A DNA stretch of 64,000 nt from Owenia fusiformis (taxonomy: Eukaryota > Annelida > Polychaeta > Sabellida > Oweniidae), in the NCBI GenBank assembly GCA_903813345.2, contig CAIIXF020000003.1, positions 14,958,931 through 15,022,930 of the forward strand. Reading direction: 5' to 3'. Of this stretch, positions 1 through 64,000 are shown piece by piece. The notes beneath the pieces are model-generated. The model saw nothing but the letters and a program-made list of their open reading frames with translations, did no database searches and had not been told where the DNA came from. The translations under genes were made by a program, and so were the position numbers. Within the stretch, counting starts at the first letter, position 1. Each line of letters begins with the position of its first letter.

Positions 1-1424
1 TTGATATTTGTACTTTTTTAACTTCAATGACATAGTAATGTAATTACAATTAGTAATTACAATCGTATTTTTACGTATACTAATGTGACCTGAATATTTA
101 GATTAATACCTTAGATCCATAGAGAACTGCCTCGTCACTATGACTTGCTAAAATCTGCATGTTGAACTTAGTGGGTATATCTCTGACACCAGGAATCTTG
201 TATGTAGTTGCGTCCTTTGTAAGCAATTTACCCTTATTATCGTATACTACTTGTTCTGATACAAAACATCCATATCCCTACACAATTTCAGAACACATGT
301 ATCACATAAACTAGATATATCAACAATTTCATATTGTCCCTATTCCTTTTAAAACTGAGTAAATGGATATTATACATATTAACCTTTGAATATACATTTA
401 GATCTCATAATTTTTACTTTATTCTACCCATTAAAATAAAAAAAAACAGTGAACAACAAATCGAAATCTGGATAACTATACCTTTAGTCACAAATTAAAA
501 TTATATGATATTCTTCATAATATCCTACCATAATGAAGGCTCCCTCCATCTGGCCTATATCTATGGTAGGGTTCAAACTTCTACCAAAGTCCATCACACC
601 ATCGACTTGTATCACCTGTATGCGTACAACATAAAAATGAATGCATGAGATCGAGAATGATGTCATCATTTACAGGACCAATGAAATATATGAGTATTTG
701 TATACATTCCAAAAACAATGATTTTTTACATATTTTCATATATAGTCTATTTAATGGTCAAACAAATGAGCGAAAATCGCATTATGGCTTGAAAGTATCA
801 CACTTAGACGTGGACTGACAGTATTCTTCTAGTTTCCATGGAAAATCTCTTCAAACTATCACAAGATCCAACGCAAAAATGACAGAAGGAAATAAAGTCC
901 TTCCACAGAATTGAGTAATTTGTCGAGCTTGTAAGAATCAAAATTAAACAGCCTTATCGTAAAGACGAGAACCGCACAAGTACTTTTATCATTCCTGCAA
1001 ACTCAAAATGTAAAATTTTTCGACAAAATATTACTGACACGGTGTGCTCCAGTGAGGCAGTCTACCTCAACCTCAACAGCTGCAGCCCCATATAAGTAAT
1101 ACTTGCTGAAGTTGCCCTCACGTGGCTTTTCCAAATCCCAGTGGTTCTCCTTAGGGTGGAAGTAAAACCCTGTTGCAGAGAGGCTCGTACAATCATTGTA
1201 TGCTGCAAGAACCTTCGGTAGAAAAAACAAGTATTGACAGTGTAGCTCGGCTTAGAGCTGCACATACATGTAGGTCATGTAAAAATGTAACTTGCCATTT
1301 TTATTTAGATTTAACATGGTCACCAAATAAGATTACATAATGAACAATTCTGTTATTTTGAAGAATAAGAATGTTACAAAGAGTATTTTAACAATGGCCT
1401 GGACTAATTCCTTTCCCAAAGAAG

Positions 1425-1709
1425 ATTGGTTCCAAGAGTGCAACATCGACATTCTTTCCATTATATGGGCATGTCGTGATAGAAAATCCGAATTCAAACA
1501 GCCGCCATTTTGTTCATTTCAACATTTGGTCTTATTTCCTAACAAAGAATTCCAAAACTCACAAGAAATGATCGAGATATTGGTTCGAATCTTTTGAATT
1601 GTTTATATACAACATTTATTTTGAATCTATAGTCGGTTTAAACTTTAGAAAATAACGACATTTCGACGTTTTCATTGTTGGGCAATATCGAGTTTCGATC
1701 CTGGGAGCC
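1425..1709. repeat. MITE-like element in an AO/XDH intron, beside a splice donor
   Basis: The segment shares long stretches with 47419-48079, including the AAACAGCCGCCATTTTGTTCA core and the right-hand CGATCCTGGGAGCC end. In the 47419-48079 copy both ends read GGCTCCCAG/CTGGGAGCC, so it looks like a terminal-inverted-repeat element. Here the right end lies 17 bp from the GT donor at 1727-1726. The same insertion is in the second gene copy at 60723-61007, so it predates the duplication. Confidence 0.6.
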
Positions 1710-1968
1710 AGTCCTCCTTGACCTTACCCAATCTTTCCATTGTCCGTTTTGATTTTCTGCCTTATATGGGCCGAGTCTCTTCATTAATTTCTCACAGGCA
1801 TTCTGAAAGCAAGTGATATAGACTAATGATCATGATCTTACTCAAATAACTAACAAATTAATGTTGCATTATTATTAACAGACAATCTTTCGTAGTACTG
1901 TGTATCCTTAATATGGTTTGTCCTGTTCTATAGCAATAGTACAATAACGTCATTTCGAAGGAAATATA

Positions 1969-2301
1969 TAAGGGTTACGTACTGGGAGGTTTTGGATATG
2001 GGGTTAATCCAGAGGGAGATATGCATATCTACCTGAGGGACCGTAGGGTCCAAACCGACCGTACAAAACTGCTTTATCCTATGCCAAGTAGAGTTTTCAG
2101 GGGCATATGGCCATTTCAATAGTACAAAGTGTAAAAATAAACAAATCATTCATATGCAAAGTCATTTTATTGCATTACCGGAAGCGGGAAGATATGCACC
2201 GGAAGCGGGAAGATATGCACCGAAGCGGGAGATATGGAGGTTCTGGATATGGAAATCCAAAATCAGGATACGGGATATATCTTACCAACTTATCTCCCTA
2301 A
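1969..2301. repeat. Dispersed element with GGATAT-rich hairpin units
   Basis: The AGGGTTACGTACTGGGAGG end and the GGATATGG/GATATGCATATC motifs recur at 7707-8664 and, duplicated with the gene, at 61267-61599. Positions 2178-2230 hold about two and a half tandem units of a roughly 21-bp CCGGAAGCGGGAAGATATGCA sequence. The small plus-strand reading frame at 2107-2301 is a by-product of this repeat. Confidence 0.6.
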
Positions 2302-2611
2302 AATTTTTATCCTCTTAATTAACTTTCACAATCAGGATAAATAGTAAACTAATGATTAAACATATTTTCAAACTCTACATAGGATCTTTAAAACACAACA
2401 TTTAACATTCCTATTACCTTAACTGCCATCCCAAACACATCAGAACCCATACTTCCCGCAGTCATAGGTGCGTTTGGAACACAGTTCGTGGTTGTTTCCG
2501 TTATATGGATGACATCCTGTGGAACCTTTAGAACTTTACTAGCAATCTAAAACACAAAAATAGTAGATAAAATCAATGTAAAATCAACAGTATAAAATTT
2601 CGACACCAATG

Positions 2612-5600
2612 CAATTAACCAATACACATACACCCTCCCGATAAAACACAAATAAGGGAAAATCAAAATATTCAAAATACGGGCCATTAAACCTTACATT
2701 CAAGTTCATATCTCAACAACAAGACAATTTTGTAAAAATTCAAAACAAATCTTTTTGCCTCACTTGTCATGATTACACCCCCTCCCTCCCCCCGACTAAA
2801 AGTCATGTTGGCTCCGGCCCGGGGGTTCTATTGAAAACTATATCATCAACGTTTTATCATTATGCAGAAAGTCCAATATGAAATCTAAATCAGGTTAATA
2901 TGTTGCATTTATTGAAGGAATTATAATACACTGTAAACTATAATGTTTGATATGAATATGAATACATCCATATTCTCAAAATCCATTCTTTTGAAATAAG
3001 ATGTTACAATACCCTTTGCATTCGTTTGACTTCACTTCTTAAAAGAGAGCTTCGTCTTCGTCTGTAGTTTAACTAGACTCTGCACGCAGGGTAATGTTAC
3101 AACAAAGGCAATTGAAAACTTTGAACCTGGGAATCTAAACTACACTCTGTTAAGCATGATAAAAGGCAAGAAGTTTAGTTAGAAATAAAAGAGTTATCTC
3201 ATGAATGGGACCCTTACATAGCTCCTAAAAGGTAGAAGACACTAAATGGTGTAACACTATAAGCTGAATTTTGTCCACATAGAGCATGTGCACAATACTA
3301 AAGACATGTAAAATTGAACTGTCAAAAGAACTGAAATATACTTACCAGCTCGCCTCTTCCGGAAGTTATGATACGTTATGGTGTAACTACGGTAATTAAT
3401 TTTAAAATATTGAAAAAATCACAAAATACAAGTTCTGAGGTATATATCGCCATTTTTAAGCGAATTAGCCCATACTATGACTATATATTCGCACCCCCAT
3501 ATACAGATATATATAAACTTCATCTTCACAATAAATTGAGCTTCTTTCAAATTTCCATTTTTTGAGATAAGTGCCATTTTCTTACAATTCAAGCCGTAAA
3601 AATAGTTGGAAAGTGCTTCCCAGTTGAGGTTAATGGCTTTTATACTTACATTAATGTATGGAGCACTTAAAATGTACTTAGAATCGTATAAATAGCTCTA
3701 TTCTGTGAGATTTATTTTTGTTTTTATTTTTATATTTTTCTCACCTCATAATTGAAGAGCTCCGCTGTTGATTTGCATTCAGTTACACGTATTTCCTTGA
3801 AAATTCGCCATGATTGGAACAAATGATGGTTGGTTTATGTTTTATTCATTTAGTTTGTATTTGAATCTAGCTACTTAAACACAAAACATGTCTTCATGTT
3901 ATGCTAAAGAGCAAAGATCGCGAATTCTAGGTGAAGCCAATTATTTTGCACAAGTCATATCCTGATTGCATCATAGCTCTGCTTCTGTAAATACTAAATA
4001 ACATGAAAAATGTTAAACCTTACATCCTACACTTATTTGATATGAAATAGGCGATCATTGATATCATTTTTGTGCTGTTAAGTGTGGATCTTTTAATTTT
4101 TTAGTCAAACTTGATCGCTGATCTCTGTCGATGTGACGTCACGCATTAAGTATGCACGCATGGGCAGTACAATACATAAGGCAATATGGCGTCTTAGGCC
4201 TATACATGAGCCAGAATGGAGGTCTGCAAGTTGAAATGAATATGTTTGTTTATGCATCAATCGATCACACATATAATCCAGACAATCTTTCAAATCATAT
4301 ACTTAACATTGTAATGGATTTATTTATTTTGTGAGCTAACGTTCCCTTTAATTTTCATTGGTGAAGCAATGATTTTACCTAAAATGAGTCCCTGTCTTTG
4401 CATAGTGATATTTAAAAATCGAGAAGCAAAACCTATGTTGAATATACTGTGTATTGATGAAGTTTATATATAGCCTAGGGGAACTCAAAAATATTGTTAT
4501 TATATCGGCAAATTCGCTCGAAAATGGTTGTACACCCTAGAAATTGAATGTTGTGGATTTTTTCAATATTTTAAAATTAATTACCGTAGTTACATCATAA
4601 CGTATCATAACTTCCGGTAGAGGCGAGCTGGTGAGTAATTTCTATTATTTTGACAGTTCAATTTTACATGTCTTTAGTATTGTGCACATGATCTATGTGG
4701 ACAAAATTCAGCTTATAGTGTTACACCATTTAGTGTCTTCTACATTTTAGGTAGAAGACTAAACTTCTTTTTCCCTGGAGGCAGGATTCATACAGGATTC
4801 ATATGTGCATATGAATCCTGCTTGAATCCTGCCTTCAGGATTCGAGGATTTGATTCACTTTTTTGCTGTGTATGTGACAGCGTCCCCGCTCTTTAAATTT
4901 TCAAGTTTTTCTAGCTCCTGTAGAAAATACTTGCAACAGATGACTGGAACCGTCTGAAATATCCTGCATTTCGGTAACATTTCGAAAAAAGTAAAACATT
5001 CGGCGTGAAGGTATTTATATAGTTGTTCTATAGTTCCATCTCATGCGACTTCACTCTACTATACCTTGCATTTGGTGTTCATTAACAACCCATTAGGCTT
5101 TTTTAGTAATCATTATGTTATTTGTTTTTATCCGTCTGTTCCTTATTTATTGTTTATAGGATGACTGCTAGATGTTGATAAGATACTTTCAAAAATATTC
5201 TAAACAATACATTAGACAAACAGAGTATCTTATGCATTTCTAGGGGGTAAAGTAGAGTGAACTTTACCGGATTGAACCCATTGAACAACCTGAATCATCT
5301 CCTAATTAATATCACGAGTGAAGATAAAATTCAAGACCAGTACCTAAATCTGCAGTGAGCTCGCATCGAAGATTCTGGAATGTGTGGCTTTTTCAATTTT
5401 TGTTGAGCTGTGTTGCACTATGTAGCATCCCCCTTTATTTGGGATAAAATCATCACCATTTTGTGATGCTGTTTCTATGACAATCGTATCTAATGATGAT
5501 GCGATTATCACTTTTTTTCATTGTGACGTAATTGTTTTGTGACATTATTTTGGTCTACATGGTCACATTTAGTTCATCCATTTTGGCAAGGTAAAAAACA

Positions 5601-6558
5601 AAGATAAGAGAACAACTTAGGTCTTGGAAAAAAGAAACTTGTCATATTTGAGTTTTACCCCCGCCTCATTGAGAAGAAAGTATTTACTTTACAATAGTAT
5701 ATTGATGAATCTCAAAAACCATTGTTATCTCCAGTTTTGCATGGTGAATAACTCGTGTCCACTGTTGTAGCTAATAATGATGGTATGTTTAGGGGTTGAT
5801 TTTAGAAAAACTATGATATACAGGCATGACTAGGAACCAACAAAATTGCTTGTAAGCGTTAGAAAAGGTTTAAAATTTATTTTTCATAAAAATTATATTT
5901 AACTGTGCTGCCAAATTACCAACTGTATTTGTATATATAGTCACCTGGAAAAACTAAACAATTTTATTCCAAGATACATAGCATGTACATTATTTGCTAT
6001 AAGTTCCTCTATCACAATCCATTCATGTGTTTTAATAGTGCATTTGTGCCGCAAACCTTGACTGGTAAATCTGCTGAGGGGTTAGGATTGGTGCGATGGC
6101 TTTGATTGTTCAATGTTCTACAAAGCACAGGTGAAGTGTTTAAATCCGGCAGTAAATACTTCCAGTATACAACTAACAGGCGAATACAACTTATGATCAT
6201 CATATGTGTGGTGTTTATTCTGGACAATACAGTTGTCATCAAGCACAATTATAATTTATATGCCACTAGTATATATGCTGTTTGTACTCTCTTACTTTAA
6301 CTCTTCAAGGACTCCTTAGGAGAAATGCCAATGCCGTTACATTGGGACTACAAGCTAATCTGCATGTATGCTACAGTTTTATCACACGAAAGAACATATT
6401 GCCATGCCAAAATGTATCTGTTATGTATTTACATTAGTCACTGGATATCGAAAATAAACTAATAATGATGATGTTGATATCTAAGTCATTGTACGTCATA
6501 TATGCAAGTCATTGAGGACACATGTCCTTTATTATCTTCGAATTCGTGGCTTACATTG
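2612..6558. other. Gene-free stretch between the AO/XDH fragment and gene A
   Basis: No exon of either neighbouring gene was found here on either strand. It contains the foldback element at 3169-4768, a small palindrome around 4785-4850 built on CAGGATTCATATG, and otherwise AT-rich unique sequence. The longest reading frames are under 80 codons and match nothing I recognise. Confidence 0.6.
3169..4768. mobile_element. Foldback element, arms of about 350 bp
   Basis: Positions 3169-3545 are the inverted complement of 4443-4768 with scattered mismatches and small gaps. The outermost shared word is AGAAGTTTAGT/ACTAAACTTCT, and GATACGTTATG and GAGGCGAGCTGGT lie within the arms. The roughly 0.9 kb between the arms is not palindromic and encodes nothing recognisable. 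This is the layout of a non-autonomous DNA transposon or foldback element. No clear target-site duplication was seen. Confidence 0.7.
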
Positions 6559-6850
6559 CTTACACAATTTGTCCATATATTCATTTCACTGTATTATGAT
6601 ATGATGCAGACCCTCTTTGCCGTGTCAGCTTACACAATATGTCCATATATTCATTCCACTGTATTATGATATGATGCAGACCCTCTTTGCCGTGTCACCT
6701 TACACAATACATGTATGTCCATATATTCATTTCACTTCATTTCACTGTATTATGATATGATGTCTTTGCCGTGTCAGCTTAAACAATATGTCCATTTATT
6801 TATTTCACTGTATTATGATATGATGCAGACCCTCTTTGCCGTGTCAGCTT
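6559..6850. repeat. Four tandem copies of the end of gene A's last exon
   Basis: About four units of 70-80 bp start near 6559, 6629, 6699 and 6778. Each carries CTTACACAAT, a GTCCATATATTCATTTCACTGTATTATGATATGATG stretch of sequence (in shorter or longer form) and CTTTGCCGTGTCAGCTT. The rightmost unit is the coding end of gene A plus its stop; the other three lie in the 3' flank. The third unit has lost CAGACCC and gained a small TTTCACTTCA duplication. Gene B has no such array. Confidence 0.85.
6795..6804 (-). terminator. Overlapping polyadenylation signals of gene A
   Basis: Read on the minus strand, AAATAAATAAATGG begins nine bases after the stop codon and contains two overlapping AATAAA hexamers. 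This is unusually close to the stop, giving a very short 3' UTR if used. Confidence 0.5.
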
Positions 6851-6936
6851 TTTGTTTACGTTCCTCCAACTCAGCCAGCATCTGCAGTGCTTGTAATCCT
6901 TTCACAGCCTCGTGAAGTTCATGAAGTGGCTTGGAC
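6813..6936 (-). CDS. Gene A terminal exon with CaaX prenylation motif
   Basis: The exon encodes a charged helix ([15 protein letters not shown], then [13 protein letters not shown]) and ends VCIIS before TAA at 6815-6813. CIIS is a textbook C-a-a-X box with Ser at X, which favours farnesylation, and Lys/Arg precede it. Overlapping AATAAA signals on the minus strand at 6804-6795 lie about ten bases after the stop. The 3' end of this exon is the first unit of the tandem array at 6559-6850. Confidence 0.85.
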
Positions 6937-9900
6937 CTGAAACGTAGTTAAGATCAGAAGACGATAGAATCATCGATATAATACTCCACTTTTGCTGAGT
7001 AAACGGAACTTCAAAACGGTCCAGATCTGCACTTTCAATCCGGTGTGAAAGAAATTATGGTCCCCCGGGGATTATGGTCCGCTTTCCTTAAGGCCCTTAC
7101 TGGCCCTGACTGTGTATAAATAATAAGGAAAATAATTGTAATTAGGTCACCATAGAAATCAATAGAGAGTAGGACCAAAATTTGATAGGACCACCTACCC
7201 TTTTTCACCGGCTCCGGTTACGTAATAATAGCTAGGTATAATATAAACTAATATTGATTGTCTAACTAGGTTAGCTCGAATATTTTATGTTTTAAATATT
7301 ATTGTACCTTCGTTTCTATGAGAACTAACGTTTTGAAATGCATTTTTCTGAACAAGTTTCAAACATGGATGACTTCATTTCTCGCTTTTTGTCAACCAAT
7401 TTTCTTAATCAATCATTCTGAATCATTTTGGCAAAAGACATGCGAGGATAAATGCTATGGTGTGAATTATCGCTTATTTAAAGATATCTGCGACCTCTAA
7501 AAATAGTTTTAAATAAATTAACGTTTTTTCGAACAAAAAGTTCTTCAAAAACAATCTTTGAGATTGAATAAGAAAGTTTATGGGGTATACGACTATAATA
7601 TAAACCAATCTTGATGATGGCTTAATAATAATATTTCAATCACAAATATTCAGTATATGTAAAGATATGATTATATGTTATATTTTTAAATTATAAATAT
7701 ATATATAAGGGTTATGTACTGGGAGGTTTTGGATATGGGGTTTATCCAGAGGGAGATATGCATATCTACCTTAGGGACCGAAGGTAGATGTGCATATCTC
7801 ACGAGGGATGAACCCAATATCCAAACCGACCGTACATAACTGCTTTATCCTATACCAAGTAGAGTTTTCTAATTTTCTTTCAATTTTTTATATATATATA
7901 TTTTTTTTTTTTCACATTTTTCTTTTTTTTGAATTTTTTCTTTTTTTCTTTTTTGAATTTTTTATTTTTTTAAATTTTTTCACATTTTTTCTTTTTTTAA
8001 ATTTTTCTTATTTTTCAATTTTTTTTCGAAGCGGGAAGATATGCCCTGGAGCGGGAGATATGGCGGGATATATGGAGGTTCAGGATATGGAAACCTCAAA
8101 ATCAGGATACGGGATATATCTTACCAACTTATCTCCCTAAAACTCTACTTGGCATAGGATATGATCTAGTATCTCATACTTGAGTGGGTTTGGGGTAGAT
8201 ATCACCCGGGAATATATATCGTATCTGAGGAGCGGGCAGGATATATTGTATATGTCCCGCTCCAGGCCAAATGCGGGCAGATATAATATATCCATCCCGC
8301 TCCCGGGAATTTTTCAAAAGTTTAAAAAGGTTTAAATATCAAAAGTTTTAATTTTTTAATTTTAGAATTTAATTTTTTTAAGTTTAAATGTTACAATTTC
8401 ATTGCATTGAACAAAAAGATTATTACGAAAATGTTAAATGTAAATATCTTGTCATTTGAAAAAGGTGGAAAAGGTTATATCTACCCTAAACCCACTCAAG
8501 TATGAGATACACCAGTTATGCACGGTCGGTTTGGATACATGGAATATCCCTTGGGATATACAATACATCTTCCCTCGGTCCCTTCGGTCCCTCGGGAAGA
8601 TATATTGTATATCCCTCGGGATATTCCCTGTATCCAAAACCTCCCAGTGCATAACCCCTATATATCCAATCAATAAAAACCTACAATGGTATATTTTCCA
8701 TTTTTATAGCATCTGAAATCTGCAAATTAAATACCAATTGAAAGGATACTTACAAATCACTGGTCATATTGGCTTTCAGCATATCCTCTGTAAAAAGAAT
8801 GATAAATATGCATAAACATTTGACTAGCACTATTTCTATTTTTATATCAAACTGTAGATGTCGAATGGTGAAATGTTTTTGCATCTGCTATTTGCTTTTA
8901 TGTATACACGTACTAGTCCTATACTGACAAACAAGGGAAGTGTTATACCTAAGTACATATATTTTCACAGTATAGAATGCAAAACAATTACTGATATGTG
9001 CATCGGAATTATAACTGTATCACTTCCACAGTGCTATAACGTAGTTTGCGTTTTTTAGAAATCGTACCTCCTGATGCTACGAATATCACAGCTTTCTTGT
9101 TTAGAACCCACTCATTATCATCGACGTCTACAACAACACGTTCTCCAGCAGCTCGCTTAACAACTGCAGCGTGTCCCAAGGCCTGCATACACAATACTTC
9201 AATTCATATATAAGGCATTAACATGACAAAATGTTCTAACCTTGTAAGTTCCCCGGGTAAGGTCATAATTTCATAATGGTCAGGCAGCTAGGTCTTAAGA
9301 AAGAAGATTCTGAAGATCAAATTGTTGACCTTGGGAAATCTATTTAAAATAAACACTCAATGAACTCGAAGAGATTCAGTTCACTCGTTTCTAAAAACTA
9401 AATACTTGTAATAGTGTTTTCAGTGTTACTTAATTGAAATGGCGGGGATTTTGACTACGTCTCTAGTTGCGTACATTTTTACCAGACTGTAATACTTAAC
9501 AGAAACATTAGTATTTGGTTTGCTCAACCTCTTACTTCAATCATTTTCGGAGCCCAACCACCATGTCCTTTCTGGAGCTGTTTCACCTTTTCATAGTCAT
9601 CAATAATGACGATTAACGACCCAGACTCAATTTCTTCTTTCGATGTGTCCACCTTGGTTAGAAGGTCGGGATTTATGCACCATCTATAATGAAGTTGTTA
9701 ATTCCGAATTAATTCCACATTATACTGTAGATAATGAAGGTTATCATCTCCTAAATATTGAAAGTTTAACACTTGAAATGCTCGAGGATGTCGGGGGTCC
9801 TTTTATAGATTAATTGGCATTGAAATGTCCCAACGTCTCGCCAATAACAAAAATATCTAAGCACAAATTCCAAAGGTTGAATTTGTATCACAATTTTGGA

Positions 9901-12900
9901 GTCAAGAGTATTGGCATTTTTATTGTTTAATATATATTTTAATGATTTTAATATGGATGGAATGTCAAAATAATGATTTATGGTATTTTAGTGTTTGGAT
10001 TTGAATGGTAACTGAAAGGTGGGTGTGTGTTAGAAATGGTGTCTTTGTCCGTTAGGTCATACTTTGGATGTTCGATTTTCAATTTCTTTATAACTAATGT
10101 TTCTTTAGTCGATGGCCCAGCTTGCAAACTACAGATTATATTTAGATAATTTATATTCTTTTTTAAAAATGTATGTTGTCACCATCCTATGGGTACTAAG
10201 GGCACTTGGTGAAGAACTTTCACTTTGACTTACATGCATAATGTATCTCTACTCGACGTGGTTATAATATTATATCCAGGATTATAGTGAGTCAAAATTA
10301 TTCTTAGATACTAGATTTTAGGTTTTTTTGTGCCATAAAATATTATTTTATCAGAATGACCACAAACTACAAAGAACGCGGCATACTTATCACTGTTGAT
10401 AAATTCTACGACAACATCATTATCCTCATCGATTGTGTGCACAATTCCCCGCACGCCGATTGCCTACAAAATATATCATCTGAGTTTTTAAATGGCACCA
10501 AATTATTTTGAACTGTATCAATGTGTCGACAATTTTATAACAACGTGTCACTTAAAAATAGACCACAATTCAATATCCCATTGTAATCCATACCTTCAAC
10601 ATTTTCTCACTGCATCCCCCATGCCCCTTTTGCTTTTGTTGTAATGTTCGAGCATTGCAGTTGATCACCACTATATCATATCTGTTGAACTTCCCGGATG
10701 TAGCTCCCTTCTCTGGACTTTTTGACAACAAAGCTGGGTTCACTGACCACCTGCAAAATGTAAGAGTTGTACTCCATAGTTTCTATGCTCACTTTATTTA
10801 CTTTTTCATAAAACTTTTGCTTTGTTAGCATATAAACGTTAATTGCTATGCCATTATTAAGTTGTGTCGTCTATATATTCTTATCAAGATTTTTGTGAAG
10901 ATCGTGAAATCTAGAAATTCGACACTATGAATGGACATACTTCAAACCATTTTCAAACTTGATTTTCAGGACATGGGCCAGCTTTTCTAGAACAATTCCC
11001 CTCTTCCCAAGACACTGGAAGAAAAATATAAATACAACACAACTACGAGTACATTAATAAGTTATTCCTCGAAAATCGCAAAAATTCAAGAAGGACAGTC
11101 AATAATCATACACCACTTCGCTTGTAGGCAGCCATAATCATGTTTACCTTATAATTGGTATTGAAAATTAAAATTAAAATACTTACGTTTGACATAGTAC
11201 TGACCCAACCACCATATCCATCTTGCAATTCTTTTGCCTTTTCAAGGTCTCTGGTCATATAAACAACATCCCCGGATGAAAACTACGAATACAACAACAT
11301 AATTGAGCTACAGTATATCTATCAAGGTTATAGGCATTACTATGCTGCAGTAATCTAAGATTGATAAGTTATTTTTTGGTGTGTATATCATGCATTCATA
11401 TATTTTGAAACAGGTATTGTTTACAGAAATCACAATATCGTAACATAGTATAACCATTAATAAAAGTATGTTGCTTACATCATCGGAATCATCGTCAGAA
11501 AGCATTGCCATCAACATGGCAAGTTTAAGTGATGTATCATCATCGTCGTCGTCATCACCACTTTCACTTTCAGCGGCTGGCTATAAAGACGAAAGACTAG
11601 CAAACGTTGTGTATATCAAAATATAGAATTATTAAAAACCATTAAAATAAATTCTGCCGTTCAATTCTATTTCAAATGCTTCTTTATATTATATAAATCA
11701 CTTGATTTAAATGATTTTATCAGTAACGTTCTGACTTCCTCCCTTCTTAGAAATACATTATCACTGTTTTTCTTCACTCTTTATGTCGCCATGTCCCTTT
11801 TAATGCAAAAGACTGTTATCTTGCCTAAACAGGAGATTGAACGCCAAGGCCACTCTGTCAGGGCTAAAGAGGTACGGGAGTATAAAGAAACAGATTTATG
11901 ACATTTGTCATTCATTATCATAGGTTTCCTTGTGGTCATTTTCTGATCATTTAAAGGCTTAAAGCATGGAAATCGTTTAAAATGTATTTAGCAGCTAGGC
12001 AACCTCAAAAAAAGTTTAAATTTTAGAATATTTTTGTCTCACATGCTGCTTGCAATTTTGTCACCCCCCCATAGATCTGATTGTGCATTTAAACAGATCT
12101 AGATAGGTAGACCTACATAAGGCCTATGCATTATCTCCGGGAAAAGTACACATAGAGATGAAAATATTATTTGGACTTTGAGATAAGCCATACAAAGAAA
12201 AAATGCGTTCGTTTGAGATGAAATATCTCCAGGACAGTTGAGCTAATTGTGTGTGTGAATATGTGTCTAAATGTATGTCTGGTGTGTCTGAGCGTTAACA
12301 CCAGATTGACTGATGAAACAACCTTTTGTTGGATTGTCAAGTTGATCGACCGGTCTAGAGCATGACCACACTCGGGAAAGGCGCTGATGCCGTAACCATA
12401 TGGTCGTTAGTTCGAAACGTATGGGCTCTATAGCGTTTATTCATTGATTGGGTGATGGGGCTCCTTCCCTTTCTCAAAGTCCAAATGACTTCATCATCTT
12501 TGTGTGTATACGTATTTTTCCGGTAGAGAATGCATTGATCTAGCATACGCACTTGTTAACACTGATCAGGAAACATACCCATGACTGTCTGAAATATGTT
12601 ACCATAACTTCTGTTGTTTTCCTTTGCTCTACCATTGATTCTCCAATGATAGTCTATGATCGATAGATCGTCAAGAGTGATTGTGAATTCCAAAGATTAT
12701 GAATGAGACTCAGTTCACATATAAGCTTTCTTTAGTTTCATATCAGAATTTATTATACCATTTGGAGTAATGCACATAAATTATTTAAGTCCATAAACTA
12801 TATTCTGTGAGTGGCTTCCTTTGAACTATACTTGCATTCATTATCTATCCCGATATAATCACAAATTATGATTAAAATTAGCATTAGGCTACAAAGGGGT

Positions 12901-15900
12901 TGTTATATCGAAGTATTAAAAAACAAGTATATAAGTATTTAAATCCTTTAAAGTGTGCGCCAAAGTTTAAAACTGCGCAGGCGCACCGCTCTCGCTAAAC
13001 TATATAAAGAGATTACCGGGTACACGATTCAGAGGTAAGCCAGGAAGGCGAACGATCTTCGTCTCGTGATGATTTCCCATATAATAGTAACCAGGGAAGT
13101 TTCACCATTGAAATTGAAAATTACTATTAGATATACTTTGTAGATGTTATTTATGAAGCTATTTAGTGTTTGCATCAATCAAATGGCTCATTTTGAACAT
13201 ATAAAAAGTATTTGTGTTTTGTTTCCCAGGGAATTGGATTGTATGTAGTACACACATAAATAGTGTACATTATACAGTACTTGAATAGCCTGGTTTACAT
13301 AATATTGAAGGGCATGCTGATTACATGCACACGAGTACATGAATGAAGGCCTAATATTGATATACGTAGCTTGCATACCTAAATAAAAAATAAACTCTTC
13401 TAATCCCCTAATGTAAACACGGCGGTATACGTAGCCCGATTTATCGGGGACTTTAAAGTGACACACCTTTTTCTCTTCCTCCTTTTGTTTAAGTCTTTGT
13501 TTAACCATTTCTCGTATGATTTGATATCCAATCCCCTCAGTAGCTGAACTAGAACCTCCAGACACATCTAAGTAAAGCAAAATACTACGAATAAATGTTT
13601 TACAAAGATGAATAATTGTAATTGAAAAATGTTATTTAGTCGTATGAATATTACATATTACTACGTGCAAGTAAGTAGTACAAACGAGAGCGACGGGATA
13701 AGTTGTTTTACACGTTTTTTAAATGCTGTTGTGCTCTTTTGACGTTGTGTGGTTAATCCCAATAAGCTTTAAGCAATAGGTTTTTTTTATCTATATTGGT
13801 GTTTTTGACTCCAGATTGTACATTATGGCGTTTGATTTGCGGATATATATTGACCCTTTGTTACGTTTTTGGACTTACGAGACTGGATTGTGTCTGTCCT
13901 ACCTCAACTTGTATGAATACTAGATAAGTATCTACAACTACGTTTGATGTTATGAGTATTAGTTATCAGTTTAGATTTAACTTGACATTGTAATGATTTC
14001 AGTATGAATGAAATGTCCCTTGGTACTATGTTCCCGTATTGTGATAATGGTACTAGGGGGAGGGGGTATAAGACATTGCTTCTTTTTACGTCAGATCATG
14101 GTTTTGGATAGTCGGGTGTGTTTCCTTATGATTTTACTTATAGAGTACTCTTGTTCTGTCATTTAACAGTTTTCAGACCTTTCCCTTTGGCACTTGTGCT
14201 TGCATGTTGATAATTTGTTTGTCTATTAGTATAGGATGACCATGTGGTGTCCATTTTAAAACCCAAATGGAGACACACTGCAAATACAAGTCGCCTTCGT
14301 TGGTATAAAACTCACTGAATTTATGATCCTCATGAAGCCCTATCCCTTCACAGACGCTGCATAGATCATAGTTCTCACACTCAGCGCATTTGTAGCGTTT
14401 ACCATATACATCATGCAGACAACCATCGCAGGTCACACCGGGATGCTTCTGAAGACTTTTTTCATTGTCTGTTTGGTGGAAAAATAAAGGTTTTAGACAA
14501 AGCATTTCTAAATGAATCAATACTACAGCATGTATCCTTTCATCAAGGGATATACTGATCTTACCTGGTCTTGAAATAAACCTTTGCGGCTCGCTAACAG
14601 TTATGAATGTATGTTGCTTGTGGATACCCTTTGCTGCACATATTTCGCAAAGGCTGTAGTCATCACACGTTGCGCATTTATTTAGATCACCGACAATTGG
14701 CCCCTCACACTCATTGCATCGCATTCCATAATGAAGTGCCCCTTTGAAGAAAAAAAGAACAATTGCAAGTGACAGTTTCGAGAACTTAATTTTGGTATAT
14801 ATCTAATCTATCCCCGATTCAATAGTGTTATAACCATCAACACTCCTGTAAAAACTGGGCTCTATCAGTCGTCTCTAGCATTCACATTAGCTATAGTAAT
14901 GTGTATGTCACGTTTTTTTCTTTAAATGACATACATTTCCAAATTCTCTTTTAATATGATTGCTTGTTAAAAGCCAAGCAGTAATCAAAAATACACATAA
15001 GTATAAGTACATTATGTTAAGAAAAAGTAAGCAATCAAACTGATGTATTGAATTCAGATACAGATAGTGAATGATAGAATGAACGTAATATGGAAGGGAT
15101 GATTTGTACACCTTTTCCAAAACAAAGTATATATTTACACATATCTACATCTACTAAGAATAAGATTTGATGTAAATGAAAGTGAGCCTTCAAATTTAAT
15201 TAACTCAAATTCAAATTTACCATCTTTTGTCCATTGTTTTGTGTCAACTATTTTCCAAAATTTACACCTATCGTTATACTGCTTTCCTTGTGCTCGGCAA
15301 GAGGCACACCAGCTACAATCCCTGTGTTTGTAACACAAGTATCTTATGCCCTTTATTGGAGACTGTTTACATCCACTACACTTCGTGTGTCTGTGTGTAA
15401 CCGCAGGGACGACAGCCAGAGAGGGTTCGGCAGCTTCTCCTGAAAATATCCCCTCGTTAAAATATATGCAATTCGTTGCATGGGGGGGGGGCTCGGTTCT
15501 TATGAAATCATGCAGTGATTTTGGCAAATCCTGGCTACAGGCCAACTCACATAGAATATGACCATGTAAACACTTGAAAAGGAAAGATTAGTAATTGCAT
15601 TATCGAGATATCTTCTAAAAATAAAAGCAACAAAAAGGAAAACCCAAAAAACGAATCAAAGAAACACCTGATGAACTGAAAGAAGCGTACCCGATGGTGA
15701 TTTTCTTGGTGGTAGAGGCGGTGCTGGTGTTGAAGACTTCTTTGGTTGTGGTGGTAGAAGAGCTGAAGGCGGGATGTCCTTCTTTACAGAGGCTAACAAA
15801 ACATGATAATACTATTATGCACTTGTACCTTTTATCACTGGCTGCACCATGCCCCCTGGATCCGTCAGTGGGTAACGTCACAAAACTTAAATTAATTGTA

Positions 15901-18900
15901 ATTAAAAGTAATTGATAGATCGATTCAATATCCAATTTTACCCTTTAACAAAGGAAGTTTGCAGATTACTTGTTTATTTCTCTTATGGTTTTGTGTGATC
16001 GTTTAAATGTGCTTGGAGTAACTTTATAACTAACTTTCGGTTACTGTTTTGTAATATATCATTCTAATCTTATATTTAAGAACTCATTACCATGCAGCCG
16101 ATCCATGTGTTTCTTCACTTCATTAGTAGATATCCTATCTTCAGCACGAGCGCCGACCATTGCATGAATTATTCGTTTTATATCTTTGATAATGTCAGGA
16201 TCACTACTCACTATCGGCGATATCTTCACATTTGATCCAGCTTGAGCTAGAATCATTCCCATCGGCATGGGCATCGACATTGGACCAGCTAAAATTTAAT
16301 CGTGGGAATCGAAAAATATTACTTTCATTGAAAAAAATCAACATTTGAAACAAAGGTTTCGATTGTCGAGCTGGGGTCGTAATCCTCGCCGACGGATTGA
16401 AAGATATATTTTACCAATATTAGAATTTATTTGGAGGAAGACATATTTTTCATTAAAAATCTCCCTAATACTTCTCTAACAGATCAATGAGCGTACCCGC
16501 CATCGGAATTATGTCTCCCTTGTTCTTTTCAGAATCTAGCATTCCACTATAGATCAAACCAAGGGAAAATACATCAACACTTGAAGTATATTTCTCTTGT
16601 TTGAAGATTTCTGGCGCCATGAAGCAAGGTGTCCCCAAAGACGTGCTCATCATATATGTCTGCATGGAGTTGTCTTTACCCTCAGCTAGTTTTGATATCC
16701 CAAAATCTGTCAACTTATAACAATTAAAATATTTTAATTTCACAGTAAAGATGTTAATACAGACATTAAGTATACTACTACTAATGATAGTATTGCAATT
16801 AATAAAAAAAATATCGACTTACAAATAGAGAGACTGCTACCTATAATTACTATTATTGATCTCTGCTAAAATGGACTTTACTCGGCACTTGATCAACTTC
16901 GAGTGTAAAGCCCCAGTCACGCTTGCCATGGCGACCGAGCGGTCTACCATTAACATGTTTACGGTCGCCTTAGAATTTTTGCGGTCGCATACCTTTTTGC
17001 AGTCATATTTCCTTTGGAAGCCGCACGGTGAAATTTGAATTCCTGTTGATATAAAAACCACGGTTGCCGTACGGCCTTTTAACACGGGGTACCATCGAAT
17101 AATTTTGGCAACGTACCGGAGAACGACATTTTACTAAGAAATGGCAATCATTTAGCACAATATATTTTTTAACTAGAGTTCTATTTTGATTTTGACAAAA
17201 GTAAGTATTCCATGCAATAACTATTTCATTCATGAGTTTGTAGGAATTCTGTTGGAACCCAGTTTTGATCAAGTACGAAGTTATTGAAATCGGCGCAGAC
17301 GGACTTTACTCCGAAAGATGGTTTTTCGATTATAACTTTTCACAACATTTAAGTATAGACTTTTGAAAAAAGTACAGAATAGTCCTTATACTTTTGAATA
17401 ATTCTGTTATTTCTGATTGACATCTAAATTTCCCAATAACGTATTAGCACAGAGCTTGGCATATGATATATTCTCCAAATGAAACAAAGCAGTTCTAATA
17501 CAATGATTTATATTGACTGTTGTACATGCATTCTTTGAAACATCACTCTCTCAATAATGTTTTCAGACTTATTATAAACTTTATTCTAAGACAATTTCAA
17601 TTAACTTTATTTTACAAAACTCCCCTTGTTTCTTGAAATGGACTGATCCAGTTGACTCGCCTGGAGCCGCCATATTGTTTTTATACGGGAAGCTTATCGG
17701 AACCCTTTAAGAGATTGTATTGTGTAAGATAGAGGACATACTTGTCCTTATAATATAGAATTATTTACTTTGAGATCGAAAATTCCATGAATGTTTTTCG
17801 AAAATTCAGAAAGTTATTCCATTATTGGAGGGTTCCAGTTTTGAGTAACCCTGTATGATTAGCCGTTCATTTTTGATTAGCTTCTAAGAACTGAAACTTA
17901 GGTAAGGTTGTAAATATCTGGAGTCAACAGGTCTCAAGTAGGTTGGATACGTTCATATAGGCACATAAACAACCAAGCACAATGTTTTCAACGACAAACT
18001 GCGTTTCGTTTCTTCTAAATTGACCAGGCTTTAAGTCCTCGTTGGAAGGGAATCGTGTCCCAAATTAAAGTACCCCTCCTGGTTGGGTTCATACACGGAA
18101 CTAAATTACTATACTGTACAATCAGGTCTAGAGGTCTAAAATTGTTACAAAACGAACCGTGTACAGGTATATATGTATAAACCCGTATATAGCTTTTACG
18201 GGGCATTGTATAGCTTTTGAGGCCCTGTATGGCTTTGAGGGGGGGGGGCTTGTGAAGATTTTTGGGGCTACTAGGGAGCCTGTATAGCTTTTGGGATTAC
18301 TATAGGACACACCATTGTTCCGAATCCTAATCCGCTCCAGGTCGTCCAAATCCCAATCGTCCGAATTGCATTGGTTTGAATCCCAATCGTCCGATTCCCA
18401 TTGGTCTGAATCCCAATCGTCCCAATCCCAATCCGAATCAAAATGGTCCAAATCCCATTCATCCGAAACCTAATGATAAAAAAATACCAATTGTCGATAC
18501 AATACAAATATATGAGGTATTTGGATTTAAATATCATGATAGAAAGACTTCACATTTTAGCTCAAGGTATCTAAAACCTGCATTCAGTTCCGTTGACAAA
18601 ATCTTGGCGAATGACGTTTCTCTCTTTATGTGTAGGCTTAAGGCAAACACGAAAATGAGGCTTTGGACGTTGGATAATAACGCATCTTATTTTAAGATTC
18701 AAATTAATTGTGAACATTCTTTAAGAATAAGTTAAGTTACAAGTAGATGTGAGTCGCTTTTTTTTAACCCGAACTAGAAATAAAGCCCGACGTTTACTTA
18801 ATGTGGCAGCAAAAAATACAAAGTGTTTAATTTAATATTTCAAATAAACATGTATTGTTGTATTTTATTTCATTCAATAGTCAGACATCAAATTGATGCA

Positions 18901-19712
18901 TGTTTCACACATTGTTCACACATTTTTCTTGCATCTTGATTAATAAAATTAAGCGTTACTATGCGGGATTCGGACGATTTGGAGTCGGACCATTTGGATT
19001 CAGACCAATGGGATTCGGACCATTAGGATTCGGACCAATGAGGCAACCCCCTTACTTAGCTAATTGGGACTTGTTGGCTTTGGGGAAAAGGGCTATATAC
19101 AAAAGGGTATACATGGCCTCAAAAAAGCTATATAGGGGCCACTAGTGGCCACTAGTGTATACTTGGACCACAAATAGCCCAAAGAAGCTACAAGGTTCCT
19201 CTTGTATCCCCGAAAAGCTATATAAGGCTAAAAATAAGCAGCCAGGGGCCTGTTATTCCCAAAAAGCTATGCAATGGGACCTAGCGGCCCCCATAATCTA
19301 ATATACATTATCCCCAAATCTTTATATACTAAATAGTGTACAAAATTCCGAGTATCGGGTAAAATAGTAAATCTTTGACTAAAGGCGTGGATAACTTTGA
19401 ATTTTCCATTGTAGTTTGGTTAACTAACTGTATGTTTGAATGTAAAAATTCAAGGTAATTTCTGATGCATCAGATCTTGAAGAGCTTGACTGGAGCACTG
19501 GTTTGCGTTTTGTTACATCTTACACTAATTGTAATGAGTTTTGTGTCACGTCTGAACGTTTCTGTATATCATTACTTTGATGAGAATTCTTGTCAAACAA
19601 TAAAATGGTGGTACCTGTACACGGTGCCAAATGCCCCTTGTCCAAGTTTGGCAAGTAAATCAACTGTGCAGTTCGAACTGATCCGTATACGATCTTCTGT
19701 ACTTACAGCCAT
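6813..19712 (-). CDS. Gene A: STK35/PDIK1L-like kinase with ZZ fingers, MIB-type REP repeats and CaaX box; kinase exon missing
   Basis: Deduced coding exons, 5' to 3': 19615-19712, 16497-16713, 16091-16288, 15691-15792, 15221-15439, 14565-14741, 14277-14468, 13467-13567, 11479-11580, 11187-11282, 10941-11014, 10594-10750, 10387-10463, 9536-9683, 9068-9182, 8754-8787 and 6813-6936 (stop TAA at 6815-6813). Domains in order: glycine loop [10 protein letters not shown], then from DFG through the kinase C-lobe, a proline-rich linker, three ZZ zinc fingers, an acidic helical region, three MIB-type SH3 repeats, and a charged tail ending CIIS. Twelve exons match gene B in length and phase or nearly so. 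The 370-bp exon encoding the VAVK lysine, helix C and HRD loop in gene B was not found between 16713 and 19615. Joining 19615 to 16713 gives AG+TTGA, an immediate TGA. So gene A is either a pseudogene, uses a downstream start, or has an unrecognised exon. Confidence 0.75.
7040..7211. repeat. Short MITE, about 172 bp, in gene A's last intron
   Basis: The ends read CCGGTGTGAAAG and CTTTTTCACCGG (inverted). The body (ATGGTCCCCCGGGGATTATGGTCC, then TAGGTCACCATA and GAGAGTAGGACC) recurs at about 58366-58535 beside the AO/XDH stop codon. Confidence 0.65.
7270..7600. repeat. Dispersed repeat, partner at 44640-44900
   Basis: TTTCTATGAGAACT, TTTCTCGCTT, TCAACCAATTTTCT, GCGACCTCTAAAA and AAAAAGTTCT occur in the same order in both places, with substitutions and small gaps. 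Both copies lie in introns, one of gene A and one of gene B, but at different positions in the two genes. Confidence 0.6.
7707..8664. mobile_element. Foldback element with nested hairpins (GGATATA/TATATCC)
   Basis: The left end AAGGGTTATGTACTGGGAGGTTTTGGATA is the inverse of the right end, which reads TATCCAAAACCTCCCAGTGCATAACCCC. Inside are a second inverted pair (CCAAGTAGAGTTTT at about 7854 and AAAACTCTACTTGG at about 8139) and a near-perfect palindrome at about 8520-8640 centred on the GGTCCCTTCGGTCCC region. A T-rich tract at 7870-8025 lies in the middle. The reading frames on both strands across 8452-8716 arise from the palindrome. Confidence 0.7.
7870..8025. repeat. T-rich low-complexity tract
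   Basis: About 155 bp of almost pure T on the plus strand, broken by short ATATAT, CACA and GAATT words. It looks like a degraded poly-A/poly-T microsatellite inside the foldback element. Confidence 0.85.
8754..11282 (-). CDS. Gene A REP region: three Mind-bomb-type SH3 repeats
   Basis: Exons 11187-11282, 10941-11014, 10594-10750, 10387-10463, 9536-9683, 9068-9182 and 8754-8787. Each repeat has the MIB/SH3_15 pattern of a D-V opening strand, an L-Q-x-GHGGW-like loop, GxxGxV, then a W-x-NP ending. The matching words are [26 protein letters not shown] and [15 protein letters not shown]; the first two repeats close with KWSVNPALL and KWCINPDLL, and the third with EWVLNKKAV. In MIB1 this module binds the cytoplasmic tail of Notch ligands. 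Here there are no ankyrin repeats or RING finger afterwards. Exon phases match gene B throughout. Confidence 0.88.
11479..11580 (-). CDS. Gene A acidic spacer exon
   Basis: Thirty-four codons in phase 0: PAAESESG, a run of seven Asp, [12 protein letters not shown], then SDDDSDD. The poly-Asp comes from a GAT/GAC microsatellite-like tract. Gene B has the equivalent exon at 39845-39955 with eight Asp and LHLAALLAKI. The short hydrophobic helix between two acidic runs is shared. Confidence 0.8.
13467..13567 (-). CDS. Gene A helical linker exon
   Basis: The exon encodes [28 protein letters not shown] followed by a Glu/Lys-rich run EEEKK, best read as an amphipathic helix or short coiled coil. 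Gene B has the same exon (40277-40386), with EGLGYQIIRAMVKQKLKQQEAEEK. The strong conservation of GYQIIRxMVKQ suggests a real structural element. The donor GTGTGTC is shared with gene B (GTGTGA). Confidence 0.8.
14277..15439 (-). CDS. Gene A ZZ zinc-finger cassette: three exons, all phase 1-1
   Basis: Exons 15221-15439, 14565-14741 and 14277-14468 each begin after one base of a codon and end with one base of a codon, so the block can be inserted or skipped without a frameshift. ZZ1 (KCSGC, then [15 protein letters not shown]) is a variant: the second zinc pair reads C-x2-H and the final His pair is missing. ZZ2 (RCNEC, KCATC, LCEIC, HKQH) and ZZ3 (TCDGC, KCAEC, LCSVC, HEDH) keep all eight ligands. 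ZZ domains bind zinc and usually mediate protein contacts; MIB proteins also carry one. The last exon's donor is my choice of a phase-1 GTGTCT at 14276-14271. Without splicing, the frame runs on to a TGA at 14173, giving an alternative end. Confidence 0.78.
15691..15792 (-). CDS. Gene A proline-rich linker exon
   Basis: The exon has phase 1 at both ends and encodes about 34 residues rich in Pro, Ser and Lys ([20 protein letters not shown]). It begins ASVKKDIP, matching gene B ASVEKGIP. The PPLPPRK stretch has the shape of an SH3-binding motif, although binding is inference. In gene B this exon joins directly to the helix exon; in gene A three ZZ exons intervene. Confidence 0.8.
16091..16713 (-). 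CDS. Gene A kinase C-lobe exons (16497-16713 and 16091-16288)
   Basis: The first exon opens directly with LTDFGISKL, the Mg-binding DFG, then GTPCFMAPE (activation segment end, APE present) and [12 protein letters not shown], whose Asp is the conserved helix-F residue. The second exon continues with [22 protein letters not shown], the helix H/I region with the conserved Arg. Lengths and phases equal gene B (217 bp; 198 against 201 bp). The sequence style (GTx[14 protein letters not shown]) suits the STK35/PDIK1L kinases. The HRD loop that must precede DFG is not in this gene. Confidence 0.88.
18165..19285. mobile_element. Inverted-repeat element with ATTCGGAC-type minisatellite arms
   Basis: The left part (18165-18480) has TATAGCTTTT words followed by repeated CCAATCGTCC, CCCATTGGTCTGAATC and related units. 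The right part (18960-19285) has the inverse: GGATTCGGACCATTTGG-type units followed by AAAAGCTATA words. Between them is about 480 bp of unrelated AT-rich sequence. Units of about 12-15 bp are degenerate. The element sits exactly in the interval where gene A's second kinase exon should lie. Confidence 0.7.
19615..19712 (-). CDS. Gene A exon 1: start codon and glycine-rich loop
   Basis: ATG at 19712-19710 is preceded by an in-frame TGA 18 bases upstream, which supports this start. The exon encodes 32 residues ending [10 protein letters not shown], the kinase ATP-loop signature GxGxFGxV, and two bases of the next codon before a GTACCA donor. Gene B has the same exon shape (32 against 36 codons, same final phase). 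The residues [13 protein letters not shown] align with gene B NCTVDLFTKLGQG. Confidence 0.85.
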
Positions 19713-21471
19713 CTTTGCAATAACCGTTCCTCATTCGGATGATATGAACTGCAGTTCACGCATCACCAATGGCTGCCGGATGTAAACATTCGTCAAATTC
19801 GATAAAATGAATGAGTACTACCTAGCTACATCTAGTGTAATATGTGTATTAATTGGCGTGTGCAACCGACCGCGGTGTATACTTTGTCTCTTTGCCAACA
19901 TATTAATCAGACGGGTGGGAGTGCATAATTTACATGCGTAAGCCATAAATATAGAAGACTTACGCATGTGTTTCCATTGAGATAAAAACTACCACATAAT
20001 AAGTATGGGAAATTGGACTAGCTTAAGGTAAAGACACATTGTTACCGCGGTTAAATCGATATAAAAATTGAACAGAAAATACAATTTAATATAAGTATGT
20101 CTTAACTATTCTACTTCAGGAGATAAAAGTGTTCCAACATCGCACAGTGTGTGGGCTCAAACTCTCACCTGTTATCGAGTAAAATATCTTCCCCCCTATT
20201 CGTATTTATCAAAACTTACTTCTACGACGCTCGGTACTTGAAGGTAAAATCCATTACCTTCGTTTTCAAAATGGTGGAACATAAATGTCGATTTTGATAT
20301 TTCTAGGTGTAGTTTTCAGCGAATCTAGCCATTTTGCCCTAGATATTCTGTTTTAATTTCCGATGACACCGAGCTTATTTGTCTTATTAAGTATTTATGA
20401 GATTGCAGAGTTTTGTATTAATCAAGATCGACATTTAACATCCGCCATTTTGACACTACTGTTACAACCTTCTCCTTATACCGACCACTGAGGGTGATAA
20501 AAGCTGTTTTTCTATTGAACTACTCAAGAGAATATATCGAACGGTTGATCATCTCGTTATCTCGCTATGCCTGTGCTGCGCAATCATATCACGATGTTAA
20601 CACTTACTGAGCATTATATAAACAGTTCTGAGAATTATTAGGTTTTTAAAAAACATCTGACGTAATCAAAAGCCCTGTATGTATTTGGCTAAAGTTTATT
20701 GAAACTTGAACATGATTTGAAAAAGTTTAATCACTTTTGTATATCGGAAGGGTATCTTCCCGTTTAAAGGTTCAAACATACATTGTATATTAATTCGTTA
20801 GTCATAGGTTAATAAACATCATCACCACACCTTGCGAGGCCTGCTCTAGGGGTATAAGTTCTCGTTTGAAAGGCTTATATTTTACTACATTGACTCAGGA
20901 ATAGTGGCGGGTCATAGGTGTTATTAAAAAGTGTAGCATAGAAAATTGAAACAAAAGTTGTTGTTTTTTACATTTTTAAACAAGCGCGTTTCGTAAGATA
21001 CGTGTATTTGGAGCTAAAACATGCATGACATACATCGGGGATTTTTAGAAAATAAACGTGTCGAGCAAGGGTATGACATGTATGAGCCAAGAATATTTTA
21101 AAATTGAAACAATTTATTTGCAATTCCTACTAAGTCCACTCGCTAGATCTGATTCTCCCATTAAATCGTTTAACGCAACAGTGTCTTTTCGTTTTTCAAA
21201 CAAACATGTGATTTGTAGCACAGTATAAAAATCAAACAAGATATTATCAATAGATCAATTTCGAAAGTTCAACTCAGTTCTGGTCTAAACTTAGAGAGCC
21301 AAAACGAGACAATCAATCTGCACATAATTCCTCGTTGAAAAGGGCTAGTACCCGATCGAACGTCAGTGATAATGATGATATATTCTTAGATAAGCGGTGA
21401 TAAAGTTCGAAAACTTTTTGATATGGCCTTCATTGTAATTTAACACGCATAATTCACTGTTGGTCTACTTA

Positions 21472-22224
21472 CAGGGCGTCCGGAAAGTAAAGATATAAAG
21501 GTTCTTATATGAGTAGCTGTGCAAGATCGTCCATTCTTGATGAGCTTTGATAATTCTTCTTTATCGAGTCGAAGACGAGATAAAGGAACATTATCAAAGC
21601 GAGTCAAGAATGGACGATATTGCACAGGTACGAGTACAAGAAAGTTTTTCTCATATGACTCTGTATTATGCCATATTTTCACAATTTTATCATAAAATTG
21701 AGTGAAAAATAGCTTCAAATTAATTGATCTTTCAATTGTTATGACGTCATAAAAATATTGAAAAATACATAGATACACGTGGCAACAAAGCTCCATTGTT
21801 ATGACGTCACAACTTAGTTTTGTAGAATCAGCATGGATACTCATAGCAATGGTGTATGTCCGTTGCCATGTTGTTATGTTTATAGACCGGTGATGTCACA
21901 AGTAAATCTCATCTTGCACGTGTGGCTTTTTAGGATGAAAGATGGCAATATCTTGCATGGGGTAAAGATAGCTGTATCTTTGTTAGTCATATGAGAAACA
22001 CATCTCTTTAGTATAATGATATCAATGACCCATATAAAACTGTAACGTTGCTCCATATACCCATGACTCCTGTTACCATAACAACCATAAATTTTGAAAT
22101 TGTATGTCAGAAAGTTGCAGGACAAATTGTTATAATGTAATTCTACAATCTGTAGCAATTTCATATCACAACAGGTAAATCTTCTGAAATTTGAGTATTT
22201 GTATCTTTCTTTCCGGACACCCTG
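21472..22224. mobile_element. Tc1/mariner-type MITE with TA target-site duplication
   Basis: The left end CAGGGCGTCCGGAAAGTAAAGATA and the right end TATCTTTCTTTCCGGACACCCTG are inverted repeats of each other. Both are flanked by TA, the hallmark of IS630/Tc1/mariner insertion. The interior has a further palindrome (CGTCCATTCTTGA at 21529 and TCAAGAATGGACG at 21604). No transposase motif was seen, so it is non-autonomous. Confidence 0.8.
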
Positions 22225-22424
22225 TAAATCCACTTTAAAATTACACTTTATGCTATTAATTTATGATTATTATTATGCTATAAATTAACAATTATTATCT
22301 CGAAATAAACATAACAAATAATGTGGACCTCAGAGACTGTTGTGGTTGACTACAAACTATATATATGAGGGCAGATTTGTTTTAAAATAATATACGAGCG
22401 AGCAAACTTATCTATAGATTCAAA

Positions 22425-22487
22425 TATGTAGACTGAACCATCCAGTTCAAAACTAGATAGTTTTGAACTGGATAACAGTCTACATAT
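22425..22487. repeat. Perfect-looking hairpin
   Basis: ATTCAAATATGTAGACTG at the left is followed, after TCCAGTTCAAAACTA, by the inverse TAGTTTTGAACTGGA and CAGTCTACATATTTGAAT. The two arms total over 30 bp with only short unpaired gaps. Confidence 0.7.
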
Positions 22488-23305
22488 TTGAATGAAGTAT
22501 AAACACGTATCATATTAAACTATGCAATATGTTGACGTCAACTTCTGTTTCAATATTTGCCAAATAATCTTTTCAACCATTTATGACTGGTCCCAGGACT
22601 TATGACTCTATTTCCGTTATCCTACGCCATGTTTGGTGACGCAGCCTGGTTCCCTTGAGTGACATTAGAACAGCATCTTTTCCATTCAATCGAGGTTGGG
22701 CCATGCAGCCGAAGGTAAGCCATACAACCGAAGGTAAGCCATACAACCGAATTTTGCCGATTCAATCTGACGGAGAATGCCGAGCTTCTCATTTTGACCA
22801 ATTAGAGACGTCCTCTTCACATTCGTGGTACCCTCGGCCAACTTCGTTTGCAAAGGAAATCTTCGGCAATCTCCGGCTTTTCTTGAGGTATCTTCGGTTG
22901 CAAAAAGCCAAATGTCGACACCCCAGTGACATTTGGTTACAAACCTCGCTGCTTTTCTCTCTGTCTCTGCGCCTGTCTAACATATCAATGACATCTTTTT
23001 GATGGAGGTTGCGCCTATTAGACCATCGCCACTCAATCACTCATTTTTCACTGAATGTGTTCGAACAAATGACAGGTATTTGTATATGAATAATTACAGA
23101 TACACGCTAAGAGAGACTTACAGGTATTTCTATAAAACTTGCTATATTTATCACAAACTCACGAAGAAATTCTATCTGTCTATGGTAGAAAGCAACCTAC
23201 TTTTTCACCTATTGAAATACATGTAAAATTGACAAAGTTCAAATCATAATTTCTCAAATCCCAGCCCATCGAATCCTCGCGTCCATTCAGTTCATGTAGT
23301 CCTAT

Positions 23306-23502
23306 CAGGCCCGTAGCCAGAAGTTTTCAAGGGGGGGGGTCACTTTTCCCAAAAATTCTAGGGGGGGTCACTTTGGCATATTTGGCCAAAAATCACACAA
23401 AAATGGCCAGAATGGTGAAAAACTGCATGATTTTGAAATAAATTTTGGCCAGGGGGGGGGGGTTCGCCCGAACCACCCGAACTTCCCCTGGCTACGGGCC
23501 TG
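23306..23502. mobile_element. 197-bp MITE with CAGGCCCGTAGCCAG ends
   Basis: Terminal inverted repeats CAGGCCCGTAGCCAG and CTGGCTACGGGCCTG bracket G-rich runs and a TGGTGAAAAACTGCATGATTTTGA core. A copy with a damaged right end is at 55494-55685, and a right-end fragment at about 34395-34555. Confidence 0.8.
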
Positions 23503-24394
23503 CTTTTTCAAAAACATCCCGTTCGGTTATATGGTGAGAAAAATATCCCACGAGCGAGAAAAGATTTTGCTACATTTATAAGCGAGCATTGATTTTCGGG
23601 TCTGTACAAAGCACGTAGGACCTGATTGAAGATTCAAATAAAAATCAATGTATCGCATACTCACTGTCACTGCAGAATATTGCATACTTACCTGCGGAAT
23701 ATGCCATATACCGCAGGTGAGTATGGCATATTCACCCGTATCACAAATACCGCGCAACCATGACTATATGCCATATTCCGCGTTACACTATTTACCTCAA
23801 TCACGTCCAAGTATTGGATAAACAACATTATTACAATTAGTATTAGGATGAAATAGGAACTAAATACTCACAGTTGCATTGGAAGAGCCATTTTCCTAAC
23901 GGAAACACGCGCCCGAGGAGTAGACATTAAATGTTGATTTTAAAAATGGCGGATTTCAAATATATCACGTGCCTGAAAGACTCGTAAATGATCGAAAAAT
24001 AACGACATTTATCGAATGCGGCATTCGGTATTTACCGAAAATAAATAAATACCGAACGTAAATAATTAATTGAATTATACGTGCGTTACGAAGAAAATCA
24101 AATTGATTCGCTACATCGCACAAATACATGTCAAAATACCAAATGTAAATACCCTCACAAAGAACAAGTTAAATTATTTAGCAAATATAAATTGTATAGA
24201 TTATTATATCCGATAAATAAAAAAATATTCGATAGATTTGGTAGAGTTGGTAAATTTTTGGTTTTATTAGGTATGTATGGAATATTTAGTGCACCGAATA
24301 AAGAAGCAGTTTAAACACCATTGACAATAAACCAATAAAAATGTGTTAATCCTTACATAATCAAGGAGTAAATCGCAGCGAACGATGCTGCCAT

Positions 24395-27379
24395 AAAGGT
24401 GGGCGAGTTGTTTGTAGAATGAATCGGGGGATTTTTTTTCATGAATTTCGCTTATGTTTTTCATCCAAAAAACATCAATACACTTTAAAACATTTTGTTT
24501 ACTTTAAGATTACACCATGTAATCCAAAAATATATTTCTCATTTTCAAAGATAATCCATGGATTAATACCCAGGTATTTTTATTTTTCAATTTCCAGAGG
24601 GCTGGGAATCAATGATGCTCAACGCTTTTGAATACGATAAATGCTGTTTTAAATAGGTTTTACGTATGCCAATAATTTCTCAAATTATGTAAGCTGAATG
24701 CATTCCATAATCCATAGAATATTCTCTTGGAGGAATCCAATGGTAATCCAATGGTAGTTCCAAGCAGATTTTTAGATGGCAGGTAAGTAAATTCTTTAGT
24801 ACTCGCCTTATTGGGTTGAGTTAGTTTATATTCAAAAATTATATATGATTCTGTAAAAATGTCAGTGTGTATGCTATATAGATTGCACACGTACGGTAAG
24901 CTGTATAATCCTATATTATGTAATACAAGTACAGTTTTGCGGGTTGACATGATTGTGACTGAGTGAGAGATTAAACTCTTTAAGGTAGTTCTGCATGTTG
25001 ATAATTTTTGCTAATTTTGGTGATGAATAAATTATCTGATAATTATAAATTGGGCAATGTTTTTGACATTTTAAGTGGATATAAAGAATTATGGTAACAT
25101 ACACCATGGACCATGCATACACATACAATTACAAATGTGAAAATATTGTCCCTTTCATTGATTATCGGTATTTATAATCATGAAAATTAGTGAAAAATAT
25201 CGAGACATATCTACCTTAAAATCAGATTGGCTTACAAGTACCCTAAGCTATTTTCACATTTTATTGCAAGAAAATCTTTTTGCAAGGGTTACAAAGATTG
25301 AAATATTGTGCTGGCTCTATTTGGCTGGAGTTTAATAATCAGACCTAGCTATGTGTGAATTGATTAATAATATCAATCACATTATACATTATAATGAACA
25401 TAATAAATAAAACCATGAATGTTGTTCATATATCAAACTGGAAACAATCTTCATCAACATCAATTATGGAGGGAAAGGCAGTACTTATTTATAAGACATA
25501 AAGGATCTCCATTATTATCTCCCCATGAAAAAAATAAATTCATCTGATTTTTCAAAATAAATATACTGCTTTTATTATTACATTTATATGTACACTAGTA
25601 TCTTGTTGACCTATATTCAGCACTGTATTGATGAATGGGCCACTTTTAGGGCCAATATTCAATCATAAAGTGTACAGGGGTAGTGATGCCAAACCAAGAA
25701 GTCTTTTTGTGTCTGTCAAAATCCATTTGCATCCTACACATCCCAACACATTATCCAAATATGTTATTAATTAATGAAACATAACAGTATAATCTTTGGA
25801 TTTACAAAGTTGTATGGGATTTCATTAGTGTAAAAGTTGCTTTTGAAGCATTTTTCTATAGCCATTTTGTAGGAAAAAAATGATGGAAAAATGTATAATC
25901 TTTTAATTTGAAGTATGACCTGAATCGATTGCAAACTTTATATTTGCACATCTGATGTTTTATACCATTTGTGTCATACTGTGAAATCATTTAATTTGCA
26001 ATCGATTTAGGTCATAGTGTATTTTAGGTATTTTTGTGAAAATCAATAGAAACCAATGGCCTCTATTGGAATTGATGATATCCACATGTTAAGTCAATGC
26101 AGCCCATTCAATGGCAAGTCAATACACCTTTGCTGAACTAAATGACCTCAACCTCAGCCCATGTGGGTCCAAACGCTCAAATATTTCCCACAGTATTATG
26201 TGACATTGTATTCTTTATGTTACACCTAAAAATGATTCATTTTGTTCAAGTGCACTAGACCCTTATTGTAATTGTATGATATCGTATTTGTGATTTGAAT
26301 ATACACTGCGATATTTGAGAAAAATAATGTTTTGTTTTAGTTTCATTGCAATTTATAACCTTAATATCTTAAAGCCAGAATCCTTCCTTGTCATCCAATT
26401 TTCTAATAACCTCAGAAGTTCCTACTTTTTAAAAAAATACAATTTTCCATGATCATTTTTATGTCACCACCATAAGTGGTGACATATTGTTATGGTCTCA
26501 AACTTTTTTGTGGACGGTGTTCAGTGGTTGGTGTTTATCATTTGGCAGTTGGTGTTTGGCAGTTGGTGTCTGTAACAAATGGCAGGTGTTGACATTTTGC
26601 ATGTGAATGCCTTGTCTTATAATGTAGCCAACTGCAATGGATGTAAAACGGATACAGTTAACTAATACATTTCTTGGCATCAATTCAAATCATATGCTAA
26701 TTTTAAATGAAAATGCTTTTTTCCTGTTTTACCACTCATAAATGCCATAATATCTCGATGTCACATTCAGGAAAATATGGCTATCAACAAGTTTTGAATT
26801 CTTACAATCCTGGAAGTTGTACATGTAAGCACATCTGTCAGTTCAGTTTATGTGTAAAAGTTAATCCCCTAAGCCTTAATACCTGATGCATGAAATATTA
26901 TGGATGAGTTACATAATATGTACTCGTGCTATTTAGGTAAATGTTGTGCTGTTTCACCAGATTTGACTGACATCTTTAAATAACAACAATTTAATTTGAT
27001 GATCAGACAGCAACAAAACATATGGCCAAGACAAAAGAATGTTATTATGATAGGCATTCTAGGGATTAAGGAATGCATTCAGCTTACATAATTTGAGAAA
27101 TTATTGGCATACGTAAAACCTATTTAAAACAGCATTTATCGTATTCAAAAGCGTTGAGCATCATTGATTCCCAGCCCTCTGAAGATTGAAAAATAAAAAT
27201 ACATGGTTGTTAATCCATGGATTATCTTTGAAAATGAGAAATATATTTTGGGATTACATGGTGTAATCTTAAAGTAAACAAAATGTTTTAAAGTGTATTG
27301 ATGTTTTTTGGATGAAAAACATAAGCGAAATTCATGAAAAAATCCCCCGATTCATTCGACAAACAACTCGCCCACCTTT
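24395..27379. mobile_element. 3-kb element with 318-bp terminal inverted repeats
   Basis: Positions 24395-24712 are the inverted complement of 27063-27379 with few mismatches, starting AAAGGTGGGCGAGTTGTTTGT. The interior is non-coding and contains another inserted element (about 25479-26265) and a TGTCACCACC hairpin repeat at 26462. The ends resemble a DNA transposon, but no transposase remains. No target-site duplication was evident. Confidence 0.8.
25479..26265 (+). mobile_element. Dispersed MITE (ATCTCCCCATGA family), copy 1
   Basis: Very similar to 54398-55197 over its full length, and to 33230-33860 in reverse. Copies share the phrases TGTACACTAGTATCTTG, AAAATCCATTTGCATCCTACACA and GAATCGATTGCAAACTT, plus the inverse GCAATCGATT. 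It lies inside the 3-kb element, so it is a nested insertion. Confidence 0.75.
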
Positions 27380-27485
27380 TGTCAACATCTACAGGCAATT
27401 ACCTAGATGTGAGTAGGTAGTTACCAGTTCCACCACCAGGTGGCTGATTTGGGTTAATTAACATGGCAGGTATATAAGGAAGTTC

Positions 27486-28150
27486 CCTTAAAGGATAGGT
27501 ATCGATATGGAGAACTGAATTCAACAATGTTTTTCTCTTAAACCAATCATTGAAAGGATACTGTAAAAAACATGGTATTTTATGTTATGTTGACTGATTG
27601 ACAACAATTTAATGCGAAAATTATTTAGAAATATTTTATATAACTGTTTTTGTTAACATTTTTTGTTTTTTTAGTGCAATTGTTTTTGCTCCTTTCTACC
27701 AATTCTTGAGAATGAAATAAAATGTCTTTCCGAACCTTATTGGAACAAAATAGCATATACAACATGTTTTTAGTAGACCTCAATTTTAAAGTTATACAAA
27801 GGAATTTTTGGTTGATTTTAAAAAAGTATTCAAAAAATTAAAACGAAATCCCCCAAAATAGATCAAAATCAAGAAAAACCATTTATTTCATTAACAAGAT
27901 ACTTTTTTAAAATCAACCAAAATTTCCTTTGTACAATTACAATATTGAGAGACCTAAACATGTTGCGTTTATGTCGTTTTGTTCCAATGAGGTTCGGAAA
28001 GATGTTTCATTTCACTCTGGAAACATGATACCAAGAACAAAACAAGTGTTTGATGTGTTTTTTAAAACAATATAGATGAAAGTATGTATATCTATTTCAA
28101 ATTATATTGTTACCATTCAAAAGATGGCCATTAAATTGACAATTTGTAAG
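27486..28150 (+). mobile_element. Dispersed element, copy truncated on the right
   Basis: Matches 56024-57735 from its left end GGTATCGATATGGAGAACTGAATTC through ATGATACCAAGAACAAAACAAGTGTTTGATGTG. It lacks the mariner insertion present in that copy and shows the empty TA site near 27761. Its right terminal repeat is missing. A further fragment of the family lies in a gene B intron near 41755-41880. Confidence 0.75.
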
Positions 28151-29725
28151 ATTTTCAGAAATTTTAAAGTTTAAGTGGATCAATTTTCGAATAACCCTTA
28201 TATGTCTGATAGTTTTACAATCGAAAATGTCAAGTAAAAGAAAATATAATCTGCCGAACACAAGAAAACATATTTCACTTTTTGAGGTTTTGTAACATGG
28301 GGTCTATGGGGAATCCCCGCGACCAAGAAGTCATATTTTCAAAGGAAATTGAATTTTCAAAGTTGATAAATACTTTTTTAAACCACATTTCAAAATGCAA
28401 TTTTACAAATAGACTTCAAATATGATATTCTCTTAACAAAATTTTGAATATTTGATGAAGTAAATCAAGATTATTTCTACTAGCATCTAGTATATTCTGC
28501 GTACATGTCCAAATTTAATAAAAATCCGATAACTGGTATTTGTGTTATCGAAAATAATATTTCACTAGCAGACGCCCTAGCCTATTTCCCTGAAGACAAA
28601 GCCTATACGCATACTTTGACCGAATCCGACAATTGGTAGAAAAAGTCATCTTTGTCGTGAAAAGTATACGTCAATAGCGTCCATATTACAAGGGTTGTTC
28701 AAAAAGTTTTGCACAAATATGTCTAATTGTGAGAATAATTGACCAATCTTATTCAAAGTTGGTATGTATGTGCCCATATCTTATACCCTTACACTGTCGA
28801 AGTCTCATGTATATACGCCTACTACTTAACATTTTACGATTGCTATAGTAACCATGGTGATGACGCTATGGTACATATCATTTTGTAAAAGATAACTAGT
28901 AACACATAAAGATCAATATTACTAAGCATGCTAAATTAACTTTCATAAACTGTCAATTTAAATGTAAACAATTTCTAGTTTTGTTCTCAATGGAAAATGT
29001 GAATCTTATCTCAATATTTTCCAGCTTGTTTTCTTTGGTTATGTGAAAGAATGACCGTAAACATACTCTTCAAACATCTTGAATACAATACAATACAATA
29101 CAGTACACATGAAGTACATGTATGATTGTGTCCAGAAATGTTTGAAACCCTTACGGAAAATTCTGTCTGCATTTTGTCACCATTGCTCTTTCTTCCCTTA
29201 TTCTAGTGCTGTTTGAATGAATATATTTATTAATGTATTTCCAACTAAAATATATCACATTTTTCTATAAACCACAAACATTTAGATCATAAAAAATCAT
29301 TCAATACTTGAGTGAGCACGATATGCAAGGGTTACTAAGTTGACACAGTAAATGACCACTGACATTGTGTTAGTCCATGCACACAGCGTATTCTGCTAAT
29401 ACACATTTGCCTTGAACACCCCTAACTTTCATAGTGAAGTGATCGTCTGACTAATTGGTTTATGTTTACGTTTTAATGTGTTTTGTGTTCCTTGTTACAG
29501 CAAGGGGGGCAGTAAAGTAGACTAACATGTTTGCATGGCAAATTTTGATCGAATATGTGAGACACTTTAAAAACCCCTACTCTTTCTATTGAAAATGGTT
29601 TCCAGCAATACTCTCCTACATGAATGAGACTCGATCAACTTGAGTCCTTCTGAGAAATTGAGGATGCTAGCAAGGGAGCCATTGACTTATCATGGGGATG
29701 CAATTGATTTTATCCTGCATATCTA

Positions 29726-29749
29726 CCCCCCCCCCCCCCCCCCCCCCCC
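29726..29749 (+). repeat. Poly-C run of 24
   Basis: An uninterrupted run of 24 C residues, 40 bp left of the foldback element at 29790. Length is likely to vary between alleles and to be error-prone in sequencing. Confidence 0.95.
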
Positions 29750-29789
29750 TATCACACCAAACTAGTTCTTACCCGTTCTTGCCAGTCAC

Positions 29790-30621
29790 CACAGGCTGGT
29801 ATCGAAAGATTTGTCCGCTGTGACGGAGCATGCTATTTTTCATATAAACACTAAGAATGTTTCACGATTTATTTTTTAACTCATATGTTTCGTTATATCA
29901 AAGATAATTACTTACTCCATGCAATGGATATATCATTTGCGTGTAACCTTCACTTCTGTTTGCAGTTCAATAACGCTAGGAGTAAAATCTATTGAAAACG
30001 GCGCCAGAGTATCAAACTCTAAAATGTACCATTTCTTTTTTAACTTTTTAATGGCATGATATAGTGACACGATAATATTAACATATGTTTTCAGCATAAC
30101 TCTGAATGTATTAATGAGATATTAATGCATTGGGTCTTTTTATTTATTTTTTTTTAAATAATATTAATATTTTTTGTCCGCTATGATGGAGCATTTTCAC
30201 AGTTCACATTTGCAACTGCTCCGTCACAGCGGACAAAAAAAATTAAACATTATTTTTTATAAAAGAATTGAAAAGACCAAATACATCAACATCTCATTTA
30301 TACCTTCATAGTTATGCTTAAACCATGTGTAAATATTATCGTGTCACTATATCGTGCCATTAGAAAGTTAAACAAGAAATGGTACATTTTGAAGTATGAT
30401 ACTCCGGCGCCATTTTCAATAGCTTTTCTTCCCAGCGTAATTGGACTTCAAACAGAAGTGAAAGTTACGCGCAAATGATATATCCATTGCATGGAGTAAG
30501 TAATTCTGTATGGTATAACGAAACATATGAGTTAAAAAATAAATCGTGAAGTATTGTTAGTGTTTTTATGAAAAATAGCATGCTCCGTCACAGCGGACAA
30601 ATATTTCGATACCAGCCTGTG
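29790..30621. mobile_element. 832-bp foldback element with 5-bp target-site duplication
   Basis: The element is one long palindrome: CACAGGCTGGTATCGAAA at the left is mirrored by TTTCGATACCAGCCTGTG at the right, and the arms pair almost to the centre near 30205, where TTTTTGTCCGCTATGATGGAGCA faces TGCTCCGTCACAGCGGACAAAAA. Both ends are flanked by GTCAC (29785-29789 and 30622-30626). A 5-bp duplication and ends beginning CAC are features of Transib/RAG-like transposons, but the rest of the end does not fit their consensus, so the family stays open. Confidence 0.82.
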
Positions 30622-30629
30622 GTCACGGA

Positions 30630-31096
30630 CGTAAAGTACGTTTCTGGCGAAAGCCGGAGCATAGATTATTTAAGAGGACTGGAAACAAGTATGACCTACC
30701 TTTTTATTTCCCGAATCTCGCCTGAAATTAGCTCATCTTGGTGACTGTAATTACCTGTATATCTGAATTAATAGAGTCTCTTTGTATTGCATCTGCCTCA
30801 ATTTTAAAGTTTTATTGGTATTTTTAAGATGATTTCACTGTTTTTGTGGACTGGTACGATTGGGCCAAGCAAATGGCAGTACTAATTATCGCAAATGACA
30901 ATAATTTTGGAAACAATATTATACTAAATAGATTACTAAGCATCGAAGGTAAGTAAAACTAGATGAACAACTGAGTCAATAGTGATAAATAGGCCAACAC
31001 GAGTTGGCAGATTTGAAAGAGACTGCCATCTTGTTTCCTTTCCTCTTTCTATCTATGCTCCAGCTTTCGCCAGAAACTTACTTGACGTCCGTTTTG
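30630..31096. repeat. Inverted repeat split by the foldback insertion
   Basis: ACGTTTCTGGCGAAAGCCGGAGCATAG near 30640 is inverted at about 31057 as CTATGCTCCAGCTTTCGCCAGAAAC. GGACGT lies just outside each arm. The left arm begins right after the target duplication of the 832-bp element, so that element appears to have landed at this one's edge. Confidence 0.6.
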
Positions 31097-33229
31097 CCAG
31101 TCCTAAGAAAACGTCGTAAAACGGGCTCAATCTGGCTGTGGTCGGGAAAAATGTCTAAAATAATTAGCTACTTCGTTCATAAATAGTCTTCAATACGTCC
31201 ATCTGGTTCACAGTTCGTTCAGGTCGCACCACGTCGGTGTGCAACGTCGTATTACACGTCCCTTAGTCTAGAAGGTCATCATGACCTGATTACGGAACGG
31301 TATGGTCGCCATCGAATTTTGAATCGATTCAAAATTCTAAATCACATTCCCCGTCCGGGAAAGTCCATGAAGTTCGTAAACAGACCGTAGAACGTTGTAG
31401 CTACGTTCATTCCGTTCGCACACATTTTTAAACCAGTTTTGAATAATATAACTACTGTTTTGAATAGGTTTCATGTATATACTTTCTCAAATTTTGTATG
31501 GAGTTTGAATAAGATATCTACTTCGAAGTTTAACACACTAGTAATAATGATTTACTTGATCAAAAAAGTCAAAGACTTTACTCAGTAGCAATGTAAAGAA
31601 ATTTTATAAAAAATAGAAATGTTTTCATAAAAATCAAAATGGAGTTGCAACATCCAGCAGTTAGTAGAAACCTCTTATTTGCGTTGTATATTATGGTATT
31701 TCTAGATCATTTAAAGATAATACACAGTGGAGTGTGGAATTGAACCTTTTTCAAGTCAGAACAAAACTGTGCGTTATATTGATTGCTCGTCTGTGAACAT
31801 ATTCTGTCGTCCAATTTTGACGTCAAATGAATTTTAATACATACAGGTAAAACATCTTGAAGTTTGGATTTTATTCTGGTATGATTAAAGAATAATGAAA
31901 GAAAGAAAATAAAGTGCTGATTAAGCATCCAGCTGTAAATAATATTCACAAATATATACGTTACCGTAATGTCGTCAATCTGGGAAAATATTTTGTCATC
32001 TGTCATTAAAATTAAATTCAATGCGTTCTTAGACCCCGAAAGATTTGGTTCATGGAGAAACACTGGAATTTTCAAGTTGACGTTATCAAAATTAGTAGTA
32101 AAATCCCTGCGAACGAAAGTTATATTTTAATTTGGTGCAGCTTGAAGGGATTTTACTACCATCATCCGACCTCCCTGCCTCACGTTGAAGGGTTGAGCCA
32201 ATAAATTTGTCTAATACAGGTACTTCCACATGCGTTTTCGTAGGCGGGTCCCAATTACCCACGGATATTATAACAATTCGCGAACTTTTCGCACCCTTCT
32301 TAATCGGTTTTGATTTCTATGCCATTTTGGTATAGCAGGTAAGTGGTACTGATGCAGGTAACCATAGTAATCATAATGCAATAGAATGGAAATTCCTCCG
32401 TAAATAGTTATGGACGGGGTCTGAGGTGCCTATAAAGTTACGGAAAAAGAAGGCTATGACGCCATGAATATCGAAAACTTACGGAAATCCAACAAAATCC
32501 CGTAAATCTACGATTTTTCGAGAAATGCAATCTCTCCGTAAGTTTGAGAAAGAACAATAGACTTACGGATCCATAATTTTACGGAGTTTGGAGAAATAGA
32601 CCCCTGTCTAATAATATATATCCATGCCATGTGGTGTATCCGTTTATCAGGCGCGTATGCATATGATCATTTAAGTGTGTATGATAAACGAATATAAAAT
32701 ACTAAATCTCTATTCTTTAATGAGAATTTCATATCACATATACTTTATTTTGCTTTTAAATATTTAGTTTAATCACAATCAATTAACGTGTACATGAACA
32801 AATGGATAATTATCAAATAAATGAAATTGGCCAATAACATATCAGTTGAATGACGATTCTTAAGGTTATATAGAAGCTTTTTGATGATATTAAGTTAGTT
32901 AGACATTATAAAGCAAAAAACAATCATTATAATATTATGTAACATAAGTAATGCTTTGGTCACATTTGTTCTACGACAACCGTACTGTATGGCGGTCGTA
33001 GCTTATCAAAATCGACGATGCAATAAATAATGAACGCATAAGGAGTTTATGTTTATGTTTCTTTATTTTCCTCCGTGTTGGGGAGAGCATAATTCTGCTA
33101 TGGGTATCGATATTCATCATACACCTCCCGCCCCTGGCCAACACAAAGGACAAGGTGCAATTATTGGCAAATATCCCTATGGTCAAAATGAATCATTCGT
33201 AGGTGTAACATGAAGAATAAAATGTCATA

Positions 33230-34412
33230 TAATACTTTTGAAAATATTAAAGTGCTCGGACACACATAAGCTGAGATAGGGATCATTTCGTTCAGTAAGG
33301 TTGTATTGACTTACATGGGCTGTGCACCATTGACTTAACATGAGGATATCAGCAGATCCCAATAGAGGCCATTGGTTTCCATTGATTATCACAGAAATAC
33401 CAAAAATACACTATGACCTGAATCGATTGCAAACTTCATAATTTCACAATACGACACAAATGGTTCGTCTCATCAAATGTGCAAATATGAAATTTGCAAT
33501 CGATTCAGGTCATACTTAAAATTAAAAGATTGTACATTTTTTCATCATTTTTTTCCCTACAAAATGGCTATAGAAAAATGCTCCAAAAACAACTTTTACA
33601 CTTATCAAATATCATACAAGTTTGTAAAACCAAAGATTATACTATTATATTTCATTATATAGTAACATATTTGGATAAGATGCAGGGATGCGTAGGATGT
33701 AAATGGATTTTGACAGACACAAAAATACTTCCTGGTTTGGAATCTATGCCTCTACACTTCATGATTGAATTATGACCCTTATAAGTGGCCTATATATCAA
33801 TACAGTGCTGAATATAGGTCAACAAGATACTAGTGTGCATATAAATATTTTTTATGCATCATAAAAGTCTTTGTGGGACGACTGTATCGTTGCTTTCTTA
33901 CATTCATAAATATTAAGTAGGTTGAAATGATGGTCACGTGGTTGTCTGCTGTCAAAGACCCAGGCACTGGTCAACGTGGGGCAGTTGTATTCTATCAGTC
34001 TATGCTAGCACATAGCTGGTCTCAGATATTTTAACTTGTGATCAGTAATATTATTTTCATTATAAGTAACTATTATCATTTTATTATTATCAGTATATAT
34101 TATTATATGGACTGTATTATACTTATTATTGGAATTGTGGACTATTATATACATTTATTGTTGCCACCCATTCCCCGCCGACTCCCTTCAGATATGGACT
34201 ACCCAACTTGCTAATTGATATTATTATGTAATATTAAATAAATCAATTACATGTACACCAACACAAATTTTATTTGTTTTGTCCAATTAGCAACTGAGCA
34301 GATCAAGGGAAGAGACACAAATGTAATAATTGAAGCAGAATACTCATTTTGAAAAATCAAATGAATTATTTTTTTCCCATGGGGAGATCCAAATGGAGGG
34401 TGTATAAGGTCC
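33230..34412 (-). mobile_element. Dispersed MITE (ATCTCCCCATGA family), interrupted reverse copy
   Basis: Positions 33330-33860 match 25500-26200 in reverse orientation. The other terminus (ATTTTTTTCCCATGGGGAGATCC, then the TIR towards GTATAAGGTCC) appears only at about 34340-34412. The roughly 480 bp in between (33860-34330) is foreign, so the copy was split by an insertion or rearrangement. Confidence 0.6.
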
Positions 34413-34904
34413 TTTTTTACAAAAGCATGCAGCTTCACCACTCTGGGGACATTTCAAGTGATTTTGGCCATTTTTGGGCCAAATTTGTCAAAAATGACCC
34501 CCTCGAATTTTTAAAAATGTGAAACCTTCCCTTGGCAAATCCTGGCTACGGGCCTGCTGTTTTTCTCCCTGTAGAGCAGACAGAAATTGGAGATTTCTGC
34601 ATCTAAATTCTTGAATAATCAATCAGATATATCAACTGTATATTTTTCAGATATAAAATTAGAAAAGTCAGGGAAATATAAGTATGTTTTTTAAAGGATT
34701 GTTTCCAAGTTTACACTCTCTTGTGCTTACTGCCACATATGTCAAAGAAGATCTTACTCTAGCTCATTTGGTGAAAATCACTTGTATCAACCTGTCATTA
34801 TTTCTGCCATTTTCACTGTATTATGAAATTAAGATAGATATATGTCCTTCCTGTTTGAAGCTTATATATAATATATTTCAGCATATTCACTTCTGATGTG
34901 TTCA

Positions 34905-35010
34905 TTAAGATATGATGCAAACCTTCTTTGCTGCGTTTGCTTTTTGCTTTTGTTCCTCCAAATCTGCCATCATCTGTATTGCTTTTACTCCTTTCACAAC
35001 TGAACTGGAC
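34905..35010 (-). CDS. Gene B terminal exon with CaaX motif
   Basis: RSSSVVKGVKAIQMMADLEEQ leads into KQKANAAKKVCIIS and TAA at 34907-34905. CIIS and the preceding basic residues agree with gene A although the exon has otherwise diverged. The motif predicts farnesylation and membrane association. No AATAAA is close downstream. Confidence 0.88.
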
Positions 35011-38000
35011 CTAAAATATCCAATAACGTATTAATTTATTTTTACTTTATTACACGATATTATCATTAAATGCGTTATATATCCGAAAGGATATCAAGCT
35101 GATTAGCATATTCTATTAAAGGGACAAAGTGCGTAAATGAAGTCTCACTTTTGATCTTCATAGTATTTCCTATGGATAAATAAGTACCCGATCTTTCATT
35201 TGACACCAAAAACAGCTCAAACAGATCACATCAGAGTTGACACTAGATCATGAAAAAATATTTTTGATCTATCAATTTATATGTGTCAAGTTTTTAGCCA
35301 TGCCATAGAAAGATGGCATTGTTGTTTGCATTAATTATCCATTCATTTTGATGGGATTTTCAAGCATACGCCATCTTTTAATCCAAGAGTTATTTAACAC
35401 ATCCACAAATGTGAAAAGTGGTAATTCACTTTTTTCAGTCTCTGAACTTCAAATGTCGTTTTCTATGCGAGTAATTTTTTTTTCAGTTCAGTATTATCCC
35501 AAATTAAAGTTTTTATCATATTTGATTGGCTGTGTGAGTGACATGTCTCATATAATATTTTGTCCTTTTTCCTTCCAAAATAGGCACATTGCCTGTTTAA
35601 TGTATGTAATATTACTGCTGAATAAAAAAAAATTGTATATACGAATTCATTCGTAACCACAGACAATATGCAGTTATAATATGGGGCATGTTGAAATCAT
35701 GATGTATACCTTCTTCGCACCAGTTTCAATAACGTAGTCTAGAGTGTCCGGCAAAATGTTGGTGTTGTTCAAAATGCTTCAATCGGATTGGTAAAATATT
35801 TCGAAAAACTGTCTTTTTTCTAATGTTTCGATGATGTGACTATCAAAAGGTAAACTTTTTGTTCAAGTTCCTGCTTCATCACAACCCTGATATATTTTTA
35901 CAATATTGGAACAGGTGTAGGATCATATTCACCTGTTTTATTAAATTACATATACAAATCGGAAGTTTTCACTTATTGAACATTGAGATAAGAAGGTTAA
36001 GATCATGATTGGCGCTTGGCCCAAATCGAAACTGCATACTGACTGTGTGCTACTCAAATGTGATGAGCAGAATTCCATCAGTTATTCCTGAGAACAAATC
36101 CTTCAGAACAAAGGGGAGTATATTGTATACCATTATAGTTACAATTTCAAGAAAAGAGCAACGTAAGTTTCGAGGAGTTGTACATGTAGTCCCGGACTTT
36201 AATATTCATGAATACTTAAATAAATGATAATATGAAGAAGTGCCCACTCTAATCTACATCCATTAAACTCGACTTAATCGACAACGACACACTTGCAATC
36301 TAGAAAATAAGCTACGTACCGATCAAGGACTATATTCGCTTTCATCATATCACCTAAAACACAAAAGGTGAGATTATTGATTATCGGCATCATGGTCAAA
36401 TTGATGTCATTCTTGGACAAACCAATACTAAAAATGCCACATACTTCCTGATGCAACAAGTATCAAAGCTTTACTGTTGAAAACCAACTCAATATCATTG
36501 ACGTCTACTACAGCTCGTTTCCCGTCAGTTTGCTTCACGACTGCAGCGTGTCCCAAAGCCTGGAAAAAGATTTTAAAAACAGATTTTATACACATTTGTT
36601 GATTATGCTTGCAATGGTTTTACTAAGGTTGAACTTGTTGAAGGGGGGGGGGGGGGTGTTATTCTTATTTTCTTCAATTGCACCCTCAACCTTTTTTAAT
36701 CAATTTCGGCTGTCCCGTTTTGGTACCCTGGCCTACTTATACTATTTATTCATCTTACATGTACCTCGATCATTTTTGGAACCCAACTGCCTTGCTGAAT
36801 TTGTTTCACTTTTTCATAGTCGTCGATGATTATAACCAAAGACCCAGAATCGATTTCTTCTTTCGATGTGTCAACCTTACCGAGAAGTTCAGGATTCAGG
36901 CACCATCTACAAAATAGAGAATTTAAGCTTGCACTGCAACGTAACCGTGAATGGAAAGTACATGAATCAATATTATAGGAATAATATAATTTGATTTAAT
37001 TTCATGCATGGAAAATAACCATGTCATTGTCATTAGTGAAACGTGGCTTAATTCTAAAACTTCTGACCTTCTGATTCAGAATTATAAAGAACCAATAACC
37101 AGTTATAAAGAACTGATACATAAAGATCGTACAACTTCAATTGGCGGCTTTTAACGTCAAAGAATAACTTGCAGTGACGATTGTTAAACTTAGAAAATGA
37201 CGACCTTGAACTAATCTGATTAATCATTAAGGTGCAAGGGTGGATGGTGAAACCTACAAGAGGAGGGGGTATATATTTCAAGTCTGATATATTAATTGGA
37301 ACTTGTAATCGTCCTCCCAGGGGAATGAACCAAACTGTGATTGACTATTTTATTGATAATTTATCTGAAAGTCCTTAATTACGTTCAAAACTGGAAGCGG
37401 TTTACATTACAATGTAAAATGATTTACTTGGTGAGAGTGGTTTACTTGAGAATCTGCTACTGAATGATTATAAATCATATCGTACTTAATACCGTTGATG
37501 AATTCGACAACAACATCACCATCATCATCAGTTGAACGTACAATACCACGGATACCAATTGCCTACAATATGGATTATAGATTTTATCACTACAATTTTA
37601 AAATTATTGTCTAACGGACAATGGTTTTGAATTTCGGATGGTGATCATCCCGTTTTACAACATAAACAACGAAATGCATTAGCATGTTATGTTATTACAG
37701 ATTTCTTTAAAAGGTAACCATCTTCAATATAATTTCTTAATTCTTACTTTTAACATTTCCTCGTTGCATCCCCCATGTCCTTTCTGTTTTTCCTGTAATG
37801 TTCGAGCGCCACAGTTGATCATCACTATATCGTATCTACTGAACTTTCCAGATGGTCCACCCTTTTCTGGATCCTTTGATAACAATGCTGGGTTTATCGA
37901 CCACCTAGAAAATGGCATTGTTTTCTCAGAAAGTCTGCCAACATTTCATTTCAATAGATCATTCCGATAAATCCTGCCACCTTTTGATTTATTAGAAAAA

Positions 38001-41000
38001 GTAAGATGTATTGGCTAAATTGATGATGTCATTGGTTGTAGGTAGACATTTGATCATGCAAAAATAAATTATTGCTACTTTTAAAAAACAACCTACAGCA
38101 TGACATTATCAAGCTTGCCAGTTTATCAAAGCTTCTCTGATATATCAAAAGGTGGCAGAATTTATCGGAAATATCTATCGATTAATTTTACATGTTCACA
38201 TCGTACATCCCTTAACGTTGGTTAAGGTTACCCTATTTAAGTCACAATCTAAAGCTTACTTAGATCGCGTATCATTCCCTTTAAAGTCAACTTGAATTTA
38301 GACTTTAACTGAATATAAGTCATTCATTAAGTTAAAATCTGATGATATAAAACCACATACTTGCTTCCGTTATCAAAGTTAATTTTCAGGACCTTTGAGA
38401 GCCTTTCTAGAACAACTCCTCTTTTCCCAAGACACTGAAAGTGAAATTATCTCTTATACCAGAAGTTTAGTTGGCCGGTCATTTGTGACACAAAATATGA
38501 ATTTATAATGTTTCATTGACAGTTCCCGGTAGACACGCATATTCGCCGGGGATATGCATGAACCTCAGTTTTTAACTGATGTTTCGGTAGAACGCATGTC
38601 CTTCTACATAAGTCAATATATAGTTACATACATGTAGCTATAGTCTAGTCAGTATGGGGGTTTTGGCGTTCGCTCGGAGGGATTTTATGGAACATAATTT
38701 TTCATGTTGCGAGTATGATTTTAAATATTTTTGTAGATTATTAGATCTTCGTTTTTTAGCTTATCGATTTTGTGGCCATATTACCCCCGATGGCTATAAT
38801 TTTTATCCCTATTGTAATTATTAGGGTTAAATTGTAAATAGAAAACTTTTTTAATATATAAGCAACAATTTGATGTTAAGATTTGCCCACAGAATCAGAA
38901 TTTGACCGTATATGGGTCCATGACTTATACAGGGGCCTATTTCACAGACTCGAACAAGGGATCGATGGATGTTATAACTTTTAAAATAAGGGAGATACAG
39001 GTCACATTTTTTCAAATCCTAAAGAATTTTTGAGTATTGTATAGACTTTCAGAGTTGGTAATTTATTGGTTGCCACGGCAACCAAGGTTTTATTAAAATC
39101 CGGACCCCCACATAGACATAAATTAAACAAATTTCTCAAATGCGCACAAACGCTAAAAAATATAACCCAGAATGCCTCGACAAGGGGAAAACTTTAAGAG
39201 GAGGTGATCGCATGTTATGTCACAGTAAAACATGTAAATGTAATATATGATAATGGACAATAAAACAGAACATGGCAACCATAAAAATATGTTATTTTTC
39301 ATAAAACTTGCAATTTTGTGATAGCGCTCTTTCGGTATAAAAAGCAGAAAACTAATGAAAAATGTAAAATTGTAAACTTAATGAACAGAAATCGTAGGCA
39401 CAGACATGCATGGCATGTGTCTATATCCAAACTGTTTTATGGGTTTCTCTAGTTAATATATGTTCAAACAACTATATGCGTTGCAGAAATTTTGACCCTC
39501 TAATACGAAGCTGAAATATACTTACACTCGACATTTCACTGACCCAGCCGCCATACCCATCTTGTAATTCCTTTGCCTTGCCAAGGTCTTTGGTCATATA
39601 AACAACATCTCCAGTTGAAAACTAAAAATACAACAACGATTCAAGACACGAGTGTTGCATCGAAGCAACAATTCTTTAAATCTATAAACCCTTTATCTTT
39701 TTGTTTTTGTGGATGTACACTTTGGCTTTACGTTGGCTTTAAAATATTTACATGTATCAGGCAAATAATTTATTTTGAAATAATATACTATATAAAGAAA
39801 AACATACATCAAGTCTTAAAATAAAAGAGTAACATGTGACTTACATCTTCATCGCCCGAAATCTTTGCAAGCAATGCGGCAAGATGGAGATTTGGATTTG
39901 GGTCATCATAATCATCGTCATCATCATCATCATCAACGACGGCACTTCCAACTTGCTAAAATGAATTAAAGGATTGATTACCTGATTACAATAAGTCATG
40001 ATTTTTTTACTATAATTAATTTTTCAAAGTAACTTTTTGTGGACGGTTTTAAGATTTTTCAGTATGGCTATCTAGTGGTTCAAATTTATAGAGAATTCAA
40101 AATTGTTTGTACGTCTATACAGTAAGTAATTTGTGAGTTGTAAGTTATAAGAAATATAAGTCGTAAAAAAGGTACGCCTACCTAATCATGGGAAAATAAT
40201 AAGTGCATAGCATTTGTATATACGAGTACACGTTTAAATTGAGAAGTACGTTATAATATCAAAAAATATATCACACCTTTTCCTCTGCCTCCTGTTGTTT
40301 TAGTTTTTGTTTAACCATTGCTCGTATAATTTGGTACCCAAGCCCCTCATGCATGGCATTCTCGGAATCGGACACCTCGGGCGCATCTTTATTAGGAAAT
40401 AACAATTTAAATCGAGCATAGATGATTATGGCCTGTTAGTATATAATTTGACTATTTGATTTTGTTCATCTCCGAGAATTCGTTATTGATTCTTTCCAGT
40501 TTTTCATGTATTGTTTTTTTCATGAATATCCCCATCCTCAATAAGATTGTATTTTTTCTATAATAGCTATTAGATATACATGTCTTCCTCGTTATGAGAT
40601 TTGTCGAATTAATGTTATTTTTACTGGTTTAAAGCTAGTGATAATAACTGTTGAGCCTGTTGGAGAGTGTAGGTTGCGGAGGATCTCTTTAAATCACATT
40701 CAAAAAATTGTATATGAAAGTTGTTAAACTAAATTGATAAGTATATATGCCCACGCCCTAACCAACTGAACCTCGGCTAAGCGTTGATAACATACCCTGT
40801 GGCCTTGGTTGTGGTTGCGGTGCGCGTCGTCGCCGGGCCTTTGGTTGTCCTTCCGTCGGAATGCCCTTTTCCACCGAGGCTAAATGAACGTTATACAAAA
40901 ACGATAACTCTAAATCTCTAGGTGGATGTGCCTTACAAGTAAATCATTATCGCCAGTAGCCTTTTTGAATTTTCATAATCAGTATTATTGTATTAATTTT

Positions 41001-44000
41001 TATTGTAGTATTCTTTTATGTAGTTGAGTTGCCAATAATGTTTGCTTGGCCAGCTTTGTAAAAAAAACTTTGTAGTGAATTTTACTATGATAATAAAAAA
41101 AGTTAATTATTGTTACCTCCACTATTAAATCCAAACTACGAAATTCAAGAATCTATCAAAATTAAAAAAGTTTCACAATTAGAGTGTACCATGTTTTGGT
41201 CGTCCTACATAATTAATGTACTACAGAATATGATATTCATTGAGTCGTAAGAATACATATACTGAAATGTGTATTGAACTCAACTTGATTGTATGTTACA
41301 CGATTATTCTCATTCTTGATCTAAACATTCTGTAACTGTAGTAACAGGTTCATTAAAATGTTAACTTAATAAACCATTTTATTACCAAACATCCGATCCA
41401 TTTCTTTCTTCACTTCACTAGAAGAAATTCTATATTGGGCAGTAGCTCCGACCATTGTATGTATAAGTCGTTTAACATCTTTGATAATTTGAGGATCACG
41501 ATCTGCTATTGGTGCTATCTTTACATTGGATCCAGGTTGAGCTAGAAGCGCCCCTATCGGCAACGTTGTCATTGTAGGACTGACAGCTTTAAGTTCAGGA
41601 TTACACATATATGTACATTGTATGTGACGTATACGTATAAAAAGTGCGATATTGTATATGAGAGGTTATTTAATGGGAGGTTTTTGATACAGGGTATATC
41701 TGAGGAAATTAATATAAATTTTATTTTATCAAGATAATCATTAAACTTTCATTTGAATAAGTTTCTGATGTGTTTTCTAAAGCAATATATAAAAGTTAAA
41801 AAACATTTACTAATTAAAATTGTGACCATTTAAAAGATGACCATTATATTGATGATGTGTAAATTTTTCCCCAAAAATTGATGACTGGTTTAAAATAAAA
41901 ATGGGTCCAATCCTTTCTTATTAGTGTAATCAGCACCAGACAAATGATTACTATCTTACACACAAAAAACAACAATATATAATATCAAAATTATTTAACG
42001 TGTACAACTTTTCAACCGATATAATAGGGGTTGATTGTGGGGATGGAGGCTAACTGCTCGAAAAAAGATCAGAACTTGCTACTACTCTGCAAAAGTTTTT
42101 ATTAGCTGATAGCATCCTCCAAGGCATCCCCGAACTAAAAATGTTGTCAAAGTGAGTAAATGCCATTTGTTGAGAATTCTGTCTTTGTCCCTAGAGTAAA
42201 TTCAATTTTTACTCATGTACTAGTATCTCATGAAGTACCCTATATTCAATATCATATAACAGCAGCGGTGTACAAAATACCTGGTAAAGGAAGAATCAAG
42301 CCCTTGTTCTTTTCAGAATCTAGTATTCCACTATAGATCAGGCCAAGGGAAAACACATCGACACTTGACGTATATTTTTCTCTTTTGAACAGTTCTGGCG
42401 CCGCAAAGCAAGGTGTCCCAAGTGACGTACTCATCATAAATGTCTTCATTGAATTGACTTTGTCATCTGCTAGTTTTGATATTCCAAAATCTGTCAGCTA
42501 AAACAATAAAGATATTTTCTCACATATACACAATATGGACTGTACAGGTTAACCTAAAGATGTTATCATCTGAGAGGCCTGTTTTTAAAATTTTAGAATT
42601 GCTACTGTGATCGTGTTTCTTTTTTCACTTTAATTCTTATATAACCTCATACGTTTCGACGCTATGCTCATATTACATGTCAAGAGTTGCTCATTATATG
42701 AGCTTCTTAGATAAACCTGGCATATATTGTCATCATTGAAACCTTTACTGAGACATAAGCACCTGGGTAGACTATGTAATAAACAAATACGGGATGGCCA
42801 TGGGGTGGCCATGGATATGTCAGAATACCTATCAGAGGAAAGACGAGGCGAAGCGAAGCGAAGCCGAGCCTAGTATCTTTTTTCGAGGATAGGTATTCTG
42901 GCATATCCACCTCATGGTCATCCAGTATTTATTTTATTATGCACCTCCCTTGGTTAATATCATATTCCTACCATTAATTTCCTGTAGATAAATAAAAGAT
43001 GGTGTTAAATTGTCAAGATATATTTTATTTAAAAGAATGGGTCTACTAAAACAGAAGCTGAGCCTGGTATTTTTTTCGAGGATAGGTATTGTAACAACCC
43101 TTGGGCACGCTCGTCGAGGAGCTGTAGTGTACCGAGCCAGATCCTAGACTCGAAAGATAATGTGCTAAATTCAATGCCCTGTAAGGGAATCGAGCCCAGG
43201 ACCTCCCGCTCTCAGTCAGACGCTCTACCCCTGAGTCATAAAGGCTAGCCACTACAGCTGAGACTGTAGTAGCGACTTGTTATCGAAGGTCATTACACCA
43301 TCCCCCCCCCCTAGAAGACGACGTCCCATCGTAACTGATTCACAAGGGCAATACCACTTACAGTATTCTGGCATACGGGATGGTTGGATGGTTTGATCTT
43401 CTTGCTGCTACGTATGGCAATAGACCCTGAAGCTCTTAACCAATCAGATTTGAATATTTTAATGAGGTGCATAATAATATATATTACTGTACCTTCAAGA
43501 CTGGTACTCCAGTTTGATAACTTATCAACGTATTCCCTGGTTTTAAATCACGGTGGACTAGTTTGGAGTCATGGAGATGCTTTACCCCATCGGCCAGTTG
43601 ATGCATAAAATCCACTTTTACAGCAATATCGAGTTTCCCTTCGACTTTCTTAAAGTAATTTTCAAGATCGCCACCATCGCAAAATTCCATCACGAGCCAA
43701 AATGACTTCTTTAAAAAATGAAAATCATGGAATTTCACCACGTTAGCATGATCGGTCAACTTTTGGAGGATTTTAATTTCTTCCATTCCATCCATTGTTT
43801 CTTCCATCGAGTCACTTGTAATCTGTTTAACAGCAACTGGAGTGCCATCTTTCCGTTCGCCTCTAAAATGAACGAATTCACTTATGTATTAACCATGAGT
43901 ACAGGGTGTTAGCAGCCAGTACGAATACTTTATATCACTTATTGCTTCCCATACTGCCTGCTATCAAAGATAAATGATTCATTATACATTTAAGCTTACA

Positions 44001-46448
44001 CTGTACCTTTCAACTGTAAATTTATTTTGAATTGACTATTGAACTATAAATGCAAGAGGTATTGCACTTGAGCACATGTCAATGTGCGGTTTTGGCATAT
44101 ATTAGCTACCATTCGCAAATTGAACCGTTGGCTGTTGGTTTAACATATACTATTTTATTTTCTTGTAACATATACTAAATGAGACTGACAAATGAGATAA
44201 GCAATCCTCTCGTTTCTTATTTCTTAGGCCCCGCGCAAGTATGTTTTTATCATTAATTTACTATTGGTCATGACTTTAAATATTATTCCAGAGATGTTTA
44301 AATAAAGTTGCCAACTCTTTATTTCTCAACTCTTCAAATTTCCAGCCATTTGCATGACAATTTCTAATCACCTAATATTCCACTATACAATACAGTGTAA
44401 AACACAAATGTGAAGATTGAGCAAAGGATACATTATTTCAAAAATAAAATATATTTAATGTAAGTGCCACTTTAGTCTTTTAGTATATTAAAAAATTGCA
44501 ACTTAACTGACATCAAGGTGCAATGCGCAAACATTTTTGAAAAAAAATAAAAAAAATTATCCAAGCCAATATAACCTCAGTATGCTTAACTTTCAAAACA
44601 AACCAATGTTGATTGCTTGACAAAGTTGAAAATAAGAATATATTATGTTTGAATATTACTGTATCATTGGTTTCTATGAGAACTCAAATTTTAAATTGCG
44701 TTTTTCCTGAACCACTATAAAGCATAAATGAGTTAATTTCTCGCTTATTTCTCAACCAATTTTCTAAATTCTTTCGAAAAAAACATGTGAGGATGAATAG
44801 TACACACCGGCTTATTAAAAATAGTTGTGACCTCTAAAATTTAGTTTTAATGAATTCACGATTTTCTGAGCAAAAAGTTCTAAAAAACATTCGGTTAGGC
44901 TACTATATACAAGTAAGCCAAAGTGCTTTTAAAATTTATATGGGATCTTTGATCATGAAAAGGGTTACTGCCCGATCACAGATTAATAGTGGGCTCAATA
45001 GTGAGTAACTATGCTAGGTCAAAGTATGTTGATAAATTCTTAGAAAAGTGGTGATAAATTCAAAAACATATACAGCCGCTTGATTCATACCGTTGTATTA
45101 ACGCGCAAATCATTACGTTCCTACTCAAAACACTTATACCATGTCACATTTGCCCTACGGCGAGTTCAAGAAGGTAGCTGTTCCCCAAAAAATGATATGG
45201 TCGCCGTACTGCGTATCCCAGTTTTTTTTAGCAGACCGTTCGTTATACAAATAAGACAAGTCTCAGCCATGCCGTTGCGTCAGACTGACCGTTCGGTCAC
45301 CCTGTGGTCTAGTGATGACCGCCCCTCTTCCCTTGTTAAACTCTTAAGATTATAACAAATAATACCTTGTTTAGTTTAGCTTCATAAAGACGAGCCATAC
45401 ATTTTTGTTGATAATGGATATTTGCGTGGGTATCAAACTCAATTATTTTATAAATTCAATTACGTGATTAAATTTACATGTATGTGCATGGTGGTTTTCG
45501 TCTATTTTGTAATATTTTTACAAAACATGACCTTTTATTTTGAAGTTCATACATCACTGTGATACATGTGAAACTTGAAATAGTAAGAGCTCTTTTTGTA
45601 ACCAGGGAACGAGCAAAGAAGCACTTTTCAGACCAAAATAGTTTCATATGTGCTCAGTCCCGTCCAAAATTATCGTTATTTTCAAACAATTTCGAGAGTC
45701 AAATTACGACTCCGAGTACAAGGGACAAGAGGCGATCAACAATTAACGCAAGAAGAGCAATATCTCGTGAAATAATTAAGTATTTATAGACTTTTGAACC
45801 CCTCACTACCTTCGGTCGTTTGGGGGTACAGAAAACGTTTGTGCCTAGCCCTGGGGGTGTATTCGACTATAATAACACCTGCTATGAGGTCTATATTACG
45901 ATTCGAACATGAAAACTCACCAAAATGTTTCGAATATTCATTATGGTCCGCCATAACCACAGACCGCTGTTATGACGTCACACATTACTTGTATTACCAG
46001 GGGCACTACCGTTCGCGAATATACCCCCGGTTAAAATGTTGACTTTGTTCACAGTTTATAGAAGGCGTGAATGCAGTCATGTTAAAATTGAAATTAGAAC
46101 ACCGAACTAAGACATAGTATCACTAAACATTCATCATTATTTCAACAAAAGCTAATGCACAAATATTACTTTATGCTAGAGATATGATTGCCATTAGCAA
46201 TTCAATTTAACAGATAACTTTTCTTTATCTTAGTTGACAAGTCCTGAAAATACTTTTTGCGTAAGGACCAACTGTTTATCTAGACACGCCCTTTAAGATG
46301 AATTTCAAGTAATTAATTAATCATATTTAAACCTGTACCTGTACACTGTGCCATATTCCCCCTGTCCAAGTTTCGTAAATAAATCAACTGTACAATTCGC
46401 GCTGATCCTCCATTTACCAACTTCTTCAGGTTGTCCTGGCTCGGCCAT
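34905..46448 (-). CDS. Gene B: complete STK35/PDIK1L-like kinase with MIB-type REP repeats and CaaX box
   Basis: Fifteen coding exons, 5' to 3': 46339-46448, 43493-43862, 42281-42497, 41386-41586, 40796-40879, 40277-40386, 39845-39955, 39526-39621, 38361-38434, 37748-37904, 37486-37562, 36765-36906, 36445-36559, 36320-36353 and 34905-35010. They total 2004 bp (667 residues plus stop), every junction is GT-AG and in phase, and there is no internal stop. Layout by residue: kinase about 23-299; basic/Pro linker 300-327; helix 328-364; acidic spacer 365-401; REP repeats 402-632; tail with CaaX 633-667. All kinase landmarks are present: GxGxYGxV 28-35, K49, HRD 140-142, N147, DFG 163-165, APE 193-195, D207. 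It is a paralogue of gene A, which lies downstream on the same strand. Confidence 0.9.
36320..39621 (-). CDS. Gene B REP region: three Mind-bomb-type SH3 repeats
   Basis: Exons 39526-39621, 38361-38434, 37748-37904, 37486-37562, 36765-36906, 36445-36559 and 36320-36353. Signature words are [19 protein letters not shown] followed by [30 protein letters not shown] and KWCLNPELL. In the third repeat the conserved GHGGW loop is shortened to GSW (QIQQGSWVPKM), two residues fewer than gene A, so the exon is 142 bp rather than 148. Frame is kept. Confidence 0.9.
37961..38172. mobile_element. 212-bp MITE in a gene B intron
   Basis: ATTCCGATAAATCCTGCCACCTTTTGAT at the left is inverted as ATCAAAAGGTGGCAGAATTTATCGGAAA at the right. 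The centre carries a second inverted pair (GTTGTAGGT and ACCTACAGC). It lies between two REP exons. Confidence 0.75.
39845..40386 (-). CDS. Gene B helix exon (40277-40386) and acidic exon (39845-39955)
   Basis: The first exon encodes DAPEVSDSENAMHEGLGYQ and a helix rich in Lys, Gln and Glu (MVKQKLKQQEAEEK). The second encodes QVGSAVV, eight Asp, YDDPNPNLHLAALLAKISGDED. Both are collinear with gene A. The Asp run is a GAT/GAC repeat and may vary in length. Confidence 0.85.
40796..40879 (-). CDS. Gene B basic/proline-rich linker exon
   Basis: ASVEKGIPTEG is followed by an Arg-rich run KARRRRAPQPQPRPQ. The exon has phase 1 at both ends, like gene A's linker. Only 409 bp separate it from the next exon, with no room for ZZ exons. 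Confidence 0.82.
41386..42497 (-). CDS. Gene B kinase C-lobe exons (42281-42497 and 41386-41586)
   Basis: [12 protein letters not shown] opens the first exon; GTPCFAAPELF gives the APE motif and [12 protein letters not shown] the helix-F Asp. The second exon has LLAQPGSNVKIAP, then IIKDVKRLIHTMVGATAQYRISSSEV, closing the C-lobe. The activation segment is rich in Ser/Thr ([14 protein letters not shown]), with several possible phosphorylation sites; which are used cannot be read from sequence. Confidence 0.9.
42822..42910. repeat. Short inverted repeat in a gene B intron, half-copied at 43053
   Basis: CAGAATACCTATC and GATAGGTATTCTG flank a core of GAAGCGAAGCGAAGC and TTTTTTCGAG. The unit AGCCTGGTATTTTTTTCGAGGATAGGTATT recurs at 43059-43091 and resumes as TATTCTGGCATA at 43363, with a SINE between. 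Confidence 0.65.
43092..43363 (-). mobile_element. tRNA-derived SINE-like insertion
   Basis: Read on the minus strand, 43254-43180 gives TGACTCAGGGGTAGAGCG, then TCTGACT, GCGGGAGGTCCTGGGCTCGATTCCC. These are tRNA-like A-box and B-box (GGCTCGATTCC) Pol III promoter elements in the right spacing. The whole insert interrupts a repeat that continues on both sides, with TATT repeated at the junctions. The acceptor-stem ends do not pair well enough for a working tRNA gene. Confidence 0.7.
43493..43862 (-). CDS. Gene B exon 2: kinase N-lobe, hinge and catalytic loop
   Basis: A 370-bp exon encoding VAVK (the ATP-anchoring Lys49), helix C (MEEIKILQKL), the hinge FWLVMEFCDGGDLENYF, and HRDLKPGN with catalytic Asp142 and Asn147. 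The hinge phrase is strikingly like the STK35/PDIK1L kinases, which carry WLVMEFCDGGDLN there. This is the exon that gene A lacks. Its length leaves remainder 1 on division by three, so losing it shifts the frame. Confidence 0.92.
44640..44900. repeat. Dispersed repeat, partner at 7270-7600
   Basis: See the partner for the shared words. This copy lies in gene B's first intron. The following stretch (about 44950-45110, with AAAAGGG, CCCGATC and GTGATAAA) also resembles 21330-21440. Confidence 0.55.
46339..46448 (-). CDS. Gene B exon 1: start and glycine loop
   Basis: ATG at 46448-46446. Thirty-six codons plus two bases, ending LGQGEYGTVY. The start is chosen by agreement with gene A (MA...NCTVDL). 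The frame stays open upstream for at least eight codons, so a longer N-terminus cannot be excluded. The donor is GTACAG. Confidence 0.82.
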
Positions 46449-47418
46449 TTTCACGATGAGTGTCTCTAAAACGAATCTATCGAATGACGATCATGTAATG
46501 TAGACGTTTATGTAGTTCATGTAATCACTAATGGCGGGCGGAAGTATTTTTCTATCTCATTTAGTCGGCTTTGACGTCAAAGTAGCTTCATGCAAAATGC
46601 GCTATCACAAATATGGTGACACTATTGTGGCATTATCATAGCAACTTGCAAATTGTTTACATATTTTACTTACATCGGTATGAACTGAAATTAGATTGCT
46701 TGTTTTCTTTTGAAATGGTTAATTTCAGATTCTGAGATTTATTAAAGGGCGATGAATTTTTCCCTTCGTCAGCTAATCGAAGCAGAACTTAACTTGCTGT
46801 ACATGCCAAAAACATCCAACCATGTACCTGTCATTGACCAAATAAGTATCCAATTTGGCCTATATCTAATTTGTTTTTTTGGTTCAAAATCTAAAACTAT
46901 CCTCTAAACTCATATGTAGCATTGTAACCCTATCATGAATATAGACATGTGGACTGAACTCTGCCATGATGACAACTGCTAGAAATGTGCAATACGGAAA
47001 CTAAATTTTTCATTTAAATTGCCCTCGAAATGACCAGAAATTCTAACTAAATTATCCCGTATTCACATACTTTGATACATTGTATCTTTTTTCAAGGACT
47101 CCCTTGAATTCTGCTGAAATGTTGCAATCCTATGTAACTTTCTATGAGAAACAGGAATGATGTATAACACGGGTGGCAATGCTACAAATATGATTTTTAG
47201 AGGGGGTGCATACGTATGAAACCCTCTGTACATTGATTATTTATACCTTGAATCATACTTTCGGTATTTGGGGTTTGTAGATCCTTGTAACTGGTAATGC
47301 ACGTAGATTTACGGGGTGAAGATGGCTGGATCTGGTTTAGTCATTAAAATAAATTTCTGCATGGTATTTCTGCTCTCAAAATCTCATAAAATATTAAAAT
47401 GCAACAGCAAGGAGAATT

Positions 47419-48079
47419 GGCTCCCAGAGTGCAACATCAATATTCTTACCCATATATGAGCATGTCGTGTCGGGATACAAAATTCGAATTCAAACAGCCG
47501 CCATTTTGTTCACTTTAATATTTTAATCGTGAATTTTGGTCTTAAATATATAGCTCCAGATAACATCAAAAATTCCAAAACCTTTCAGATTTTAAAGTGT
47601 GCTTTCAAAAGACACGTTATTAGTCTCTATGATTAGTACTCTGTACTACCTTTAAACAGATGCACCGGTATCCATAAATCAATGTTATATCTTTCAACTA
47701 TATCCTGTTAAACATTTTAATTATACTGTTTACCAGCTTGGCATGCTTGATTTACATTTTGATGACACATTGTAAATTCAAGAGTATCTATATGCACCTA
47801 GATTAAAGAATTACAACTTAATGATATTGTGTAATTTTAAAATGTTCTAGCTTGTGATAAGTCATACACCCCCTGGGGTGTCTTTATCATTATTGTGTAA
47901 ATATGTTAATATGATTTTAATAAATAAATAAAAAAAATTATTATTATAGACATGATAGAGATAATGGTTCGTGTCTTGAACTATTCATTTTGAATTTATA
48001 ATTCGGTTATAATTACAGAAAATAACGAGATTTCGACGTTTTCATTGTTGGAAAATATCGAGTTTCGATCCTGGGAGCC
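47419..48079. mobile_element. TIR element GGCTCCCAG, fuller copy
   Basis: Ends GGCTCCCAG and CTGGGAGCC. The flanking arms match 1425-1709; the middle (about 47600-47945) is an extra segment not in the intronic copy. The shared core is AAACAGCCGCCATTTTGTTCA and CGACGTTTTCATTGTTGG. Confidence 0.65.
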
Positions 48080-51000
48080 TTGCAGTACGGTACGGTATAT
48101 CTCGGGATTTTGATTTCGTATATCTTTATTGTAGCATCAAAAGATCAAGTTTTACTAGACATATGCCAAAATAATTATTCCATTTTCGCAAGCAACGCCA
48201 AGCTTTATCGCCTGAAGTTAATTCATGACATTTAGCTGTTAGTAACATGATACGAAAATAATTCTTAATTCTGAGAAACAGCTACAGAAATTCAATGTGT
48301 CCTTATGATCAAAGACTGCCTGTAATAAAACACGTTGCTAGAACACTCTTATTGTAATTTAAATGTCAGTATCATGATCGAACGAATTGTGTCAAATAAA
48401 ATACAAATTGAGAGCAATGAAAGAATGTTAATTTGACACGTAAACTGGGGTTTCAGGGCCCTCGATCATAAACAAAGGTTTCGATAAGTACAGAATCTAT
48501 CCATTTTTAAAAATAGTTTGTCGAAAATTGTAAAAGGTAAATGAAATTTTAGAAAATCTTGCCCAAAACCTAATCCGATGTTGGTTGCTATTGAATATGC
48601 AAAAATTGTGCGGCTGAGCGGGTTTCCTGGAATTTGACGAGATAGAAATAAAATGATAAACAAAATAAGATTACATTTACACTCAGAAGAAGTGAGTAGC
48701 TCCCATAATACTATCATAGTCTATCGTACTCGGGGATTCCCCGGTTTATTATGTCCAATCAAATTGTAGGATGTTATCACGTGAACAATCACGAGCACGT
48801 GCTTTCTAAGTGCCGCGCATGAGCAAAGTACATGTATAATTTGAAATCGTGGGAATGGCGTTTATTTCAGTTTAACTTTAGTTCCACGTCCATCATTTCA
48901 TAACTACGGTAATATCATTGAAGTTACTCGGTCCAAACTTGGATAAGATACTCATAAAACAACACCGAACACTGAGAGATCCATTTCAATGGCAAACGAG
49001 GTCTGTTTTTAAAATTGGTTATCGAACGTGCCAAAACATAGGTCATCAATGGGAAATCGTCTAATTACAGAAAATGGAAGAACGTGTTGTGAAGGTTCGA
49101 CTTTTGGAGCACATTCCCGTCCAAATACGTTTATTTTTACCGGCGCAAATTCTTTCGTGAAAGTTAAAAAATAGACAATAATATGTCCCTACAACTTCCA
49201 TTCCGTTCGCACATTAGTTCGGCTTTATTTTCATTTTGGCATGAAATGGAAAACACTTGAATCGATGGTTAAACGACCCTCCATCGTTCTCTCAATCCTT
49301 CAACAATAAATAAGGGCTGATTTTAAATCATGTTATCTAACATGTAAATCAAACATCTCAATGGTCTTCATGTCACAATAGAGTGTCATTATTCAAACAA
49401 ACATGAACGTTGTAGCGTCGCATGTGAGACCATGGCCATGGCCAACCTAACATTGATCAATTAAAAAGTCCCAAATAGGCTCTGGTTCCATGTGAGCAAT
49501 CACGGGACTTGCAAGTTTCTCATCGTGCAAAGTGGAAATTAACTTCGGTTTATACGTGGTAAGTGTGGTAAACGGCGCACCCATACAGGTGCAGACATAT
49601 GATGATCATACATTACTGCTACAATCCCAGGCTACAATGCTTGCTGCTATATACGACTGGTTTTGCACGTTAGCGTGGTAAACATGGTCAGTACTCTAAC
49701 ATATAAGCAGCCATATTAGTCCATGGTATGGCTCATAGATATTACAAATCCGTGGCACCATATATGCATAACGACATTTGAACCGATATTTAGAGGCATA
49801 TGTCCTTTTAAAATGCCATTTGGTAAAAAATATTAAGGCTTTTGGGTCGCATTATGTCTGTCATCACAAGAGGTCAAAAAACGTGAAACTTTTCATGCGC
49901 ATTTTAGTGCATTTTATGAGACTCAAATTGTAAATCGAAACTTATATATAATTTAAAGGATTAGGATTACATAGAAATATAATACTATTTTAACGTAAAT
50001 GTCATTTTTCAATTAGTGCATTGCACTAGGGTACTTTTCAACGTTTTATTATTTAGAAAAAAATAAGACAGAGCAGATGTGACCAAATTATGCGAAAAAT
50101 TCAGAAAATCTATAATTAGTAACATATTAGTTTTGTACTTATAGAAACAATATATTCACGGAAATATTTCTTGCGTTTTCAAGGGTCAAACAACGGATTA
50201 TTGTTAATGATATTCAAAACGTAATCAAATAAAAATATAAAGGATGTATCATTTAAATAATTAATCTAATTTTGGTATTGGAATGTTTACATTTTTAAAC
50301 TAGATGATTTGCATCGAGGAATAAAGAAGGCGCAGTCAAATGCGTCGCAAATATCTTAGTGTCACAATGCTGTGCTCCCACAATAAAATAACCATGCAAA
50401 GTTGTAAGAAAGTAAACATTGAATGCATTATAATATATTTCAGTTTTAATTATCGATTGTTTTATAAATGAGAACGCCAGAATGATTGATTAAGAAACCA
50501 GGAATCAACTTTCGTGGTTGACGAGTGACTATATTCAGGACGATTTGATGCAGTAGAGCAAGATTTGTGATAGTAATTTAGTTTTTTGAACTGTCCCTTG
50601 CGAAGACAAGATTTAGTTTTTGTTTCGATCATAACTTGACAAATGTTCGTTCTATTCTAAATGTAAATTTATAAGTGAGAGCCATACTGTCATTAATAAG
50701 AACCAGAAACCAACCTTCTTGATGGAGGAGTGACACCGTTAGAGACGATTTCATTCAGCAGGGCGAGATTGTGAATTATACGAAATTAAAGGTACTCATT
50801 TATATTTTATTTCATTGACTATCTATATTTTATCATCTGTGTTCACGATATGTATCGTTGTTCCAAGGTGTGACCCTATCAATCATATCAACTCACCCAT
50901 CGCGTGCAAAGTCCCAATTGGAATTGGGAGAAATTCATAGTGTTGCACACATCCAATCTTTCAGACGAGCCTCCGATATTTAAAGACGACATCGAATCAT

Positions 51001-51679
51001 TTTTTGTAAGACCGGTTCTCTCAATTTTTTCAGCAATCCAGCATCTCTCGTTTCCGATCTTTCCATTCGAGTTTTAGGAAGCCATACTTCATTTTATAAT
51101 TTGTAACTTTTTATCAAATCAGGCATTATTCATTTGTGCACAAACTCTATGTCGCCAAAGCCATGCGAATTGCACTTTTACGAATTGTTGTGAGTGTTGT
51201 AAGATACATTTTCCTTTCACGTTGTATATTGATTTGGGATAGTTGGATTTTCTTTCCATTTGGCAATGAGATCTTAGACATTTCATTTTCCTGCTATGTT
51301 TTGTCATTTTTGGTCTTTCGCATTTGGCACTCGTGCTTTCATATTCATGACATTTTGGATAGAATTTGGGACAAAATGGCTACTCCCAGGCTATATCTCT
51401 TTTGTCTTTATATCGGGTATTGCTAGAAAAACTAGTTTCTGGGTGAAATTATATGTCACATATGAAGGAGGTAATTTAATTTATACTTGAATACCATGTA
51501 TTACTCATTTCTGAGTAAATTCTATGCTGAAGAAGTAGTGAAGAAGTTCAATATCATTGTTATGTTTTATGTGGAGTGGTAGTCATTGTCCCTGGGTCGT
51601 TGCTAATTGTGAGTACTATCCATACACTTTATTTTAGGGGAGTACAAGTTTCTTTTAACTTCATTCTATATTCTGTATA

Positions 51680-52223
51680 ATCACTGCTACCCACCTAGTT
51701 ACACAGACGTATCGTCAGTATATCATGGCGGAACTACTTCCGGGACTAGGTTTCGGTAAGATTTTTTTATTTCCCGATTTACACCTACTTATAAGTCACG
51801 TTGTGGATAATAATTTGCCTCGAAGTTAAGGAAGATAGTCTTGTTTGAGAATGTGTCGATGGTTTTAGGTTTTATATGTTAACAAAGGCAAAATTCAGGT
51901 ATTTAGTCCCTCGCTTTTGTTACACTGACGAACGACCAATATCAGTGTAATATTGGCAATATTAATGCCGGTCGTCGGTGTAACAAAAGCGAGGGACTAA
52001 ATCTGTGAAATGCGTCTTCGTTAACATACCAAACCTAAAACCATCGACACATTCTCAAACTAGATTATCTCCCATAACTTCGAGCCAAATTATAATCCAC
52101 ATCGTGACTTATAAGTAGATGTAAATCGAGAAATAAAAATATCTTACCAAATTCAAATCCCGGAAGTAGTTCAGCCATGATACACTGACGATACGTCTGT
52201 GTAACTAGGTGGGTAGTAGTGAT
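51680..52223. mobile_element. 544-bp palindromic foldback element
   Basis: ATCACTGCTACCCACCTAGTTACACAGACG is mirrored at the right end, and the arms pair almost throughout, meeting near 51955 at ATATTGGCAATATT. Inner landmarks are TTAGTCCCTCGCTTTTGTTACAC and its inverse GTGTAACAAAAGCGAGGGACTAA. No coding potential. Confidence 0.85.
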
Positions 52224-52338
52224 AATATTTGAAATTTTATAAAAGGTATTCCTTTCAAATAGTGCACTCTGTGATGCTATATTGTTTTTTTATGTGAGGC
52301 GCATCCTATAACGTTTGATTAATCCAAGTTTTTATGTG

Positions 52339-52729
52339 CACGCGGTCCTAACTTCGACCGTTAATTTGAATTTTTGACCTACCGGATGTTTGAAAATCAA
52401 GGATTATGAGTCTCATTCTGGACCGTTTTTCTTCAAACTTGTTCCATTCAAAGCATAACAAAAATCCCTTTCTGATGGTACATTATTCTCTTAATAAGAG
52501 ACCCTACTTCCAGCGGCATTTTGGTCCCCAGCTGTAAGAAGGCCTTCCGACAGCTGGGGACCAAAACGCTGCGTGAACGAGGGACTCTTTACAATCAAGT
52601 AATGCACCGACAGAAAGGCAATTTTGTTTTGCTGAAGAAAAACGGTGCAGTATGAGACTCGCAATCCTTGATTTTCAAGCACCTGGTAGGTCAAAAATTC
52701 AAATTAACGGTCGAAGTTAGTACCGCGTG
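52339..52729. mobile_element. 391-bp palindromic foldback element
   Basis: CACGCGGTCCTAACTTCGACCG faces CGGTCGAAGTTAGTACCGCGTG, and the arms close on TCCCCAGCTGTAAGAAGGCCTTCCGACAGCTGGGGA-type sequence near 52535-52560. It lies 116 bp from the 544-bp palindrome but shares no sequence with it. Confidence 0.85.
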
Positions 52730-53465
52730 ATGTGGAGTATGAGGTTTTTTGAGTGCATTTTATACAGTACCACATAATAAGCGAGGAATATACTATACTG
52801 AAGAAGTTGTTATATCAGTTACGATTTATATGTGAGGTATTCGTGTTTGTGAGTATATTCATGAGGCTATTATGTTTTTGATTTTTCATGTGAGATGTTA
52901 CTTTTTTGCGAATGCATTATGTTAGGCAATATTACCTGTGATTAATAAACGAATTATTAGTTCTATATAAGAGCTTTCATGAGAGGATTGGTTTATGCGA
53001 GTGAATCCAAATGCTATAGTCACTGATTTTTATTTGAGGTATTTTGTTTTGTTTAATGAACAGTGTTCCTTTTTGTAAAATAATTTCTGGATTTTGCGAC
53101 CGTTTAAGTTTATGTACTCGAGATGCTGGAGGATGTGGGGATTATTTTAGGCATTGTCAATTAAATTGCTAAAACTGAAGGCTTTAGGTTTGCAGTGGGA
53201 TGCTGACCCTTTTAAACGTTAAACGAATTATAATATCTATCTCAAAGCATTAAGACCAAATTCTAAATATTGTATATCTAATATACTATTAGTATTGTTA
53301 TGAGTATTGGCTCACAATTTGTATTTTTATTCAATTTGTGTTGTAATGACTCGAATATAATGAGGTGCTACTTGGTGTAATGGTCTGGGAATGATGTTTA
53401 TACTTAGCTCGTGGGTCGGGAGGGGTTGATAGACGTTTGACTTTGGGATTGCTAGTGTTTCTTAT

Positions 53466-53600
53466 GTCACCACCAAGAGTGGTATGACATATTGTTATAG
53501 TTTCCAACATAAAGTCCATTGACAGTACATATTCGGCGTTCGGTGTATGTAACGAATATGCGTTGGCATTTTGCATGTTAATGCTTTGATATTCCCTTAT
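53466..53600. repeat. TGTCACCACC repeat, partner at 26462-26610
   Basis: TGTCACCACCA, AGTGGT, GACATATTGTTAT and later GGCATTTTGCATGT and AATGCTTTG occur in the same order at 26462-26610. The left end forms a short hairpin (TCACCAC with GTGGTGA in the other copy). Confidence 0.6.
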
Positions 53601-54397
53601 ATTAGTATACTCTTGAACACATTCCATTTGTTGCTGTGCCTTTTCCATTTCCACTTGTGCGTTCATGTTTTGTTACTTCAGAATTCTGATTTTTTATTAA
53701 TGTGTAACAAACAGTATAATATAACAACAATTATATTTGTCACTGCGATGCATTACATCGATTCATTTTTACATTATTGCCGACATTTCTCAAAGATCCA
53801 TGTAGTCAAATGTTGAAGATATGGTCCTTATATAAGCAACCAATTCATGTTCAACCATATGCAACAATTTTCAATCGCAGACGGTATTAGACAAGGAAGA
53901 ACAACGAGTCTCCCTTTATTGGCAATTGACCCCTGAATACGGCTGTCCATATCTCAAAATGTATTACTACTAATTTAGTAAAATACTGACATATTATAAC
54001 CATATGTTATTCACAGGTAATAAAGGTGCCAATATATTGATTGCTTCACCAATATCTCCAAAACGACATGAAATGTTGAAACCTTGATTTTTTATATATA
54101 AGGTATTTCAAGGAACACATACCGCAAAATTATAGCCAAGAAACTTGATGTATATATTAAAAATATTTTCATGTGATCTTCTTTTAATGTTTGTACTTTA
54201 AATTATGAAAAAAATACGAAAAACGTTTTACACGTTTTTTGACCTCTGATAATGACATGCATTATTCGGCCTAAAAGCCCGCCGTATTTATCACGGCTAT
54301 ACAAAAATAAAACGCGGGACACATGTAGGTATCTAAATATAAGCTCAAATATCATTATGCAGATATGGTGCCACCAACTCCTTAATTAGACGTCCTA

Positions 54398-55197
54398 GAA
54401 AGGACCTTATACACCCTCCATTGGGATCTCCCCATGAGAAAAAAATAATTCATCTGATTTTTCAAAATAAAAATACTGCTTTTATTATTACATTTATATG
54501 TACACTAGTATCTTTTTGACCTATATTCAGCACTGTTTTGATAAATGGGCCACTTATTAGGGCCAATATTCAATCATAAAGTGTACAGGGGTCGAGATGC
54601 CAAACCAGGAAGTGTTTTTGTGTCTGTCAAAATCCATTTGCATCCTACACATCCCTACATCTTATCCAAATATATTATTAATTAATGAAACATAACAGTA
54701 TAATCTTTGGATTTACAAAGTTGTATGGGATTTCATAAGTGTAAAAGTTGCTTTTGAAGCATTTTCCTATAGCCATTTTGTAGGAAAAAAATGATGAAAA
54801 AAATGTCTAAGCCTTTAATTTGAAGTATGACCTGAATCGATTGCAAACTTTATATTTGCACATCTGATGTGATATACCATTAGTGTCATATTGTGAAATT
54901 ATTTAATTTGCAATCGATTCAGGTCATAGTGTATTTTAGGTATTTTTGTGAAAATCAATAGAAACCAATGGCCTCCATTGGAATCTGATGATATCCACAT
55001 GTTAAGTCAATGGAGCACATCCAATGGCAAGTCAATACACCCTTGCTGAACTTAATGACCTCAACCTCAGCCCATGTGGGTCCAAACGCTTAAATATTTT
55101 CCACAGTATTATGTGACATTGTATTCTTTATGTTACACCTAAAATGATTCATTTTGTTCATGGGGAGATCATAATGGCGGGTGCACTAGATCCTTTC
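54398..55197 (+). mobile_element. Dispersed MITE (ATCTCCCCATGA family), complete copy
   Basis: The terminal repeats begin GAAAGGAC/GAAAGGAT and run into CACCC-x-CCATT and GATCTCCCCATGA, about 40 bp with mismatches. The body is non-coding and contains an internal inverted pair around AATCGATTGCAAA. This copy defines the ends of the family. Confidence 0.75.
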
Positions 55198-55493
55198 ATA
55201 CCGTGGACTATATGGGACTTAGAAATTTATCTTTCTGCAAATGTGATGGAAATGTTCTTATATACGTGTAAGCGTTGTAATCGGGGCACTGAATTCATTG
55301 AATAATTTTTTCACATTTTTCACATATCACTGCTCAGTATCAAGCAAAGGTAACGACCGTAACCTTCGCATCTAAGATGGCGGACGGGTATTGTCTATTT
55401 CGATATTTTTAGTTTTCATCGAATGAACTACTTTATATTTGACCTTATTAATAAGTGAATTGAAGTTTGGTGTTTCGCAAAACATATACTTAT

Positions 55494-55685
55494 CAGGCCC
55501 GTAGCCAGGATTTGCCTGAGGTAGCGGTTTTACCAATGGGAAGGGAGTTTTTGCCGTTTTTTGCCAAGGGGGAGCTTTAGACAGTTTTGGCAAAAAAATC
55601 ATGCGAAAAGTGTTCAGAATGGTGAAAAACTGCATAATTTTGAAAGAATTTCTGACCAGGGGCGGGGGGAGCGGCCGCTCCCTTC
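55494..55685. mobile_element. CAGGCCCGTAGCCAG MITE, right end lost
   Basis: The left end is intact and the core ATGGTGAAAAACTGCATAATTTTGA matches 23306-23502, but the right terminal repeat is replaced after about 55685. Confidence 0.7.
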
Positions 55686-56266
55686 GCTCATAAGGTGGAT
55701 TAGATAGTACTAGTATGGTTTCATGCTCAATATCGCTATGACTCCCTACCAATAATTATGTCTAAACGAAATAAGTATTTAAATTCACTTATAAACAACG
55801 TTTTATAGTAAATTTTACTTTATTTATTTATTTATTTATATGGTCAGTCTTACAAATAAATAATAAAATATAAAAAACTAATTACAATTTTACCCAGCCC
55901 AATTTGAGCTTATTAACCATTGTTAACAATAGTTAACAGGTTAACCACTGTTAACAATAGTTACCCTTTCAGACATCAGAAGATTTTTTAAGATTTAGCT
56001 GACTTAATCAAAACATAAAAGAGTGGTATTGATATGGAGAACTGAATTCAACAATGTTTTTCTCTTAAACCAACCATTGAAAACATTCATGTAATGTTGA
56101 CTGATTGACAACAATTTGATGCGAAAATTATTTAGAAATATTTTATATAATTGTTTTTCTTAAAATTTTTTTGTTTTTTAGAGCAATTGTTTTTGCTCCT
56201 TTCTACCAATTCTTGAGAATGAAATAAAATGTCTTTCCGAACCTTGTTGGAACAAAATAGCATATA

Positions 56267-57294
56267 CCAGGTCGATCAATAAGTTCATAGAAAATGTCTC
56301 TAAAATTGTGAGTATTTGCTCAAGAGATGAAATTTTCACAAGGTTTGGGAAATGTATTTCACTGTAGGTTCTGTCAGTTTCATTCTGATCCATGATGTGT
56401 TCATTGATTGGCGGTTGCTATAGTAACCCGTAAAATGGGTACGCGGTGCAACATTTAATAGCGATGCTTTATGTTTTTATCAAAGCATTTATTTCATAAT
56501 ATATCATATTATATATTATGCTAACATTTTGCCTTCATAACAGTATACCAAATGTACCCACCTAAGTGTTCTAGTAACAGTTATATTAGATATTCAAAAT
56601 ATTTCCCATTGTGGAGAATATAGAGTTCATGTCTTTTAACCCAATCTTGGTACACTTTTCTGAAGCCATCGGGGAACATTTTCCTCAGTGCAGCTTGGAC
56701 AGCATGATGCAGCTCATCAACCCTATGGAATCTTACACCTCGGAGCTCTTCCTTCAGCTTGCCAAAGACTCCATAATCTAGAGGAGCCTTGTCAGGTGAG
56801 TATCGAGCTTGGTCAAGGACGCTCATAGATAATGTTTCTCGGATAGTATCCTGCACTACCTGATGCGATGGTGCGTTATCTTAATGGAAAACCTGGCCTT
56901 CATTGCGTTTCTTCTCAGAGTTTGTTGTCACAATTATTTTATGACATTAAGGGAACGATCTGTGATGTCATAATAGGAATGAGTATACATTTGTGATATC
57001 ATACATGGAATTGTTTCCATAGCAACAATGTGGAAAACAAAACGGTCTGACAGTTATTTCAAAGTAGTAATTCCACATCATGCTTGTTGGAAATTATGGT
57101 TTTTTAACTGCACCACATGCGTGTTGTACGAGTTACCATGGCAACCATTTATCAAAAAATATTGTGTTATTGTTCATGCAACTTATGGAACAAATAATCA
57201 GATAAATTGTCTACATTCTGTGCAAATTTGGCATGGTTTGAGTGAAAACTCTCAATTTAAGAGATATTTTCCATGAACTTATTGGTCGACCTGG
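56267..57294 (-). mobile_element. Decayed mariner-like transposon
   Basis: Terminal repeats CCAGGTCGATCAATAAGTTC and GAACTTATTGGTCGACCTGG are flanked by TA duplications (56265-56266 and 57295-57296). At 1028 bp it is shorter than a typical full mariner (about 1.3 kb), and most of the transposase is missing. The precise empty site in the related element at 27486-28150 proves insertion into an existing repeat. Confidence 0.9.
56581..56892 (-). pseudogene. Mariner transposase, C-terminal remnant
   Basis: The frame ending at 56581 includes DNAPSH (second catalytic Asp region), then YSPDKAPLDYGVFGKLKEELRG with the third Asp, and a tail WVKRHELYILHNGKYFEYL typical of mariner transposases. A TAA sits just before the DNAPSH Asp codon, and no N-terminal DNA-binding domain or first Asp was found upstream. 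The spacing between the two Asp residues is 33, one less than the usual 34. Non-functional. Confidence 0.85.
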
Positions 57295-58365
57295 TACCAC
57301 ACGTTTTTAGACCTCTCAATATCATAGTTATACAAAGGAATTTTTGGTTGATTTTAAAAAAGTATTCAAAAAATTAAAACAAAAACCTCCCAAAATAGAT
57401 AAAAATCAAGATAAACATTTTATTTCATTAAAAAGATACTTTTTAAAAATCAACCAAAATTTCCTTTGTACAATTACAATATTGAGAGACCTAAACATGT
57501 TTTGTTCTAATGAGGTTCGGAAAGATGTTTCATTTCACTCTGGAAACATGATACCAAGAACAAAACAAGTGTTTGATGTGTTTTCTAAAACAATATAGAT
57601 GAAAGTATACATATATTTTTCAAATTATATTGTAAACAAAAGATGACCATTTAATTGACGATGTGTTTAATTTTTAGATTTTTTAGGTTTAAGAGAAAAG
57701 TGTGTTCAAAAAGTTCTCCATATCGATACCACTCCTTTGCAAAATCAACCTTAAAAAGGTCATTGAATGTCAATCGAAGATCAAATCAAATCCCAAATCT
57801 AAAGTCAGGTAAAAGATTTTGAAATTCAGTTGAAAAATACCTTTTAACCTTTTTTGAGCTTCAATATGTTTCCATGTCAATATGTTGCCATGGTAACAGA
57901 TGTTGGCAGAAGGGAACATACCATGTTTATTTATATTGACAGTAAAAATTAAAAGTCAGTCTAAACCAGTACAGTTGTAAGAAATTGTTACAGAATTTGT
58001 TACAGACGCCGAACGCCGAAACTAAATTATATAGATAATTGTATAGATTTCTACAAATTCTCGTCTTATACTAACAGTTTGCATGAAGAAATATTTTTCG
58101 TATAGTATATACAAAAAAGCGTCTATATTGATACACACATAGTCGGGCCTTGTATGGATTTATTAAAGCAGTGTTTAAAGCAGGATCACATATATCTAAA
58201 AGGTGACAGAATTGCATGTAATATTTTCAGTTGACCTACCCATGTATTCTTCATCGAATAGAAAGTGTGAATTTATAGAGATTTTCTCAATTCATATGGC
58301 AAGGAATTACATGAGCCCAAAATATTAAATAATACGTTTTTTGGAAACGTTGCTCCCAACAAGAC

Positions 58366-58535
58366 CGGTTTGAAAGAAATGATGGTCCCCCATGGATTAT
58401 GGTCCCCTTTCCTAACGGCCCTTATACTGGCTCTGATTGTGTATAGGATAATAAGGGAGAGTTGTTATTAGGTCACCATATAAATCAATGGAGAGTAGGA
58501 CAATAATTTGGTAGGACCTCCTACCCTTTTACACC
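58366..58535. repeat. CCGGTG-type MITE beside the AO/XDH stop codon
   Basis: Matches 7040-7211 (ATGGTCCCC, TAGGTCACCATA, GAGAGTAGGAC, CTACCCTTT). It ends within about 5 bp of the AO/XDH stop at 58540, so it would form the start of that gene's 3' UTR. Confidence 0.65.
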
Positions 58536-58539
58536 TGTT

Positions 58540-61500
58540 TTAAATATTTATTTTGGTTGAGCATAGTGTGTGAATCTGCTCTGCATTAGCTGGACAGTTA
58601 AGTTGGAAAGGTCCCTCTATTCCTGCATCTTTACGAGCTGCTGCTATGGCATCCTTAATGGCAAACATTGCAGCAATACTCATGTGTAGAGGGGGCTCCC
58701 CAACAGCCTGCAATTTAAAACAAACATTCTTCTTACACTCGGTGATATATATACATGCCAATTACACACAGAATGTCATCATATTTGTTGGATTATCTAC
58801 AGGGATGCATCGAATAAATGCTAGATAACACAAAAACTTTTACATTGATATTTCTTGTATTTCTTAGCACATGCGCAGGTACAAACATGAGAGCACTATT
58901 GCTTAATACAACTATAATTGAAACTAGGATAACAATGTTGCTTATTCTCAAGTTAAAACAATATTCCATTTGGGTCACATGAACCTTATTTTTGTTACTT
59001 ACATTGAGGACATACATTCATTCATTGCACTTTTGTAATATTTAGGTCAATTGAATTGTATTTTTTAACGTTAGGTGCATATTGATTGTAATTTTTAATA
59101 TTGTTGGTCATATGGATTATAATCTTTTGTAGGCCTAACACTGTTGTCAGATGAATGGTACTTTTGTAACTTTGAATTGTACGTGAGTAACATTCTTGTC
59201 ATATGAATTGTATTTTGTAACTACTGTGGCATATGAATCGTACCTTCGTAACATTGCATTGTACCTTTGTAACATTGTTGTCATATCTTGATATTTGTAC
59301 TTTTTTAACTTCAATGACATAGTAATGAAGTGTACGTTAGTAATATTGGGTATATAACAATCGTATTTTTACGTATACTAATGTGACCTGAATATTTAGA
59401 TTAATACCTTAGATCCATAGAGAACTGCCTCGTCACTATGACTTGCTAAAATCTGCATGTTGAACTTAGTGGGTATATCTCTGACACCAGGAATCTTGTA
59501 TGTAGTTGCGTCCTTTGTAAGCAATTTACCCTTATTATCGTATACTACTTGTTCTGATACAAAACATCCATATCCCTACACAATTTCAGAACACATGTAT
59601 CACATAAACTAGATATATCAACAATTTCATATTGTCCCTATTCCTTTTAAAACTGAGTAAATGGATATTATACATATTAACCTTTGAATATACATTTAGA
59701 TCTCATAATTTTTACTTTATTCTACCCATTAAAAAAAAAAAAAACAGTGAACGACAAATCGAAATCTGGATAACTATACCTTTAGTCACAAATTAAAATT
59801 ATATGATATTATTCATAATATCCTACCATAATGAAGGCTCCCTCCATCTGGCCTATATCTATGGTAGGGTTCAAACTTCTACCAAAGTCCATCACACCAT
59901 CGACTTGTATCACCTGTATGCGTACAACATAAAAATGAATGCATGAGATCGAGAATGATGTCATCATTTACAGGACCCATGAAATATATGAGTATTTGTA
60001 TACATTCCAAAAACAATGATTTTTTACATATTTTCATATATAGTCTATTTAATGGTCAAACAAATGAGCGAAAATCGCATTATGGCTTCAAAGTATCACA
60101 CTTAGACGTGGACTGACAGTATTCTTCTAGTTTCCATGGAAAATCTCTTCAAACTATCACAAGATCCAACGCAAAAATGACAGAAGGAAATAAAGTCCTT
60201 CCACAGAATTGAGTAATTTGTCGAGCTTGTAAGAATCAAAATTAAACAGCCTTATCGTAAAGACGAGAACCGCACAAGTACTTTTATCATTCCTGCAAAC
60301 TCAAAATGTAAAATTTTTCGACAAAATATTACTGACACGGTGTGCTCCAGTGAGGCAGTCTACCTCAACCTCAACAGCTGCAGCCCCATATAAGTAATAC
60401 TTGCTGAAGTTGCCCTCACGTGGCTTTTCCAAATCCCAGTGGTTCTCCTTAGGGTGGAAGTAAAACCCTGTTGCAGAGAGGCTCGTACAATCATTGTATG
60501 CTGCAAGAACCTTCGGTAGAAAAAACAAGTATTGACAGTGTAGCTCGGCTTAGAGCTGCACATACATGTAGGTCATGTAAAAATGTAACTTGCCATTTTT
60601 ATTTAGATTTAACATGGTCACCAAATAAGATTACATAATGAACAATTCTGTTATTTTGAAGAATAAGAATGTTACAAAGAGTATTTGAACAATGGCCTGG
60701 ACTAATTCCTTTCCCAAAGAAGATTGGTTCCAAGAGTGCAACATCGACATTCTTTCCATTATATGGGCATGTCGTGATAGAAAATCCGAATTCAAACAGC
60801 CGCCATTTTGTTCATTTCAACATTTGGTCTTATTTCCTAACAAAGAATTCCAAAACTCACAAGAAATGATCGAGATATTGGTTCGAATCTTTTGAATTGT
60901 TTATATACAAAATTTATTTTGAATCTATAGTCGGTTTAAACTTTAGAAAATAACGACATTTCGACGTTTTCATTGTTGGGCAATATCGAGTTTCGATCCT
61001 GGGAGCCAGTCCTCCTTGACCTTACCCAATCTTTCCATTGTCCGTTTTGATTTTCTGCCTTATATGGGCCGAGTCTCTTCATTAATTTCTCACAGGCATT
61101 CTGAAAGCAAGTGATATAGACTAATGATCATGATCTTACTCAAATAACTAACAAATTAATGTTGCATTATTATTAACAGACAATCTTTCGTAGTACTGTG
61201 TATCCTTAATATGGTTTGTCCTGTTATATAGCAATAGTACAATAACGTCATTTCGAAGGAAATATATAAGGGTTACGTACTGGGAGGTTTTGGATATGGG
61301 GTTAATCCAGAGGGAGATATGCATATCTACCTGAGGGACCGTAGGGTCCAAACCGACCGTACAAAACTGCTTTATCCTATGCCAAGTAGAGTTTTCAGGG
61401 GCATATGGCCATTTCAATAGTACAAAGTGTAAAAATAAACAAATCATTCATATGCAAAGTCATTTTATTGCATTACCGGAAGCGGGAAGATATGCACCGG

Positions 61501-63005
61501 AAGCGGGAAGATATGCACCGAAGCGGGAGATATGGAGGTTCTGGATATGGAAATCCAAAATCAGGATACGGGATATATCTTACCAACTTATCTCCCTAAA
61601 ATTTTTATCCTCTTAATTAACTTTCACAATCAGGATAAATAGTAAATTAATGATTAAACATATTTTCAAACTCTACATAGGATCTTTAAAACACAACATT
61701 TAACATTCCTATTACCTTAACTGCCATCCCAAACACATCAGAACCCATACTTCCCGCAGTCATAGGTGCGTTTGGAACACAGTTCGTGGTTGTTTCCGTT
61801 ATATGGATGACATCCTGTGGAACCTTTAGAACTTTACTAGCAATCTAAAACACAAAAATAGTAGATAAAATCAATGTAAAATCAACAGTATAAAATTTCG
61901 ACACCAATGAGAATGGAATGGAATGTACCTGTATTAGTTTCGTATGGAGTCCTTGTCCCATTTCAACTCCGCCATGGTTAACCCAAACAGAGCCGTCGGT
62001 GTAAATGTTCACCAGAGCTCCACCCTTAGATATAAATTAAATCAAAATTTGCATTTCAAAGTACAAAATTATTTTCAAATTTCGGGGCTTATAAGCAAAG
62101 GATGAATATAATCTTTTGTTAATAATCTCTTGTTACCAGAGCATATTTCATTTTGCATTAATTATTATCATATTAATTAAATCATATATTGATTACTATT
62201 AAAGTTGTACAGTACTCAAACCATTTTACTCGATTTAGATATATTTATGGTATCATACCGTATGGAGGCCACACTTTACGATGTTAAACCATCAACAATT
62301 CCAAATTTTTATTTTATGATGATATCAGGGATATAAAATCAGCACCTGTCTGTTTTGGCGGCAAACCTTTATTTCATTTTCAGAGCTGAAATTTTATGTC
62401 ACGTGACATGACGTGTGTGGTTGCAAATTGAAACAATTTGCAGCGAAATACGATTTTGTAAATACAAATAATGAAACCATGGCTTTCAAAAAACGAGTTA
62501 TTCACTCTTATGCTGAGCCAATTATTGCATGATTACACACGGTGCGTCAAACCTGTCATTGTCAGGTGACATCAAAAAGTGCGCAAAATAACAACATTTT
62601 AGAGGTTGGCAGTCTTATCTTAATAAATCGTGTTGTGTGGGGAAATATCTTAAGCTTTGGAGTCAAACTAACAAAAAGGCTGTTATTTGTGCTAAATGCA
62701 AGATAAAAAGAGATTCCGAAATTGGTTTTAGTACAACTTTAATTCAGTTAATTGAAAAAATGTTTGATCAGGTAAAATAGGATACATTACATACAATTAA
62801 AAACTGAATATCTGTGGATAGTTATTGCCTAGTTACGTAAAGCCATTTTGGCGAAAGAGGAATGCACTTTGTATGTTACATAGACATCATTACATTTCCA
62901 AACAATAATCATGCGAGACACACCTGACACAATCCATATAATGGTGGAAGTGAATCTCTCGTTGTAGGAATTATATACAAGCCCCGTTTGCTCCACTTTG
63001 ATTTC
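58540..63005 (-). CDS. Aldehyde oxidase/xanthine dehydrogenase family gene, last eight exons
   Basis: Exons 5' to 3': 62924-63005, 61929-62024, 61716-61844, 61026-61100, 60337-60510, 59827-59913, 59408-59575 and 58540-58707 (stop TAA). They encode 325 contiguous residues of the molybdopterin-binding C-terminal half; the full family protein is about 1,300 residues, so the FeS, FAD and first Mo domains lie beyond 64000. Landmarks are [59 protein letters not shown], and AVGEPPL with the active-site Glu. Family enzymes hydroxylate purines or oxidise aldehydes in the cytosol using a molybdenum cofactor. By alignment the substrate-binding Phe1009 of bovine XDH is Pro here, so classical xanthine specificity is doubtful. 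The C-terminus (ending CSTKINI) is shorter than vertebrate XDH. Confidence 0.92.
59288..61909. repeat. Segmental duplication, right copy (partner 1-2611)
   Basis: Contains the five shared AO/XDH exons, the intronic MITE (60723-61007) and the GGATAT element (61267-61599) at the same spacing as the left copy. In this copy the sequence continues past 61909 into two further upstream exons, so this is the parental or complete version. Confidence 0.95.
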
Positions 63006-64000
63006 CTAAAAATAAGTATTTCCATATAATATACCATTACTTGATAGACTAAGTAAACGTTACTATTAACAAAGTTGTTGATTTTTTTGATTTTTCACAA
63101 TATTAGTTGTTGAATTTTTTAAAGTAAACGTTGTTGCACCTTATGATTTTGCAATACTGCAAAAGAACCCCTCGAATAAAAAATGAAATAAGTATATAAA
63201 AATACATATCAAGCTAATATTGTGGGTTCGATTACCGCCAAGGTGAAGCATCTTTTTCACACAAATCCTTAGCATAGGATTTGGTCCTAACTCCTTTCTC
63301 ACAATATTAGTATGTCACTTCCGATCAAGATAGGATAGTGATGAGTTTTACCAAATCATTTTCAAATTAAATACCCCCTGCACGGTGATTTATCAATCAT
63401 ATGTTTCTCCTCTATTATCATACAAAACATTCAGAGGTTCAACGCATGTATACTTTGAGAACATTTTACCAAATATTGACGTCATGTATATGAGAAAATC
63501 AATATCTAGCAATGTGTTCAAACCACAAAATGAGTTAGTTAATTCAGACTTTCAAACTAGGCTGCGCAATTTTACAATTTCATTTGAGGGGGTCTTGAGA
63601 GACGAGTAAGTAAATTGTTAGTTTAGAGCATGCTCCATTTCAAAAAGTTTTCAATTTGTGAAACATATCAGTTAATAGAATAAAATTCTGACTGGTAACA
63701 ACCATTTTTAGGATAGAATTTGAGGTAATATACTTAGGATTCAGAGGTCTCTCATCATTGTTTAATATTTATTACAGACCTGTCAGTTATGAACATTTTT
63801 AGACAGACTTTAAGATAATAAGACGCGTTTTACATATAGAAAATGATGACCTTGTCAAAAAGGAAAATGTAATTGCATCTCGTATAATCACAGATTGTAA
63901 TTCATGACGAAAGAAAAAAGTCACATTGTTGAGTTTGTGAGACAATGTTTTTAACCATTGCTGACTTTTTTTAAAATACTATCTCATCTTATAAGATTTT
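63006..64000. other. AO/XDH intron, right window edge
   Basis: The exon at 62924-63005 begins with one base completing a codon, so further upstream exons must exist, but none was recognised here. The stretch is AT-rich, and the plus-strand frame at 63385-63609 matches nothing I know. This is probably intron. Confidence 0.55.

What the first reader, a model, noticed from the sequence alone, without database searches (positions are those of the whole stretch)
34905..46448. Kinase + MIB-type REP + CaaX: an unusual domain architecture
Gene B predicts one 667-residue protein with an STK35/PDIK1L-like kinase, three SH3-like repeats as in Mind bomb, and a prenylation box. In MIB1 (established) the REP module binds Notch-ligand tails and sits before ankyrin repeats and RING fingers, which are absent here. 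I know of no characterised protein with this order. Inference: a membrane-tethered kinase that recruits itself to cytoplasmic tails of transmembrane ligands, replacing ubiquitylation with phosphorylation.
Basis: partly seen in the sequence, partly recalled or inferred. Interest (0 to 1): 0.85.

Follow-up and report, generated by a model that had tools for sequence, protein, structure and literature searches.

The report
Membrane-anchored kinase with Mind-bomb repeats
A small tandem family of animal genes joins an active-looking protein kinase to the cargo-binding repeats of the Mind bomb ubiquitin ligase and ends in a lipid-attachment signal, an apparently undescribed combination whose targets are unknown.

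Summary
Fifteen minus-strand exons (46448-34905), all GT-AG and phase-compatible, give exactly 667 residues: kinase, three SH3_15 (Mind bomb REP) repeats and a CIIS CaaX box. It is one gene, not two neighbours. The exon order recurs in a tandem array of six copies; four have complete open frames, with kinase and REP under purifying selection. The CaaX box is kept in 6 of 6.

Paralogues A, P3 and P4 carry three ZZ zinc fingers between kinase and REP, so gene B is a trimmed form. A similar ZZx3-SH3 module follows RIPK/TKL-like kinase exons on contig C2. The mid-repeat exon boundary is shared with MIB genes, suggesting exon shuffling.

The Notch-ligand claim is weak: MIB1's main ligand contact is MZM; no MIB_HERC2 match was listed on this contig, and REP is the secondary contact. 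Plant KEG already joins a kinase to such repeats.

Best reading: a farnesylated kinase using REP, with or without ZZ, as docking arm; targets unknown.

The parts
46339..46448 (-). gene B exon x1: start codon, glycine-rich loop
   Evidence: same peptide in B'
43493..43862 (-). gene B exon x2: kinase, VAVK lysine to HRD loop
42281..42497 (-). gene B exon x3: DFG, APE, helix F
41386..41586 (-). gene B exon x4: end of kinase C-lobe
40796..40879 (-). gene B exon x5: Pro/Arg-rich linker, phase 1-1; the three ZZ exons of paralogues lie between x5 and x6
40277..40386 (-). gene B exon x6: charged linker (EGLGYQIIRAMVKQ)
39845..39955 (-). gene B exon x7: Asp-rich linker
39526..39621 (-). gene B exon x8: REP1 first half
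38361..38434 (-). gene B exon x9: REP1 second half
37748..37904 (-). gene B exon x10: end of REP1, first half of REP2
37486..37562 (-). gene B exon x11: REP2 second half
36765..36906 (-). gene B exon x12: end of REP2, first half of REP3
36445..36559 (-). gene B exon x13: REP3 second half
36320..36353 (-). gene B exon x14: short linker
34905..35010 (-). gene B exon x15: tail with CaaX box CIIS (34919-34908) and stop
19615..19712 (-). gene A exon x1 (paralogue; no exon x2 found)
16497..16713 (-). gene A exon x3
16091..16288 (-). gene A exon x4
15691..15792 (-). gene A exon x5, Pro-rich linker
15221..15439 (-). gene A ZZ finger 1, phase 1-1
14565..14741 (-). gene A ZZ finger 2, phase 1-1
14316..14468 (-). 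gene A ZZ finger 3 (p62/HERC2-like), phase 1-1
   Evidence: P4 copy
13467..13567 (-). gene A exon x6
11479..11580 (-). gene A exon x7, Asp-rich
9068..11282 (-). gene A REP exons x8-x13 (span)
8754..8787 (-). gene A exon x14
6813..6936 (-). gene A exon x15 with CIIS CaaX box

Best explanation
Gene B is a real single gene in a tandem family. It encodes a probably active Ser/Thr kinase whose C-terminal half is a Mind bomb-type REP module (three SH3_15 repeats), preceded in paralogues A, P3 and P4 by three ZZ fingers, and ending in a CaaX box. Most likely mechanism: the tail is farnesylated and holds the protein at a membrane; REP (with ZZ where present) docks a partner; the tethered kinase phosphorylates that partner or a neighbour. 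Shown from sequence: gene structure, paralogues, REP homology, catalytic motifs, constraint on kinase, ZZ and REP, CaaX retention. Inferred: lipidation, docking, phosphorylation. The partner is unknown. The family probably arose when a ZZx3-REP exon set of MIB type was joined to a kinase; gene B and its twin B' then probably lost the phase-1 ZZ exons without a frame change.
For: Exact 667-aa model with compatible splice phases. Six copies in the same order; B, B', P3 and P4 give complete open frames. dN/dS B-P4: kinase 0.155, REP 0.172; P3-P4: 0.189 and 0.239; ZZ exons 0.082, 0.129 and 0.123 over the 3 pairs. CaaX in 6 of 6 (CIIS in five, CTIS in P3), about four independent lineages since B/B' and A/A' are recent pairs, while the tail exon as a whole changes fast: dN/dS 0.69 B-P4, 0.94 B-P3. 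REP matches MIB1 structures. Intron positions: the phase-0 intron in mid-repeat occurs in 4 of 4 MIB repeats of this genome and in all three array repeats; the phase-2 intron before Trp occurs in 1 of 4 MIB repeats (repeat 1 of the MIB1-like gene) and in array REP1 and REP2 (19, 62, my reading of the printed DNA). A ZZ-ZZ-ZZ-SH3 module with matching phases on C2, its repeats grouping with array REP2 and REP3. G-loop, VAxK, HRD, DFG and APE present in the four open copies.
Against: No transcript or protein evidence. Prenylation is inferred from a motif. Docking is borrowed from MIB1 and KEG. The tail is not uniformly fast (A-P4 0.23, B-B' 0.365, A-B 0.42; 34-35 codons each). Some exons of P3 and P4 are low-scoring picks (x5, x14) and no x7 was found in P3. 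3 of 4 MIB repeats lack the phase-2 intron. Gene A lacks its catalytic exon and A' is a fragment, so some copies decay. The repeat tree flags the C2 rows as long branches.
Confidence: 0.55

Rival explanations
1. One reading: the kinase docks by REP on Delta/Jagged cytoplasmic tails and phosphorylates them, competing with or replacing MIB ubiquitylation.
For: REP homology to MIB1. MIB1 REP binds the C-box of JAG1, and fly data support the same for Delta; a fly Mib1 lacking MZM but keeping REP appears dominant-negative (PMC11887331 passages). The CaaX box would place the kinase near membrane tails.
Against: N-box/MZM is the prevailing contact and the C-box largely depends on it. No MIB_HERC2 match was listed on C3. 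MIB1/2 have many other clients (recalled). The array has three repeats, MIB two.
Confidence: 0.1
2. A ZZx3-REP sensor module is shared by two different kinase genes (the array on C3, RIPK/TKL-like on C2) and serves stress or innate-immune signalling: ZZ/REP bind a danger-related peptide or adaptor and bring kinases together at membranes.
For: C2 kinase exons, then ZZ1-3 and SH3 exons, on one strand with phase-1 junctions. A Death-domain-like exon lies in that region. ZZ3 resembles p62 ZZ (E 2.5e-15, 80); of p62's Nt-Arg residues, D129, R139 and D149 are matched in 3 of 3 array copies, D147 in 1 of 3, N132 in 0 of 3 (my reading of 39, 80, 84). Array copy number is changing.
Against: The Death match (20.1 bits) is below its cut-off (22.6) and sits in a kinase intron. 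Array genes are under purifying, not diversifying, selection. No expression data.
Confidence: 0.2
3. Two neighbouring genes (a kinase; a REP-CaaX protein) were read as one.
For: A' is a REP-plus-tail copy without kinase exons.
Against: Kinase-to-REP order with matching phases in four open copies and in A. Exon x4 ends in a phase-1 donor shared by the five kinase-bearing array copies. A' has a split x8 match, looking like a frameshift, and reads as a fragment.
Confidence: 0.05
4. The array is mostly decaying pseudogenes of no function.
For: Gene A lacks x2; A' is truncated.
Against: Four open frames; dN/dS well below 1 in kinase, REP and ZZ; CaaX kept.
Confidence: 0.05

Closest known systems
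Mind bomb MIB1/MIB2 E3 ligases
   Same: SH3_15 REP repeats (PDB 4TSE, 4XI6), a ZZ finger, and the mid-repeat phase-0 intron in 4 of 4 MIB repeats of this genome
   Different: No MIB_HERC2, ankyrin or RING in the B and P4 models, and no MIB_HERC2 match listed on C3; three ZZ and three repeats; kinase in front; CaaX behind
Plant KEG (KEEP ON GOING)
   Same: Kinase N-terminal to a long run of HERC2-like repeats that can act as a substrate-binding module (PMC11020294 passages)
   Different: KEG has RING and ankyrin repeats and 12 repeats; no ZZ or CaaX mentioned in the passages seen
STK35/PDIK1L (NKF4) kinases
   Same: Alignment runs over nearly the whole kinase including the C-lobe: B 96 of 257, P4 87 of 266 identical to a recalled PDIK1L
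   Different: No REP, ZZ or CaaX (recalled). One paper found genuine homologues in vertebrates and Ciona but none in lancelet, sea urchin, fly or worm (PMC2737284 passages). A ULK2 fragment scores alike over the first two-thirds (B 278 vs 273, P4 266 vs 269)
p62/SQSTM1 and HERC2 ZZ domains
   Same: ZZ3 is closest in sequence to these solved ZZ domains
   Different: Two further ZZ fingers, no PB1 or HECT; the Nt-Arg pocket is only partly matched

Membership tests
Mind bomb E3 ligases | SH3_15 / REP repeats | tested here: met
   Pfam over cut-off, phmmer 1.9e-17 to MIB1
Mind bomb E3 ligases | MIB_HERC2 domains flanking a ZZ (MZM) | tested here: not met
   8 genome matches listed, none on C3; none in B or P4
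Mind bomb E3 ligases | ankyrin repeats and RING fingers | tested here: not met
   absent from Pfam scans of the B and P4 models; P3, B' and intervening DNA not scanned for them
KEG-type kinase-REP proteins | kinase N-terminal to REP-type repeats | tested here: met
   that KEG repeats are SH3_15 is recalled
KEG-type kinase-REP proteins | RING and ankyrin repeats | tested here: not met
STK35/PDIK1L (NKF4) kinases | kinase domain groups with NKF4 | tested here: inconclusive
   pairwise scores only, against a recalled sequence; a ULK2 fragment scores alike
Active protein kinases | G-loop, VAxK Lys, HRD, DFG, APE | tested here: met
   read in the translations of B, B', P3, P4; gene A lacks x2
CaaX-prenylated proteins | C-terminal C-a-a-X, conserved | tested here: met
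   6 of 6 copies: CIIS five, CTIS one
CaaX-prenylated proteins | actual lipid modification | not testable with these tools
   needs metabolic labelling or mass spectrometry

The most novel reading that the evidence does not exclude
A ZZx3-REP docking cassette of Mind bomb type has been shuffled by phase-1 introns onto two unrelated kinases in one animal genome, one of them also given a farnesyl anchor, so that docking sites used by ubiquitin ligases are here read by kinases at the membrane: phosphorylation competing with or gating ubiquitylation of shared clients, possibly including Notch-ligand tails.
Probability: 0.15. Interest if true: 0.75.

Novelty: new variant of a known kind. Interest (0 to 1): 0.5.

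Why it matters
REP repeats are known mainly as the client-docking part of ubiquitin ligases. A conserved kinase family carrying them, with a CaaX anchor and optional ZZ fingers, would show that the docking code can be handed to a different enzyme. The natural ZZ-plus (P3, P4) and ZZ-minus (B, B') paralogues would let one test what each module binds. Searches of an open-access library listed no paper that, by its listing, describes an animal kinase with SH3_15 repeats; that library lacks most subscription papers.

Tried and rejected
Two separate genes: rejected on phases and recurrence. Domain hits by chance: rejected, except that one REP2 half of gene B scores below the best shuffle. Full membership in Mind bomb: rejected. 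Five of the genome's weaker kinase hits were fetched and look, by recalled motifs, like SNRK, TSSK, LKB1 and MLK types, none STK35; a sixth fetched locus, from the ZZ3 search, looks like p62. The C12 hit with exon x3 reads as a CHK2-like kinase (label recalled). The C11 kinase (51, 67 and 38% identical to B in x2, x3 and x4) showed no REP or ZZ exon in about 17.9 kb downstream; whether it ends after x4 is open, because a donor sits just before the stop. No RING or ankyrin search was made on the C1 MIB-type loci; MIB1-like and MIB2-like are labels by sequence and recall. Structure prediction was not used: its rule admits proteins that the DNA gives letter for letter, and a spliced protein is not that. 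Papers: only passages of PMC11887331, PMC11020294, PMC2737284, PMC6197226 and PMC2394772 were seen; others only as listings.
Full report
WHAT IS THERE. Pfam finds Pkinase (E 8.4e-49) and SH3_15 (E 1.3e-24, 2 stretches). phmmer finds the REP region in MIB1 structures 4TSE (1.9e-17) and 4XI6 (7.1e-16). The last residues are KKVCIIS. As a control, a profile built only from MIB repeats finds halves of all three repeats in genes A and B on the minus strand: up to 33.9 bits in A; 25.9, 16.2, 14.0 and 7.3 in B; the best of 20 shuffled windows is 10.1 bits, so the 7.3-bit half stands only on its neighbours and paralogues.

A TANDEM FAMILY. Exon-by-exon searches show six copies on the minus strand between C3:14.926 and 15.090 Mb, in transcription order P4, P3, B, A, B', A'. 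Genome-wide, exon x12 gave 8 matches: these six, one on C2 and one cross-match. Exon x2 gave 10: B, B', P3, P4, C11 and five weaker kinases. Exon x3 gave 9: five in the array, C11 and three weak. Exon x4 gave 6: five in the array and C11. These searches score only the best candidates. B' is 98% identical to B in exon x2 and also 667 residues; P3 and P4 give complete open frames as well. In P3 and P4, exons x5 and x14 are low-scoring picks and P3 has no recognisable x7. Gene A, inside the window, has no detectable exon x2, so x1 (ending in phase 2) and x3 (starting in phase 0) do not join in frame: a broken kinase. A' is only REP and tail, with a split x8 match that looks like a frameshift.

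Between x5 and x6, genes A, P3 and P4 carry three ZZ exons, all of phase 1-1. Pfam scores three ZZ stretches in P4 (E 1.1e-18) and three SH3_15 (E 7.8e-37) in an 831-residue protein. In gene B the intron there is 409 bases, too short for 549 bases of ZZ exons; the ZZ search gave only short plus-strand matches with a stop inside B and B' (best E 0.011). Gene B is therefore best read as a ZZ-less form; loss rather than gain is inferred from the C2 relative.

CONSTRAINT. dN/dS (Nei-Gojobori): B-P4 kinase 0.155, REP 0.172, tail 0.69; B-P3 0.165, 0.204, 0.94; P3-P4 0.189, 0.239, 0.61; A-B REP 0.139, tail 0.42; A-P4 REP 0.089, tail 0.23; B-B' kinase 0.107, REP no amino-acid change (2 synonymous), tail 0.365; A-A' REP x10-13 0.131. 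ZZ exons: 0.082 (A-P3), 0.129 (A-P4), 0.123 (P3-P4). In this mostly fast tail (34-35 codons) the last four residues stay C-I/T-I-S in 6 of 6 copies, about four independent lineages. Basic residues before the box are present in B, B', A and A' but not in P3 or P4.

ORIGIN. By my reading, each of the four repeats in this genome's MIB1-like and MIB2-like genes is cut by a phase-0 intron in mid-repeat, as all three array repeats are; a phase-2 intron just before the Trp is present in one of the four (repeat 1 of the MIB1-like gene), as in array REP1 and REP2. C2:9957308-9968974 carries ZZ1-ZZ2-ZZ3 and SH3 halves in the same order with matching phases; its two repeats group with array REP3 (95/93) and REP2 (87/88), both flagged as long branches. 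Upstream on the same strand lie RIPK/TKL-like kinase exons whose last donor is phase 1. So one cassette appears joined to two kinds of kinase. That the C2 pieces form one gene is inferred, and the RIPK label is recalled.

HOW IT PROBABLY WORKS. The four open copies keep the catalytic motifs. MIB1's REP binds the C-box of JAG1, and fly data support the same for Delta, but MZM/N-box is the main contact, and a fly Mib1 without MZM appears to act as a dominant-negative that depends on REP (PMC11887331 passages). KEG's HERC2-like repeats pulled down MAPKKK18 (PMC11020294 passages). Hence REP as a docking arm is the best guess, the membrane as the place (CaaX), and phosphorylation as the output; the client is open. 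ZZ3 is nearest to p62 ZZ. Of the p62 residues that hold an N-terminal Arg or its neighbour (PMC6197226 passages), D129, R139 and D149 are matched in 3 of 3 array copies, D147 in 1 of 3 and N132 in 0 of 3, by my reading.

AGAINST MY READING. No transcript, protein or localisation evidence exists here; prenylation is a motif inference; the kinase family label rests on a recalled sequence, and a ULK2 fragment scores alike over the shared stretch; three of four MIB repeats lack the phase-2 intron; no other animal genome could be searched, so how widespread the family is remains unknown.

VERDICT. A real, apparently undescribed variant of a known building scheme (kinase plus REP docking repeats), with an unexpected membrane box and a hidden triple-ZZ form. 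Interesting, but the Notch claim is one option of low probability.

Noticed in passing
window 6558-6850: A 70-base tandem repeat (4.1 copies) made from the end of gene A's last exon; extra units at 6699 and 6629 still read AKRVCIIS-stop.
   Followed up: partly
window 19712-6813: Gene A keeps the family exons except the catalytic x2 and has three ZZ exons; probably a broken or pseudo-kinase copy.
   Followed up: yes
L025:9532-9750, L022:40-4919, L019:309-9715, L020:1790-1975 (C2): RIPK/TKL-like kinase exons followed by ZZx3 and SH3_15-like exons on one strand; a Death-domain-like exon (E 0.0007, below cut-off) sits in a kinase intron.
   Followed up: partly
L019, about 3728-9548 (C2): A minisatellite whose unit reads ..YSAPIHPDALTL.., apparently amplified from the adjoining SH3 exon.
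   Followed up: no
L008:310-8199 (C11): The nearest other kinase of this type is followed on the same strand by frames with an OTU-like cysteine protease match (E 3.9e-6); a kinase-OTU fusion is possible.
   Followed up: no
window 2177-2236 and 61475-61534: The same 21-base unit (ACCGGAAGCGGGAAGATATGC), three copies each, near both ends of the window.
   Followed up: no
L025:2878-8052 (C2): Repeated reverse-transcriptase-like open frames on the minus strand, looking like retrotransposon copies (label by eye).
   Followed up: no
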